A stretch of DNA of 64,000 bases from Acholoe squamosa (lineage: Eukaryota; Annelida; Polychaeta; Phyllodocida; Polynoidae). Positions 1 through 64,000 of this stretch are shown here, piece by piece (within the stretch, counting starts at the first letter, position 1; each line of letters starts with the position of its first letter). The notes under the pieces are model-generated. The model was given only the letters and a program-made list of their open reading frames with translations. It was not told the DNA's origin and did no database searches. The position numbers were made by a program, and so were the translations under genes. The DNA is taken from contig OX439035.1 in the NCBI GenBank assembly GCA_949317995.1, positions 80,849,959-80,913,958 on the forward strand, written 5' to 3'.

Positions 1-119
1 AGATCTAGGCATACCAGACATGATAATATATACCTATGCCTGAAACACAGAGGCCACCTTTAAGGTAAAGGTAGAACACCTGAAGAGATGCCATCCAACA
101 GTCGTATACTATCCAATTA

Positions 120-492
120 AGGTCGAATCCCACTTGGCGAAAAATGCCTTGAATATATCTGTGATTTTGTCAGTTGTGTTTTATTGCCTCCCTGGTGTCC
201 TAAATCGCAAGGAGAATAAAGGGAAAGATATAATATCAAACTCCCACTGCAGACTGTGCTAATGCTTTATGTCCTTGCGATTTTAGGATAGGAAACATGT
301 CAGGCAGAGATATACCAATTAACCAGGAAAACATGTCACAAACGCTTTACAATAAAGCACAACAGTGTCCTTGTGTTCTATGTACCCTATTGTAGTTATA
401 TCTCTTGCCAATTTTGGGTAGAAGCCAAAATCATAAGAGTTTCAAAATCGCAGAGATATTTCAGACATTTTTCGCCATGTGGGATTCGACCT
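120..492. mobile_element. MITE-like element with 28-bp-class terminal inverted repeats
   Basis: The left end AGGTCGAATCCCAC is mirrored by GTGGGATTCGACCT at the right end, and the inverted match extends with few mismatches to about 27 bp. TTA stands on both sides (117-119 and 493-495), as expected for the 3-bp TWA duplication of PIF/Harbinger-type elements. A second inner inverted pair (CCTAAATCGCAAGGA near 199, TTGCGATTTTAGGA near 277) makes the whole unit foldable. There is no coding capacity, so it would be non-autonomous. The superfamily is inferred from the duplication only. Confidence 0.7.
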
Positions 493-499
493 TTAGGTG

Positions 500-1960
500 G
501 TATATAGTCCCTGACTGAAGTAAGAAGGATGCCCCCACACAGTATATCGTGAGGTGTCCTTCCGCTAAAGTAGGACCCTAAAGTTCGGGTATTTCATGTT
601 AAACTATTTATGACCCAATGGCAGGGACACATCTTTGAGAGCAGACGCAGGTTAAATATGTACCCTGTACACAGACTGCCACAGGACGAAGGCAATTGGC
701 TCCCCGATCGCCTTGGGGAGGCGGGGGACGCCATAAACCTAACAGAGCTCCACGAGTGTATAGACCCATTTGCTTCACATGTCTGATATATACATTGTAC
801 ATTACGACTCTTGATGTATATTATACGTCAAGGTTGGGTTAACGAAGCTCCTCTTAATGAATGGCTTTCCTTACAGTGACATAAAGATGATTTACATGAG
901 GGACAATATGGGGGCAATTGATAAAAACGACCAACGTACGTGTGGACAAAACTGAAGGACATACGAGTGCCTACTTCAAATAAGAAGCTGTTATATTCAT
1001 ATTCCGTCTTTTTTATACTAATGATATGCATCAATCTACTAGTGGTAGGTCTAAACATTCAGCGTATTAGTTTCTTCTTTTCAATTTTCAATCGCAGGGT
1101 TTACTTTGTTAGTACATGTACAGACCATATCGACCATTTCATTATGGTGTTTTCACCTTAGATAACGTATATTTTATGCCTTTGCTAGCAGGGTGGGATT
1201 ACTTGCTTTGTCCTGGGCAGCATGTCAGGGCTCTTGCAGCCATATCACCTTTGACAACACGAGTAATGCTTGCAGTTATTGGTGTGGAAGTTTGTCATGT
1301 TATAGTGAGTGACCCTGTGACACTCATTTGTGGGGACGCTCACTTGTCTGCCGCTGTGTGTGTCTGACACTGGGAGGAGGTCAGTTGTGTTGCCTGTGGG
1401 TGTCTGTGACATTCCCCCTTGTTGCCGCACCGCACGCCTACCTCCCCAGCCGCCTCCCACCTCCCTAACATGGCAGGAACCCCTGCGGCTCACGCCAGCG
1501 CCACTGCCACTATCAGTAGGGACCTTCAGCAGGGGCTTCTTGTGTATTAGGCGTGGTTGCTGTGTAAATGTCATAAAGGAATACGCTTAGAGGTATGGCT
1601 GATGAGATGAACCTGTTTACAAATCCATCAAGAAGAAAATATCCTTTCTAATACCATAAGGTTGCCTGCAGCACTGGGAATGTTATGAAATGTTAAAGGA
1701 GAAGAAAGAATGTTCTAGGATTTCAGCCACAGAGTATGTTTTGCAGAATAGCACGTTGACGTGTTCTACGACATAAATGGTCTATTATGTAAATGAAGGC
1801 CTATATTGGATCGTACATAGAGGGCTGTTTGCATAACGCGTCAACCTGTTTTTGCAGCAATTATGTTGATATTTCGATGTAGAGATCTATTTATGAAAAG
1901 CCACGAGGATGGCGAGTCAGTTATATTAAAGCTAACCCTCAGAAATTGGATAAGAGCAAT
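500..1960. other. Intergenic DNA with no supported gene
   Basis: Only short open frames occur here, overlapping on both strands and without exon-like composition or recognisable protein similarity. A somewhat GC-richer patch at about 1340-1520 gives mutually antisense frames rich in Pro, Arg and Gly, which look compositional. I see no feature to call. Confidence 0.5.
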
Positions 1961-1989
1961 CACTTTTAGCTCATCCATACACATAGAAA

Positions 1990-2460
1990 TGTGCTGTTGA
2001 AATATTGATGGTTGATAAAACTGAAATGGAATGTTGAAAACAAGTTGATCAACACCATCAACACATATCAACCATGCAGTTGTCAACGTTGATTTGATGT
2101 TCTGTGCCCACTGAAAGTAGGCATTGTACATTGCGTAGTTGTGAATAAAGATTTATAGCTATTCTTCAATGTTGACATGTCAACTAAGAATCACCTAACA
2201 ACTATCAACATTGAAACAACATTGAAACAATGTTGAATCAACCTAGAAATACGAAAGCTGAATCAGCACGGATGGCTAGGAATTGAATCACAGTTGACTT
2301 GATTATGTTGTGTCGACTTTCAAATTCAAACATTTCCTCCTTCAATAAACTGTTGATATGCAAACACTGCAAATGGTGATTTAAAGCTGAATCAACGTTG
2401 ATTCTACTGCCATCTACAATGCCATAAACAACCCTTTCCTTTCCATGTACTACTACCATC
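1990..2460. repeat. ATCAACATTGA-rich imperfect repeats and duplicated flank
   Basis: Short words such as GTTGATTTGA, CAACATTGAAACAA and TTGATCAAC recur in both orientations, giving an imperfect palindromic texture. The stretch 2292-2402 is closely repeated in the same orientation at 3763-3881 (shared words include TTTCAAATTCAAACAT and GCAAATGGTGATT). The 45-bp minisatellite between them is therefore bracketed by direct repeats. A short minisatellite-like piece, ACTACTACCATC, follows at about 2448. Confidence 0.6.
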
Positions 2461-2635
2461 TAAAAAGTTCAAGTTAATTTATTTTCAAGGTGTGGCCCTC
2501 CATGGCCTCCGTGAAGGGCCACACCACAAAAAAATCATGCGCTTCAAAATCAGCATGATTTTCATACCAGCCCAAAGATGAAGTTTAAAAAAGTATTGTT
2601 GTCAAACATAATATTTTCGTCTGTTAACTCTCAAG

Positions 2636-2985
2636 TAAGGGGAAATTCAGCTGTCAATTGTCAAGTTGACACTTGACAGAAAAAAAAATCATGTTGACAG
2701 CAGATAAGAAAACATGATTTTAAAAAGGACAACTGCTGTCAACTTGACACTTGACAGGGCAAAAGATCATCTTGTCTGCTGTCAACGTGATATTTCACCT
2801 GTCAACTGGCAAGTTAGAAAAGATTCTGCCGTCATCTGTCAACTTGACAGTTGACAGAGGAAAAATCATGTTGACGGCAGGCTTTCTTTTTTAACGTAAC
2901 AGTTGACAGGGGAAAATATCAAGTTGACAGCAGATTTTTTCTACTTTGACAGTTGACAGGTTGAAATTTCAGGCTTGACAGTAGG
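2636..2985. repeat. Array of TGTCAA/TTGACA dyads
   Basis: About ten interrupted copies of TGTCAA and TTGACA occur, often back to back as GTCAACTTGACAGTTGACAG or with AAAATCATGTTGACAGCAG between them. Each pair is a small palindrome, so the block could form many short hairpins. There is no open frame of note. Its relation to the neighbouring TTGAT-rich block is unknown. Confidence 0.65.
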
Positions 2986-3089
2986 TTTCTTATGTTTCAT
3001 TTTATTTTGTTCCCCTATTGGAGATAAAAAAAAGTTCAAGTTAAATATTTTCAAGGTGTGGCCCTCCACAGCTTCCGTAATAAACAATG

Positions 3090-3745
3090 CCTGCTTTTCA
3101 CCTGTGATGCCTTAAACAGTGCCTGCTTTTCATGTACTACTACCATCCACAATGCCATAAACAACGCTTTCTTTTCATGTACTAATACCATCTACAATAC
3201 CATAAACAAAACCTACTTTTCATGTACTACTACCATCTATGGCACCATAAACAAGCCTGCTTTTCATGTACTACTATCATCTACCATGCCATAAACAACG
3301 CCTTCTTTTCATGTACTACTACCATCTACGATACCATAAACAACACCTACTTTTCATGTACTACTACCATCTATGATGCTATAAGCAATGCCTACTTTTC
3401 ATGTACTACTACCATCTACAATGCCATAAACAACACCTATACTTTTCATGTACTACTACCATCTACGATGCCATAAGCAATGCCTACTTTTCATGCACTG
3501 CTACCATCTGCAATGCCATAAACAACACATACTTTTTATGTACTACTACCATCTACGATGCCACAACAACACCTACTTTTTATGTACTACTACCCTCTAT
3601 GATGCCATAAGCAATGCCTACCTTTCATGTACTACTACCATCTACGATGCCATAAACAACACCTGCTTTTCGTGTACTACTTCCAAGGCTTTATATTGCC
3701 ATATGGAACACCTACTTTTCATGTACTACTACTGTAGTATCTACT
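3090..3745. repeat. 45-bp minisatellite (main block)
   Basis: A unit of about 45 bp, recognisable by CTTTTCATGTACTACTACC and ATGCCATAAACAA, repeats roughly 14 times with point changes. Because 45 is a multiple of three, the array stays open in one or more frames and yields apparent peptides with a repeating YFSCTTTIYDAINN-like unit. I treat these as by-products: stops recur, frames overlap, and nothing like a splice context or start supports translation. Confidence 0.85.
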
Positions 3746-3892
3746 AAGATATACACCTGTACTGTTGATTTGATTATGGTGTGTCAATTTTCAAATTCAA
3801 ACATACATGTATTTCCTCCTTGAATAAACTGTTGGTATGTAAACAATGCAAATGGTGATTCGATGCTGAACCAACGTTGATGCGTCCACTGG

Positions 3893-4080
3893 GAGTGAGT
3901 GAGTGAGTAATAGATGTTTAACGCCATTTCGACAACTAAGGTCATATTCATGGCAAGAACTACATTACACAATTTGTAGAGGAATGTGTCAGTGCCCGCG
4001 CATATGTGCACCACACACATCCTGAGGGGATAGCAAAGAGAAGATACAGACCCTTTTAAGTGGGCTAGGGAAGCCCGCGT
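3893..4080. repeat. Dispersed GTGAGTGAGTGAG repeat, copy 1
   Basis: This interspersed unit of about 190 bp starts with GTGAGTGAGTAATAGATG and TTTAACGCCATTTCGACA. It continues through CAGTGCCCGC and GTGCACCACACACAT and ends near CCTTTTAAGTGGGCTAGG. A near-identical copy lies at 4960-5155 and an inverted one at 52893-53076, with partial copies at 34.75 and 35.35 kb. It interrupts the 45-bp minisatellite, so it inserted after the array formed. I see no clear pol III boxes, so its class is left open. Confidence 0.75.
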
Positions 4081-4084
4081 CCAC

Positions 4085-4690
4085 TGGGAAACAACTCCTA
4101 CTTTTCATGTACATAACCATAAATCAACACTAATGTTTTGTGCCCTCCTCCCATATATGATGCCAAAAACAAAACCTACTTTCACGCACTCCTCCGATAT
4201 ATGATGCCATAAACAATGCCGACTTTGCATGCACTACTAACATCTACAATTCCATAAACAAACCCCTCTTTCATGCACTACTCACCTAAATACGATGCCA
4301 TAAACAAACCTACTTCCATGCACTACTAAAATATACGATACCATACAAAAACCCTACTTTTCATGTACTACTACCATCTACAATGCCATAAACGATGCCT
4401 GTTTTCCATTTACTACTACCATCTACAATACCTTAAACAATGCCTACTTTTCATGTACTACTACCATCCACAATACCATAAACGATGCCTTTTTTCATGT
4501 ACGTCTATTCCATCCACAATGCCATAAACAATGCCTACTTTTCATGTACGTCTACCATCCACGATGCCATAAACAGTGCCTACTTTTTGTGAAGTACTGC
4601 CTATTTTTCATGTACTAATGCCATCTACGATGCCATAAAATCTGAGATACCATAAACTGTTCATGTACTACTACCAAGGCTTTATTATGC
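4085..4690. repeat. 45-bp minisatellite (degenerate block)
   Basis: This is the continuation of the array after the interspersed repeat. The same landmarks, TTCATGTACTACTACC and ATGCCATAAAC, recur, but spacing and sequence have drifted more than in the block to the left (for example TGCACTACT and TTCACGCACTCC variants). It ends near a fragment, CAAGGCTTTA followed by a PolyA-poor CATATRGAACACC word, that also ends the first block at about 3685-3715. Confidence 0.75.
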
Positions 4691-4959
4691 CATATAGAAC
4701 ACCTAGTCTTCATGTACTACATGTACTACAGTAGTATCTACTATCTACTAAGACATACACCTGTACAATTCATTTTTATGTACGTTGCTTACGTTCGATG
4801 ATGCGTTAGTTTAACTACGACTAGGATGTATTGCCTACACTAATTCTGCTACCATAGTAGATAACTTCTGTTCTATTCAACGGATTTGTAAAAGTCAAAA
4901 AGCTATGTGTAACTTAGACCCTCGACTGATATGCTACTGTAGGGAACTGGGGGGGGGGG

Positions 4960-5155
4960 AGTGAGTGAGTGAGTAATAGATGTTTAACGCCATTTCGACA
5001 GCTAAGGTAATATTCATGGCGAGAAAGACATTACACATGTTCACAGGGGAATGTGTCAGTGCCCGCACATATGTGCACCACACACATTCGAGGGGATAGG
5101 AAAGAGGAGAAATAGACCCTTTTAAGTGGGCTAGGGAAGCCCTGGGGGGGGGGGG
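4960..5155. repeat. Dispersed GTGAGTGAGTGAG repeat, copy 2
   Basis: This copy has the same orientation and length as the one about 1.07 kb upstream, with the words TAATAGATGTTTAACGCC, AATGTGTCAGTGCCCGC and AGTGGGCTAGGGAAGCCC. It is preceded and followed by G homopolymers, which may be slippage products at the insertion edges. Confidence 0.75.
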
Positions 5156-5221
5156 GTTGTAACATATGAATGAACGGTCTTATATAGTTACCCAGGATCC
5201 ATATTTGATTAAATCCTAACT

Positions 5222-5412
5222 TAGGAGCCGCGCCATATACCGACTTAGCTGGATCAATTATCAGCCAATAAAATAATCCCAACCATTAACTGCGGGCCTC
5301 TCAGGGGGGCAGGTGGTACCCATCTGATAAGTGTTATCAGTGATAACCGCTGGTAACCAGCTTCAGCAACAGCCGCGCCCGTTGGACAATCCGCTATCTC
5401 GGTATACGGGGG
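5222..5412. repeat. Dispersed repeat with GATAACTGTTATCAG core, copy 1
   Basis: Landmarks are AGCCAATAAAATAAT, CAGGTGGTACCCATCTGATAA, GTTATCAGTGATAAC, TGGTAACCAGCTTCAGCAA and GACAATCCGCTATCTCG. Inverted at 10632-10803 and direct at 56820-57010 are clear relatives. The TTATCAGTGATAA part is itself palindromic. The copies sit next to CGCCTTATACGCGG-type sequence, so they may be parts of one larger element. Confidence 0.7.
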
Positions 5413-5419
5413 TATGTAC

Positions 5420-8400
5420 TACTGCAGTCCAAAGCCACCAAGGATCCAAGAAAGTCGCCGTTTGATACTCTCCAAAAAGTTTCAGAATCAGCTTGTTCTA
5501 CTTTCTACATCTAGAGAACCTTTTAGAATTACCTGAGAACATGTCCTTGAGAGAATGTCAGATCTGCTGCGTTAATGTTTCGTACCTTGTGACAGGGGCG
5601 CGGTAGGCCCTAAGCTATGTTAACTCTAAAGATGGATCCCCCTAGTGAGCTTAGCTATCACCAAAACGACCTCAGGCACGGTTCGTTTTGTAGCCTTGCT
5701 TTTTGGTCTTGGAATTTAGATCCCACAAAGATTGGACTAGTGACGACTATCACAGATCGCCTAGGGTCACTCCTACTGGCAGCACTGTATTCTTATATGA
5801 ATTTAATGACCTAGACAGAGCAATTGGGGTGTCTAAGTGATGATCTCTAACAGTTGCAGTCAGCAATATGCGTGTCCTACTGGTCTGTATTCCCAAGTTT
5901 TCAACAGCAATTGGCAATTAATAACAGTGTCAATTAGTAACTGTCATATCTTAATTCGCCATCTCAAATTTCAATGACTTGTGACATTTATACGGGCAAT
6001 TTTAGCATGAACTGACTTTTTGGCAGATTTTATCAAAGAGCATGTGTCCAAACTTTCCATCCTGTCTAAGTATTTTCTAACTTGCCCTTTAAAACATTAG
6101 CATTTGCTTGATATTATTTGTAATTTGTTAGACCATTTTACTAAGACTTTCAATTATTGGTAGAATGGAATAGGTGCCGCATTTTTTGTGCTCCTGCAAA
6201 CAAATTTGAATACTATAGAAATCAAAACATAGGTTATCTTGGATACAAACATGAAGAGTTTAGTCTGTCACTGAATATTTGAAAGACAAATGTCTTCAAA
6301 ATATGCTGAACCAGGGAGAGAGACCCCGTGGGGCGGAGGGGGGGGGCTGAGCCAAAAGCCTGGCTCTAATGTCCCGGGAAAACCCAACCTCGATCATCCA
6401 GTTTCTAGAATGGAACATTCGTTATTAAATCACTGCAATACCTTCTTAAAAATGATCCAGGATTCTCATAAGATAGTGGCCTTACTGATTGGTGCATTCC
6501 CCTATGTGCTAATGAATATTCATGAATGGAAATTGTTCTCCTCTGACTATACCTGTTATAACTTCATCACTGGAATCAGCAGGCTCGATGCAACTATTGA
6601 ACCCTTGACTGCATTTGAAAACCCCTGCTCTCCTTACTGAGCTATCCAGGCATTCAATGTACCAACAACCAAGGGAATGACATATTCTCTTTGCTGTAAG
6701 TACAAGGTAGCCTGTGATTAAAATGACATGATGGTTTTTTAACCGACCAATCCTCATCAGAATCTGTAGTACTGTGGAAGTCAGCTGGCAGGTGGAAGGT
6801 CCAGTATTCAAGGCTTCACCTTGGCAACATTTTCAAGCACACATCCTACAAGTAGATTTAAATAACTAAATGTTTAAATGTCCACATACTAAGCAAACCT
6901 ATGTAGTTGCCACCTAAATTCTATGCAGATATACCTCTCTTCATTAACATCCATAATCATATGATGTGTCTACTGGGGCTAGGATACAGTATAGGCGAGT
7001 CCTAAATGCCTGCTTCACCCCGTAGCAACATCAGTGGATCCATAACAATTCTCCCATATGGTTCATTCTGGGCACGTCCGGGACTGAGGGAAACCTGGGC
7101 CAAAAACACCTCATCTCTCAATTACTAGGTGGCGTGACAGTAAATGACAGACCTGTCCATGATGTTCTACTACCATGGCTTTGACCTGCCTCGATCTGTG
7201 CGTCCATAGAGTTTAACAACACACGCCCCATGGGTAATAACGCTGTCTGTATGTATGACGTAATGAGTATGTGTAGAAATGAAAGGTGACAGCAATGTAG
7301 TACCAATAATGTACCCTAGGGACTGTTAGATGGTGACATATGGCCATGGCTGCAAGAAGTCTGTTGTTCTATCTCTATCATATATTAACAATAAATTGTC
7401 TCTGTGACATTTCTGATGCTCTGAGTCTTAGAACACCGCTAACCAGTAAGCCTTATGTTAAAAATATCTATGTTTATTCATAGATCAGCCTCATGTCCAG
7501 CCGACAACCAGCTACTATGTCAGACAGCAGAGCCTAGGGCTGTTAGTGAGACACAGCTCTGTGCCACACCCTTGCTACTATGTCAGGCAACAGGGCCTAT
7601 GGCCGATAATGGGGCGCATTTAAATTGCTAAATGCTAGGGACAATGGGGTTGGGGTGGGCGCTGGATCAAATATCTTTTGCATAATGTAAATCATACAAA
7701 AAAAATCTCCTTCGTGCTTCAACCGAACACATTGTCACACAAAATTGTATAGGGCCTATATACTTGTATACATAATATGTTTTTGCCTCCAGGTCTGATA
7801 ACATAGTCAAGTATTCCGTGCAACACGTCCACCGAAGCGGTATGAAAGATGGTTGATTAACTGTATGGAAAATTATATTTTGCGAAAAACAGCATTACTC
7901 ATGTCACTTCTATCCTATTGAGTTAATATCCCAGCTAGCCCAACCCGTGCAATTTACATCATTCTTACATGAAAACTCATGTGATTTACGTAAAAAAAAG
8001 AGACATCATTTGGATGAGTTGTGCTAGCAGGGATTGACCTAATTCCCCCATCTGCACTCTACTGTTAAGGGATTGCATATCTGAATTATATATATAATCC
8101 TGACACTGTGGTAAATTCTCTCATAGAAACATTTGTTTCCCATAATAATCTTACTACATTGATTAAGACCTGTCTTGCTTAATGCACATGCTGTTTTTAT
8201 TTCCTGACAGAAATAACAGATACAAAGATCGTTTAGATATCATTATGACTTTTATTAAAGGTGATTCTACGTTCCATGTTAAGTACTGGTAGGTTTCATT
8301 ATAACTTCGTTGTACATGTATAAATAATTTATTTATTCTGATAATAAAAGAAGACAAAAAAACTACAATTCGTCATTAGAATATTATGTCATCTAATAAT

Positions 8401-9737
8401 TAATCTATTTCAGGATTTGTTGAATTATATTAATGACATATCGTCACTGTTCGGTGGTATCGTCGATTGAGAAGACATCAACACAACATTCACACTAAGA
8501 TACTAACAAGACAATCAACAACTATGACTTCCGCGTACGAAATGCAGACCTAATGAAAAAGTTCCTCAGCATTCTATGTTCTATTCTAATCCTATGCCAA
8601 AATCGGGTTCTGTGATAAGTTCATTTTCAAGTATGAGGCGTTGCATCCGTTCAATGGGCCCTGCTATTATGAAATCCAGTTTTTTTCCCTCACTTCATAA
8701 ACAGTTCATCGACGTTAAGATATGCTCGCACGTCACATTCTTTTTCCACAATTGAGATCAAAATTCATTTCAGTTCGTAGACAATTATAACCGAGCCAAG
8801 ATCAATCTATATGAGTGAAATATTGATAAGTCATGATAGCGAACTTTTTACATGATATGTGGTTTGTCGACAATTCACAACTCTTAATTATCAAGGTTTC
8901 ATTTTAAAGGCAGTGTCTAGCAATCCAAAATGTACAATCTAGAAATTCCAAACATGAAGCATGATTCTGTACAATTGCAGATTTGTGATATTCTCTTAAT
9001 AAATAATTGCCATATATTAGCACAGACGTCTACAAAGCGAACACACACACATGACATCGACATCCTTCATCTCACTTGTCCACATTTATTAAAGCTTTGA
9101 ATTGAATAAGATTGATTTAGTAAAATCTCTTTGTTTTATATACATGCTGTAAAAGCCGACACCATAATTGGCCATACTAAAATAAGTACATAATATTGCT
9201 GCCAGTGTATGGACCAGACATATCTCAACATCGCGAGAAAATGCCAGACAAAGATGAAAATATCTCAAATGCAAATTGGTAATTAAAAAAAGAAAAAAAG
9301 CAAAAATGAAACACAAAAAAATGCCAAAACAGGGCATACAAAAGTCATTACATGTCTGTCAAGACATTTTATTTCTCAGTACTCCTCCCCTAGTTGAACC
9401 GAGTATCTCAGTACTGTCCCTGTTTGGACAAAAAACTATAACTCAATCCTATAACACAATAGAGGAGCCGATATCCAACTAAATGCTTGTTATCAAATAA
9501 TTGGAATCAATCGTCTATTGGGATTTAAATCATCATTTCCTATGACAGTTAGAAAACTGTAACAATTACACACATGATCCACGTGGCCATAATGGCTTTT
9601 ACATTAAAGAGGTATTTCAGTGAGTTGCCGGGTCTTTAAAAAATTGAGCTTTGACTCTTTCATTTTCCATTTTTGCAATCTACTGATTGAGCTGGGTTTC
9701 ATCCTGATTTAGAATAGGACGTCCTGAATGTCTAGAT
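5420..9737. other. Intergenic DNA, no supported gene
   Basis: This is a long AT-rich stretch downstream of the minus-strand AT-hook exons. The open frames here are short and unremarkable, with no splice-flanked exon that resembles anything I know. The section nearest 9700 would contain the 3' untranslated region and polyadenylation signal of the minus-strand transcript ending at 9738. An ATTAAA-like signal on that strand is plausible, but I could not single one out. Confidence 0.45.
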
Positions 9738-11379
9738 TTACACCATTATTCCATGGTCGTTTGCAGAGACGCCATTTTGAGCTAGAGACGTTACTTCCGA
9801 TTGTGAACCGACTCCTGTTGAGGTACCATTGACTGGCGTTGTGGGAGAAGTGTTTGGTTTAGATGGAGAAATGCCCTTAGTGGGGGTCGTTGTTAGGGGA
9901 CACTTGCTTGGTGTGGTTGCATCTTTACTTGGTGAGGTTGGTAGTGGACTTGCATTAACCCCATTTATTGCAGGGCTCTTGGTGGGAGAGGTTGGGGTTG
10001 GCATTTTACCACAAGGTGAGGTTGGTGTTGACTGTTTAGTAGGAGAGGTTGATGTAGACTGTGTGGCAGGGGAGGTTGGTGTTAGCTGCTTGTTAGGTAA
10101 GGTTGTTATAGGCTGCTTGGTGGGTGTTCCAGCTACATACCCTGGAACATGCGATATAGGTTTCCTTATGTTCATCTCATCCTTTGAAGGGGTAACGGGT
10201 ATATAGGACGACTTGGGAGGTCGACCCCGCCTCTTGGGTGTTGCCGGGGAAGCAGGGTTTGGTTTAGGATGGAGGCGGGGCCGACCTGGACCACGCTTAG
10301 GTGTGTTGGGGTCTTTGAAGTGGAGCCGAGGCCGGCCGCGCTTCTTTTTGACTGGTGGTTCTTTTGTCCCTGCTGGTGTCCCTGACCCTGCCTGCCTCTC
10401 AGAGGGCGTATCTTCTGAATCTGACCGTGCTGGACGCTTAGGGGGCGTGGGAGATTGTAAGACAACCTGGAAGATGAAATGATTATTTGAGAGTGGTTCA
10501 TGGGCCTCCCTACCCCACGAAGACATGCTGCATGTTTTCCTACTACCTTGAAGCCTTACGTATAAGCAGCAGCTAACTAACCATTTCAAAGACATGCGCT
10601 ACAGTATGGTCTTTTTGAGCTTATGAGTGTGGCTTATAGCGAGATAGCGGATTGTCCAATGGGCTAAAGCTGGTTGCCAGCTGTTATCACTGATAACAGT
10701 TATCAGATGGGTACCACCTGCCCCCAGAGAGACCAGCATTAAAGAGTTAGGACTATTTCATTGGCTGGCAATTAATCCCACTAAGTCGGTATAGGCGGGG
10801 CTTTGACATTATAGAACAAACAGTAATAACTGGCAATTTCAAGCCCCAGGATTACAGCTCATAAACAAATACAGTGTGCGTGTACACTTACCCTTAACTT
10901 GAAGTCCCTTGGACTAAATGATTTCTGTGTTTGCTGCAAAAAGAAGAAAAAAGTCCAACGTTAATATCAAATATTCATAATGTGGTCCCAATCAGAATAA
11001 GTAAATAAACAATAAGCTGATAAAATCATTACCATGACGATAGAAGGTTCTATCTTTATCTATGTTCATAAACCCTAGCTCTAGAGTCTAGATGGTCTGA
11101 TATAATCCCCAACTAAATGCTTCTTATTGTATCATTTGATATCATACATCAGAGACTACGTCAAATAAGAGGAGAAAGAAATATCTGGCCATGCAAGATA
11201 GGTATTCCACCGCATCATATAAAGTGTGACCGACCCATGTCATTACAAAAAATATTTTGACAATCCGACAATATTTTATATAATAAAAGTATGACATCTG
11301 GCAGTCGTACTACACTCAACCAACGCAGTAGAATACCCACCTGTTTTCTGACCCACTGACGCTGAGACAACAGGTTTGA
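9738..11379 (-). CDS. Three-exon AT-hook and S/T/P-rich module (alternative 3' end of the neighbouring gene, or a separate gene)
   Basis: Three exons with good GT-AG borders, all in phase 0, read continuously: 11341-11379 (13 residues, ending QRQWVRKQ), 10892-10933 (14 residues, QTQKSFSPRDFKLR) and 9738-10466 (242 residues to a TAA stop). The last exon starts VVLQSPTPPKR and has three AT-hook cores in a row: KKKRGRPRLH, KRGPGRPRLHP and PKRRGRPPK. A tail of about 170 residues follows, full of TPTSPTK-like repeats with many S/T-P sites. AT-hooks bind the minor groove of AT-rich DNA, so a nuclear chromatin role is likely. The first exon has no start codon, so upstream exons are missing. Because every exon of the AT-hook gene at 14269-21616 is also phase 0, these exons could splice onto it in place of its terminal exon, giving about 542 residues. 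An independent promoter near 13.9 kb is the alternative. Confidence 0.75.
10632..10803. repeat. Dispersed repeat with GATAACTGTTATCAG core, copy 2 (inverted)
   Basis: This is the reverse-complement copy of the 5222-5412 unit. GAGATAGCGGATTGTCCAA, TGATAACAGTTATCAGATGG and GTACCACCTGCCCC are recognisable. It lies in the intron between the last two AT-hook module exons. Confidence 0.7.
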
Positions 11380-13847
11380 CTGTCGTAAAACTTATCCGAA
11401 ATCAGCCAAATGGAATATCCCCTCATGAGCACATTATACATCTATGGTCATAAATGTATCTCTGGCAAGCCTACTTACATTGACTGCATTCAAATATGGT
11501 GCCGAGCCTTTGGGTACATATCAACCCATGGTATCAAAGCATGATACATGAATGTAGGCTTGTGAAGTAGATATACCAGACCCGCAACCTTGCACAATGA
11601 CGACCACTGGCCATATTGCATTAAAAGATTATGTAATAAAATAGCATAAACCTTCTGCAATCCCCATTGTCTAAATGTCCATGCTTGCAAAATCCATATA
11701 AAGTGGAAATCACATCCACATCGAAAAAAAACTGCAGAAACACAGGTCAATCAGTTTATTTCTATTTATTTGCATACAAGTAGTTATAGTTATCATACAC
11801 AAGGTGTATACAAATGATAACTGTTAGCGTCTCGATAAAAAGGAGACATGTAAATTTATGCAGTAAATACCATCAAAATACACCATTACTTTATAACCTC
11901 ACTGTTACACATGGGACTAGAATTTTGTGATTAGACTTGATGTGTCCTTGAAATGGCTAAACAATGACCTTTGGAATGAAATTGTGCGACAAAATCTTTA
12001 TAGATTATAGACTAGTGCATCTTTTCTCAGAATATGATATTCGCGAGACAATGCGAGAACACTCACAACCAAGTTATACATGTATATAAAACCAATGTAA
12101 AGCTCAGATGGTACTAACGGTATGTATATAATGACAACTCCTCAGATGGATATTTATCGTCTATAACAATGCTTAGGCCTAACATTAAGTATGTGCTGAC
12201 TTTCCTATATAACATTGATTATACCCGGTACTCCTACACATTCCTTTCTCAGAATTCCAATAGCCTCTTAACAGTAACAAATAACAAAATCTACCACCTG
12301 AGATTCCTAATCTGATTTTACAAGCTGTAAAAAATGGTAATCAAACTTTTTCTAAGCTAAACCTGGAATTATTTACTGACATTATCTTTAGTTATACATA
12401 AAAACTTACGGGAATATAGCAAATCTTCATTGGACGCATTTTCCATATACATGTACACGTGCATATGGTCGTAACACATTGCTAAAGTCTAATAGATCTA
12501 TTCCGTTAGCTCATCACCATTGAAATTACAGTAAATTGTTGTAACAATGGATAACCAACTTGTAGTGTCCTTTCAATGTTCAGTAATAGCTAAGGAACAG
12601 GGAAATCGACACATGTTCAGATGATAAAGCGCCTGATGGTCGATATAGGTCTGTGTACCAACAACTAAAACGGGTGCAATGTGAAACATGTCATTACCAT
12701 ATTTTTGTAATGTTCTACATTAAGTACAGAAATAAAAATAGCACTGAGGCTCTTCAATTTTTGGGGGACTTTAAACACCCAGTGCTTAGACAGGTAATCA
12801 TTCGAGATCCAATTTTGGATAAAGGTTTATAGGTGTCACTATCCGCTATTGCTTTAGTAAGATTGACACCACAGTAAAGTCAGTAACACCTCGAGTTTAA
12901 GCCGCACCCAAGTGTCTAGCTTTGCTATAGCTAAGAAATGGTATAAGCCACAGCCTAGACATGGGGGGCTTTACGGAAAGTGCTATATTGATTATGTCAA
13001 AGTATGGTAGCACAAATGTTATGTTCATTCAAGATAACAAACCAATTTCTACAACGTGCTGCACCAGTGGCGGATCCAGGATCTGGAAAAGGAGGGGGTG
13101 CAGCCCAAAAGGAGGGAGCGCAACCCCTATTTTTGAGCAAATTTTGGGGTCCAAAATATGTAATTAAATACTCTTAAGTACTAGGGAAAAAGGGGGGTGC
13201 GCGGGCCCCCACGCCCTCTAAATCTGCCACTGGACTGCTAACTGCAATGTTTCACTAAAAGTACCCCGTACTGTCGATATAGGTATTCACTGCATCAGGC
13301 ACACCTTTACATGCATACATATTACCACTACTTTCACACATCAATGCTCTATTATCTCGGTGGGATGTGAAGGATACTCACTAAAGTTTCTCTCCTAAGT
13401 TGCATATACATGTTCAGTTACCTTTGTCATGCCTTCTCCATATGTACAAGGCAGAAAATTAATAAGAAATGGTCCCGATACTAAATGGCCATCTCATTGA
13501 CGTATGTGAATTCTAATAGCTAAAACAAATGTTCGTGGACGGGGCATGATATCTGCAGAGGCTGTCTAAGTGTCTTCTTTGTAAATGGTGTTCACTAAGT
13601 AGGCAGGTTTTAAAGCTGTTTCGATATATTGATTTCTTTGGATTAGATTTTCGACACCATAACAAATATCAAGATTAAAAAATGCAGATAATCTATCGAT
13701 TGTAGGGACCAACTCAGTTGTGGGAACGTGATATGTGGTTAGTTATATGAGAAACATCTGTACAATAAATGTCCAGAACACAATTTGTACAACATTCATT
13801 CAGTCCCGACAAATATGTAAACCGATAGGTCTATGCTTAGGACTTAC
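11380..13847. other. Intron or intergenic DNA, no exon supported apart from a MITE
   Basis: This is AT-rich sequence upstream of the 13-residue exon. A long minus-strand frame at 11490-11750 has no credible splice acceptor plus donor pairing and a composition rich in aromatic and Cys residues. I regard it as chance. The only structured item is the inverted-repeat element at 13075-13232. Confidence 0.45.
13075..13232. mobile_element. MITE with CAGTGGCGGATCCAG termini
   Basis: The left end CAGTGGCGGATCCAGG is mirrored at the right by AATCTGCCACTG with a couple of changes, and the interior is G-rich on one side and C-rich on the other. It is related to the element at 56077-56263, which has nearly the same ends. 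No clear target duplication remains. It is non-coding. Confidence 0.65.
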
Positions 13848-13937
13848 TTCTGTCGCTACTGGCAGTGGTATTGCTTTTAGTATTATGGCATAATTTTCAG
13901 GAGAACTCCTTTCAGGTGCCCTGGTACAGACAAGCAT
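13848..13937 (-). CDS. Candidate first exon, 30 residues, upstream of the AT-hook module
   Basis: An ATG at 13937 opens a frame of exactly 30 codons (containing RAPERSSPENYAIILKAIPL) that ends at a strong splice donor, GAA|GTAAGT, again in phase 0. It would join in frame to the 13-residue exon at 11341-11379 and so could be the start of an independent transcript for the 9738-11379 module. There is no recognised domain. Alternatively it is an internal exon with a weak acceptor, or chance. Transcript data would decide. Confidence 0.3.
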
Positions 13938-14268
13938 TGCCTTTATCTTTAAAATCCAATGCAATGGAGAGATTTAGGTAGAAGTATACATTCTCTGAAT
14001 GAGGATGAGGCATGTGTATGGACAGTCCCAACACTACACACCATATCTCCGCTCACATACGACACCAATGGGGCCCTTTTTCTCCTACTCCAGTTGGATT
14101 TTTTCTTTGATAGAAAAAACAACTATCCTGTACCACAAGAAAATTTAAAAATAAAATGATCGAAACAGAAATTCATATTATCGTCTCTTCTAAATGCCGT
14201 TTTGCTGGAATTACTCAATGGTTCATATGCCAGGCTGGTCTCCATGACTATCACCACTTGTGTAGTTG

Positions 14269-17200
14269 TCAAAGTGACTTTGGTAGTAGTAGCGCCTGAC
14301 AGTCGCCCGGGTCTTGTGGCTGAACCACCTCAACATGTCCATTTTCAGACGTCATTTTTTGCTTCTTTATTTGAGCTGGGTCCAAACCATTAAAGTCCTG
14401 TATTGTGCCGTCTGCGTTCATGTAGGCAAAACGCCGCTGTGTCTTCATATCTTCATTGTCGTTATTGTAAGTGCGATACTGAAACAGAACAGATTATGAC
14501 AATTCAGTATGCAATTCCCTTAAGGATTAGCAGGTAATGTTTGTTTATTCTGAGTAGAATACATGCACATTTTTACATGATGTGTCTGTGGTTTGTATAT
14601 GAAATTATGAAAGCACTTTTCATCTCCAAGTGAGGTGTCTTTTAATGTAAATGATGATGTAATTCTTACCCTGGTAATTGATGATGTATCTACTCCCAAT
14701 TCCATCAGTTGCCTTTTCAGTGCTGCATTTTCCTCCTCCTGAAAAGGAAATAGACAGGGATAACTTAATGCATATCGATGCGATCATAGCTTAATATATT
14801 TAGTGACTTCACCCCATAAAAACTAATGTAATGGAAGCTAAATTTGGTGATTCATCATATAAGAGTGTGTTTACCATTAAACGAAGTTCACTCTCCAAGT
14901 CCTTAACTCTTTTTTCAAGCCCCTCATTCGTCTGCTTGATAGCCGAATACTGAAATAGAGAAATGAAAAGCTTTAGTCACAAAAGCCATATCTTCATATT
15001 ATATATGCAGAACACATTAATGTTAGCCGAAACTTGTCACATGGTTCGTTGTCTGTTAAATGAAATAAAACTCAGGCATTTCTGAAAGTAGTAAGGTATG
15101 CATGCATGTGTGTTGGTTTCTACATCTTTCATGCGCCTTTATATTTGGATACCAATCTATCTAACTATTGTCAGTACATTGATATGACTCTTTGACAATC
15201 CCAGTAATCTCATAGAACAAAGCTAGCTGAAAGGTATATGAATATGAAGGGGGGGGGAAGACCGAAATTGCAAAAAAGAAAAAAAAAATTGTCGAGAGTG
15301 GGGGATTAGCTTTATTGTTTCTTTTACCCTTTTTGGGTGGGGGCGGGAGCATTTCCTAGGGTACAGATATGACAATGATATTCAGTTCAAATGATTATTG
15401 TAAGAGCAGACTAATCATCTGATAGAAGATCCGATACCAAACAAAGCACCTAGATGCATGCATCATAATTTCTAATACAAAGTCTACTTATCAAGATATC
15501 AATCATAATGAAAAGAACCACTACAGGGTCTACTATAAGTTCCAATTTCAACAAAGGTTAGGACTCACCTCTGGAAAGGCTTGGAAACTTGGGAAGACTT
15601 GGGACAAAACTGAACGTAAATGGGCGCGACGTTTTTTTTCAAACTGGTCCAAGTTAAAGAGATTACTGGGATCGCAGCGAGGTGGCGCATTTATTTTGAT
15701 ACGAATGCTTATATAAGATTTAATGCTATGAATGCTGACGACTTTTAATTTGTGATTACATACATTACTACTGGTAGTATTGGCATGTATGCCACAAGAA
15801 AGTGGACGACATACAAGGTGAACTTCAGTAATAATTTCACTCCCGATTTTTTGTTTACGTATGACAATTAATGGATAAATGACCATCTAGATCTAGCCAT
15901 GTGAAGTGTGCCTTACATGCAGTCGATTTGATTACACTTAAGTTATTTAAGGTGTTTATAGATTGTTTAATGTTATCTATAGCTAATACAAGCTTATAAA
16001 GGGGTCCCATGGACCTCGGCACAGACATTTTAACAGTGTATTTCCGATGGATGGACTTTTGGCATGCATGCCAAAAGTAGAAGATCATGTATATATCTGA
16101 CAATTTCTTCAAATATGAAGTAGTATGATAGTATGAGGTAGTATGATCGATGTGAACATCTTGGTTCATTTTTGAGAAGATTGATTTTTGGGCCCCAACC
16201 ATCGGACTATGCCACTTTAAATATTCCAGTCACGCCTCTGCTCGTTGATCTTAATTGACTTTTCATTAGCGAGGACAGTCATCTATTCCACTCCCTATTT
16301 CTATGGTCTATACATCATTCAACTCCTTCATTTTCTACTGATTATACACTGTTTATACTCCTGGGAAGAAATGTGTATCAAATGTCACCTACCTTGGGGT
16401 TACTGGCAGGCCGTCCTCGTGGTCTTTTTTCTCCTGGTTCCTATTGAGTAAGAATAGACGTGTTCAATATTATCATATTGGCACCATTCTGCTGGGACTG
16501 TCAATGTTCGAAAGTACTTTATCTTATAATTAAATCTACACAATGGGGAAAAACATATGACGTATCATTAAAACTCCTTCCTATCTCTTCAAATGACATA
16601 GACAAGGCTTTAAATTGAGTTTCACGACAGGTACCGTAATCTCCCGCGTATAAGACGCGTCTCTTATACGCGGATCAGATCGTTCATGGGTCTTGTACGC
16701 GGGAGCAAGGCTGCCTTGAGTTGGGGGTGCGCCTTGTACGCGGGGTATCCCGAACTACCAATCCAAAGTCATGTCCACAATGTCATGTATTTTCTTTAAC
16801 CAAAGAAAAGGTGTAGTCTATACCATGGTGCTCTATATACCCTTAAACTGCTGAATGAAGCATACTATTCTGCTCACCATAAAAGTGTATGGAAATGTAT
16901 GTGCACCCCACTCACTGAGAGCTTTATTAATTATATTATTGACCTTTTAACCAAGAGAATCCATGCAGCATTATAATCAATCCTCCTGGCTGCCATAGCA
17001 CTGCTGCCACCTGGTGTGTTATTCTAGAAATCAGAACCTACCACCAGGTGGCAGCAGTGCTATGGCAGCCAGGAGGATTGATTATCATGACCAGTTGGGG
17101 TATTGTTAGTTGCATACAATATTTGAAATGCCCCTTTGGGTTGGGTCCTTTGAGTGGACCATGCTCCTTGAGTTAGGGGTGCGCCTTATACGCGGGTTTT

Positions 17201-19937
17201 TCAAATATTAGACTCAGAAGCAGCAGATGCGCCTTCTACGTGGATCTGCCTTCCCTAAGTTGGGGGTGTGCCTTCTACGCGGGCTGCGCCTTCTACGCGA
17301 GAGATTATGAGAGAGTACAAATTCAATTGGAAATTGGTCTTATTGATTTTTTTGAAAAATAGTGTAATAGTTCCAGTTAATGGTAGACTGACCCTAACCA
17401 ACTTACCTTTGGGGGATGTATCCGTGGCCGGCCACGGGGTCTCTTGGGGAGGTTTTCCTGGAAGTAGAAAGCAACATGTTAAATCCTTGTAAGAGAAGTG
17501 ACGGAGAGGATGTTAGACCCCTCGAATTAGACATCACAATCGAGTTATGGTTCTAATCCAAAGCCAAAGGCGTTGGTAAGGCATATATAATGAACACGTA
17601 CACAAAACATGCCATTGTCTAAGTAACGGGGGTAATGGGATGGGAGTTGCAATCAGTGATTATTGGCGGATGCATTCCTGTAAATGATACGTACTAGGGT
17701 TCTAGCAAATGTTCCAAAACCCATGATAAAATTGAGGATTTCCCATATATACCCTACCTTGCGTATAAGGCGCATTCTATATGGCGCAGTAAGGCTCAGA
17801 TTCATGTATAAGCTGTGGCGTATACGCGAGGTACTATGCAGAGATGCCACTCACTGGCCGACAAAAACCAGGAAAACTGGACTTTGGAAACATTTTCCCA
17901 GGAATTTAACACAATTTGATACAGAAATCTTGGAATCAAAACCAGGAATTCCTGGTTAACCAGGAAAAGTGGCATCTCTATACTATGTTAGGTTAATGTC
18001 AGCAATTAAAATTTGGCAATTGCATGCATTACTACAGTCTCTGAAATTCCTAGTATACAGCTAGTATAGTCTCACTAAAGTTCCAGCTCGTCTGTATACT
18101 CTAAAAGCAAAGCAGTATGACACATCAAGCATTAGGCAGTGCCAAAGTACAACTTGCAACTACCTAGGTAAATGGATGCTAAGATTTGAATACAAACGAC
18201 AGATGTACATATGCCAAATGTAACTGTAAGAGGTCAGGCGTGCAAGCTAACCTTGGGTGGATGAATACGTGGTCTGCCTGGTGACCTCCGCTCCTGCACG
18301 GACAGGGGTAAACAAAGTGGGGTCGTCTTAAAAGCAGTTCATTGTACTCATGAGGAGTTTATCATTCGCAACATGTATGCAGTTGTGCCATACTACCGGT
18401 AGTAAAAGGCAGTGTTGGTGAAGGTGATAGTGGAGGGAAGGGGTATGGTATTGAATACCATACTCCCGCATATACCATTGCTGATACTGTGGGATATGAC
18501 TTCGCTGGTACCCTGCAAGTATTGAGGGCATATACCCACAGGCCATGTATGATGATATTTTTTCACAGATCCTGGGGAATAATTGAACCCCACTCAGTAA
18601 GAGATTGAGATCTCCAATCATAGTTTATATTCCAAACATCTGTATAGGAGACAGGTAAATCATTGGGGTGATGGGGTGCCCCTTGTGAGTAAGGGTGAAA
18701 ATTGGGATGATTGACTGGTAACTTCTTAAGCATGGCCTGCCTGTATCATGTACCCAATATACAGACAGGTCGCCAGCCAAGGATATGAGCTGTTACAGCC
18801 AATAAAGCTCTGGAACTGGTTTTTGAAAATTAACAACCATTTTGTTCCCTCGCCTTGACCTAAGAGTAAGTGCATTGAGACTGAGTGCATGTGAATAGTG
18901 TCTAAGTGACAAAGGGAACAATCATAACGGACGTTTTGGCACAGGAGCTTTATCCTTCTACAAAAGTACATTGTAGTAACAAGCCATGGTAGGAAGGACG
19001 TCCATTGCTACGAGAATAGAACTGCTGTATGGTATATTGACACGGGGTAGGATACTCTTTAAAAAAAAATCATCAAATCCATGGATGTCATTTGTGACTG
19101 TTCCCTGACATATCGTGTTCATGCAAATTTATTTTACCCTATGCTTTAAGTGTCGATGCGAGCACGTGCGTACATCAAGAACATGCCAATTTAAGCAAAG
19201 TGCCTTGTGCTAAGGCCCTATGTATGTGTAGGGCTATTTCGGTATGTTAGCTATCTATAGTCTGTGTTCTATCGTAATGTATGGCTAATATGCATATAAG
19301 TTTATACTCACCCCATTAGGGGTAGTTTTTGGTGGTCGTCCTCTTGGTCGGCCACCGGACCCTGGTGGGCGTCCTGGCCCTCTTTTCACAAATAGCTAGA
19401 TCGAAAAAGAAATTGTCACATGTGAATGTTTATGTTTATACATTTTGAAGGGGAGACAATTGCTTTGAGTTAATATCAATTCTCATATTTCTTCAATATT
19501 TTGATTCTTCTATCATAATTGCCTTTCTGTGCGTTAATCACAATTCATTTGGTAAAGATAATATTATCCTCATAGCGTACTCCTTCCACTTGTGCCTCTT
19601 TTAGAGTACAGCAGGCAATTAAACCAGGGAAACCATTATCACACACCCTTTTTACTTCAATATGAGATGTCCTCTTACTTGTGAGGGTGTTGCGGGGGAC
19701 ATTGTTGTCGCCTGTTGTTGCTGGGGTAAGATGAACTTCATGACAATCCTAGATGGGCTGGTAGTGGGTGGTGGACTCTGGGGTTGTAGACGTGGTGAGG
19801 TGGGGGAGGATGCTGTTAGAACTGGTGAGGCTTTGTGTGGGGAAATCGTCAGAGGCTGTGGTGATATTAAGATGCTGCCACCTGGTGATTTAATCTCGCT
19901 ACTGTCATCAACATCCTCATCATTAATTTCAGCGATG

Positions 19938-19975
<38 letters not shown>

Positions 19976-21616
19976 ATGGCTGACATTGTCCTCATCCTCG
20001 TCCTCATACTCCACCTAGTGGGACGCAATGAAAGTACTGATTTTATGTGCACAAAGAATGTCCTTATATACTACACCTGTGACACTACATGTATAACAAA
20101 ACACACATAACTGACCTATACAGATGACACCACCCTAGAATTGGTGGCTAAAAGCCTAACCACAGGTGACATTGTGAAAGCCAAAATTTCTCAGAATTAC
20201 ATGAACTTTATAATAGTAGCCGTCTTTGGAACTTGCCTCTATACTACTAATTGATGTAAACAGTCAATAATTGATGTTGTGAACTATGAGTGCTGTTTGT
20301 TATATATTGTAATATTGCTGAACATGTTAACCGTGGATTTACCAAAATGTGAAAAGGAAAAGCATGAGTGAATAAAAGCTGATGACTCTTTTACGAAAAA
20401 AAAGACTAGCTTATTTGAATGGCGGGGGGGGGGGGGGTAGATTTATGAATGTTCACATATCACAATGTATTTCTAGTATGCTATACTAATGGAATATAGC
20501 ATAAATATGGCAGCACAAGGGTGGTATATTGACGAATATTGCACGAGGCCGTTAGGCCGAGTGCAATATCGTCAATATACCACCCGTGTGCTGGCATATT
20601 TATGCCATATTGCATTTATACCACCTTTTCCTCCATTTTGTATTAATTTCTTACCTGATATCCACAGAATATAGCCACGAGAAAACATTTTGTAAAAGCA
20701 AGCGATACGGCCCGGGTCACCGCTCTGCGCGAAGCCATTGTTTTTGTTCCTTGCCGGGAGAGGTACCGCTGTGTTCACACTCACTTTTCGTATGGAATCC
20801 AACCATGACAAGTCTTCAAATTAATACATACACATCCTTAGATAGTCTAGATGATCCCTCCATATGTATTATGTCCAATATATTCAAAATAAAGGAGAAT
20901 CCATTGATTTTCCAAAATGGTCCGAAATTTTCGCCATGTTCCTCGTACGGCGAGCGGATGACCTATATCTACATCCGGGCCACTGACACACTTTCGCCGA
21001 ACAAGGAGGCGGGTGGGAATGGCCGGACCGCGACTCGCTTACGATGGAAAAATCATTGGATTCTTATTTATATCGAAGAAAATGGAGAAAATTAGCACGC
21101 ATTCCTCGTCTATGGATCGAAAACTTCTTGGAACTTTGATATTATAACATGTCATGGTTGGATTCCATACGAAAAGTGAGTGCAAACATAGGACAAGGAC
21201 CCCAGGTTAGAAGTTATTTACTATCGTATTGGGTTTCAACACCGTTCAGTGTGGCGCTATGGCTAAGGTCTTCGCCTACCTCCACTGCGGCCGGGGTTCA
21301 ATTCTCCTACGAGTTTGGACGATTTTTCACTTTGAAACAATGGCGAGACTGAATTTGTATGTCTGCCACACATTTCCCAAAATATTCTAAGTCCAACTTG
21401 ACCTCGAAAAAGTATATCCAAAAATCCCAAAAATGCACATGTGCGTATATGCTCTCATAATGCACTGGTAGCAGAGGGCATAACAGTAAGGGAGGTGGCA
21501 GAATAGTGGTATAATATATAATATTAAAGGTGTACGTTATGTGTTACAGCCTGTAAACATTTATGTTTGGAACTTACCGGGTTCAACCCTGTGTTATCCA
21601 TAGTAGTGCACATCAT
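14269..21616 (-). CDS. Multi-AT-hook protein with MXD-like basic/helix-zipper C-terminus, 10 coding exons, 342 residues
   Basis: Coding exons on the minus strand: 21578-21616 (start MMCTTM), 19679-20014, 19312-19395, 18252-18293, 17407-17457, 16393-16440, 15569-15643, 14875-14949, 14670-14738 and 14269-14478 (TGA stop). All joints are GT-AG and phase 0. Residues 14-23 are acidic (VEYEDEDEDN) and 27-39 are poly-Ser, followed by a Pro/Ser/Thr stretch. Residues 126-200 hold five AT-hook cores (GPGRPPG, RPRGRPP, SPGRPRIHP, RPRGRPRIHP, RPRGRPAS), which bind AT-rich minor grooves. Residues 201-225 begin FEKKRRAHLRSVL, like the basic/helix-1 region of MAD/MXD proteins (EKNRRAHLR). Residues 226-273 form a coiled coil ending ALKRQLMELG, like the MXD zipper end. 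A canonical helix 2 is not obvious, so an exon may be missing between 15569 and 14949. The first exon is non-coding. It is likely a nuclear DNA-binding protein; the family is unassigned. Confidence 0.85.
15644..16392. other. Intron of the AT-hook gene
   Basis: This stretch separates the last AT-hook exon from the basic-region exon. Its minus-strand open frame continues upstream of the called acceptor (reading NLFNLDQ before FEKKRR), and an alternative acceptor slightly upstream would break the phase-0 pattern. I therefore place the exon edge at 15643. Nothing else is recognised. Confidence 0.5.
16634..17307. mobile_element. Inverted-repeat element of the CCGTAATCTCCCGCGTATAAG family, copy 1
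   Basis: The left end CCGTAATCTCCCGCGTATAAG is matched inversely at the right by CTTCTACGCGAGAGATTA. Inside, several sub-repeats of the type TTGGGGGTGCGCCTTATACGC occur. The first 340 bp or so are nearly identical to 33562-33900. The better preserved relative at 60625-60915 has TA on both sides, so a Tc1/mariner-like TA target is likely. It lies in an intron of the minus-strand AT-hook gene and contains the 44-nt hairpin at 16973-17085. Confidence 0.75.
16973..17085. repeat. Perfect 44-nt inverted repeat (hairpin, 25-nt loop)
   Basis: The arm 16973-17016 is the exact reverse complement of 17042-17085. The core words are CTGGCTGCCATAGCACTGCT and its mirror AGCAGTGCTATGGCAGCCAG. With a 25-nt spacer this would fold into a long unbroken stem on either strand. 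It sits in the interior of the CCGTAATCTCCCGCG element and in an intron of the AT-hook gene, so it would be transcribed. Confidence 0.9.
17839..17980. mobile_element. hAT-like MITE, copy 1
   Basis: Ends are CAGAGATGCCAC and GTGGCATCTCTA, flanked by TACTATG on both sides (832-838 and 981-987 within the 17 kb block). Short CAGRG-type ends with a 7-8 bp duplication fit the hAT superfamily. An inverted relative with shared interior (CCAGGAATTCCTGGTT) is at 60929-61071. No coding capacity. Confidence 0.8.
18300..19311. other. Intron of the AT-hook gene
   Basis: Unique-looking AT-rich sequence lies between two AT-hook exons. Open frames on the minus strand here overlap each other and show no splice-flanked exon in phase with the gene. 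No repeat was recognised. Confidence 0.45.
20491..20616. mobile_element. Long inverted-repeat MITE
   Basis: The arms run from about 20493 to 20552 and from about 20560 to 20616. GGGTGGTATATTGACGA on the left is answered by GTCAATATACCACCCG on the right, and ATAAATATGGCAGCACA by GTGCTGGCATATTTAT. The loop is only a few bases around GGCCGTTAGGCC, so this is almost a pure foldback. It lies in intron DNA of the minus-strand gene. Confidence 0.75.
20778..21182. repeat. 33-bp inverted duplication with exon-like content
   Basis: A 33-bp sequence at 21150-21182 recurs as its exact reverse complement at 20778-20810. On the plus copy an ATG at 21149 reads MSWLDSIRK and runs into GTGAGT, the look of a first exon with a splice donor. 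On the minus copy the start codon is TTG. The 340 bp between them are moderately GC-rich with several CpG. Whether this is a bona fide first exon or the ends of an element is unresolved. Confidence 0.6.
21248..21318 (+). repeat. Possible tRNA-derived (SINE-like) head
   Basis: CTATGGCTAAGGTCTTCGCC resembles a pol III A box region, and GGGGTTCAATTCTCC resembles a B box about 45 bp on. I cannot draw a full cloverleaf, so I do not call a tRNA gene. It may be the head of a SINE. Confidence 0.25.
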
Positions 21617-21639
21617 TTCACCGTCGGCTTCAACCTGAA

Positions 21640-24376
21640 GTTATAGAAGAAGACACATACTAAATTTAAATTCGTCTCATACATCAGAACAAACCTCTTT
21701 ACGAATACGTGACTCAATGATTTCCCACTAGTGGAGGCTCTACTCTAAATACAATGTATTTATCCCGGCACAAATACATAAATATATTTCAAAGATGAAA
21801 ATAGATATGCATGGATACGTTTATATGAAGATCCAGTCATGCCTTGTAAGGCTTGTTCAAAAAACTATCACAGTCTCCCTTTATAGTTATATTTCAATCT
21901 CTAGGCTAGCTATAATGAGATATAATTATCGAGATTATACCTTTAAAATACCCTTTATCGATGGAGATTGACCTTTTGACGAAAGGCAGGAAAGAAATGA
22001 GAGGGTAAACGGCCACTTAAGCACCCACACTTTACCATGAGAACAAAGGCTAACAGCACGTCCATAAAGCGGCACTGTTAAAGCATTCCCATGGGTTCCC
22101 AATGGGGGGTGGGGTGGGCGGGCGGTCTTTTCTCTTAACACCTTTTGTAGACCTGTTTAATTGTAGCTGTCAGCAACTGCTAGAACAAACCCGCATACAC
22201 TACAACCACATTACTAGCACCTAATTGAGAATAAATGATTGTGATGTAAGTGTATTTATAAAAGTTTGGTGTATAAATTGCTATCAAACCAAAAGGTTTG
22301 TATTTTGCATCCTCCACCTACACAAACACACACAGCCGAACTGTCCAAAATTGCAAAACGGACAACTTCCTTTCTAACGTTTGACACTCTGTGACTCATA
22401 GACCTAGACATTTTGGGTTAAATATTTTGATGTCTATACAAATTGGTGTTCAAGACCCCGATATTACCGAGCAAAGCAAAGTTAAACACAAACATTTCGA
22501 CATCAAATTAAATCTTCCAATGTATTAATAGGGACCTTGAGCAACCACTAATATCTGCGTTAAATGAGTTACAGGGGTAGTACGTCATGGTTGCTAAAGG
22601 TTCTTATTACCCAAAAGGGTACAAAATCAAATTCTGTGAATTTATCTGTCAAATTTCAACTCAAACAGGCATAACTTTTCCATTGAAAATAAAGTGAAAG
22701 TTCCGGTACCCACGTTTACTACTAATATATCTATACAATAATTCTATTAGCTGATTCACATGATTTGTGTACATGTGCACATAAGACAATAATCCGTGGC
22801 AATAATCAAAGTTCCATTGCATATATAGACACTCCCAGTCCAGGTCACAGACAGGCATAGTAAACCACAGTAAAGGTCTCAACATGTTTTCCGTGGATAC
22901 TACTTTTTTTAAATTCTACCTTTAATTTTTCTTTATTTTGGGATATTTCATTATACTGGGTGCATGCTGATTAGATATGCTGGCAAGCAGCCAGCAGGGC
23001 AATATTTCACTTAATATCAGAAAGAATCAATATAAATCCGTGGCTAGTTTTTGTGTGCTGCTGTGCAGTTTACAGACAAATCAAGCATACCAACCTCCTC
23101 TACCCATATGCACTACATTTTCCTAAACAAAATGCCCATACATCCAAATTCCAACTAGGGAATAAGTCATAGCATGTACATCTGAAGCTAATATATTGCA
23201 ATATATGATCCCGAATCTTACAGCGGTTTAGTGGTATGCGTGAAAGAAATAATTCTACCTGTCCGTGGCATTTCTTTCCAATGAAAGATGCTATTCTGCC
23301 ATGCTCGTATTGAGGGAAATACTAGTCTTCCAGTGTGTTTTATGTTCCCGATGCCAATTAATATTAAATAGATCAAGCTTTTACAATGCACATGCTAGTT
23401 GCCTAGCAACGATCTGTATTTCTCGTAGATAATTCTGGTGTAGCCTACATAATTCTCGAGAGAAGATGTCAGCCTGTACTGTACGAGTTTGATGCGGTTT
23501 ACATGAATTATTTCTTATTCTGATTGCATAATTAAGCAGCTCTGACATCGGTACATCTGTTAGGGTATGCGTCTGAAGGGGAGTGGGACGGGGGTTGACG
23601 TTTCATGAACAGAATAGGCAATAACGTTAGTACACAACAACTAAATGTGCTAGGGTACGCTTAATCTGACCAAAAACAAAGACGAAGCTGCACCCGTGTT
23701 CCTGTTATTATTCAATATGAACATGTTAAGATGTCTAGTTGATTTATAGGTTAAAGCCGGGTAGATATAGGTAAGCGATATACATAATTTCTCTATTATC
23801 CATAGGCTACAGAAATGCTTCAAAATTATTTATTAAATATTGGCCAATATTGAGGGATGTAGGCCTATCGTCTCTTGCTAGTGAACAGAAAAGAAAATTA
23901 CCGAGGTATTTCCATTTGTGACTCGGGACCGATTTGAACCAGGTGCAATGTGTTCCCTGCCTCCTAACTTTCAACATTCCCCAATCATTATAATTGTGAT
24001 AAAATTATCTGACCTAGATGGCAGCCACTGGGGCTATGTATGTAGTATACCGTCTAAACAGAGCTATTTATAGATCTGGTATACTACATAATGCAACCGT
24101 AACAGCCATTTTTATGTTTCATTTTGTGGAATCTGCGTCGCTGCCTTCACATAAATCCCAACCCTGTTGGCGTTGAGATCAAACGTGGGGCACATGTATA
24201 TAATGGTGTAATATTAAATGTACACAATGTACATGTTATGTATCCTAAAATTGCAATATTGGTAAGAATGGTACAGTACTGAGGATTCTTTATTGAATAA
24301 ATAAAAATGTTGCGAGCTATGTATTTTACAGTCTATTTATCATTACATAGGCGACTGTGTCTAAAAGATACAAAGG

Positions 24377-24378
<2 letters not shown>
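21640..24378. other. First intron of the AT-hook gene, left part
   Basis: This is AT-rich DNA without a supported exon on either strand. Short frames occur but lack splice context. A few homopurine and G-rich patches (about 22100-22130) are the only compositional features. The intron would extend to the untranslated exon at about 30335. Confidence 0.45.

Positions 24379-24463
<85 letters not shown>
24379..24463. repeat. (TA)n microsatellite
   Basis: There are about 42 uninterrupted TA dinucleotides. The apparent YIYIYI peptide from this stretch is an artefact of the repeat. Confidence 0.98.
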
Positions 24464-24465
<2 letters not shown>

Positions 24466-24684
24466 TCTGCAATTTATTTTAGACGAAATATTATGGCTAA
24501 TTTCATGCATGTATATTTTAAGAATTTTGATATCAACCACCCAAAGATATTGGAAATGATATTGCGCTAAGCTATATTGGCCAGGATGATTCGGGTCTTT
24601 GACTGATCTAATCACCACTCCACCATCTTCAATGCATATTTAATGATTTCCTGACATAAATCGCCAATTTAGCCATGCGTTGCC

Positions 24685-24930
24685 ATGGTAACTGTGTTTT
24701 TTATAGTGCTGATGGTGTCCGTTCTTGAATTCAGAACTCGATATCGATTTTGCAATGTAGAGAGATACACTGAGAATCTAGTGTGTGCTGAGACATACCT
24801 TAAGCAGTGTTCTCAGCTTGCCTATACGAATCCTGATATCTATGAATATGGTCACATAAACAATGACACATATCTGAGACTGAATCATATCTTAATTGTC
24901 TTCCTGAATTTTCACTCCTATTTCTTGTAA
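24685..24930 (+). other. Orphan 81-codon open frame with secreted-protein look
   Basis: The frame starts with a hydrophobic MVTVFFIVLMVSVLEF, which could be a signal peptide. A Cys-spaced segment follows, reading CNVERYTENLVCAETYLKQC (spacing C-x11-C-x7-C), as seen in various small extracellular invertebrate proteins. Local base composition is more balanced than in the surrounding AT-rich DNA. There is no neighbouring exon I can join it to. It may be a stray exon, a pseudogene fragment, or chance. Confidence 0.25.
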
Positions 24931-25739
24931 CTAGATCTTTTCAAATGGGCGTTTTGACACCTTTCATAGTACCGGTACATTTCCAATTTAAACCAACCTT
25001 TTGGAGGTTTCTTATCATTGGGGGCTTGACTGACTGGTGGACCCAAAGGCTGGTGGACCTACGGACTGATGGACCCAAGTCATTGATTGATAGCCCCGCC
25101 TTATACTTGATTCTAGGCAGCTAAGGACATGACAAAAGGTCAAATTAGATAGGCAATATACTAGAGAAACTTACATTTTTGCTGTTTTCTTTTCCAATAT
25201 TGGGATTTGGAAATAGTGCTTTCAATGTATGATATTTCCTAATACATTTCCTATTTAATTTAACCCTTCTAGAGGACTCTTATCAGTAGTGAAATGAGAT
25301 TGATATGGGTCGCGTTGGTCTGTTTGATGTCACTCCTGCTCCAAAGAATCGAGCCACTGTGGGGGGAATCATGTACCAGGGTCAGGTCGTCAGAAAGTGT
25401 AAGATTTTGGCCTTGAAGGCCCTGAAAAACTAATTTTCTAACTATTTTATATAACCTTAACAAATTTGTCAAGGTACATCTCCTCAGCTCAGAAGACCCA
25501 AAAAATACCGATCTAGGCCATCCAGTTCCATTTTTATAGCTTGTTTTGTGTCATGTAACGTCCGGTACCAAAATAATGAAATATGGAGGTAATTGAAGTT
25601 GCTCTCAGTAATATAAGAATGTCCCATTATGCATAACAAAGACAAGAAATAACAAGGCCAATATGTCAATTATTGACTTCAATTAAAGAATGGAACAAAA
25701 TTTGAGTTATGCATGCACAGTAGACTGCCTCCTACATGA

Positions 25740-25783
25740 TGATAAAAGTACCGGACGTTACGTAACGTCCGGTACTTTTATCA
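25740..25783. repeat. 44-bp perfect palindrome without a loop
   Basis: The sequence reads the same on both strands for 44 bp, centred on TTACGTAA, with arms TGATAAAAGTACCGGACG. Related half words (AACGTCCGGTACC near 25556 and GGTACCGGACAT near 26338) lie around it. This suggests it arose by two inverted copies of an element end joining head to head. Confidence 0.95.
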
Positions 25784-25799
25784 AAATTATTTTACATAA

Positions 25800-26194
25800 G
25801 GCCATGTTATTATAGTAACTTGGATTACAGGTTTTTTCAGTCAACATTTTGGTCGGTCAGGGGCAAAAAAAAAGAAAGAAAAAAAGTTCCAAAACTGAGT
25901 CCAAAAAGACCATCGGCCAGGGGCAAAAAAAGAAAGAAAAAAAAAAAAAAAGACCATAATATGTCACCAAACTAACTTTTAAGCCAACAAAATGTACATT
26001 TTTTACAAGTTTATATCGGATGGGTGGATCAATAATGGATATTTGCTGGTCTTCAAGGTCTTTTTTGAAATTTTTTACCCCTGAATGCTGAAAAATCAGG
26101 TCTGGCAGAGGCAAAAAAAAAAAATTCTTTTTTTTAATTTTGCCAAAAATCTCGTCGCCGGATCCGTAATCCAAGTTATCAGAATAAAACGGCC
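25800..26194. mobile_element. MITE with GGCC ends and TAA duplication
   Basis: The ends GGCCATGTTATTATAG and its imperfect mirror CAGAATAAAACGGCC are followed inward by the exact pair TAACTTGGATTAC/GTAATCCAAGTTA. TAA lies on both sides (25797-25799 and 26195-26197). The interior is poly-A rich with repeated AGGGGCAAAAAAA words and no open frame of use. The 3-bp TAA duplication suggests PIF/Harbinger type. Confidence 0.8.
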
Positions 26195-26199
26195 TAAGC

Positions 26200-27354
26200 T
26201 GCTCTCATATGGAGACAAATGCCGGTAGACACACAATTTCTTCACCAAAGTAGGGGATGATAGGGCCCTTCATATGGGTAATAACAAAGATTTTGAAGCT
26301 TTATTTTTTCCATGTTTTATAACCGATTTAGATTTAGGTACCGGACATACAAATTACAGATTTCCATTTTGAAAGACACATCATGAAAAATTCTCACTTA
26401 GTAACATATCCAAACCTCATGGAAATGATACCTATGATCATATACAATACAAAAAATAACTTTGGGATACTCTATAGTGTTCTTTATTCAATACAGGACA
26501 CTTGTAAAACATACAAAAAGTATAAAAAAAGAACAAATTTGGCCGTTTTTTTCACTTCGGCAGGCTATAAGTCCTACAGCTATTGATGGATGACCACAAA
26601 TTTACATTTTTCTGATAGCCCTAAGTGTTCTCTATCTCTGAGTCTAAGTAAGTCAAGATTGGTTGACAACTTCTTTCTCCAGAGCCATTAAATTCCAAAA
26701 TGACCCAAAAACACAAAATCTACTGCTTTCTGGCGACCTGACCCACGTGTGTCAATTCCTAGTGAGGACTCCTTGACAGTGCCCCCCCCCCCCAGTTGGT
26801 ACACACAACAACAGATGATTTTCGACGATTTTTCCAAGAAAATTTGAAAAATACGAGAAAGGGTAGGGCCAATAATTGAGGGGATGGTTGGGAATCCTAA
26901 ACAAACCTATTTGGTGGCAGTGACAGTAAGTTAACAGTAACAGGGAGGGGGAGGGAATATTATAAAAGGCGTGTTTAGAGGAGGCTAGAGTTCATAGAGG
27001 TAATGTTTTAACAATATAAAAGAGGTGTGAGTGGCGGTAGAGCCATGGGGGTGTATACCCAAGATGTACCCCCACAGTACTTCAGGCTGGACATACATGT
27101 AGAATATGGTGAAATTTCCTAGGATAATGTACACAGCACATCCCCCTCCACTTTTCGCTAGTTCCCCTATTGCTGAGTGGGGTTTTATCAGCCTCGGCCA
27201 GCGGCTATTGATAACAGTTCAATGTAGTATCTCAGGCCGGAGGGGTCGAACCTGGGGTCTTAACAGTGCGGTACTCTTAAACTTTGAAATGGCTGATTTG
27301 GCGCAAACAACAAAAAGGCTCAACTCATCCCGGCATCATATTAAAATGATAGCA
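26200..27354. other. First intron of the AT-hook gene, no feature
   Basis: This is AT-rich sequence with a C homopolymer near 26785. At 27175-27270 a stretch with GAGGGGTCGAACCTGGGG looks vaguely like a pol III B box, but an A box at proper spacing is not convincing. No exon was recognised. Confidence 0.4.
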
Positions 27355-27683
27355 GTCAGGGTTCTCCCCACACTACCGCCGGTGTCAAATAACCCCAGGA
27401 TCGCTGCCGGTGTCATTTTAGCTCTCTGTAGATATTTTAATTTTGAAAATCCATCAATTAGAACCAAAGTTATGCCCCTTTTAGCACTTTTCCTGGGTCA
27501 AAACATGTAATTTCTTATGAAAAGGATGGAAAAATCTCCTAATATGAATATATTAACCACCATATATCACTATAATGGGCATCAAACCCATTATTATTTT
27601 ATCGAAAGTTTGCATAATGACTTTCGCACATCGTCTCGCTCGGGGTTTACGGTGTGATTTTTGAATCTGCGGAGAACCCTGAC
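27355..27683. mobile_element. MITE with GTCAGGGTTCTCC termini
   Basis: GTCAGGGTTCTCC at the left is mirrored exactly by GGAGAACCCTGAC at the right, about 329 bp apart. The inside contains GTGTCATTTTAGCTC and a long AT-rich middle. No clear target duplication or coding capacity. Confidence 0.7.
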
Positions 27684-28099
27684 AGTCATACGTTGATTCA
27701 ATAGAGACCAACTTATTTTTTTGGTGTGGCCTAATTGTATTTATACATAACTTTGGTTCTAATTGACAGATTTGAATCTCATATCATGCCAGGCCATTCT
27801 GGCTGGCATCCTATGCCGGCCATTTAGATTCTACCCCGGCTTTTGCCCGCATCATTTCGGCAACACTGATTTTATTCATAGTGTGGCAAATAGCAAATAG
27901 GACATACGAGTTGGATACAAGCCTTTCGTGATGGGTACTATGCATGGGCTGTTGTGGACCAACAACCCTCTGTACTATTATCTCTAGTATCTGGGCCTTA
28001 TTGTGATTACTCTCCATGTAGTGAGCTACTCAGACTGCTGGCAGACACCAAGTTCCAAAACCGGGTTCCCAAATCACAGTTCTAGACAGCATTTCCACT

Positions 28100-29200
28100 A
28101 TAAGCTAGTGTTCCCATATGGGAGGGGGGCATTTTGAAAAGAGCCCCTTGGTGGGGGGGGGGGGGTGGCAAAACCCAATAAACCTTCACACTTGGGAGGG
28201 GGGGGTCAAAACTAAATACCGGGTATGGGCAATTCAAATACCCATTGTGACGTGTCATTCCATGTGCATATCCGATATTTTTTTTTTTTTTGGGGGGGGG
28301 GTGGGTCATTTTATAAAATCAGTTCTTAGTGGGGGGTACGATCTTTTTTGTCATAGTGGGGGGGGGGGGTAAAAAGAAATATGCCAATTAGCCAAAATCC
28401 ATCCAGCCCCCCCCCCCCCAGTTGGCAATTAATGACTCGTCCCTAACCTAGAAAGAAAAGAAGTGGGCGGCGGAGCATAAAGTTGGGGGGGGGGCAAAGG
28501 TCAGGTATTAGCCCGTGACCCCCCCCCCAAGATTGCCGGGGGTGCAAGGAAGCATTCTGGATGTATTGGAACCATAGTTGTGATGATGGAAAGCAGGGGG
28601 TTTGGGGGGCATCCCCCCAGATAATTTTGAAAAGTGAGGTGCCACAAAGGTGTATTTTGATGAGAGAAGATGTATTCTCTGGGCCCTGATGAACCCCCCT
28701 CATACCTATAGACCTAAGAGATAAAAATCAGAAGATTCCCATATAGGATATCTACAATATATAAAAAGGAAGCCCCCCCCCCCCCACAAAAAAACCTTGA
28801 ACATTTAGATACCATAAGATGCATTCTCAAGCAACTTGTAACACAATTTCCCTCAGTCTTACCCCAGACCTACCTACAGACTTTTCTTAATTATCTTTCT
28901 GTCAGGATTATATTGATCTTGGCCTCATAGATCCCATATTTGTTATATCCCTCCCACCTTGGAAAATTTTGAAATGGTGCATTATGGGGAGTTCTACAAG
29001 CATAGTTGGATGCTGTATTGAATTGACAATTGTATTGGCATAGATTTTCAGAGAAAAGTGGGGGGGGGGGGCAAAAACATTGAAATGGCCGGCATAGGAC
29101 GCCAGCCAGAATGGGGCAAACAGTCTTGCACCCCAACAGGAAAGTTGGGGGGCACATGCCCCCTGCCCCCCCCCCAGTTCCACCGCCCCTGATTTGTACC
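28100..29200. repeat. Region of G/C homopolymers and degraded elements
   Basis: Runs of 8-14 G or C punctuate this stretch (around 28150, 28195, 28300, 28360, 28410, 28490, 28525, 28775, 29060 and 29170), together with T runs. Parts look like degraded inverted-repeat elements with G-rich left and C-rich right halves, such as 28118-28430. The long frames here are frames of low-complexity sequence. No gene is supported. Confidence 0.55.
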
Positions 29201-29230
29201 CGGTAATATGGATACCCCGGTATTAATAAG

Positions 29231-29390
29231 CAAAGGTTCACGAGTTGGAGGAATGTCGGGGGTTATCGCACGTGCCGATCAGGTGCCGTATCGCACGACG
29301 CCCGCAGGGCGGAGTGCGATGCGGCACCTGATCGGCAAGTGCGATAACCCCCCGACATTCCTCCAACGAGTGTGCCTTTGCATTTATTTC
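29231..29390. mobile_element. Foldback MITE, family with CAAAGG ends, copy 1
   Basis: The two halves are inverted. GGAGGAATGTCGGGGGTTAT on the left is answered by ATAACCCCCCGACATTCCTCC on the right apart from one inserted base, and GTGCCGATCAGGTGCCG by CGGCACCTGATCGGCA. The short centre is GC-rich. The ends read CAAAGG and CCTTTG. A diverged copy is at 34224-34365, and similarity continues into the flank (ATGAAATAAATG), so the real element may be longer. Confidence 0.8.
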
Positions 29391-29657
29391 ATGTTATTTT
29401 CATCTAAATCAGATAAATAGAATCAAATTTACCAGAATGACTCCCCGTGCGCACTGTTTACATCGCCATATTGGACCTATGACGTCATCAAATGGTCACG
29501 TGACCTCGGCGTGTGATATTTCCGCGGGTTATCGCACGGGGGGTGTGCGATACGGCCCTCGAGTGCTAGAGCTATGGGCTGTCAGTATCTCGGGCATATC
29601 AACATGAAATAAAACACAGAGTCTGTCAGGGACAGAGAGTCTCTGAGAGAGGCCTAA

Positions 29658-29920
29658 GGGAGTGGTCATTTTTTAACAACAGGTTACGGGGGGGGGAGGG
29701 TGGGTTTGGGGGGGGGACAATAACATTTCAGACCCCTCTTAGGGGGGGACAAAAAAAATGTCGCCCGTTTTCAGCGAAAAAGCCTGCATGCGACTATAGA
29801 ATAAAAGGGAGGGGGCGGAAGAATTTCAGACCCCTCGGAGGGTGGGGACGGAAATTAATTTTCGCCACGCACGCACGGAATTTCACCAACCCCCCCTTTT
29901 GTTAAAAAATGACCACTCCC
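29658..29920. mobile_element. MITE with GGGAGTGGTCATTTTTTAAC termini and TAA duplication
   Basis: The left end GGGAGTGGTCATTTTTTAAC is exactly mirrored at the right by GTTAAAAAATGACCACTCCC. TAA sits on both sides (29655-29657 and 29921-29923). G-rich then C-rich interior, non-coding. Diverged ends of the same family appear at about 31000, 31050, 35040, 35190, 35705 and 63125. Confidence 0.88.
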
Positions 29921-30334
29921 TAAAACTAAAAGTAGTACAAATCTATATCCATATCAAATCACAAATGGACGTCTCGAGAAACATAGGCAAGGCAGTGCCG
30001 CTTTGGCCCTGGAGGGCATCATTTGAGTGTCACTGGCAGTACAAAACGTACAGGCAACTGCTACAACTACTACCTACAAGTACAACTGTCTTTAAGTTTA
30101 ATAATAAGCACGCTTTTTGTTTACCGTGGGCCGACCGTGGCGTGGGCGTGGGTGGACTCTTTCAGGCTTCACGCACACTTTGTGATGTGATAATGTGGCT
30201 GCAAATTCTTTATGTGGGTTCCTAAACTAGTCACTGACACCTTAGATCCCTCCAAATCTCGTTATATTGAATTACAGTGTTCTGATAGGTTTCAAGTAAT
30301 ACTTTATAGGGAATAAAAAACAAAGACACCTTAC

Positions 30335-30450
30335 CCCTGTCAGCCACCAAGCGTACTCCTTCCTCCGACTCCAACCACGAGATTCTGAATGAAGCCGACA
30401 GATGGCGGCGTGCTGGGACGGAAATCGACCAATGAGAACAAAGCAGTCCC
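30335..30450 (-). other. Probable untranslated first exon of the AT-hook gene
   Basis: On the minus strand a splice donor, GGG|GTAAGG, lies at 30335, just inside the promoter that also serves DCAF1. The sequence upstream of it has no start codon in frame with the coding exon at 21578-21635. I therefore infer a 5' untranslated exon followed by an 8.7-kb intron. The upstream limit is a guess. Confidence 0.5.
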
Positions 30451-30754
30451 GTCAGTGCGGTCAGGTCATTTCACAATATGGCGAACAGCAAGCACGTTGG
30501 CTCTACTGTCTCGCTATTTTTATGATGCAAGGAGAAGAATACGGTGGAGTTTAGCATTTATTTTCTCCAAATAAGTACCACTAGTACATTTCGCAAGTCT
30601 CAGCTATCGTAAGTGCTTGTGTCCGTGTGGTTTAGTGGCGTTACAAGTGGCGTTCGCCGACGGCCAAGCATCAACAACAAGCGACAGACGATCGTCTGGA
30701 AAGCGACTGTTCGGATCACAAGTTTGCAGAATTTACGTTAAAATAGCGTTCAAA
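30336..30754. promoter_or_regulatory. Shared bidirectional promoter between the AT-hook gene and DCAF1
   Basis: The two genes diverge from an interval of about 420 bp that is visibly richer in G, C and CpG than the surroundings. It has a CCAAT box at 30429-30433. Two YY1-like cores are also present, GATGGCGGC at 30401 and AATATGGCG at about 30475. No TATA box at a convincing position. These are usual traits of housekeeping bidirectional promoters; co-regulation of the two genes is an inference. Confidence 0.6.
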
Positions 30755-33700
30755 ATGCCGGTGATTGACTGTGTTTCGCAGTTAGGCTCGCTTCTAGAGA
30801 AGTGGGAGCGTGATGCAACTCCAATCGCAACACTGACAAGGTAAGAATCAGCGTCATTGCTGTGTGTCTCGAAGTCCAAGTCTGTTGTTGACTGTTCTGT
30901 TGTTTATAAATAGCTAGACGCACATGTTCCTTGAGCGGGCGTAGAGTAGACTGTCTGTGAGTCTGCGTCTGGTGGCCCTCTGCCTCTGTCTGTAAAGGAG
31001 TGGTCATTATTTACCAACAGGCGGGCTTCCCTAGTTCACTTAAGTTAGGGAATGGTCATTTGTTTTACAACAGGAGGTAGGGATGGGCGCCAGCAGCTAC
31101 TGCTGAACGCTGCCTCTCTGTCACTATAGTAAATAGAGCAACTTCAAAACCTTAATTTGGTTACTTCTGTTCCATGGAAAAATACCATCTTTTGGTATGT
31201 TATGTAAAAAGACCCATAGAATAGGAATACCATAGGCATTTTCTTGTGGGATGTGTAGTTTTTTTTTATAGATGAAGTTTTCTAATGACAATGTTTGCTC
31301 TGACCGGAGTGCCTCTGACTAGGGAAAACATGCCAAACTTTTATTTTGGATTTACCCGGATAATTTTACATCAACGGGAAGCTGGCAACTTGAGTAATTT
31401 AATGGTGTTTAAATTGTCTTCATAGTGTTACTAGAACAAAAGTTATGAGGGATTGAATGTGGAATTTCTATAATGTTTTCTGTCAGTGGATTTCCAGCCA
31501 GTGTGGCTCTTATCAGTCCCTGCCCACTGTGCACAGGCTGCACTGGTTCTCACACATTTCAGACCTTGCTTTACTTAATCTCAAATTAAATTTGATTGAA
31601 CGATCATAGAGGGTAACCAATTACATCACTGTAAGCACAACAGTTTGGGGATTAATGGGCTATATTTTGCATCAAAAGGAACTAAGATAAGTATTATAGA
31701 TCATGTTGGAAAGTCAAAATTTTCTAAATGGCAGTGTGATAAGCAGACCTGAAATTCTTGGATTTTTTACTCAACTCTCCTACACTCTTTAGCTTTGGGC
31801 TAATTTGGGCTAATAGATAATAAATAGCTGATTAAAGATCCTAAAAGTACACACTTTTGTGGTTATCCCATATAAGTTTAAAAAAGTTACACAAATATTT
31901 AGTTTTGATATTTTCGGGTTTAAGTCATAACTCTTCTGAAATATATACAATCTGTCCAGATATTTCATTCTTTCTCCCTCTATGGTAACTGATAATGTCT
32001 TAAGCTTTCAATAGAGGTCTCAAATGTAAAAATTGACCAAGAATTAACAAAAATATCAGCATTTTATATTTCAAGGTTTTATAGAAATTACAATCTGCGC
32101 ACACCAATACCCTTTGAGAACTGATAAGATATCAAATCAGTGACTGGATCTAGAGTAAAATGACCCACAAATTCTGATTCCTTGGTTATTTTTACCCTTG
32201 GTACATGAAAATAGTTAATGTTGACAGTGGAAAAGAGCCCTAAAATAGAAAATCATATTGATTGATTTACTATAGTGACAGATAGGGACTAGCGGGAGTG
32301 GGTGCAGGGGTGTTATTCCTACTCTGACCCCGACATCAGTTACTAAATTTGTTGTAATTCCTACAGTTCTTTACCAAATAACATGCTTTTTGGAGCAATT
32401 TGAAACTTAAGATATCAAGCTTCCTGGCTAATGTGGAAAAACAGATTATTTGAAATTTTCTAATTGGAAAAAAATAATTCAGATTTTTAACCATTTTTTT
32501 TAAATTTCAAAGTATTTGTTCACCTTTTAGAACTACAAGCGAAATGTCCGCAATTTTGTCTTCTACAAGAATCTAAAATCTATTCCTATCTATCTGTGTG
32601 CTGAAAAGTGCTAGAAGTAAAACAGTAACAGCATATTTTGCTTAAAATTGCACAAAACTGACCTATGTGATTTTACTCCACCACAGGGAATTTTGAGTTT
32701 CCATCAAAATATGATAGACTTCTCCATATCAAATCATAAAAAAATTTATACCCCCAGAACCACCAAACTGTTTTCTGTCTACTGATGTGACTGATTTCTC
32801 TCTAACTTAAACTGTTACAAAATTATGAGCATTTACAAGAGATAATGTCAAAAATGCACCACTCAGTGAGTGTGGTCAGTGAGGCATGAATTGACCTAAT
32901 TTTCCCTCACTGAGCTGATATTGACCAGGAAAAGGTGACAGAAAATACTCCTAACTTTTTATATTCAAAAATGCATTGCTTCTCTTCTAGTTACTGTATT
33001 ACATTTATTCAAAAAGCATAATGTTGGCAAAGATTTCTTTCTAGGGTGTAATTTTTCGATTGGATGGTTAAAAATTTAATTTTGGGTGCCCATCCCTACA
33101 GGAGGGGGTGGTTAGGCCGAGCCCCCTGCCGACTCGACTTCCTACAGGAGCGGCAGAGCGCAGATGCCTTTGTTGTAGTCTAAAATGGCACACTTTACTC
33201 GCTACTTCTGCTTGGATGGAAAGATGTGAGCTTTAATTCAGTTTTAAATCATCTTTTTATATCTCCTGGCTGGAGCAAAGGCCCTGCTCTGGCACTGTGC
33301 CAAGATCAAGGTTGCTGCCTAAAATTTCTAAATTTTACTAAAATATGAACAACAAAGACTATAAAACTAAAGATTAATTACTGCATTGGCAAAATCACAT
33401 GTTTAATTAAGTATGTGAGAAGTTTCAAGTAGGAGAGTGAGGGGAAAGTTTATTTTCACATGAGTTTTTTGTTGTCTATGAGCCCATCCAACTTTGCTGT
33501 CAGCCGTTAGCGGGAGCGATAGGCTGTCATCGTCTGGCCTAGGGGTGGTGGGTTTGACCTACCGTAATCTCCCGCGCATAAGGCGCGTCTTATATGCGAA
33601 TCAGATCGTTCATGGGTCTTGTACGTGGGAGCAAGGCTGCCTTGAGTTGGGGGTGCGCCTTATACGCGGGGTATCTCCAACTACCAATCCAAAGTTATGT

Positions 33701-36700
33701 CCACAATGTCATGTATTTTCTTTAACCAAAGGCAAAGAAAAGGTGTAGTCTAACCCATGGTGCTCAAAATACCCTTAACCTGCTGAATGAAACATGCCAT
33801 TCTGCTCACCATAAAAGTGTTTGGAAATATGTGTACACCCCACTCACTGAGAGCTTTGTTAATTACACTATTGACCTTTTAATTGAGAGAATCCATGCAG
33901 CACAAACTATGGCAGGATTATTGGTTATAATGCTGCATGGATTCTCTTTGAAAGGAAGAAACCATGAAAATATCCCTCCTCTTATAGAAATTGAAAAAAC
34001 AACAACCCTAATGATACTGCCCCTACGCCGTAGAAGTATGATTAATGCAAAGTGTAACTTGATTTTCCGCTGAAACATTTCTCACAGAGCGACATTTTGC
34101 ATATTACAACTTCATAGCTCCAAGATGGCGATGTAAACAATGCTTACTGCGAGTTATTCACAAACATTATGGTAAATTCTATTGTAATTCAGCAGTTTTA
34201 GATCAAGTTAACATGAAATAAATGCAAAGGCACACTCGTTGGAGGATTTTCAGAGGGTTATCTCACTTGCAGGTTGTCTGCCGCATCGCACTCCGCCCTG
34301 CAATACGGCAGACAACCTGCGCGTGAGATAACCCTCTGAAATTCCTCCAACTCGTGAACCTTTGCCTAAATATCTCGTCTTTCCTATTCCCTCGGTCCAG
34401 ATGTGTATGGTGCACAGTAGGGCCACCCTTAATTATATATAGTTAATAGGCTTAAAAATGTGTTCGTTTCCTGTCCAGAGGGTGGGATTTTTCAGACCCA
34501 TGAGGGAGGGAGGCAAATTTTTTTTTTTTTTTAGGAAAATATTTTTATTTGTCATGAACATTGTAAGCAGTGACGACCTGAATTTGCCATCACTCAGGAA
34601 AAAAGATTTCTCATTCTCACAAAAAAATCCACCAGGCCTCTGGACAGGAAACGAACATATTTTTAAGGGTGGCCTAGTTGAACCTTCCAATTCAAATGTT
34701 TGTGGGCTCTGATGGCATTTGCCACCCCTCAACCTATCAAAGTGTCTGGGTTACGATCGGAACTAGGTGAATATGACCTCAGCTGTCGAAATGGCGTTAA
34801 ACATCTATTACTCACTCACTCATTTATCAACAGGGGGGGGGTGCAAAAACTTTTGACCGCCTCCTCCACTTAAGTTAATGGGGAAGTGAAAATTTACCCC
34901 TTTTTTTAGAAAAAAAAAATCCTGCACGCCGCTATAGATAATAGATCAAAGTGGGGTGCAAAAAATGTTGACTGCTGTCGAGAGGGGCATAAAAAAATTT
35001 CCGCGCATCCACGCGAAAACTAACACCCCCACCCCTGTTGATAAATAATAACCACACCCTGTGGCAACTCAAATCAGGGGTCACAGACAACATGACTTTG
35101 GAGAGTCCAAAGCCGAGCGCCTTGCTTAAACAAGGCATGATGGCAATTCTGAGCATCGCAAGTTAAGCATTTTGAATTAGGGATTGGTCATTATTCATCA
35201 AGGGGGGGTTGTGGTGATGAGTTTTCACGCGAACACACAAAAGATTTTCACGCCCCTCAATGGCGGTCAAAATGTTTGTGCCCCCCCCCCTACATCAGAG
35301 ACACACTCTTTGATCTCTAATAGTCACCCCCCCCCCCCCCCCCCCCGGTTGATAAATGAGTGAGTGAGTAATAGATGTTTAACGCCATTTCGACAGCTGA
35401 GGTCATATTCACCTAGTTCCGATCGTAACCCAGGGATTTCAGGGATTTTGAAGTTCCAAGGCCCTATACATTCATATAGAAACCCAGGTTTTTGGGGCGA
35501 ATATTGAACCATTTCAGGGATTTTCGTGCTCTGTGACTTTCATCCCTGAATAGTGCACAGGCTTTTTTTTTGCTAATAAGAGGCTAATTTTTGTATGCTC
35601 CACCCGCCAACATGGGTCAAAAGTCTTTACAACCCCCTCCTCAGGACGGGTCAAGAGTTTTTGCGCTCCCCTCAAATCCAGCGCCTCCTGTTAATAAGTA
35701 ATGACCACTCCCACAGTTTGGGGGCATACGCCTAAGTTGTTTTTTTTTTTTCTAATAGAAGATATTCTTTCCTGGTACTTTTACTTTTTAGGTCAATTAA
35801 TATTTGTGAATAAACTAACAAGGGCAAGGGTGTTTCAGGTAACATGCTGAAAAAAGCTAGATGGGGTAGGTCAGATTTTTGTTTTATTTTACAATTTTTT
35901 TTTTCTTAAACAACAAAGTCTCGCAGCGAGTCACAACTCAGGGACCAATCGCGAAAACTTTGGGACAACTAAACTGACTGAAGACCTATAATTTCTTCAA
36001 AAATAGAGTTAAATTTAAGGTCGGCCCTATTTTGCTAGGTAGAGTCGGTTTACCTGAAGCAAACAATTTTTTTTAGCCCAAGTTCACTACAGAAGTATAT
36101 ACCGATCCATAGATTAAAAAGAAAACATGCTGTAGTGGAGGTTGCTTGTCCCCGGGAAGCAGTGGCAGACACTGTTCAATGTCTGGGGAGAGAGTCTGCC
36201 GGAATGCGCTGTAGTTATGGCAGCATCTCAGCAGACAGTTGTACCGGTATATAAGCCAGTGCCCCTCCCCCCAACAAAAAAAATGGGGGAGGGAAAAAAA
36301 GAGGGAAAAGAAAAGTGTAGAGGGGGCCCCAAACAGGGGGCTTGCAGTGCTCGGACCACACATAGTACCTCATCAGTTTTCACCAAGTCTTAGGGCCCCC
36401 CTTCTAGAGAATCCTGGATCCATCACTGTAAGCAGCAGCTTTTCTTGCAGAGGGTCAGATCAGACCGACAGCCCAAGGTGAGACCAGGTTATGACATCAA
36501 GCAGCATTAACCCGAGTGGTGCCTAGTTTCATTTTCATAAAACGATATCTAACTTTGCAGTATTGCTGAACTCGTTGAAAAGGAAACAGAGGCCTGGTAC
36601 AAGATGGACCCAGATCCATTTGACGATCGACACCCTGGTATGTACCCGTAACTGATGCATCATTGATTATCTTTAAGACTTTGTTCTGTTACTGTCTCCT

Positions 36701-39700
36701 TGTTATGATATTGATCCACAAAGCCGCACTTGCAAAGAAGTCAGGCCCTAACTATGGAAAAGGCTATGAGCCGCATCACATCTAGAGAATTTCACGGGGC
36801 CTTACTTACTCTTGTAACCTATCTATAAGCTGTGCCCTTAGTTCATGAAGGCACTATATTCTGCAGTAGACCTCTGATCCAAGAATTGCGACATACAAGA
36901 AGGGTTTTATGGCACATCAGATTTAAGATGTTTACCACTTGATAAATGATTACAATGTCAATCCTACAGGACGAGCCGATCCTCAATGCGCACTTGGGCA
37001 TTTATTAAAAGCGCTCTTCAAGAATGATACCTTCATGAATAGGGTAAGTCAAATAAGCTAAGTTTTGATTAATACAGAGCTGTTTCATAATCTCATAATC
37101 GTGAGTTATGGAGAGAAAAAGAATAAATTGACCCTATTTTTGATAATCAAATATAAATACCAATTTTTGTTATATGAAGTTAAAGCATAATAAACGGTAA
37201 ATTTGCCTCTTGCTCAAATTTCATGACCAGCTAGACAAGGAATTAACCAGTGCTTTGTCTTGCATACGTTAGGTGCCGGTATTATGGTATAAACTCCTGC
37301 TTTTTTAAGTATTTTATTGGGTCTATAAAAAAAACATTTATACAATAAAATTGAATAAATGAGTTCATACCTAGCTTGGGCACGTTGCCTTACCTCCGCG
37401 AGGCTTTTGAGCTGTAGACTGATTTAAAGTTCAAGATAGGGCCTTAGACTTCAAAAGTCCATGTTTACAGTAGCTATTCTATATGGTTAAATAGACGCAA
37501 ATAAGGTACACTATGACGTACGTATGGCCATATAATCTGCAGGGCATCCATAAATTGCATCAAACATGGAAGAGTACCGTATGAGGTGTTCATTATTTAT
37601 CACTAATTAGGATGATTTATCTCTCATTATTTCTAGTTGGTTAGTGATTACTTATTGAGCAATCGTGACCAGACTGAACTTCAGACGGTCTCGTGTAGGC
37701 TTCTCTTCGATATCATGCCAGGCTTGGAAACTTCTGTCGTCTTCCAAGAAAATGTAAGTGAAGATTGATTGGCAATCTCTATCAAAACATTAGCTATTTC
37801 ACTTGCCCTTGCACATTTGTTTCTGTGGCATTACCGGGTAGGTGCATCATTATTGCCAGAGGAGAGAATAATGATTGAAAAATTAAGGACAGAAAAAAAA
37901 AAATCTTTTGTGGCTAAAGTACCTAAAATATAATAAACATGTATGTGTGCTGATAAAATACTGTTTCTTGTTAACAGGAGGGTCTCGTTAGGCGCCTCAT
38001 TCATTGGGCGGAGCACTCAGAGAACCCCTTGCGTTCTTACGCCACGGGCCTGTTGGCAGGAGCTATGGAGATTCAAGACATAGCCGCTAACTTTAAGGAC
38101 AACAACACAGTGCTGGTTAGTACATTGATGTTAAGAATGTTGATACTGTCAGTAGTGTTAGGGAGGAAATTAGCTCGATTAAGATTAACATGCTTGATGA
38201 AAAAAAGATTTTCAGTGGAAATCACAAAAGGAGCTGTTGTGACCTGGAGAGATGTAACTTTTACATTCTGAAAGCATTGCAATGCTAACGAAACAAGCTA
38301 ACTTGTGTCTTCAAAATCTTTTAAATTATAAATATTTTGGCTTTCCAGGTCCCGATGATGCTGCAGCGACTTCACACCCTGAAGAAACAGGACATTGAAG
38401 AAAAGACTGCTATGTTTCAAAGGCCCTTTGCAAACATTGGCAAGACACACTCTAAATCCAATTTAGACAGCCAGCCTGAAGGAAGCACACAGGGTACAAA
38501 CAGTAAGAGACGAAGAGAGGCATCTACCGCCAGCACCTCACCTTCCTCTTCGCCACCGGCTAAAAAACTAGCAAAAATCCCAGAAAATAGTACCACAGTT
38601 TTGGATGAGACTACGCACCAGCCCTTGCCAAAAACACCACACAAGGAGGTGCAGGATGAAGATGCACAAAAGAAAGACACTCCAGCGGAGGCCACTCCAT
38701 TAAAAAAATTCCCTACTCCCCCCGGCTTACAGATGGCACACAAGATACACAAACCAAATCCACTAGCATTGCGGAATCCGAAAATGCTGTCTCCCAGGAA
38801 GGAGACATCAGGTAAGGCAAGAGTGTAGGACAGATATTGCATGCATTTACATAATCAAACTGATAGAAATATTCCACAATACACTATGAATATATGACAG
38901 ACCGGATGTACGAGGACTTCCACATTTCTTAAGGAGCACAAAGTGAAATTGGAAGTTTTTTATGCACAATATGGATTTATCAAAAGTTTTCTCTTCATGA
39001 TATACAAAAACATTTCTGAATTTACCGAATACCATAATATGCAACTGTAGACTACACTGAGTGTAGATACCACTATCATAGTATTACGTTACCATAATAT
39101 GCAACTGTAGACTACACTGAGTGTAGATACCACTATCATAGTATCTGTGTTGCTATAGCTAATGCCACACCAAAAGAATAAGTTGGTCTACAGATTTTGG
39201 TTTTGAAGAAATGGTGCGAGCGAGAGTTTTTTTTTGTTTTTTTTTAGATATTTTTGTCATCCAATGGATTCCTTGCTGGAAAAATGAGGCACAAGCAAAT
39301 TTTTTATTTTAAATTTCTTTTTGCCAAACATCATGAAGAGAAAACTTGCAGAAAATGAGGCGAGTGAAATCCGTAGACAAGATTTTTTTAAAGAAAAGAA
39401 ATTTGCATTTATGAAAATATGGAGAGGGCGATCTGCAGATCAACATATTTTTGGTGTGGCCTAATACCTTATTTCTCTTCAGTAGCTGATTGTAGCAACA
39501 GTAGCTGGGCAGAGATTGAACCATACATCATCGGTTCATACAACATGTTCCCACTAACACGCAGCATGGAGCAGCGGCTTATCTTTCAATACCTCACACC
39601 TATGGGCGAGTACCAGGAGGTCAGTGTGTGTGGTATACATTATATGATATGAAATTGAATTGATAACCTTTAAAATTTCCTAGATCCCCCTGATAACAAA

Positions 39701-42700
39701 AGTAACGGCTTCTTTTAAAACAAACTAGAGTGTCACAATTTGAAAAGTGGTAAAATGATATGACAGTAAGCTTTGATGTTGTGGCATCTGCTAACCAGCT
39801 AACTGCCATATTTTATTCATGCCAAAGGTCTCGCATTGTAGAAAAAAATCATTTATATATATATTTCAGCTGGTAAGCCATGTCTTTGAGCACAACGCAA
39901 TGGACTTGATATTCTATTACATAAACCTGCGTGAGAACAGTGATGTGAGACTTGCATTCGACGCACTCAAAGTGAGTAGAATCCGATTAGTCTATTTCAT
40001 ATGGTATTTATCACAAAAATAAGTTGAAAACTTGAAATGTAACTGAAAAAGCATTTTATGTAAACCAGTGTATCCGACATAAATGACTCATATTGCCATC
40101 ATTTAGGAAATTGATTGCATAAATATCTGTTCATTGCCAGTTGGCCATAGCCAACTGGCCATTTCTAGCCCACACAGAACACTTCACTTTCTGAGACATT
40201 TAGAATTGCATAGGTCATCATAGCCATTCATTCTTAAACATCAGTCAACAAGTATACTGCGGTCGTAATTTATTTCACGCTGTACATATTCTCGCGCATT
40301 TCGCGGAAATAAAAAGTCCGCGAATTTATGTACTCAGTGAAAATGTATATCTATGAAGTAGTGATATGAGTTGGTTGGGGGAGGGAGGGGGGTTAGTTTG
40401 TTTGGGACCCTTCAAATGATTTAGCCTAGGCTAGGTACCTGCTCCCCCCACCCCACAGACACACACACTGCCCAAATGTATGCAGCATTCTTATAGGTGT
40501 GAAAACTATAAGACAACATCAGCAAGCATTAATTGGGATGCTCTCTAAGTTTGTCTAGGAATAGATGGCCTACATGTAACTACACATGTACCATAATTAA
40601 CATCAAAAGCACAGGGAACATGTAACCAGACTGAATTTAAACAGATTATAAAAATTTGTGAATTTAAATACACATGAATTTGTCTTTTTTGGTATTCCCG
40701 CAAAATTTTATACCAGTGAAAATATCTACGATCACAGTAAATATTAAACCTAGCTTGTTAATATGAATCATTCCTATGAGGTATGACATTTAGCCATAGC
40801 TATAGTATGCAATATTAGAACATTGCTTGCATGTTATCATTCTTACAGCAACTGCCGTCAAGGTAGGAGCTAGGCTCCATTGCCCTCCATTCTATTATCA
40901 TTTTAGTATTAGGGATAGGGACATCATGAATACATTAGGAATGTGTCTTGAATACATTAGGAATGTATCATGAATACATTAGGGATGCGTTATGAATACC
41001 TTAGCAATGCATCATGAATACCTTAGCAATGCATCATGAATACCTTAGCAACACATCATGAATACTTTAGCAATGCATTATGAATACCTAAGCAACCAAT
41101 CATGAATGCCTTAGCAGCGCATCATGAATACCTTAACAACACGTCACGAATACCTTAGCAGCACATCATGAAAATATTAGCAACCAATCATGAATACCTT
41201 AGCAACACATAATGAATGCCTAAGCATCACAGAATACCATTAAGACCTTAGCAATACATCATGAATACCTTCGCAACACATCATGAATACCTTAGCAATG
41301 CATCACAAATACCTTAGCAACACATCATGATTACCTTAGCAACACATGAATACTATGAATACCTTAGCAACGCACCAGGTATCCCTTAGCAATGCATCAT
41401 GAATACCTTAGCAACACACCACAAATACCTTAGCAATGCATCACAAATAACTTAGCAACGCATCACTAACACCTTAGCAACACATCAGGAATACCTTAGC
41501 AACACATCAGGAATACCTTAGCAACACATAATAAATACCTTAGCAACACATCATGATTACCTTAGCAACGCACCATGAATACCTTAGCAATGCACCATGA
41601 ATACCTTAGCAATGCATCATGACCAGCTTAGCAACGCATCACGAACACCTAAGCAACACATCAGGAATACCTTAGCAAAACATAATTTATACGGCACATG
41701 GCTATTGTATTATTGACCAATGGGAGGCATCCCTGGCATAAACTGCGGAGTCGGGGGCTGAAGGTGTTAGTCATAGTGGAGTCGGGGTCTAATGGCAGCC
41801 CCCAGCTGATAATGGCTATGTGAGCTATACCTTAGCAACGCATCATGAGTACCTTAGCAATGCACCAGGAATACCTTAGCAACGCATCACGAACACCTTA
41901 GCAACACATCAGGAATACCTTAGCGACACATAATGAATACCTTAAGAAACATCCCCCTGTGGAGTGGGGACCTTCATGCATGGAGGAGCAGAATAACTTC
42001 CACGGAGGAATTCTCCTTCCATTCTACCAGTGGGCATACCAGATTCGTAAAAGGCGACAAACTTGGGGTTTCTTGTGGCTTGGGGTGAGCGTGTGGGCAG
42101 CTGGTGTCCATATGCGCGGGCCTACATGCTTGCCTTTTGCCATGGGATTCCCCCTCAGTGAACCACGTCTGAGTGATCAAAGGCCGTGGTTTGTCTGGCC
42201 CTGTCCATAGGACCAGGCAAATAAAAGAACACTTGCTATCCTTCGAAAAGAGTAGGGGAATGAAGCCCCGGTAGCGGTTTTCCCCCTCAACCTTCCTCAT
42301 AGATGCGGTCATTCATCTCATAGATTCTGTCATTCATAGATTCGGTCACTGCTGTGTCGGGCAAGCAGCATATATAAATACCTTTCTAGCTGTTTGGACA
42401 AGCAGCTTTTAAAAACCTGTCCAAAAAGAAAAGAAAGGACTTGATGTCTGCGAACCACAGAAATGTCTAACTTTTAAGTACTATTAGTGGACGTAAAATC
42501 AACCAAACCAAACCAAAACCTTAACAACACATCATGATTACCTTAGCAATGCACCAGGAATACCTTAGCAACGCATCACGAACACCTGAGCAACGCATCA
42601 CGAATACCTTAGAAACCCATCACTAATACCTTAGCAATGCATCACAAATACATGTAATACATGAATAGATTGCGAACACATGAATAGATTGTGAACACAT

Positions 42701-45700
42701 GAATAGATTGCGAACACATGAAAAGATTGTGAACACATCATGAATACATTAGGAATATAGCATGAATACCTTAGGAATACACTATGAATACATTAGAAAC
42801 ACATTAGGAATACATTATGAATACTTTAGGAGTACATTGGGAATATATCATGAATACATTACGAATACATAATGAACAAATTACAAATACATTAAATGAA
42901 AACATTGGCAATACATGAATAGATTGCGAACACATCATGAATACATTATAAATGCATTAGGAATACAGAGTGCCATCCAAGTCACCCACGAAAGGTGCTT
43001 TCTTGTAATAATTTACATATTTGTTTATAAATCAACATGTACGTTTTTTAATGTATGCTTACATTAAATACTAATCTTAATCCTTATTAGGCGACTGGCA
43101 TCACAGCTATGCTGTGCTTTCTTAGAGATCATAATATTTGAATACTTTACAACGTTCAACTAAATATATTCATCGTAAACCTGAAAATCTGACTGGCATT
43201 ACAGGTAGGCTATGCATTCTTAGAGATCTTACTCTTTGAATCTTCTAATCTTTTCCTATTGTCCCCTCGGTTTATGTTTTACAGTACCTAGCTGCTTTGT
43301 TATGCCATAAGAAGTTTGCCATCGAGTTTATACAAGATGGGGGAGTGGAGCGGTTACTGGAAGTTCCCCGACCATCTGTGGCTGCCACTGGAGTGTCTAT
43401 GTGCCTCTACTACCTTGCCTATTTTGAGGATGCAATGGAGAGGGTAAATAAAGAATATTTCATGTAAAACATCTTAAACATAAATCTAATTCTAACAGTA
43501 CTGTATTACCGGTAAAATGTGTGCCTTTCGTGGGGAAAAGAAATGAATAAGATTTTAAGAAGTTACCTGTCTGGGGGCAAGTAAACTCTTAATAAGTGAA
43601 AACAGTCAAAAGACCAAGGTGCCCATCAAGCCGTATGTGTTACAGACATTTCAAAGCATTAGTTGAAGGTTAAATAAGGAAACTAACCCTTTAAGACAAT
43701 TTGACCTCGAAATAAGCTGTTCTGAGTTGCTGCCCCAATGAATACAAATTCTTTCACCCAGGTGTGCACTTTACCATTTGTGGTTCTGTCGGACATGGTG
43801 CACTACGTGTTGTGGTTACTGGAGTGTTCACACGAGTCTGGCCGTTGTCATGCTACCATGTTCTTCTCACTTGCCTTCTCATTCCGGGTCATCCTAGAAT
43901 TATTTGACCGGCAAGATGGTCTGCGCAAGCTCTTCAATGTGGTAAGTAGCTCTGATATGCAATCTACTCTGATAATAATAACTTGTTCAATAATTGAACA
44001 ATTTTAATAGATTCCGTCAGAATTTTCCACAGATCTTTTTATTGGTTCAGGGATGTGCCCAGATAGACAATAGAGCCAACTAGCTTTATTTTGACAGTTA
44101 ACATCCCGGAAAATGTCAATGATATATCAGCCCTCTAACCCACTCCATAAAGTGGTAATGTTTAATCCCATCTCACTGTCACTGTTTTAGATCAGTACAT
44201 TGGCAATCCTGAACATTGAGGACACAGCACCAGATCTGAATGATGATGAAGTATTTACCAGCCGCCAGGCAGCACGGCACGTCTGTGTGGCATTTAAGCG
44301 TTACCTGGAAGCACACTTAGCTATCAAGGCGGACAGAGAGCGGCGGTCATACTTACGGAATGAGGGTGGATCACCACTCGCTGACCTACCAGGCTATAAG
44401 GTATGTCATGTAGGTGTATAAGATGATAATAAACAAATCCCCCTTTTCATGAGAAAGAAACTTAGCTTTATACATAAAGAATCAATCAGTATTCATATTT
44501 AATCATACATTTGTGTTTTTGAAATGTCACTGCAATATTTCTTTGGTATCATTTTTAAGGCAACCAAGTTTACAAACGAGTTCGTCCAAAACAACATAGA
44601 ATTGCTGCTGGAATGTATGCCTCAACGGGTGCGCTGGGAGCCGGTAGACAATTTTGTAAAGCATGGAGGAATCACACTACTCCTCCAACTGGTTGCCATG
44701 GCAGCAGACTGGAGCGCCTACACTGGAAAGTAAGTAAACAAAGGAATAAGGCCGTTTTTCTAGATAGGCATGTATGTCTTTGCATTACATTTCCTGAATA
44801 TTTAAGTCATATATGCTCTAGGGAAAGATGGACTGGTCTCAGATGTTCACTTAATGATTAATTCTGCATCGTTTTCACTTATAAGCAATGCGGGTCTATG
44901 ACAGGTTTTGTTTTGTGTTTTCTTATAGAGCTGAAACGATAAAGTGTGCCTTAGACACAATTGCTGTTTGTTCAGTGATGCCAAGGTCCCAGCTCATCCT
45001 GTGTGAGGCCATCCAGCTTCCTGATAACACTTGTACTCCGGCTATCAGGTGGGGAATTTAGTTGATTTATGTTAAAACACAAAGAAGCAAATTGACAAAT
45101 ATTTCCCCAATGGTTTTGGAATGCTCAATCTGCAAAGAATGAAATATTTTAAATGGATAATGCAAAAGGCAACATCTTTCCTTTATGTTTTTTTTTTATT
45201 AATGAACGATAAGACCTCTATCACTTTTTAATGAATGATGAGATCCCTGTCCTAACAAGAGTAGAAAGTTGACTCTTTCTGTTACTCCCATTTATAGCAT
45301 CCTGTTGGGTCTTGCTGAGGGTGAGGCAGTGATGGATGCGGACGTACAACGTGCAGCACTCAATGTCGTCAACAACTGTGTTGGAGGACCTGTCAGCCGA
45401 GTAAGTTATACTCGGTTATACTCAAAGACCTGATATATTTCTTGAGTTGTACCATAGGTTGTACTAGGCTTAGAAAAAAAATCACCTACGGTAGGTTGCT
45501 ACGTTATGATCACATGTTTTCAGACGTAAAAAAACAACTTATCTTATCTCTGGTCATAGTATTTAATCTTAATTTCCTTTGATCCCCAGGTTAATGGCGG
45601 TGGTGTGGCACGATTTGTTGGCGGGTCAGCGTCCAGGCGGAAAGTTTCTGTCAGGAACAGTGAGGACCTTCTAACAAAGATGTGGAAAAATGTTCGCTCA

Positions 45701-48700
45701 AACAATGGAATCATGGTGAGTAACAGAAGCTGGTAATCAATGTTTCCTGAACACCATTTACCTTTGGATTTTAAGTTTTTAAATAAGATAATTCCAGCAT
45801 TGTTCAGCAGCGATGGAACTCTCAGAATGTATTGGAATTTCTTTTCCTTCCAGGTGCTCCTTAAACTGCTGACCATCAAGACGCCCATCACAGAAGCCGA
45901 TTCCGTCCGGGCCCTCGCCTGTAAAGTGAGTTTATGTGTTTACTACATAATGAACCACATGACTGAACTTTTAAATGTTTGTCTTCTCACTACCATGGAT
46001 CCTGCAGAAGTACTTTGATAGATAGATCAGGGATGCCAGCTTTCCGTTTATTTCCGATTTTTGAAAAATTAAGACAAATAGGGGGAAATGAAACCTAAAT
46101 ATTTAACTCGAAAAGAGAGTTATAAGGAGACACCCTGGGGCCCTGCACTTTCAGTCATTTTGGTGGTGCGAATAAGTTTAAAAAAAAGATGGAAATTTTG
46201 TATATAAGAGGCAGAATTACTGAATGAATTTGTAGTGCCATTAAAAGAGGAGATGTAGGGGTCTTGCAGGAAAAGGTATTTCATTACAAAGTTTTGTAAA
46301 TTTTGAGAAATTGTCAATATTGTACAGACTCAGTTGGTCGGCAGCCATAAGACCCTTTTTGCCTCCAATGGTGAAGGTATATGATGTTGATCCATGTTTC
46401 AGCTTTCCTGCCTTTTTTGGCAATGTGGTGCGAATAGTGCAGTGTTGGCGGGAGCTATGCGAATAGTGACATGGTGGTGCGAATACACCTGGGTGAGGGA
46501 GTGCTGATGCAACAGGATGAGTGCACAACTCATGGGAGGCAATCACAGGCTTTTCACTTTTCAGGTTATCAGCAATTTACATTGCTGCATTATATTTCCC
46601 TTCATATCTGAGTGGTTTCCCAGCTTCCCTACTGGCATGCGGTTCCCTTCTATGTGTAATAGTGGCATAGCTTGTCTAAGATCTACATAGTGCTCCTTTA
46701 CTACAGATGGTACCATGGTCCCATACAGCCACAGGACTTTGGGGTCGGAAATCTAGCACTCAGTCCCCATAAGCATAGGCCCGTTGGACGATGTGTGTAG
46801 CAGAAGGGTGGGCTGTGAGCAGATAAGGGTATGGGTCAGGGAGGGGGGATACGGGGAGTGCGAGTTTGTGGGGGAGGGGGTATGGATAGCTGGTATCTGG
46901 TGACTGGAAGCCTTGTGTTGGGTGCCGAGGTTAGGCTGATAACTTTCCGACTTTTTCAACATTGGACACTTGCATCCCTGATAGATGTAGATAACTCTAT
47001 TAATAAGTATGTGTTCATTTTTTACAGGCCCTTGTTGGGATAGCAAGGTGTGATACAGTCAAACAGATCATTGGAAAGCTGCCTCTATTCAACAACGGCC
47101 AGTTACAATGTAAGTGACTTCCTACCTACCGTGGTATTTAACCGCTCAGCGGTTTTTACTTATCGACTAACATAGCCCTTTAATGTAGGGGTTGACGAGG
47201 GATCCCTTCACGTTAAAATGTGTACAGAAGCCATCCGCCCATAAATCATAGCAGAATATGAAGGGAAAAGATGTAGCATAAGATTCCAGACATTATTTTC
47301 ATCAAATGGTACATAGGATAGCTGTAATTCTCCATAAAAGTTTCAAGTCCTGGCTTTTTCGATCAATATTTCGGTGAGTCTTGAAAAGTGGGAGATGTGC
47401 AAGACGACACGAGAGGTGGACAGCATTCTCCTCCCTGAGGCTTTGCCTTAGTAGTTGTAGCATATACAAACCAAACATCTGGTTTGGCGAGTGTGTACAG
47501 GGAGACGTTCGGTCCCAGGGAAGGAGCCTGGCCTGACCGGGTTAGGCTGCCAGGAACCCCCCCCCCCCCCCACCTCCTCCCATAAACGTCGCGGCCCGGG
47601 TGCGCGGTTCCTCACCATGACAGCGGAGGCATGCATTCTATATTTATAAATGAGTGAAATGCATCTACCCATAATTGACGTATGTGTTCTCTTCTATATT
47701 TCATCGAAATACACCAGTATGACTGCTAAAATAATCTTCACTCTTGCAGTGCTCATGAAGGAACCAGTGCTACAGGATAAGCGCAGTGAACATGTCAAGT
47801 TCTGCAAAAGTGCCAATGACCTGATCGAGCGAGTTTCAGGGAAAAGTCAAAATCCCAACATTGATGCATCTCTGGATAGAATCCGAAAGGTAATACAAAT
47901 CTAGTGATAATCATAGACAGGCTAATGATTAAAGAAACTTTAGATATACCGGTGTTTATCAAGTAAAAAAGTCTTAATGAGCACAGCAGACTTCAACGTA
48001 TTCATAACCTTTGTTTGTTCTGAATACATAACAAACATGTATTGATTGGCTTTATGCTAAATTGTTTTGCTATGTGTTAAAAACGAGTCTAGGGTCTTGT
48101 TGGTAGCCATGATTATGCCTTGTTTGACAAGATTTGTATTTACTTCCCTACAGGCCGATGTCGTAGCACAGACTAAGATTCATTACCAGGAAAAGGAGCT
48201 TCTACAGCTCATCCACGAGCACCTCACAAGCAAAGGTGAGCCCCTGAAATATCTTTCGTTACAAAGTAAATAATGTGTGTGACCTAATAAGCTCCCATCC
48301 CCATTTTCTAGACTAGAAAAAGTTTTAACCATTTCAGAGTATTTTAGTCTTACCTACTGTAGTGTTATAAGTACAACTTTTGATATGTGACTTGTCTGAA
48401 AATTTATGTACCGGCATTACATAAGGGATAAATGTCATTTGAACAGAAAAAAAGTAATGTTTATTTCTCTTTTAAGGTTTGTTAGATACAGCCTCTGCTC
48501 TACAAAAGGAAGCAGAGTTGCCCCGTTCTTCAACATCTACTGTTCAACACCCATCTACGCCAAACATCTACTCAACGCCTATTTCCACCCCCAAACTGGT
48601 GAGTCCTCCCTTTCTGTAACACTGTACTAATCAAATCGTGGTTCCAACTATTACTAAATCACTACTAAAATTGTATGGAAATCGTCAGATCAAGCTTCAC

Positions 48701-51700
48701 TAAGTTTGCGATCACAGTGTACGGCAATCTTGTCCCACAATGGCCAATGAAGCATCGTTTGATCTTTGCTTGGTGATAATAGAAACAGCTTCTAAGTCAA
48801 CTGTCCAGTATACCTTTATTGCAAAGCCTTTGTTCACAATGTGTTTCATCAGGTCAAATATGTTTTAATTAAAGCGTTTTGGGGCACGTAATCTCTCGGG
48901 ATAAAATGCTTAGACAGTCAATATAAATAGAAAGGTCAAAGTCATTAGACTGAGATACACTTCGCGGGCTCAAAATATATTAAGGAGAATGATTTATTAT
49001 GTATATATATTTTTTTTTTTTGGGGGGGGGGGGGGTGCTCGGGTATCATCTATATTCCAGGGGTGTGAAATCTCCACAGAAATGAGAAAAATTCCTCGGA
49101 TCGAATGCTCACCAGGATCATGCAAGAGGGTCTTAGAATTTCTCTCAATTAATATAACTAATATTACAAATGGAGACTAGTAATCATGGTAAACTTCTCT
49201 GTACAACAGATGGTGGTATCGTGTATCCAATTGACTATCGGTATCACTTCTATATATGATATAATAATATCAATGCCAAGTCCTTTCTACTCTTGAGGGA
49301 ATCTAGAGGAAACCCTTTTCTGTATGAATTAACGGTATCTACAAAATATATGACTTGACTTTCCTGTTGATTCCACAGGAAGTAAAAGCTTGGCCAAAGG
49401 CGAGATGCCTTCAGGTAGATAGAAAGAATCTAACGGCTAGTGTATTGCAATGCATGTATACAGGGCTTGAACTTAAAGGAACCCAATAAAAAAAAAACAG
49501 GCTCATATGTGACTCAAAAATACTATGAAAAGGACAATTATATGTGTGCGCAAAGCACCGTAGTACTAAAGCTTTTAAAATGGATTCCTCTTGAAAGAAC
49601 GTTATGTGGTAGTCAATTTAGCCATTCTTATTCAAGAAGTTCGACCCCTGGTGAATGTAATAGCAGTTCTAGTCTTGTCAGTATTCATATAGAAGTTCTA
49701 GTCTTGTCAGTATTCATATTGTCAATACACATGTTGTCTTTCCACAATGCTTCTCAGAGTATGAACTGGCGAATAGGTTTAAGTTTTGAAGGGGGGAAAA
49801 CTACATGTACCTGTTAAACGCATTTGATAAGGCTATAAAAAGTTGTTGTAGTGGTCTTGAGTGCATCTCATGTTCTTTGAGTGCATATTCTCTATTTTCC
49901 CATAGTACCGGTAGATACGATGTTTATGACAACAAGAAGCAGAATTTATTACATGGGTATTATCCTTTTCAATTCTGTATGGTACCGGTAATCATTATCC
50001 TCGAAAATATAACCACACCGTCCACTGCTTGTAAAATAGAGGTAACAAGAAAAAAAGTGTCAAAGCAATTGAGTTCAAAGGTTGTTGTCTATTTTATTAT
50101 TATTTTGCTATTAGATGATGTATTGGATATTGCATGGTGCATGTGTTTTCTGTTGTCAATGTAGAATTATCTGTCTTCTTACTGTTGTTACAATACTTTG
50201 ACTTTTACAATACTCATGTCCCCATGTAGTTCCGATGTATGAAATGTTAAAAAAGTTAGAATAATGTGCTGATTTACCTCGAGTTACCAGTACGCCAATA
50301 TGTAGATCACTTTTAAGGGAGAAGAGTGAATTACAAGAACACATATGAATTAATCTCATCACATACTACCTGGTACTTTGTTTTGTACATGTATATGTAG
50401 GATGTTGGTAGGAGGAGATGGTTGTTTTGTATATGTAGGATGTTGGTGGGATGAGATGGTTGTATGGGGCACCCCTGCTCTCCCAGTTTTCACATATATG
50501 CACTATGTTACAGGGTCGTCAATTTAGCAGCCCAGCATCCACACCAGGTAGTAAGTCCAGTATTATCTCCTCACCGCACAGCACCCCCATCAAGCTCAAC
50601 ATCAGCCGTAACACATCACCGGTACTTGGTAATACACAACGGGTAAGACTATATACACTTGCTCAGATGAAAAAAAAAAGTGTTTTTAAAGAAAGGCAAA
50701 AGTGGAGGGGAAAATATATAATTTTTTATCAAGAAACGTTAAAACATGCTTTTTGCTATAGCATAGTAGAGTTCATGCTTCAAAGGTACATGCAACGTTT
50801 TATGGGCTGATCAAGTTATTGTGAGAGCAGCATTTGCCATATGGAGTGTTTGTTTTTGGATCCATATGCATGCAATTAAAGGTAGCTAAATTGAAATGGG
50901 TTTTGTTTTCCCATTTCTTTTAAAGATGCAGCAAACGCGACGCATCATCCGACAGAAGCATGACGTAATTAGCAGTATGCAGACTCCTCTGAAGCAACAA
51001 GTCCCAAAGCGTAACCCCGGAGTGTCGTTAGACAAGATTGTGACAGAGTATCTAAGGAAGCAACATGCTGTATGTAGGAACCCAGTCGTCACATGCCCCA
51101 TGTTCTCCTTACTCACGTGAGTATATTTCTTAAAAACCAAGTTTCATGCCTGGTACATATATTGGGTGCCTTCTTTAGAATGCATTAATTAAGGTTAATA
51201 AGCTTGTTTAATGTGTCCGTTAACGAAGATGGGTAGATTTTTTTTTCACTTGTTGTGCCATCAAAGATCTGTTCAGTCTTTACTGATTTACCTTTGGTAA
51301 TTGAATGTACCTTAAAATCTTGCTTATATGCCGCAGCTATTATAGACGATTTCAAAGACCTACTGCAGCTTTTAGGCTGGGTTTTGTAGAACAGTGCCAA
51401 AGTTGTGGCTGTGGCTTATACGTGAGGTTCTATAGTGTGTATGTAAATGTGATTAACCAGTATTTAAACTACCATATATAAAATACCTTGGCTCTCGACT
51501 GTAGAGTTGCATGATTGCCGTTAGTGTAAAATTATTTGCAGTAAATCCCTATTCTTTCTTTATTTCTTCTTATCCTATGTCTGCAAGGGTTAGTTTTATA
51601 TCTTATTTCTATATATATGGTTATTCAGCTATGGCATTTTGAAATTGAATATTATTCAACAACACATTCTACAGAAAGTAATCTTGTAGCCCTACCATTC

Positions 51701-54700
51701 TACCATGTTGATTCCATCTCGCTGGTTCTGTACACAGTTTTGTACACAAGTCACAGTAGTCTTTTACGAACAAATTTCCTTTCTGTTATCTCATTTTCCC
51801 CTAATGTCAGTGCACTTTTTGTCCATTATCACAGCGCCATAGGCGCTGGTATGACAGTTAAAGACAACTTTGCTTTTCTTTTTGCTTTAGACCACACCGT
51901 TGTCCAGACCCAATGAATCGTAACCGGGCCCCAACAAATTTCACCTCTCGTATATTTCAACGAATGGTAAGTATTTGCATCTCAAATATATAACTTTTGA
52001 AATACAAAAGTGGTTGATCCAAATAAGCACATTCTTATGCAGAGATGTGTATTCTTAATGGCTGTAGCTGATACATATAGTGAGACCACAGTAGGGGCCA
52101 GAACAAACGAAAGAAGTTTTAACATAAAATAGATAAATAACATTTTCCATAATGTGAGGGGATGTAGTACTAGCGTTTGTGGTTTTCGCCACTTGGCACT
52201 GACCTGTTTACTGTGAATATACCATTTACAGTAACACATAAGGAGTTAAACTATGATAATGCAATTCCTGGCCCAATTCCTTTGCTGTAGACTTAATCTA
52301 TTCTTACCATTGTCTTCAAACTTTACTTTCAGTACACACCTCGGTACGGTGGTCCTGACGGCCTGAAATTAGATAGGAAATACATCTACAACAAGTAAGT
52401 AAAATCATCAACCTCCTTTTTCTCCACACAATTGCAGTTCTGTGTTATAATGTATTTATTCATTGACAGTTTGTTCTTTGCTTGTAGAGCTATACATGAA
52501 ACCTGAGATGTGTTTGCAATTACAGATTCCGACCAATCCGCTCATACCGTGACACAGAAGAAGAAGGATGCTTCTCCTGCTGTGCTTTTTCGGTAAGTAG
52601 ATCACAATTTTGCAAGTTGTTACATGTATGTGTACACTTTTATATCTTTAGATTTATAGGTAAGACGCTTTACTTACTTGGGTTTAATAGTCTCCATTAT
52701 AAATTTGTCAAGTTTTGTTCCTTATACAGGCGTGTGAGCAGTACCTCTTGCTAGGGACCTATTCTGGTGAATTATCGTTCTACAACATCCAAACAGCAGA
52801 GGTAAGTCTTAAGCAATAGTTATCATTTGTTTTGTGTGTATTGCTTAGAACAATTATGAATCTACCGGTAGCCTATGCTTGTGTACACTTGGGCTTTCCT
52901 AGCTCACTTAAAAGGGTAATGTCTCCTCTTTCCTATCCCCGCGGATGTTTGTGATGCACATATGTACGGGCACTGACACATTCCTCTGTGAAATTGTGTA
53001 ATGTAGTTGTCACCATGAATATGACCTCATCTGTCTAAATGGCGTTAAACATCCATTACTCACTCGCTTGTGTATACTAACATTTTCTTTCTTTTTGTTT
53101 TAAATTGCAGGAGACAAAAAGTTACTCATGCCACAACTCTCCGTTAACACACTGTCAACCATCAAAGGTAAGTGTGTTTTCCATCACTGACAAAACCAAA
53201 GCTTATACAGGTGGGAAACACCGGAGTTAACAGAATAAATGTCGATGCTTTTCACTATTTCTATTTGGGAAAATAAATTATATTTGCTTTAGCTCGAACA
53301 TGTGCCTGTATTCTGAATAACGCGTAGCAGCATCTCACCTTTCAGGGCAGTATCATTCTGTCATTGATTTCTTTTTTTTTTCAGGATGGAAGCTTGGTAT
53401 TAACCTCATCTTCATGGGGAAGGCCATTGTCAGCCATGTGGAGTGTTGGAGAGAGAGTTGAAGTAAAGTAAGTTGGTGTTGAGACCTTTCTTGAACTACA
53501 ATTGAGCCAATTAGGGTGTGCCTGTTCTATTTATATATATATCTATATATCTCTCATCTCACGTAACCAAGCCACCTTCAACACGATGGCCATTTCCCGG
53601 CCATATTTTGAGGATTTGCCTGGAAAAAAGTCAAGATAAAAGGAAAAAATATACCTTTTGATATCAAACTCACTGGTTCTAATTGGACTATTTAAAAAAT
53701 TCTTTCGCTGTTGAAACAAAAAGTCCTTTAAAAATGTTCCTCTTTCTGCCCAAATTGGGCCCAAAATAACCCCTTACAACAGGCCCAAGTGGGTCCACTC
53801 CTATGGTCCAAAAAGAAAACGCCCTTTCCTGCTCGTTTGGACATGGTTTTCACATATCCACAAGTGCCCCCCCCCCACGGGGGCATGGTCCTGAGCTACC
53901 CCCTCCCGTACTGCTTGGTCATGGCTCATCAGTCCTAGGTACCTCCCTTATACAATGCCATAACGATAATAGCCCCACAGGTGCGTCTGGGCCGTCTGCA
54001 CAGCTAGGTCACGGCCTAGTTGCTAGTACCTATTCTTAACCCTTTAAAGGCTGCTAATGCTTTCGGGCCCTTGAAGGAATACAGACACAGATATAATGAA
54101 TGACATGGTTATATCTATTAACAGGCACAACTTTGACTATGACAACTACGTAGAATTTAGCAAATGGAGCCAAGACAGAATCATAGGAACAAAGGATGAA
54201 AAGGCCCACGTAAGTAACTACAAAAGTAAAATTGAAACATTTGTTTTAGAAATCACCAAATGAATGGAATACAATTGGAAAAAACCCGCCTCCATGGTAC
54301 TTAACGTATTCGTAAGATGTTCTCAATTAAAAAAGAGCACCCACATTTTATCATGAACTTAATAAATTTGCATTATAATTACTGCACTTTTGTCCAATTC
54401 ATGAACTTTTTTATTGCTAGGTTTATGATGTGGCAACAGGCCGGCTCATCCTCACATTGTACGACCCAGACAAGGCCAACAACTACTCACGTAACCAAGC
54501 CACCTTCAACACGATGGACGAACTGGTGCTAAACGATGGCGTCTTGTGGGACGTCAACAGTGGAAAGGCGCTGCACAAGTTTGACAAGTTCAACCCAAAC
54601 ATCAGTGGTGTCTTCCACCCCATGGACCAAGAAATCATTATTAACTCTGAAGTCGTATCCTTGAACTAATGCTTTGTAGCAGTGTGTAGTTTTATCCCTG

Positions 54701-57700
54701 ACCTTGTTTGTGTGAGCTTTATTCTTATTCGCACTGAAGGGGGTGAGGTATAGACAAGTACCGTAGTACTGTGCCTAGAAGAAGCCATGTGTATTAATGA
54801 ATCAGACCACAGGTTTACCTTATAGGATTGGCCTGAGTTTGGCCTGTACCTTATATGTGATGTCATACCCGGCGGCATGTTTAAGTGCAGGGATTTGAAT
54901 AAGTACCGGTCCAAGGCGTATGGGGGTCATGAAATTTAACATAACCACTAAAACAAATCTTGAAGGCGTATGGTCTGAGTTGGAAGTGCACCTTATACAC
55001 AAGCTGTGCCATATACGGTACTCGGGGTACGGGTACTACGGTAATGTATATGGTATTTGGATTGTGTATATAGGCAGTACAGGGATGTAAGTTTTCAGAA
55101 TTTTGTCTGATTTCAGAATTTTTGAACCAGATTTTTCTAGTAGATTTAACCAAATTACCAAAGTTTTGATAATGTTTTACACTAAATGCAGGATTTCTAA
55201 ATGTGTCTTTAGAATTTTTCAAGCAGTCTGACGTACATCCCTGGCAGTAATATGAATCAACAAGGCTAAAGATGTACCGTAGTAGGTCTGCATCTTCAAC
55301 ATTGTCAAACATTAAAACTAAAAACCTTCTTTATACATGTATTCCTTTCTCGCTATGAATAGTTTACACACCTTAACTGACAAACAGTGGGACATGAGAA
55401 CCTTCAGACTACTTCACACCGTACCTGCCTTAGATCAGTGCCAAATACGATTCAACCACAGTGGAGACATCATCTATGGTGAATATTTTATCCCAATCAT
55501 GCCTAGAATTAAATCTGTCAACTCCTTTCTAGCATGCTTTTTGTGTATTTTTAACAAAGGCTGCGTTCATGGTTACCCAGTACATGATCTCCCAATTCTA
55601 AATTCAACCCTTTCATCCTTAGATTTCCGTTACTCTAACCGATTTGCATGCAAATCCTACTTGAAGGGGCACTCTAGCCATATGATTAATATGAATTTGT
55701 TCGATATAAACGTGACAAAAATATAAGATGTTCAATGTACGTACTACAATAACAATCTAACCGTGAACCCCAAACCATGAGTATTTTCATCCTGGAGCCT
55801 CTCTTCTTGTGATCCCCAGCTATCCACCAAGACGATGATGATAACCTTGATGACGACCAGATGAAGAGTCCTTTCGGATCTTCATTCAGAACGTTTGATT
55901 CAACAGACTACAGCAACATAGGTAAATGTGAAATTGAATTTGATAAGAAATAAGGGTCATATAGCTCTGTATGTATACCGATTGTAATGTAGGGACTCAC
56001 AGTTTTGTCGCCTTAGCATTAAAGGGGGACTAGCATGGCTAATTTCAATATGGGTACCTACCAATAGAACGTGCACCAGGGGCGGATCCAGAAGGGGTGG
56101 TCTAGGGGGGGGGCACAGCCAAGATAATTTGCTCTAGGGGGGGGGGCAAAAGCGGGTTTTCGGGCTATATTTTCTATAGTTAAAGAGTCAAAGCCTGGCC
56201 CAAGTTCAGGGGGTCTAAGGGGGGCACGTGCCCCCTAGCCCCCCCCCCCTGGATCCGCCCCTGTGCACAAATCCGCGGGACCCAGCGAAATTTTTGCGAC
56301 GATCTGATTGGTCAATCGGTGGTCACGTGACTTTTTATTGCGGGCGTGCATTTGCCATGCTAGCCCAACTTTAATTTAAAATGTTGCCTTAGCATTAATT
56401 TAAAAATTTACACCTTGATCAGAATGAGAGCTTCTTTTGTGAATATCACATAAAATATAACTGTTAATATGATGACAGCTATATCGAGAAAAAAAACACC
56501 CAATGTACCTACTCTAATACTCTGTGTTTAAATGGAAACAGTACCCTACATTCATGACATAGTATTTTGATAGCCTTTGTATCAAAAAAAATGAATATGG
56601 CATAGTTATCAAAATATGTATCACTGTAGAGCAGAGCAGCAGGTTTATGTCATGTATCTGATGACGTCACGATTGGCCTGTGGCTTAAACACGAGGATGA
56701 AGCCCAATGAACCTTATATAAACAGCCAAAGTCAGGAATGCGCCCAAGAGGCGAGGATATTCTACGTTATTCCTTATATTGGTATGCAGGGTATTAGGGG
56801 ACATAAGATTAATACCGGTAGCAAACTGGAACATATCAATCCCCAGCTTCACCCAATACCAACTTAGCGGGATTATCAGCCAAATCACTGCAGAACTCTC
56901 GGTTGCAGATAGTGCCCATCTGATAACTGTTATCCAGCTGGTAACCAGCTTCAGCAATGTCCGCAGTCATTAGACAATCCGCTACCTTGATATATTTAAG
57001 GGCACATCTTAAACGTTGGGTGCGCCTTATATGCAGGGTATAATGGTAAAATAGATAAATCAATGTAATTCTTTTTTTTCTTTTCAGGCACATTTGATGT
57101 GAAGAAAAACATCTTTGACCTGTGTACAGATTCCTCAGATTGCTACCTTGCTGTGATTGAGGTGAGACCCAACATTATAATTGTTCAAATATTGGCCAAA
57201 ATCGCTTACTGTATCCACCTATTTGGAGCAGTTGCACTTACTCAGATCTGCAGTTACGCTCTAAAGTACAGAAACGCATGAACACTTACTCAGATCTGCA
57301 GTTACGCTCTAAAGTACAGAAACGCATGAACACTTACTCAGATCTGCAGTTACGCTCTAAAGTACAGAAATGCATGAACACTTACTCAGATTTGCAGTTA
57401 CGCTCTAGAGTACAGAAACGCATGAACACTTACTCAGATCTGCAGTTACGCTCTAAAGTACAGAAACGCATGAACACTTACTCAGATCTGCAGTTACGCT
57501 CTAAAGTACAGAAACGCATGAACAATTGAAATTTGATACTTGAATACATTGTCCACCCTGTGTTGCCTGTTCTAAGAGAGGTAGTTTCGGTATCATGTAC
57601 TGTATATTGACTTTGACACTGGCTGTGCTCTTGGCATCTACGCGATATACTTACAGATTTGTAAAAGACTTTCCTATGAATTTCGATTTACTATACTAAT

Positions 57701-59061
57701 CTTGCACAGAACTAGCCCAGAAAAAAACTTTCCGTTTGAAAATGAATTTTGACGAAGGAGGTCATAGAGTCAAGGCTCTAGTTTTAATTCAATCAGATTT
57801 AGATCGGAGGAAAAGACGAGGCATGAGATCTTAGTTTCATGTGTATTTCATTTAGACATGAATAAGAGCCTTCCTTTAATTCACTGCGTTTGAATGATTC
57901 AGAACCAGAAGTCACCAGAAACAATGACAGATGAGAGTATATGTCGCCTGTATGAGGTAGGTCGGTGTAGGCAGGATGACGAAGACGTTGGCGAAGAAGA
58001 CGATGAGGAAGAGGAAGAAGAGGAGGAGGATGCAGATGGAGACGATGATGATGACGATGACGACGACGATGAAGATGACGATGATGACAATGATGATGAC
58101 GACAGTGGTGGGGAGGATGGCGGTGACAGACAGGATGGTAAGTATTTGATTTGTATTTATTTTTTATTTATTTATTTATTTTTGAGATACTGGAGGTGGG
58201 CAGTTGGAAACGATGCCATTTGAATCAGTGTTGAGGCACGGATGGGCTTTACCTTTTGGCCCATTTAGTATTTGATTTGTAAATCAGCCAAGCTAGCCGG
58301 TGAATGATGCGTGGCATGGCGTATATGTAAGGATTACTCCAGGTAAGCCTTACTCAAGTAGAATATTCCTCATCTCAGAGTGTGCCTAGGTGAGGAAAAT
58401 TTACATTGAATTGGTACAAAACAGCTGAAATCAAGCCCAAGATGCTACCAATGGCATTTGGTTGAATTCATGGCGTGTCCTAAAGTTTACGCAAGGGGAG
58501 ACCCTATACGGAATGATTTGATGTACAAAGTCTGGCAGTATATAGCTTCGCAGGAAACCTCTGAATGTAGTTACTGTACTAATTGTGCTGATATTCCCAC
58601 GGGTGTAAGAAGGGAACTTTCCCTTTTGCCGCAAAGGAAGAAATAAATTTGGGTACTCAAGCATACCATATTCACTTTCAGTGGAGTGCAGTATATGTTG
58701 AACAATTACAGAGTAAGGTTACGTTTACATCTTATGTGGGTATGTTGAAATAAGTTTATGTTTACACTTACTTACTTGCGTTCATATAAACAAATAAATT
58801 TGTAGAGGGGGATAGCTCAATCCTTTAGCTCTAGGCCTAGATACAGATTTGATTTCAATAGATAACGCTATCCTGTAACAGATGTATTCTTATTGGAACC
58901 CTGCTTTTCTTTTAGGTGATGATAGCGATGATAACAACAGTTCAGACTCAGATTCTGATAACGAAGATGAGGTCATAGAGATTTTAGGGTCAAGTGAAGT
59001 AGAGGATGATGACGATGAAGATATGGACGATGTCTACTTCCAACTGTCTGCAGATATGTAA
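30755..59061 (+). CDS. DCAF1: DDB1- and CUL4-associated factor 1 (DCAF1/VprBP), complete, 35 coding exons, 1487 residues
   Basis: DCAF1 is a substrate receptor of nuclear CUL4-DDB1 ubiquitin ligases and also scaffolds EDVP. Exon ends (kb-ordered): 30755-30840, 36561-36637, 36970-37043, 37637-37753, 37978-38115, 38349-38811, 39483-39619, 39870-39971, 43285-43443, 43762-43941, 44191-44400, 44560-44729, 44929-45048, 45298-45400, 45590-45715, 45854-45925, 47028-47109, 47750-47889, 48154-48235, 48477-48598, 50514-50642, 50926-51116, 51891-51966, 52333-52394, 52526-52592, 52730-52801, 53111-53167, 53385-53467, 54125-54209, 54421-54654, 55388-55478, 55820-55921, 57088-57161, 57903-58137, 58916-59061. 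All are GT-AG, and the sum 4464 nt divides by three. Human DCAF1 is about 1507 residues. The N-terminal armadillo-like part carries [19 protein letters not shown] and [16 protein letters not shown]. LisH spans residues 865-894, the beta-propeller lies in exons 23-33, and an Asp/Glu run starts near 1386. WDxR sites: WDVN at 1237-1240 (Arg replaced) and WDMR at 1273-1276. Confidence 0.97.
31077..33099. mobile_element. Two-kilobase terminal-inverted-repeat element in DCAF1 intron 1
   Basis: GTAGGGATGGGC at 31077 is mirrored by GCCCATCCCTAC at 33088-33099, and AGGAG stands next to both ends, possibly a 5-bp target duplication. An inner inverted pair, CTGTCACTATAGTAAAT near 31120 and ATTTACTATAGTGACAG near 32267, supports an older foldback structure. 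The interior is AT-rich without a transposase-like frame. The element is embedded in a GGAGTGGTCATT-type MITE remnant. Confidence 0.55.
33562..33930. mobile_element. CCGTAATCTCCCGCG family element, copy 2 (truncated)
   Basis: Close match to the first third of the element at 16634-17307 through CCGTAATCTCCCGCG, CAGATCGTTCATGGGTCTTG, CATGTATTTTCTTTAACC and CTCACTGAGAGCTTT. After that it differs. Here AGAGAATCCATGCAGCA is answered by TGCTGCATGGATTCTCT about 28 nt later, another small hairpin, instead of the 44-nt stem of copy 1. It lies in DCAF1 intron 1. Confidence 0.75.
34224..34365. mobile_element. Foldback MITE, family with CAAAGG ends, copy 2
   Basis: The halves are inverted (AGGTTGTCTGCCG with CGGCAGACAACCT, CTCGTTGGAGGA with TCCTCCAACTCG). 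The outer parts match the copy at 29231-29390, while the inner arms have diverged together. This suggests either selection for pairing or origin from a different foldback subfamily. Confidence 0.75.
34421..34674. mobile_element. MITE with GGCCACCCTTAA ends and TAG duplication
   Basis: GGCCACCCTTAA at the left and TTAAGGGTGGCC at the right are exact inverses. A further inner pair, GTTCGTTTCCTGTCCAGAGG with CCTCTGGACAGGAAACGAAC, is also exact. TAG occurs at 34418-34420 and 34675-34677. Non-coding, T-run in the middle. Confidence 0.85.
34746..34831. repeat. Left copy of an 86-bp inverted duplication
   Basis: This is the exact or near-exact reverse complement of 35348-35433 and includes the GTGAGTGAGTGAG repeat head together with unique flank (CTGGGTTACGATCGG). 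Since non-repeat flank is included, the pair was made by an inverted duplication of a locus already carrying the repeat rather than by two insertions. Confidence 0.8.
34832..35716. repeat. Cluster of nested G-rich MITE remnants in DCAF1 intron 1
   Basis: Pieces of the GGAGTGGTCATT family occur here, including TTGATAAATAATAACCACACCCT near 35037, GGGATTGGTCATTATTCATCAA near 35180 and TAATAAGTAATGACCACTCCC near 35692. They are separated by G and C runs and by the right copy of the 86-bp inverted duplication (35348-35433). No gene is supported. Confidence 0.6.
39031..39150. repeat. Tandem duplication, 60-bp period, two copies
   Basis: ACCATAATATGCAACTGTAG and the following 34 bp recur exactly 60 bp later. 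Each unit contains the small dyad CTACACTGAGTGTAG. It lies in DCAF1 intron 6, next to a MITE. Confidence 0.9.
39163..39461. mobile_element. MITE with GGCCACACCAAAA ends and TAA duplication, copy 1
   Basis: GCCACACCAAAAGAATAAG at the left and TATTTTTGGTGTGGCC at the right are inverted. TAA flanks both sides (39160-39162 and 39462-39464). It lies just upstream of DCAF1 exon 7; its right end is only about 20 bp from the acceptor, so it contributes to the polypyrimidine/branch region. A related composite is at 59599-60307. Confidence 0.85.
40921..41690. repeat. 22-bp satellite in DCAF1 intron 8, main block
   Basis: There are about 35 imperfect copies of a unit of roughly 22 bp, readable as GCATCATGAATACCTTAGCA, with frequent AACAC/AATGC changes. 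The first copies begin with ATTAGGAATGTAT forms. Only a few bases change per copy. Confidence 0.9.
41833..42970. repeat. 22-bp satellite, interrupted and degenerate blocks
   Basis: Further satellite copies lie at 41833-41945 and 42520-42660. They are followed by a drifted block to about 42970 with words like GAACACATGAATAGATTGC. Between them (about 41950-42515) is an unrelated insert with higher GC that contains ATTCGTAAAAGGCGAC and CAAACCAAACCAAAACC. It is probably a transposable-element insertion into the array. Confidence 0.75.
49379..49414 (+). CDS. Possible optional 12-residue exon of DCAF1
   Basis: GATTCCACAG|GAAG opens and CTTCAG|GTAGAT closes a 36-nt phase-0 exon ([12 protein letters not shown]) inside the 1.9-kb intron between coding exons 20 and 21. 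Inclusion keeps the frame. The region corresponds to the poorly conserved Ser/Thr/Pro-rich linker after the LisH motif, where isoforms are tolerable. It is not included in the 1487-residue model. Confidence 0.25.
52893..53076. repeat. Dispersed GTGAGTGAGTGAG repeat, copy 3 (inverted)
   Basis: This is the reverse complement of the 3893 unit: GGGCTTTCCTAGCTCACTTA, CACTGACACATTCCTCTGTG and AATGGCGTTAAACATCCATT. It fills most of the DCAF1 intron before the 53111 exon. Confidence 0.75.
53558..53589 (+). repeat. 32-bp copy of DCAF1 exon sequence inside an intron
   Basis: These 32 bases are identical to 54486-54517 in the exon at 54421-54654, where they encode [10 protein letters not shown]. Neither flank is shared. 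The copy lies in the same orientation, in the intron two exons upstream. Confidence 0.9.
56077..56263. mobile_element. MITE with CAGGGGCGGATCC termini and TGCAC duplication
   Basis: CAGGGGCGGATCCAG and CTGGATCCGCCCCTG are exact inverted ends, with TGCAC directly outside both (56072-56076 and 56264-56268). The left half is G-rich and the right half C-rich. It lies in a DCAF1 intron and is related to 13075-13232. Confidence 0.88.
56820..57010. repeat. Dispersed repeat with GATAACTGTTATC core, copy 3
   Basis: Same orientation as 5222-5412, with GCCCATCTGATAACTGTTATC, GGTAACCAGCTTCAGCAA and AGACAATCCGCTACC. It is followed by TGCGCCTTATATGCAGGG, which links it to the CGCGTATAAGGCGC family. Confidence 0.65.
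57235..57522. repeat. 48-bp minisatellite, six copies, in a DCAF1 intron
   Basis: Six nearly identical 48-bp units (CACTTACTCAGATCTGCAGT at each start) begin at 57235 and end at 57522. As 48 is divisible by three they stay open and spell a 16-residue unit, [16 protein letters not shown]. The donor of the preceding exon (57161) and the acceptor of the next (57903) are both strong, so the array is intronic. Confidence 0.95.
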
Positions 59062-59598
59062 ATACAAAATGTGATGACTGAGCATAAAAGCACTGTCAAG
59101 TGGTCAAGGGTACTTGTTGATAAGGGACTGTTAGTGGGGTTTTGAAATTGAATTAAAAAGCCCTTTCCGATTATAATCCTTGAATTTTTATCAATTGTAG
59201 GTAACATGGTCCTGGTATTTTACTTCCTATTGTATGAAGAGAGTCAGGTGTGTTGTGACCTGTCAATCTTAACTTCCACAGTGGTTTGAATGTTGACATG
59301 TGTTATTAGATATTGAATGTGAAAGGTGTAGTGATACTCAGAACCAAAATTTTAATTTTAATGCGTCACTTGCATATCAGAAGAAATAAGGCTATTCAAG
59401 CCAAGGGAGTCCATTGAATTGAATCAACCCAGTACCAGATATAATTATATCGTATGAATCGTCTCCCTCCTTGTGTATGATATGCCTGTATAGATAAACT
59501 TTCACCATGACCAGTCCACATAAAATATACAATATTTCTTCACTGGTATAAATTGGAAGTAGTTCTGAAATAACTTTTTACTGACTACAGCATATTAA
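59062..59598 (+). other. DCAF1 3' untranslated region (probable)
   Basis: Unique AT-rich sequence follows the TAA stop. I see no perfect AATAAA in the first few hundred bases; weak variants such as AATTAAAA near 59150 occur. The true polyadenylation site is not determined. Confidence 0.4.
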
Positions 59599-60307
59599 GG
59601 CCACACCAAAAAAAATAAGTTGGTCTATGGATTTTGGTTTTGAAAAAATGGTGCGAGCGTCCGATTTTATTTTTTTTTTAAAGAATTTTTCGGCGTCCAA
59701 TGGATTCCTTGCTGGAAAATTGAGGCGAGCGAACAATTTTTTTTAAAATTTTGCCAAACATCACAAAGAGAAAACTTGTAAAAACTGAATTGAGCAAAAT
59801 CCGTAGACGAGATTTTATTCAGAGAAAAAAAAAATTGTATTTCCAAAAATGGAGAGAGCGATCCGTAAACCAACTTATTTAATTGATGAGAGTAAATTTT
59901 GCGGGAAAGTTTGCTTGTTCTTGATGGTAAAGTCAATCAAATTCAGTAAGAACTGAGCTATAATGACACGTTTTGAAGAACCCTCTTATAGATATAGCAC
60001 CGTTTCGTAGAGAAAACCCACATCCACGTGAGCAATACCACTGTAGGGGGGGCCACGTAAGGGGGGGTGCACACACAGTTTCAAAAGTGGTTAGTGCTTA
60101 AAAAAAAATTTTAAGAATTTTTTGACGTCCAATGGATTCCTGGCTGGAAAAGTGAGGCAAGCGAAAAAAAAAATTTTAAAAAAAATTGCTAAACATCACG
60201 AAGAGAAAACTTATAGAAAGTGAAGCAAGCGAAATCTGTAGACAAGATTTTTGTTCAAAAATATGGAGAGGGAAATCCGTAGACCAACTTATTTTTTTGG
60301 TGTGGCC
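59599..60307. mobile_element. MITE with GGCCACACCAAAA ends, composite copy 2
   Basis: Outer ends GGCCACACCAAAAAA and TTTTTTGGTGTGGCC are inverted with TAA on both sides (59596-59598 and 60308-60310). Inside, the motifs GTCCAATGGATTCC, GCTGGAAA and AGAGAAAACTT occur twice, at about 59695-59780 and 60127-60210. The unit thus looks like one copy with a partial second copy nested in it. The single MITE at 39163-39461 is half as long. Confidence 0.8.
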
Positions 60308-60624
60308 TAAACAAGACATATAATATGGGCATAGTCTGCTATGTATATGAGCTAAGTTCTCTAGTAATTCATCTATGCCACCTCATATCTTACCTACAGT
60401 ACATTTACATATTCCTGTAAGATTGGATGATAATAAATGTCGGGTTTAGAGCAACTGGTATGCATCAATACAAGAACATTTTAGATCAATGTGCTATGAT
60501 CATTCTATCTGTACCAAAGATGGAACTGCCATATTTGATGAAATCATGTTTTGCCCATAGTGCTTCTATCAACTTTGTTACATATATGTCAAAGAACGGA
60601 ATTGCATTCGCCTCATTAATATTA

Positions 60625-60915
60625 CCGTAAACTCCCGTGTATAAGACGCATCTTATACGAGGGGTTTTAGTTCTCCTTGGATCCACAAGGGGGACACTAA
60701 GACCTTTCTTTTGATATGTTACATGCCATAATGGTCATAATAGGGCATAAGGGGCCCTGGGGGGGGGCAGGGGGTCCAAGCTACACACAGGTTTTTAAAT
60801 TTTGAAAATTCACTCTGTAGAACCAAAGTTATGAATTTTTCATTTTTTTGAGAATTTTCCAAAACTCTAGGTGCGTCTTATATGCGCACTGCGTCTTATA
60901 TGTGGGAGATTACGG
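60625..60915. mobile_element. CCGTAAACTCCCG element with TA flanks, copy 3 (best preserved ends)
   Basis: CCGTAAACTCCCGTGTATAAG is mirrored by CTTATATGTGGGAGATTACGG, with TA immediately outside both ends. The TA target suggests a Tc1/mariner or pogo-like origin. The interior has poly-G and no transposase. Confidence 0.8.
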
Positions 60916-60928
60916 TAACTGTATTATG

Positions 60929-61071
60929 CAGAGATGCCACTTTTCTTGGTTTACCAGGAATTCCTGGTTTTGATTCCAAGATTTCTGTATTAGATTCTAT
61001 TAAATTCCTGGGTATATGTGTCGAAAGTCGAGTTTTCCTGGGTTTTTTTCGGCCAGTGAGTGGCATCTCTG
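60929..61071. mobile_element. hAT-like MITE, copy 2 (inverted)
   Basis: Ends are CAGAGATGCCAC and GTGGCATCTCTG, flanked by ATTATG-like duplications. The interior contains ACCAGGAATTCCTGG as in the copy at 17839-17980 but in the other orientation. It lies directly beside the CCGTAAACTCCCG element. Confidence 0.8.
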
Positions 61072-61099
61072 ATTATGATTCAAAGGAGTAAAGAAGTAT

Positions 61100-62650
61100 G
61101 AATAATGGTTCAGCTCATATAGAAGGGTTATGTCAAAGTCTTTAATATGCTTGGTTGTGTATTGTATATATGACGTGAACAGGTTCGCTCTGTAATATTT
61201 ATGTCGGAAGCTATGTTATAAGCGTCCCAAGAACACACCTGGCTATTTATCATGGTTCAAATCTATGAGTTGGGCGTATTTCTGTACAACTACGGTATTG
61301 AAATATAAATTTGGACATTATCATGGATATTAAATTAGATAAAAGCAGGTGTGTGGAGAGTATGAAGGTATCCAAATCAAATGGTAATATTTTTATACGC
61401 GTTGAAAAGGATTGGTGCAGATGAACTAGAAGCTAACCGTACTGTTTTGTAAAAACGGTGGAATTTACGGTATTTTTACCTTCAAGGTTGCTACTCATGT
61501 TCTAGAGATTAGGAGCACATAAGTATGTTTTTAACAATTAAGTTTCACCTTAGATTAGATATGACAAAAATATGTTGGAGATTTCGGTAAAAACTGCTCA
61601 TACCCCGGTAGGTCTTGTTTCTCCAGATAGTAGGCTTGATGTCATGGTGTCAGTCATTTACCAAACATCTCTTCAAAACCACATGCATTATGATAAATCT
61701 TAGAACTCAAAGGACTAAGTGCAATTTAAATTTGGTTTCACTACAATAGGCCTAGAGGTACCGATATATCAATAAATATGAGTTTTATGATATAGCACCG
61801 GGGATATGATAAGTGTGGGTAATGTGTGGATGTGTAAATTGCTCCATATAGTTGAAAGTAGTGGATGATAAGTTGCTCGTGGCTGCATTTAACACAAATT
61901 GTATATGTACAGAATAAATTTATTAAACCAACATGTTGTAACTATTTTGTGGCACATCACAAAGTTGATCAGGACAGAATGCTGAAAATTGGTATGGCAG
62001 AAAGGTTTACTACATGTATGGTGCAATTACCCTCTCTCATGCTGTCTACAGTGCAGCACGATTTCTTGATTAAGAGTTTTCACTAATGGAAAACTGTATT
62101 TAGGTTACCGAAGTACAACTCCACCTCCAGCATTAGCATTTCCAAGGCAAGGAGCACTATCAATAGGGAGTTGCCATTTTTAACAATGATGGGTTGGTTG
62201 GATTTCCCTGTGACTGCTCCGAAAAGTGGCGTGTAATATTTTTTTGTCTGATCCAAATGCTTTTATTAATTTTTTTTAATAAAAACTTTGTTACCGGTAT
62301 AATTAACAAAGGGACAAGGCCACTCTTTGAAATCGACAAGGAGACATCCCCCCCCCCAACCCCAACACACACATATATCCTGGAACTGGTCAGGGCAATA
62401 GTATATACTACAGAAGAAAAAAACAAAACTACCCTTTGTTTATTTTCATGCTCCTCCGAGAGGGGCCTGAACATTTTTTGTCCCCCCCCCCATGATCCTA
62501 TCCTATAGAGCGTGCCCACCGCGTGACCTATATAGCGCCGGCGGCCATGTTGGAAATACCAAACGTAAACAATGCCACTCCCCCTCACTGCACTGCAGTT
62601 AAGCAGCCTGAAATGGCTCAACATTTTTGCAAATAACTTCTGAACAAAAC
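61100..62650. other. Intergenic DNA, no supported gene
   Basis: AT-rich unique sequence with short frames only. An inverted fragment of the AGTGGTCATTTTTTAACA family may lie near 62170 (CCATTTTTAACAATG). The frames at 62160-62624 run through C and T tracts and are not credible. Confidence 0.45.
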
Positions 62651-62659
62651 GTCTCCCAT

Positions 62660-63300
62660 ACTATCCAGGGGTATGCTTAGAAAGCCCACACATTGGGGAA
62701 TCTGCGGATATCCAAACATCTGATTTCTGATGAGTATGATGGATGTAGGAATAGTTTTTCTCAGGTTTTCCATTTTCGGAAATGCCTGTCACTGTCACTA
62801 GTGTCAGTGCATGGGTAAATGAGAAAGTTAGATTTCCCTTGGCCACATTCTTAGCCCCATAACTTAGAACAAAACTTCCTTCAGGCTATTCCATGATATG
62901 ACAGGAAAAATATTGGGGGATCCATGTAATGAATTTTTGAAGGTCCTGGATGATTAAGGAATCAATTCTTTTAGGATTGTCATTTTTCGGAAATAGTTGT
63001 CAGTGCAGGGGCAAATCAGAGAGTAAGAAAGGGGCTGTATTTTCCCTGATCACATTCTTCTTGACCCCACAATTTTAGAATAAAACTTCCCCACATTATT
63101 TGATGGTATCAGTAAGGGTGTGATCATTTTTTAACAATGGGGGGGGCTGGTTGGTTTTGGGGGGTGGGGGTCAGAATTTTTTTGACCTCTTTACTAGGAG
63201 AAGTCTAAATTCTTTTTCAACCCCTCTGAGCTTATATCCAATCAGAAATAAACTATTTTGGTCTTTCTATTTTTCGGAAATCCTTCTTAATACATGTAGA
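62660..63300. repeat. Degenerate tandem repeat, period about 230 bp
   Basis: A set of words recurs in the same order about 230 bp apart: TTTTCGGAAAT, GTCAGTGCA..GGG.AAAT, AGTTAG/GTAAG, CACATTCTT, AACAAAACTTCC. The units are at about 62750-62880 and 62985-63100, with a remnant at 63265. A GATCATTTTTTAACAATGG element end (63122) is inserted between them. Confidence 0.5.
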
Positions 63301-63473
63301 TTGTCACTGGCATTGGGGGGGGGGCTGCTTTTGAGGGTGCATAATTTTTCTATTCCTTTCCCAGTAATAACGACTCCCTTTAAACATAGATCTATGCCAA
63401 CCCATTAATACTTGGTTTGTTAACGATTTATATTTCACATTGCTACTTACAGCTCAGTCGGAAGCATGAGTAC

Positions 63474-63985
63474 TACCGTAATCTCCTGCGTAGAAGGCGC
63501 AGCTCGCATAGAAGGCGCCCCCCAACTCACAGGGGGCTATTTTCGCGTAGAAGGCGCCCCCTCCCCACCCCCCCACCCACCTCTATGAGTTCAAGCTGTC
63601 ATCGGCACATGGTGGGCCTTATCCCCGGCGAGCGCATCAACACCGACCGGTCTGCCACGCTGCTGGCTTTATGAGTTCAAGCTGTCATCAGTACACGGGT
63701 CTGCGTAATGCCCGCCGAGCGCCTGAACACGGACCGGGCTGCCGCGCTGCTAGCTCTATACGTTCAAGCTGTCATCGGCGCATGGTGGGCCTTATCCCCG
63801 GCGAGCGCATCGACACCGACCGGTCTGCCACACTGCTGGCTTTATGAGTTCAAGCTGTCATCAGTACACGGTCAGCGTAATGCCCGCCAAGCGCCTGAAC
63901 ACGGACCGGGCTGCCGCGCTGCTAGCTCTATGAGTTCAAGCTGTCATCGGCGCATGGTGGGCCTTATTTTGGGGTGTTTTCCCAA
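63474..63985. repeat. 86/87-bp tandem array with alternating monomers inside a CCGTAATCTCC element
   Basis: The left part, CCGTAATCTCCTGCGTAGAAG followed by AGAAGGCGC repeats, is an end of the CGCGTATAAGGCGC family. From about 63585 a unit with TTCAAGCTGTCATCGG recurs at steps of 86, 87, 86 and 86 bp. Odd and even units differ consistently (GCGCATGGTGGGCCTTATCC against GTACACG and GCGTAATGCCCGCC), so the real repeat is a dimer of about 172 bp. GC content is much higher than the surroundings. The window ends just beyond it. Confidence 0.85.
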
Positions 63986-64000
63986 TTGAGATGCTGGAAA

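Follow-up and report, generated by a model that had tools for sequence, protein, structure and literature searches.

The window analysed here, a stretch of 64,000 nucleotides from the polynoid annelid Acholoe squamosa (contig OX439035.1), carries on its minus strand a gene predicted to encode a protein with several AT-hooks and a leucine zipper pattern. It lies head to head with DCAF1 (VPRBP) on the plus strand (30750–55726, both ends placed by eye), two ORFs of which (37975–38271 and 54421–54669) resemble human DCAF1, with E-values of 1.2e-13 and 2.5e-32. The ten exons that an earlier, sequence-only reading had proposed for the AT-hook gene (21616–14269) were recovered with AG/GT borders and with phase 0 at all nine joints; the translation, 342 residues when counted from the first ATG (21616), contains the acidic, poly-Ser N-terminus, five AT-hooks with a GRP core located by motif, and both of the strings that the reading had quoted, FEKKRRAHLRSVL and ALKRQLMELG.

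Exon 1 (21578–21634; acceptor 5.8, donor GTAAGT 7.0, phase 0) is coding from the ATG at 21616; a good acceptor sits 18 nt before this ATG, which makes an upstream 5′ UTR exon probable. Exon 2 (19679–20014; acceptor 2.8, donor 3.3, phase 0) encodes an acidic region, a 13-residue poly-Ser tract and a Ser/Pro-rich stretch. The AT-hooks follow on four exons recognised by splice borders and hook motif: exon 3 (19312–19395) with hooks 1 and 2 (GPGRPPG and RPRGRPPK), exon 4 (18252–18293) with hook 3 (SPGRPRIHPPK), exon 5 (17407–17457), a near-duplicate of exon 4, with hook 4 (KRPRGRPRIHPPK), and exon 6 (16393–16440) with hook 5 (EPGEKRPRGRPASNPK). Of the 27 bases encoding GRPRIHPPK, 6 are changed between exons 4 and 5, all of them synonymously (simulated chance 1.1e-4); the two exons thus look constrained at the protein level. 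Exon 7 (15569–15643; donor 7.8, phase 0) encodes a basic, amphipathic segment, the MXD-like string FEKKRRAHLRSVLSQVFPSFQAFPE, which was aligned to MAD (see below). The two halves of the zipper, assigned with a heptad test, are encoded by exon 8 (14875–14949; acceptor 4.3, donor 1.1) and exon 9 (14670–14738; acceptor 6.9, donor 4.8), the latter comprising EEENAALKRQLMELG with an Asn at an ‘a’ position. Exon 10, in its putative spliced form (14329–14478), encodes a 50-residue linker with GHVE as its last residues.

An unbiased scan for open phase-0 exons of 24–400 nt on both strands of the 64-kb window, using generic splice weights, returned eight minus-strand candidates with scores of at least 8, seven of them exons of the ten-exon model; the best minus-strand candidate outside the AT-hook gene scored 7.3. 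The low-scoring exons of the model are exon 2 (6.2) and exon 8 (5.4), and the weak acceptors are those of exons 7 (0.7) and 10 (1.8). On the plus strand 11 candidates reached 8 or more (best 13.3), some of them inside DCAF1; several, one antisense to exon 12 described below, are probably spurious, and since these reach 11.9, a splice score of 8 is in itself no proof of an exon. An exon suspected by the sequence-only reading to be missing between 14949 and 15569 was not recovered, the lone phase-0 candidate at lax thresholds being a 12-nt stretch encoding TTNH; a helix-2 exon hidden in this intron (15568–14950) was rejected on the same scan.

The introns of the AT-hook gene hold long inverted repeats (16969–17089, 20488–20616 and 20769–21191; arms of 48–56 nt, 84–98% complementary), which resemble small foldback elements. 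Elsewhere in the window, a 48-bp tandem repeat (57235–57524; six copies, 97% match) has an open reading frame running across the repeats with a 16-residue unit, and further tandem arrays lie at 3106–4587 (45-bp units), 40921–41944 (22-bp) and 63581–63967 (86-bp). In the genome searched (1.48 Gb, 63 contigs), no second copy of the AT-hook gene was found at E≤0.001, three query pieces matching the window alone (at 4, 4 and 1 places, among the best candidates scored); of three stretches in viral contigs that fit a pattern, none proved to be a relative. The mitochondrial contig carries its genes on one strand in the order nad4-...-nad1-nad3-nad2-cox1-cox2-cox3-nad6-cob-atp6-nad5 (cox2 and nad4L were called by eye, nad2 via a shared antiporter family and nad6 from a match under the Pfam cut-off), which we take to be the annelid ground pattern and which points to an annelid; short TATG-rich repeats fill some 450 bp between nad4 and nad1 (4400–4860 of that contig), outside the usual place of the annelid control region.

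The 3′ end of the AT-hook gene

The sequence-only reading had let exon 10 run through to a TGA (14478–14269), so that the tail VVQPQDPGDCQALLLPKSL (14269–14328) formed the C-terminus of the 342-residue product. This ending now looks doubtful: neither AATAAA nor ATTAAA occurs between the stop at 14269 and 11770, and two further exons with a poly(A) signal follow, for which reasons the tail is probably intron read-through, or else an alternative end. Variant poly(A) signals occur downstream of 14269 from GATAAA at 13947 on. The single positive-scoring GT donor of exon 10 is at 14328 (GAG/GTGGTT; score 1.5, phase 0).

Exon 11 (QTQKSFSPRDFKLR; 10892–10933, minus strand) is the eighth of the high-scoring minus-strand candidates (rank 2, score 13.6), with an acceptor of 7.3, a donor of 6.3 and phase 0. 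Exon 12 (9738–10466, minus strand; acceptor 4.6, phase 0) encodes 242 residues up to a TAA stop, with AATAAA at 9373. It contributes three further AT-hooks (6–8), two of which stand in the context GRPRLH..K, recalling GRPRIHPPK of exons 4 and 5, in a part composed of 46% S/T/P and holding 34 K+R vs 11 D+E; its 11 S/T-P-x-K/R sites were equalled in none of 5,000 shuffles. The AT-hook gene thus probably continues through exons 11 and 12 to a product of about 579 aa with eight hooks. We infer the joint between exons 10 and 11 from the sequence, the chief reservation being its weak donor (1.5); alternatively, exon 10 may be skipped and exon 9 joined to exon 11.

The stop in frame at 14269, together with that weak donor, would also fit two adjacent genes, the first a zipper gene with five hooks that stops at 14269, the second a gene of its own with three hooks in exons 11 and 12. 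The 286-aa open frame at 10598–9738 does offer a Met in frame ahead of exon 12, and a candidate initial exon (MLVCTRAPERSSPENYAIILKAIPLPVATE) with a donor of 4.0 lies at 13937–13848; however, none of the phase-0 candidates for an initial exon from 14268 to 10934 has a donor above 4.3, exon 11, strongly bordered at either end, holds no start codon, and the AATAAA and ATTAAA signals that would close a first gene are absent from 14269–11770. One strand, phase 0 at every joint and a hook context, GRPR(I/L)H, common to both parts also argue against a division, and two genes are considered improbable.

AT-hooks, leucine zipper and proposed function

Within residues 236–264 of the product, the ‘d’ positions are occupied by L, L, M, L and L, and the ‘a’ positions between them by V, L, N and L. 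By a simple score of our own, the heptad pattern of the enclosing 73-residue segment (201–273) was matched by none of 20,000 shuffles, and the pattern, as read from the sequence, is that of a parallel leucine zipper. At E≤10 the Pfam families nearest to the segment are TSC22, the MIP1 zipper and bZIP_2, the others being mostly coiled coils and all of them below cut-off, and its 18 PDB sequence matches at E≤10 (best 0.21) are mostly coiled coils, including one TFE3 zipper and no MAD.

Counted by motif, the AT-hooks number five with a GRP core, or eight with exon 12; no Pfam AT_hook match rises above the cut-off, exon 12 reaching 12.9 bits vs the 17.4 demanded and exons 3–6 being unlisted. Pfam returned no family at E≤0.01 for the 579-aa model, and none for exon 10 or for the hook block of exons 3–6. 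Two results were set aside as chance: PUS7L_N for exon 7 (Pfam E 0.024), and five PDB sequences at E≤10 for exon 10 plus the read-through tail, the best at 0.031 and most of them DARPins (designed ankyrins) by name. The proposal of the sequence-only reading that AT-hooks are linked to a helical segment able to dimerise finds support in the sequence, with five hooks, probably eight, and a strong zipper pattern.

On balance we favour a chromatin protein that, with its many AT-hooks, belongs functionally to the HMGA/D1 type and would pair through a central parallel leucine zipper to bridge AT-rich DNA. The zipper would join two chains into a dimer with up to sixteen AT-hooks, able to make several contacts with AT-rich DNA through its minor groove and so to bridge DNA segments, with the basic exon 7 adding a non-specific DNA contact. 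The S/T-P-x-K/R motifs are CDK-like sites, and mitotic phosphorylation of the tail rich in them might loosen the dimer from DNA. As every joint is in phase 0, AT-hook exons could be skipped or duplicated in frame. In the known multi-AT-hook proteins, bundling of DNA is attributed to the hooks, and a central dimerising zipper would make such a protein a natural DNA cross-linker. DNA bridging in chromocentres has been proposed for D1 and HMGA1 in the account given in PMC5957525; Xenopus XHMG-AT-hook1, with eight hooks, is described in PMC3723657 as not binding AT-rich probes that HMGA binds, which implies that many AT-hooks give no guarantee of HMGA-like binding.

Zippers can also heterodimerise, and the protein might instead be a scaffold in which the zipper binds another partner, such as a co-repressor in the manner of PHF21A-like proteins, with the AT-hooks merely placing it on chromatin. 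PHF21A, as described in PMC6805429, joins two leucine zippers to an AT-hook, which lends this arrangement a precedent; however, no PHD finger or other effector domain was detected by Pfam, and eight hooks would seem excessive for a placement signal, so that a scaffold is thought unlikely, if still worth serious consideration, next to the DNA-bridging dimer.

Resemblance to MXD proteins

A more specific identity had been claimed for the segment, that of an MXD-like bHLH-zipper with a MAX-network dimerisation surface, and this finds no support in profile searches, in which the sequence-only reading had itself named the lack of an HLH signal as a refutation. Pfam lists no HLH at E≤10, either for the full protein or for parts of it (most matches above E 0.1 are lost to the filters of HMMER), and a genome search with PF00010 scored 104 candidates, 63 of them at E≤0.001 and including partial exons at 30–31 bits, with none in the window. 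Likewise, a MAD query at E≤10 reported four genomic places of five scored, none in the window. Two same-strand matches of this query on contig C9 (E 1.4e-8 and, for SLEDKERKSK..., E 0.108) are probably one genuine MXD gene, reaching 28.3 bits against Pfam HLH when the pieces are joined; about 31 kb separate its bHLH exon from its zipper exon.

The likeness that prompted the claim is nonetheless measurable. Against a bHLH-zipper profile the segment scores 13.7–14.2 bits, where the best of 200 shuffles reach 10.0–10.5 and the held-out MXD of the same genome 71.8; the segment thus beats its shuffles, yet falls far below the range of members. A profile combining HLH and bHLH-zipper proteins gives 9.2 bits vs 5.3 for shuffles, and a profile built from eight HLHs of the same genome gives −0.1 bits for the window gene, with just 3.4 for the genome’s own MXD, a weak control. 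Local alignment of the segment to MAD (1nlw) reaches 53, where shuffles average 26.4; none of 2,000 whole shuffles and one of 2,000 block shuffles did as well, and the alignment is carried mainly by EKKRRAHLRSVLSQV. Exon 7 by itself scores 43 (0 of 5,000 shuffles) and exons 8 and 9 by themselves 36 (p 0.024). The segment aligns weakly to MAX (42, p_all 0.011), MYC (34, 0.17) and the genome’s own MXD (41, 0.014). The likeness to MAD is real but short, consisting in sequence terms of about twelve residues and a strong leucine zipper, and because MXD was picked among all known families, the twelve-residue part needs discounting.

A strongly derived bHLH-zipper would account for these scores if exon 7 were a basic region with a shortened helix 1 and exons 8 and 9 a degenerate helix 2 with the zipper, MAX-network pairing being retained and tethered by AT-hooks. 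By eye, helix 1 has its hydrophobic residues, and the Glu and Arg-Arg of the MAD basic pattern His-Asn-x-x-Glu-x-x-Arg-Arg are in place, whereas His-Asn is absent across the exon 6/7 joint. The distance from RR to LKRQL, however, is 52 residues vs 61 in MAD, and the helix-2 core positions are mostly polar, with Asn or Gln where hydrophobics are needed (both by eye); no phase-0 exon able to supply helix 2 lies in the intron between exons 7 and 8. Introns are also placed differently, before FEKK, after FPE and after RLM in the window gene, and in the codon just before RAHLR and at FIK/SLED in the genome’s own MXD (by eye). Together with the failure of the profile and MAD searches to reach the window, these features make a derived bHLH-zipper very improbable, and the segment is better described by what the sequence-only reading had offered as its alternative, a ‘degenerate or non-bHLH coiled coil’. 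It would be a long shot indeed to see here an undescribed annelid, or perhaps wider, family of degenerate MAX-network bHLH-zippers that lost the HLH, kept the zipper and gained eight modular AT-hooks, forming a chromatin bridge whose choice of dimer still followed MAX-network rules. The case shows that a twelve-residue likeness combined with a zipper can mimic a bHLH family.

Comparison with known systems

HMGA1, HMGA2 and Drosophila D1 share with the window gene several AT-hooks and a basic, disordered character, and HMGA hooks lie on small separate exons, a layout like that of exons 3–6. HMGA proteins have three hooks in about 100 residues and an acidic C-terminal tail; the window gene differs in its length (342 or 579 aa), its internal leucine zipper, the N-terminal position of its acidic part, and its basic, Ser/Thr/Pro-rich tail. 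With MXD/MAD proteins, which carry an N-terminal Sin3-interaction helix, it has in common the string RRAHLR, the LKRQL end of the zipper and the basic residues preceding the zipper, and it departs from them in the absence of an HLH by profile, in a region nine residues shorter and in introns lying elsewhere.

The combination of an AT-hook with a bHLH is as such not new, since an AT-hook is noted in NEUROD1 in the account given by a review (PMC8431614); among the open-access PubMed Central papers listed by the searches, none names a protein of the present architecture in its title or abstract opening. PHF21A (BHC80), in the portrayal of PMC6805429, resembles the window gene in uniting an AT-hook and leucine zippers in one protein, and differs in having one hook and a PHD finger, a domain that Pfam did not find in the 579-aa model at E≤0.01. 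Compared by its description in PMC3723657, in the available text of which the words ‘coiled’ and ‘zipper’ are absent, XHMG-AT-hook1 is a protein of 327 aa, and shares with the window gene eight AT-hooks, the lack of an acidic C-terminal tail and the internal duplication of AT-hook regions.
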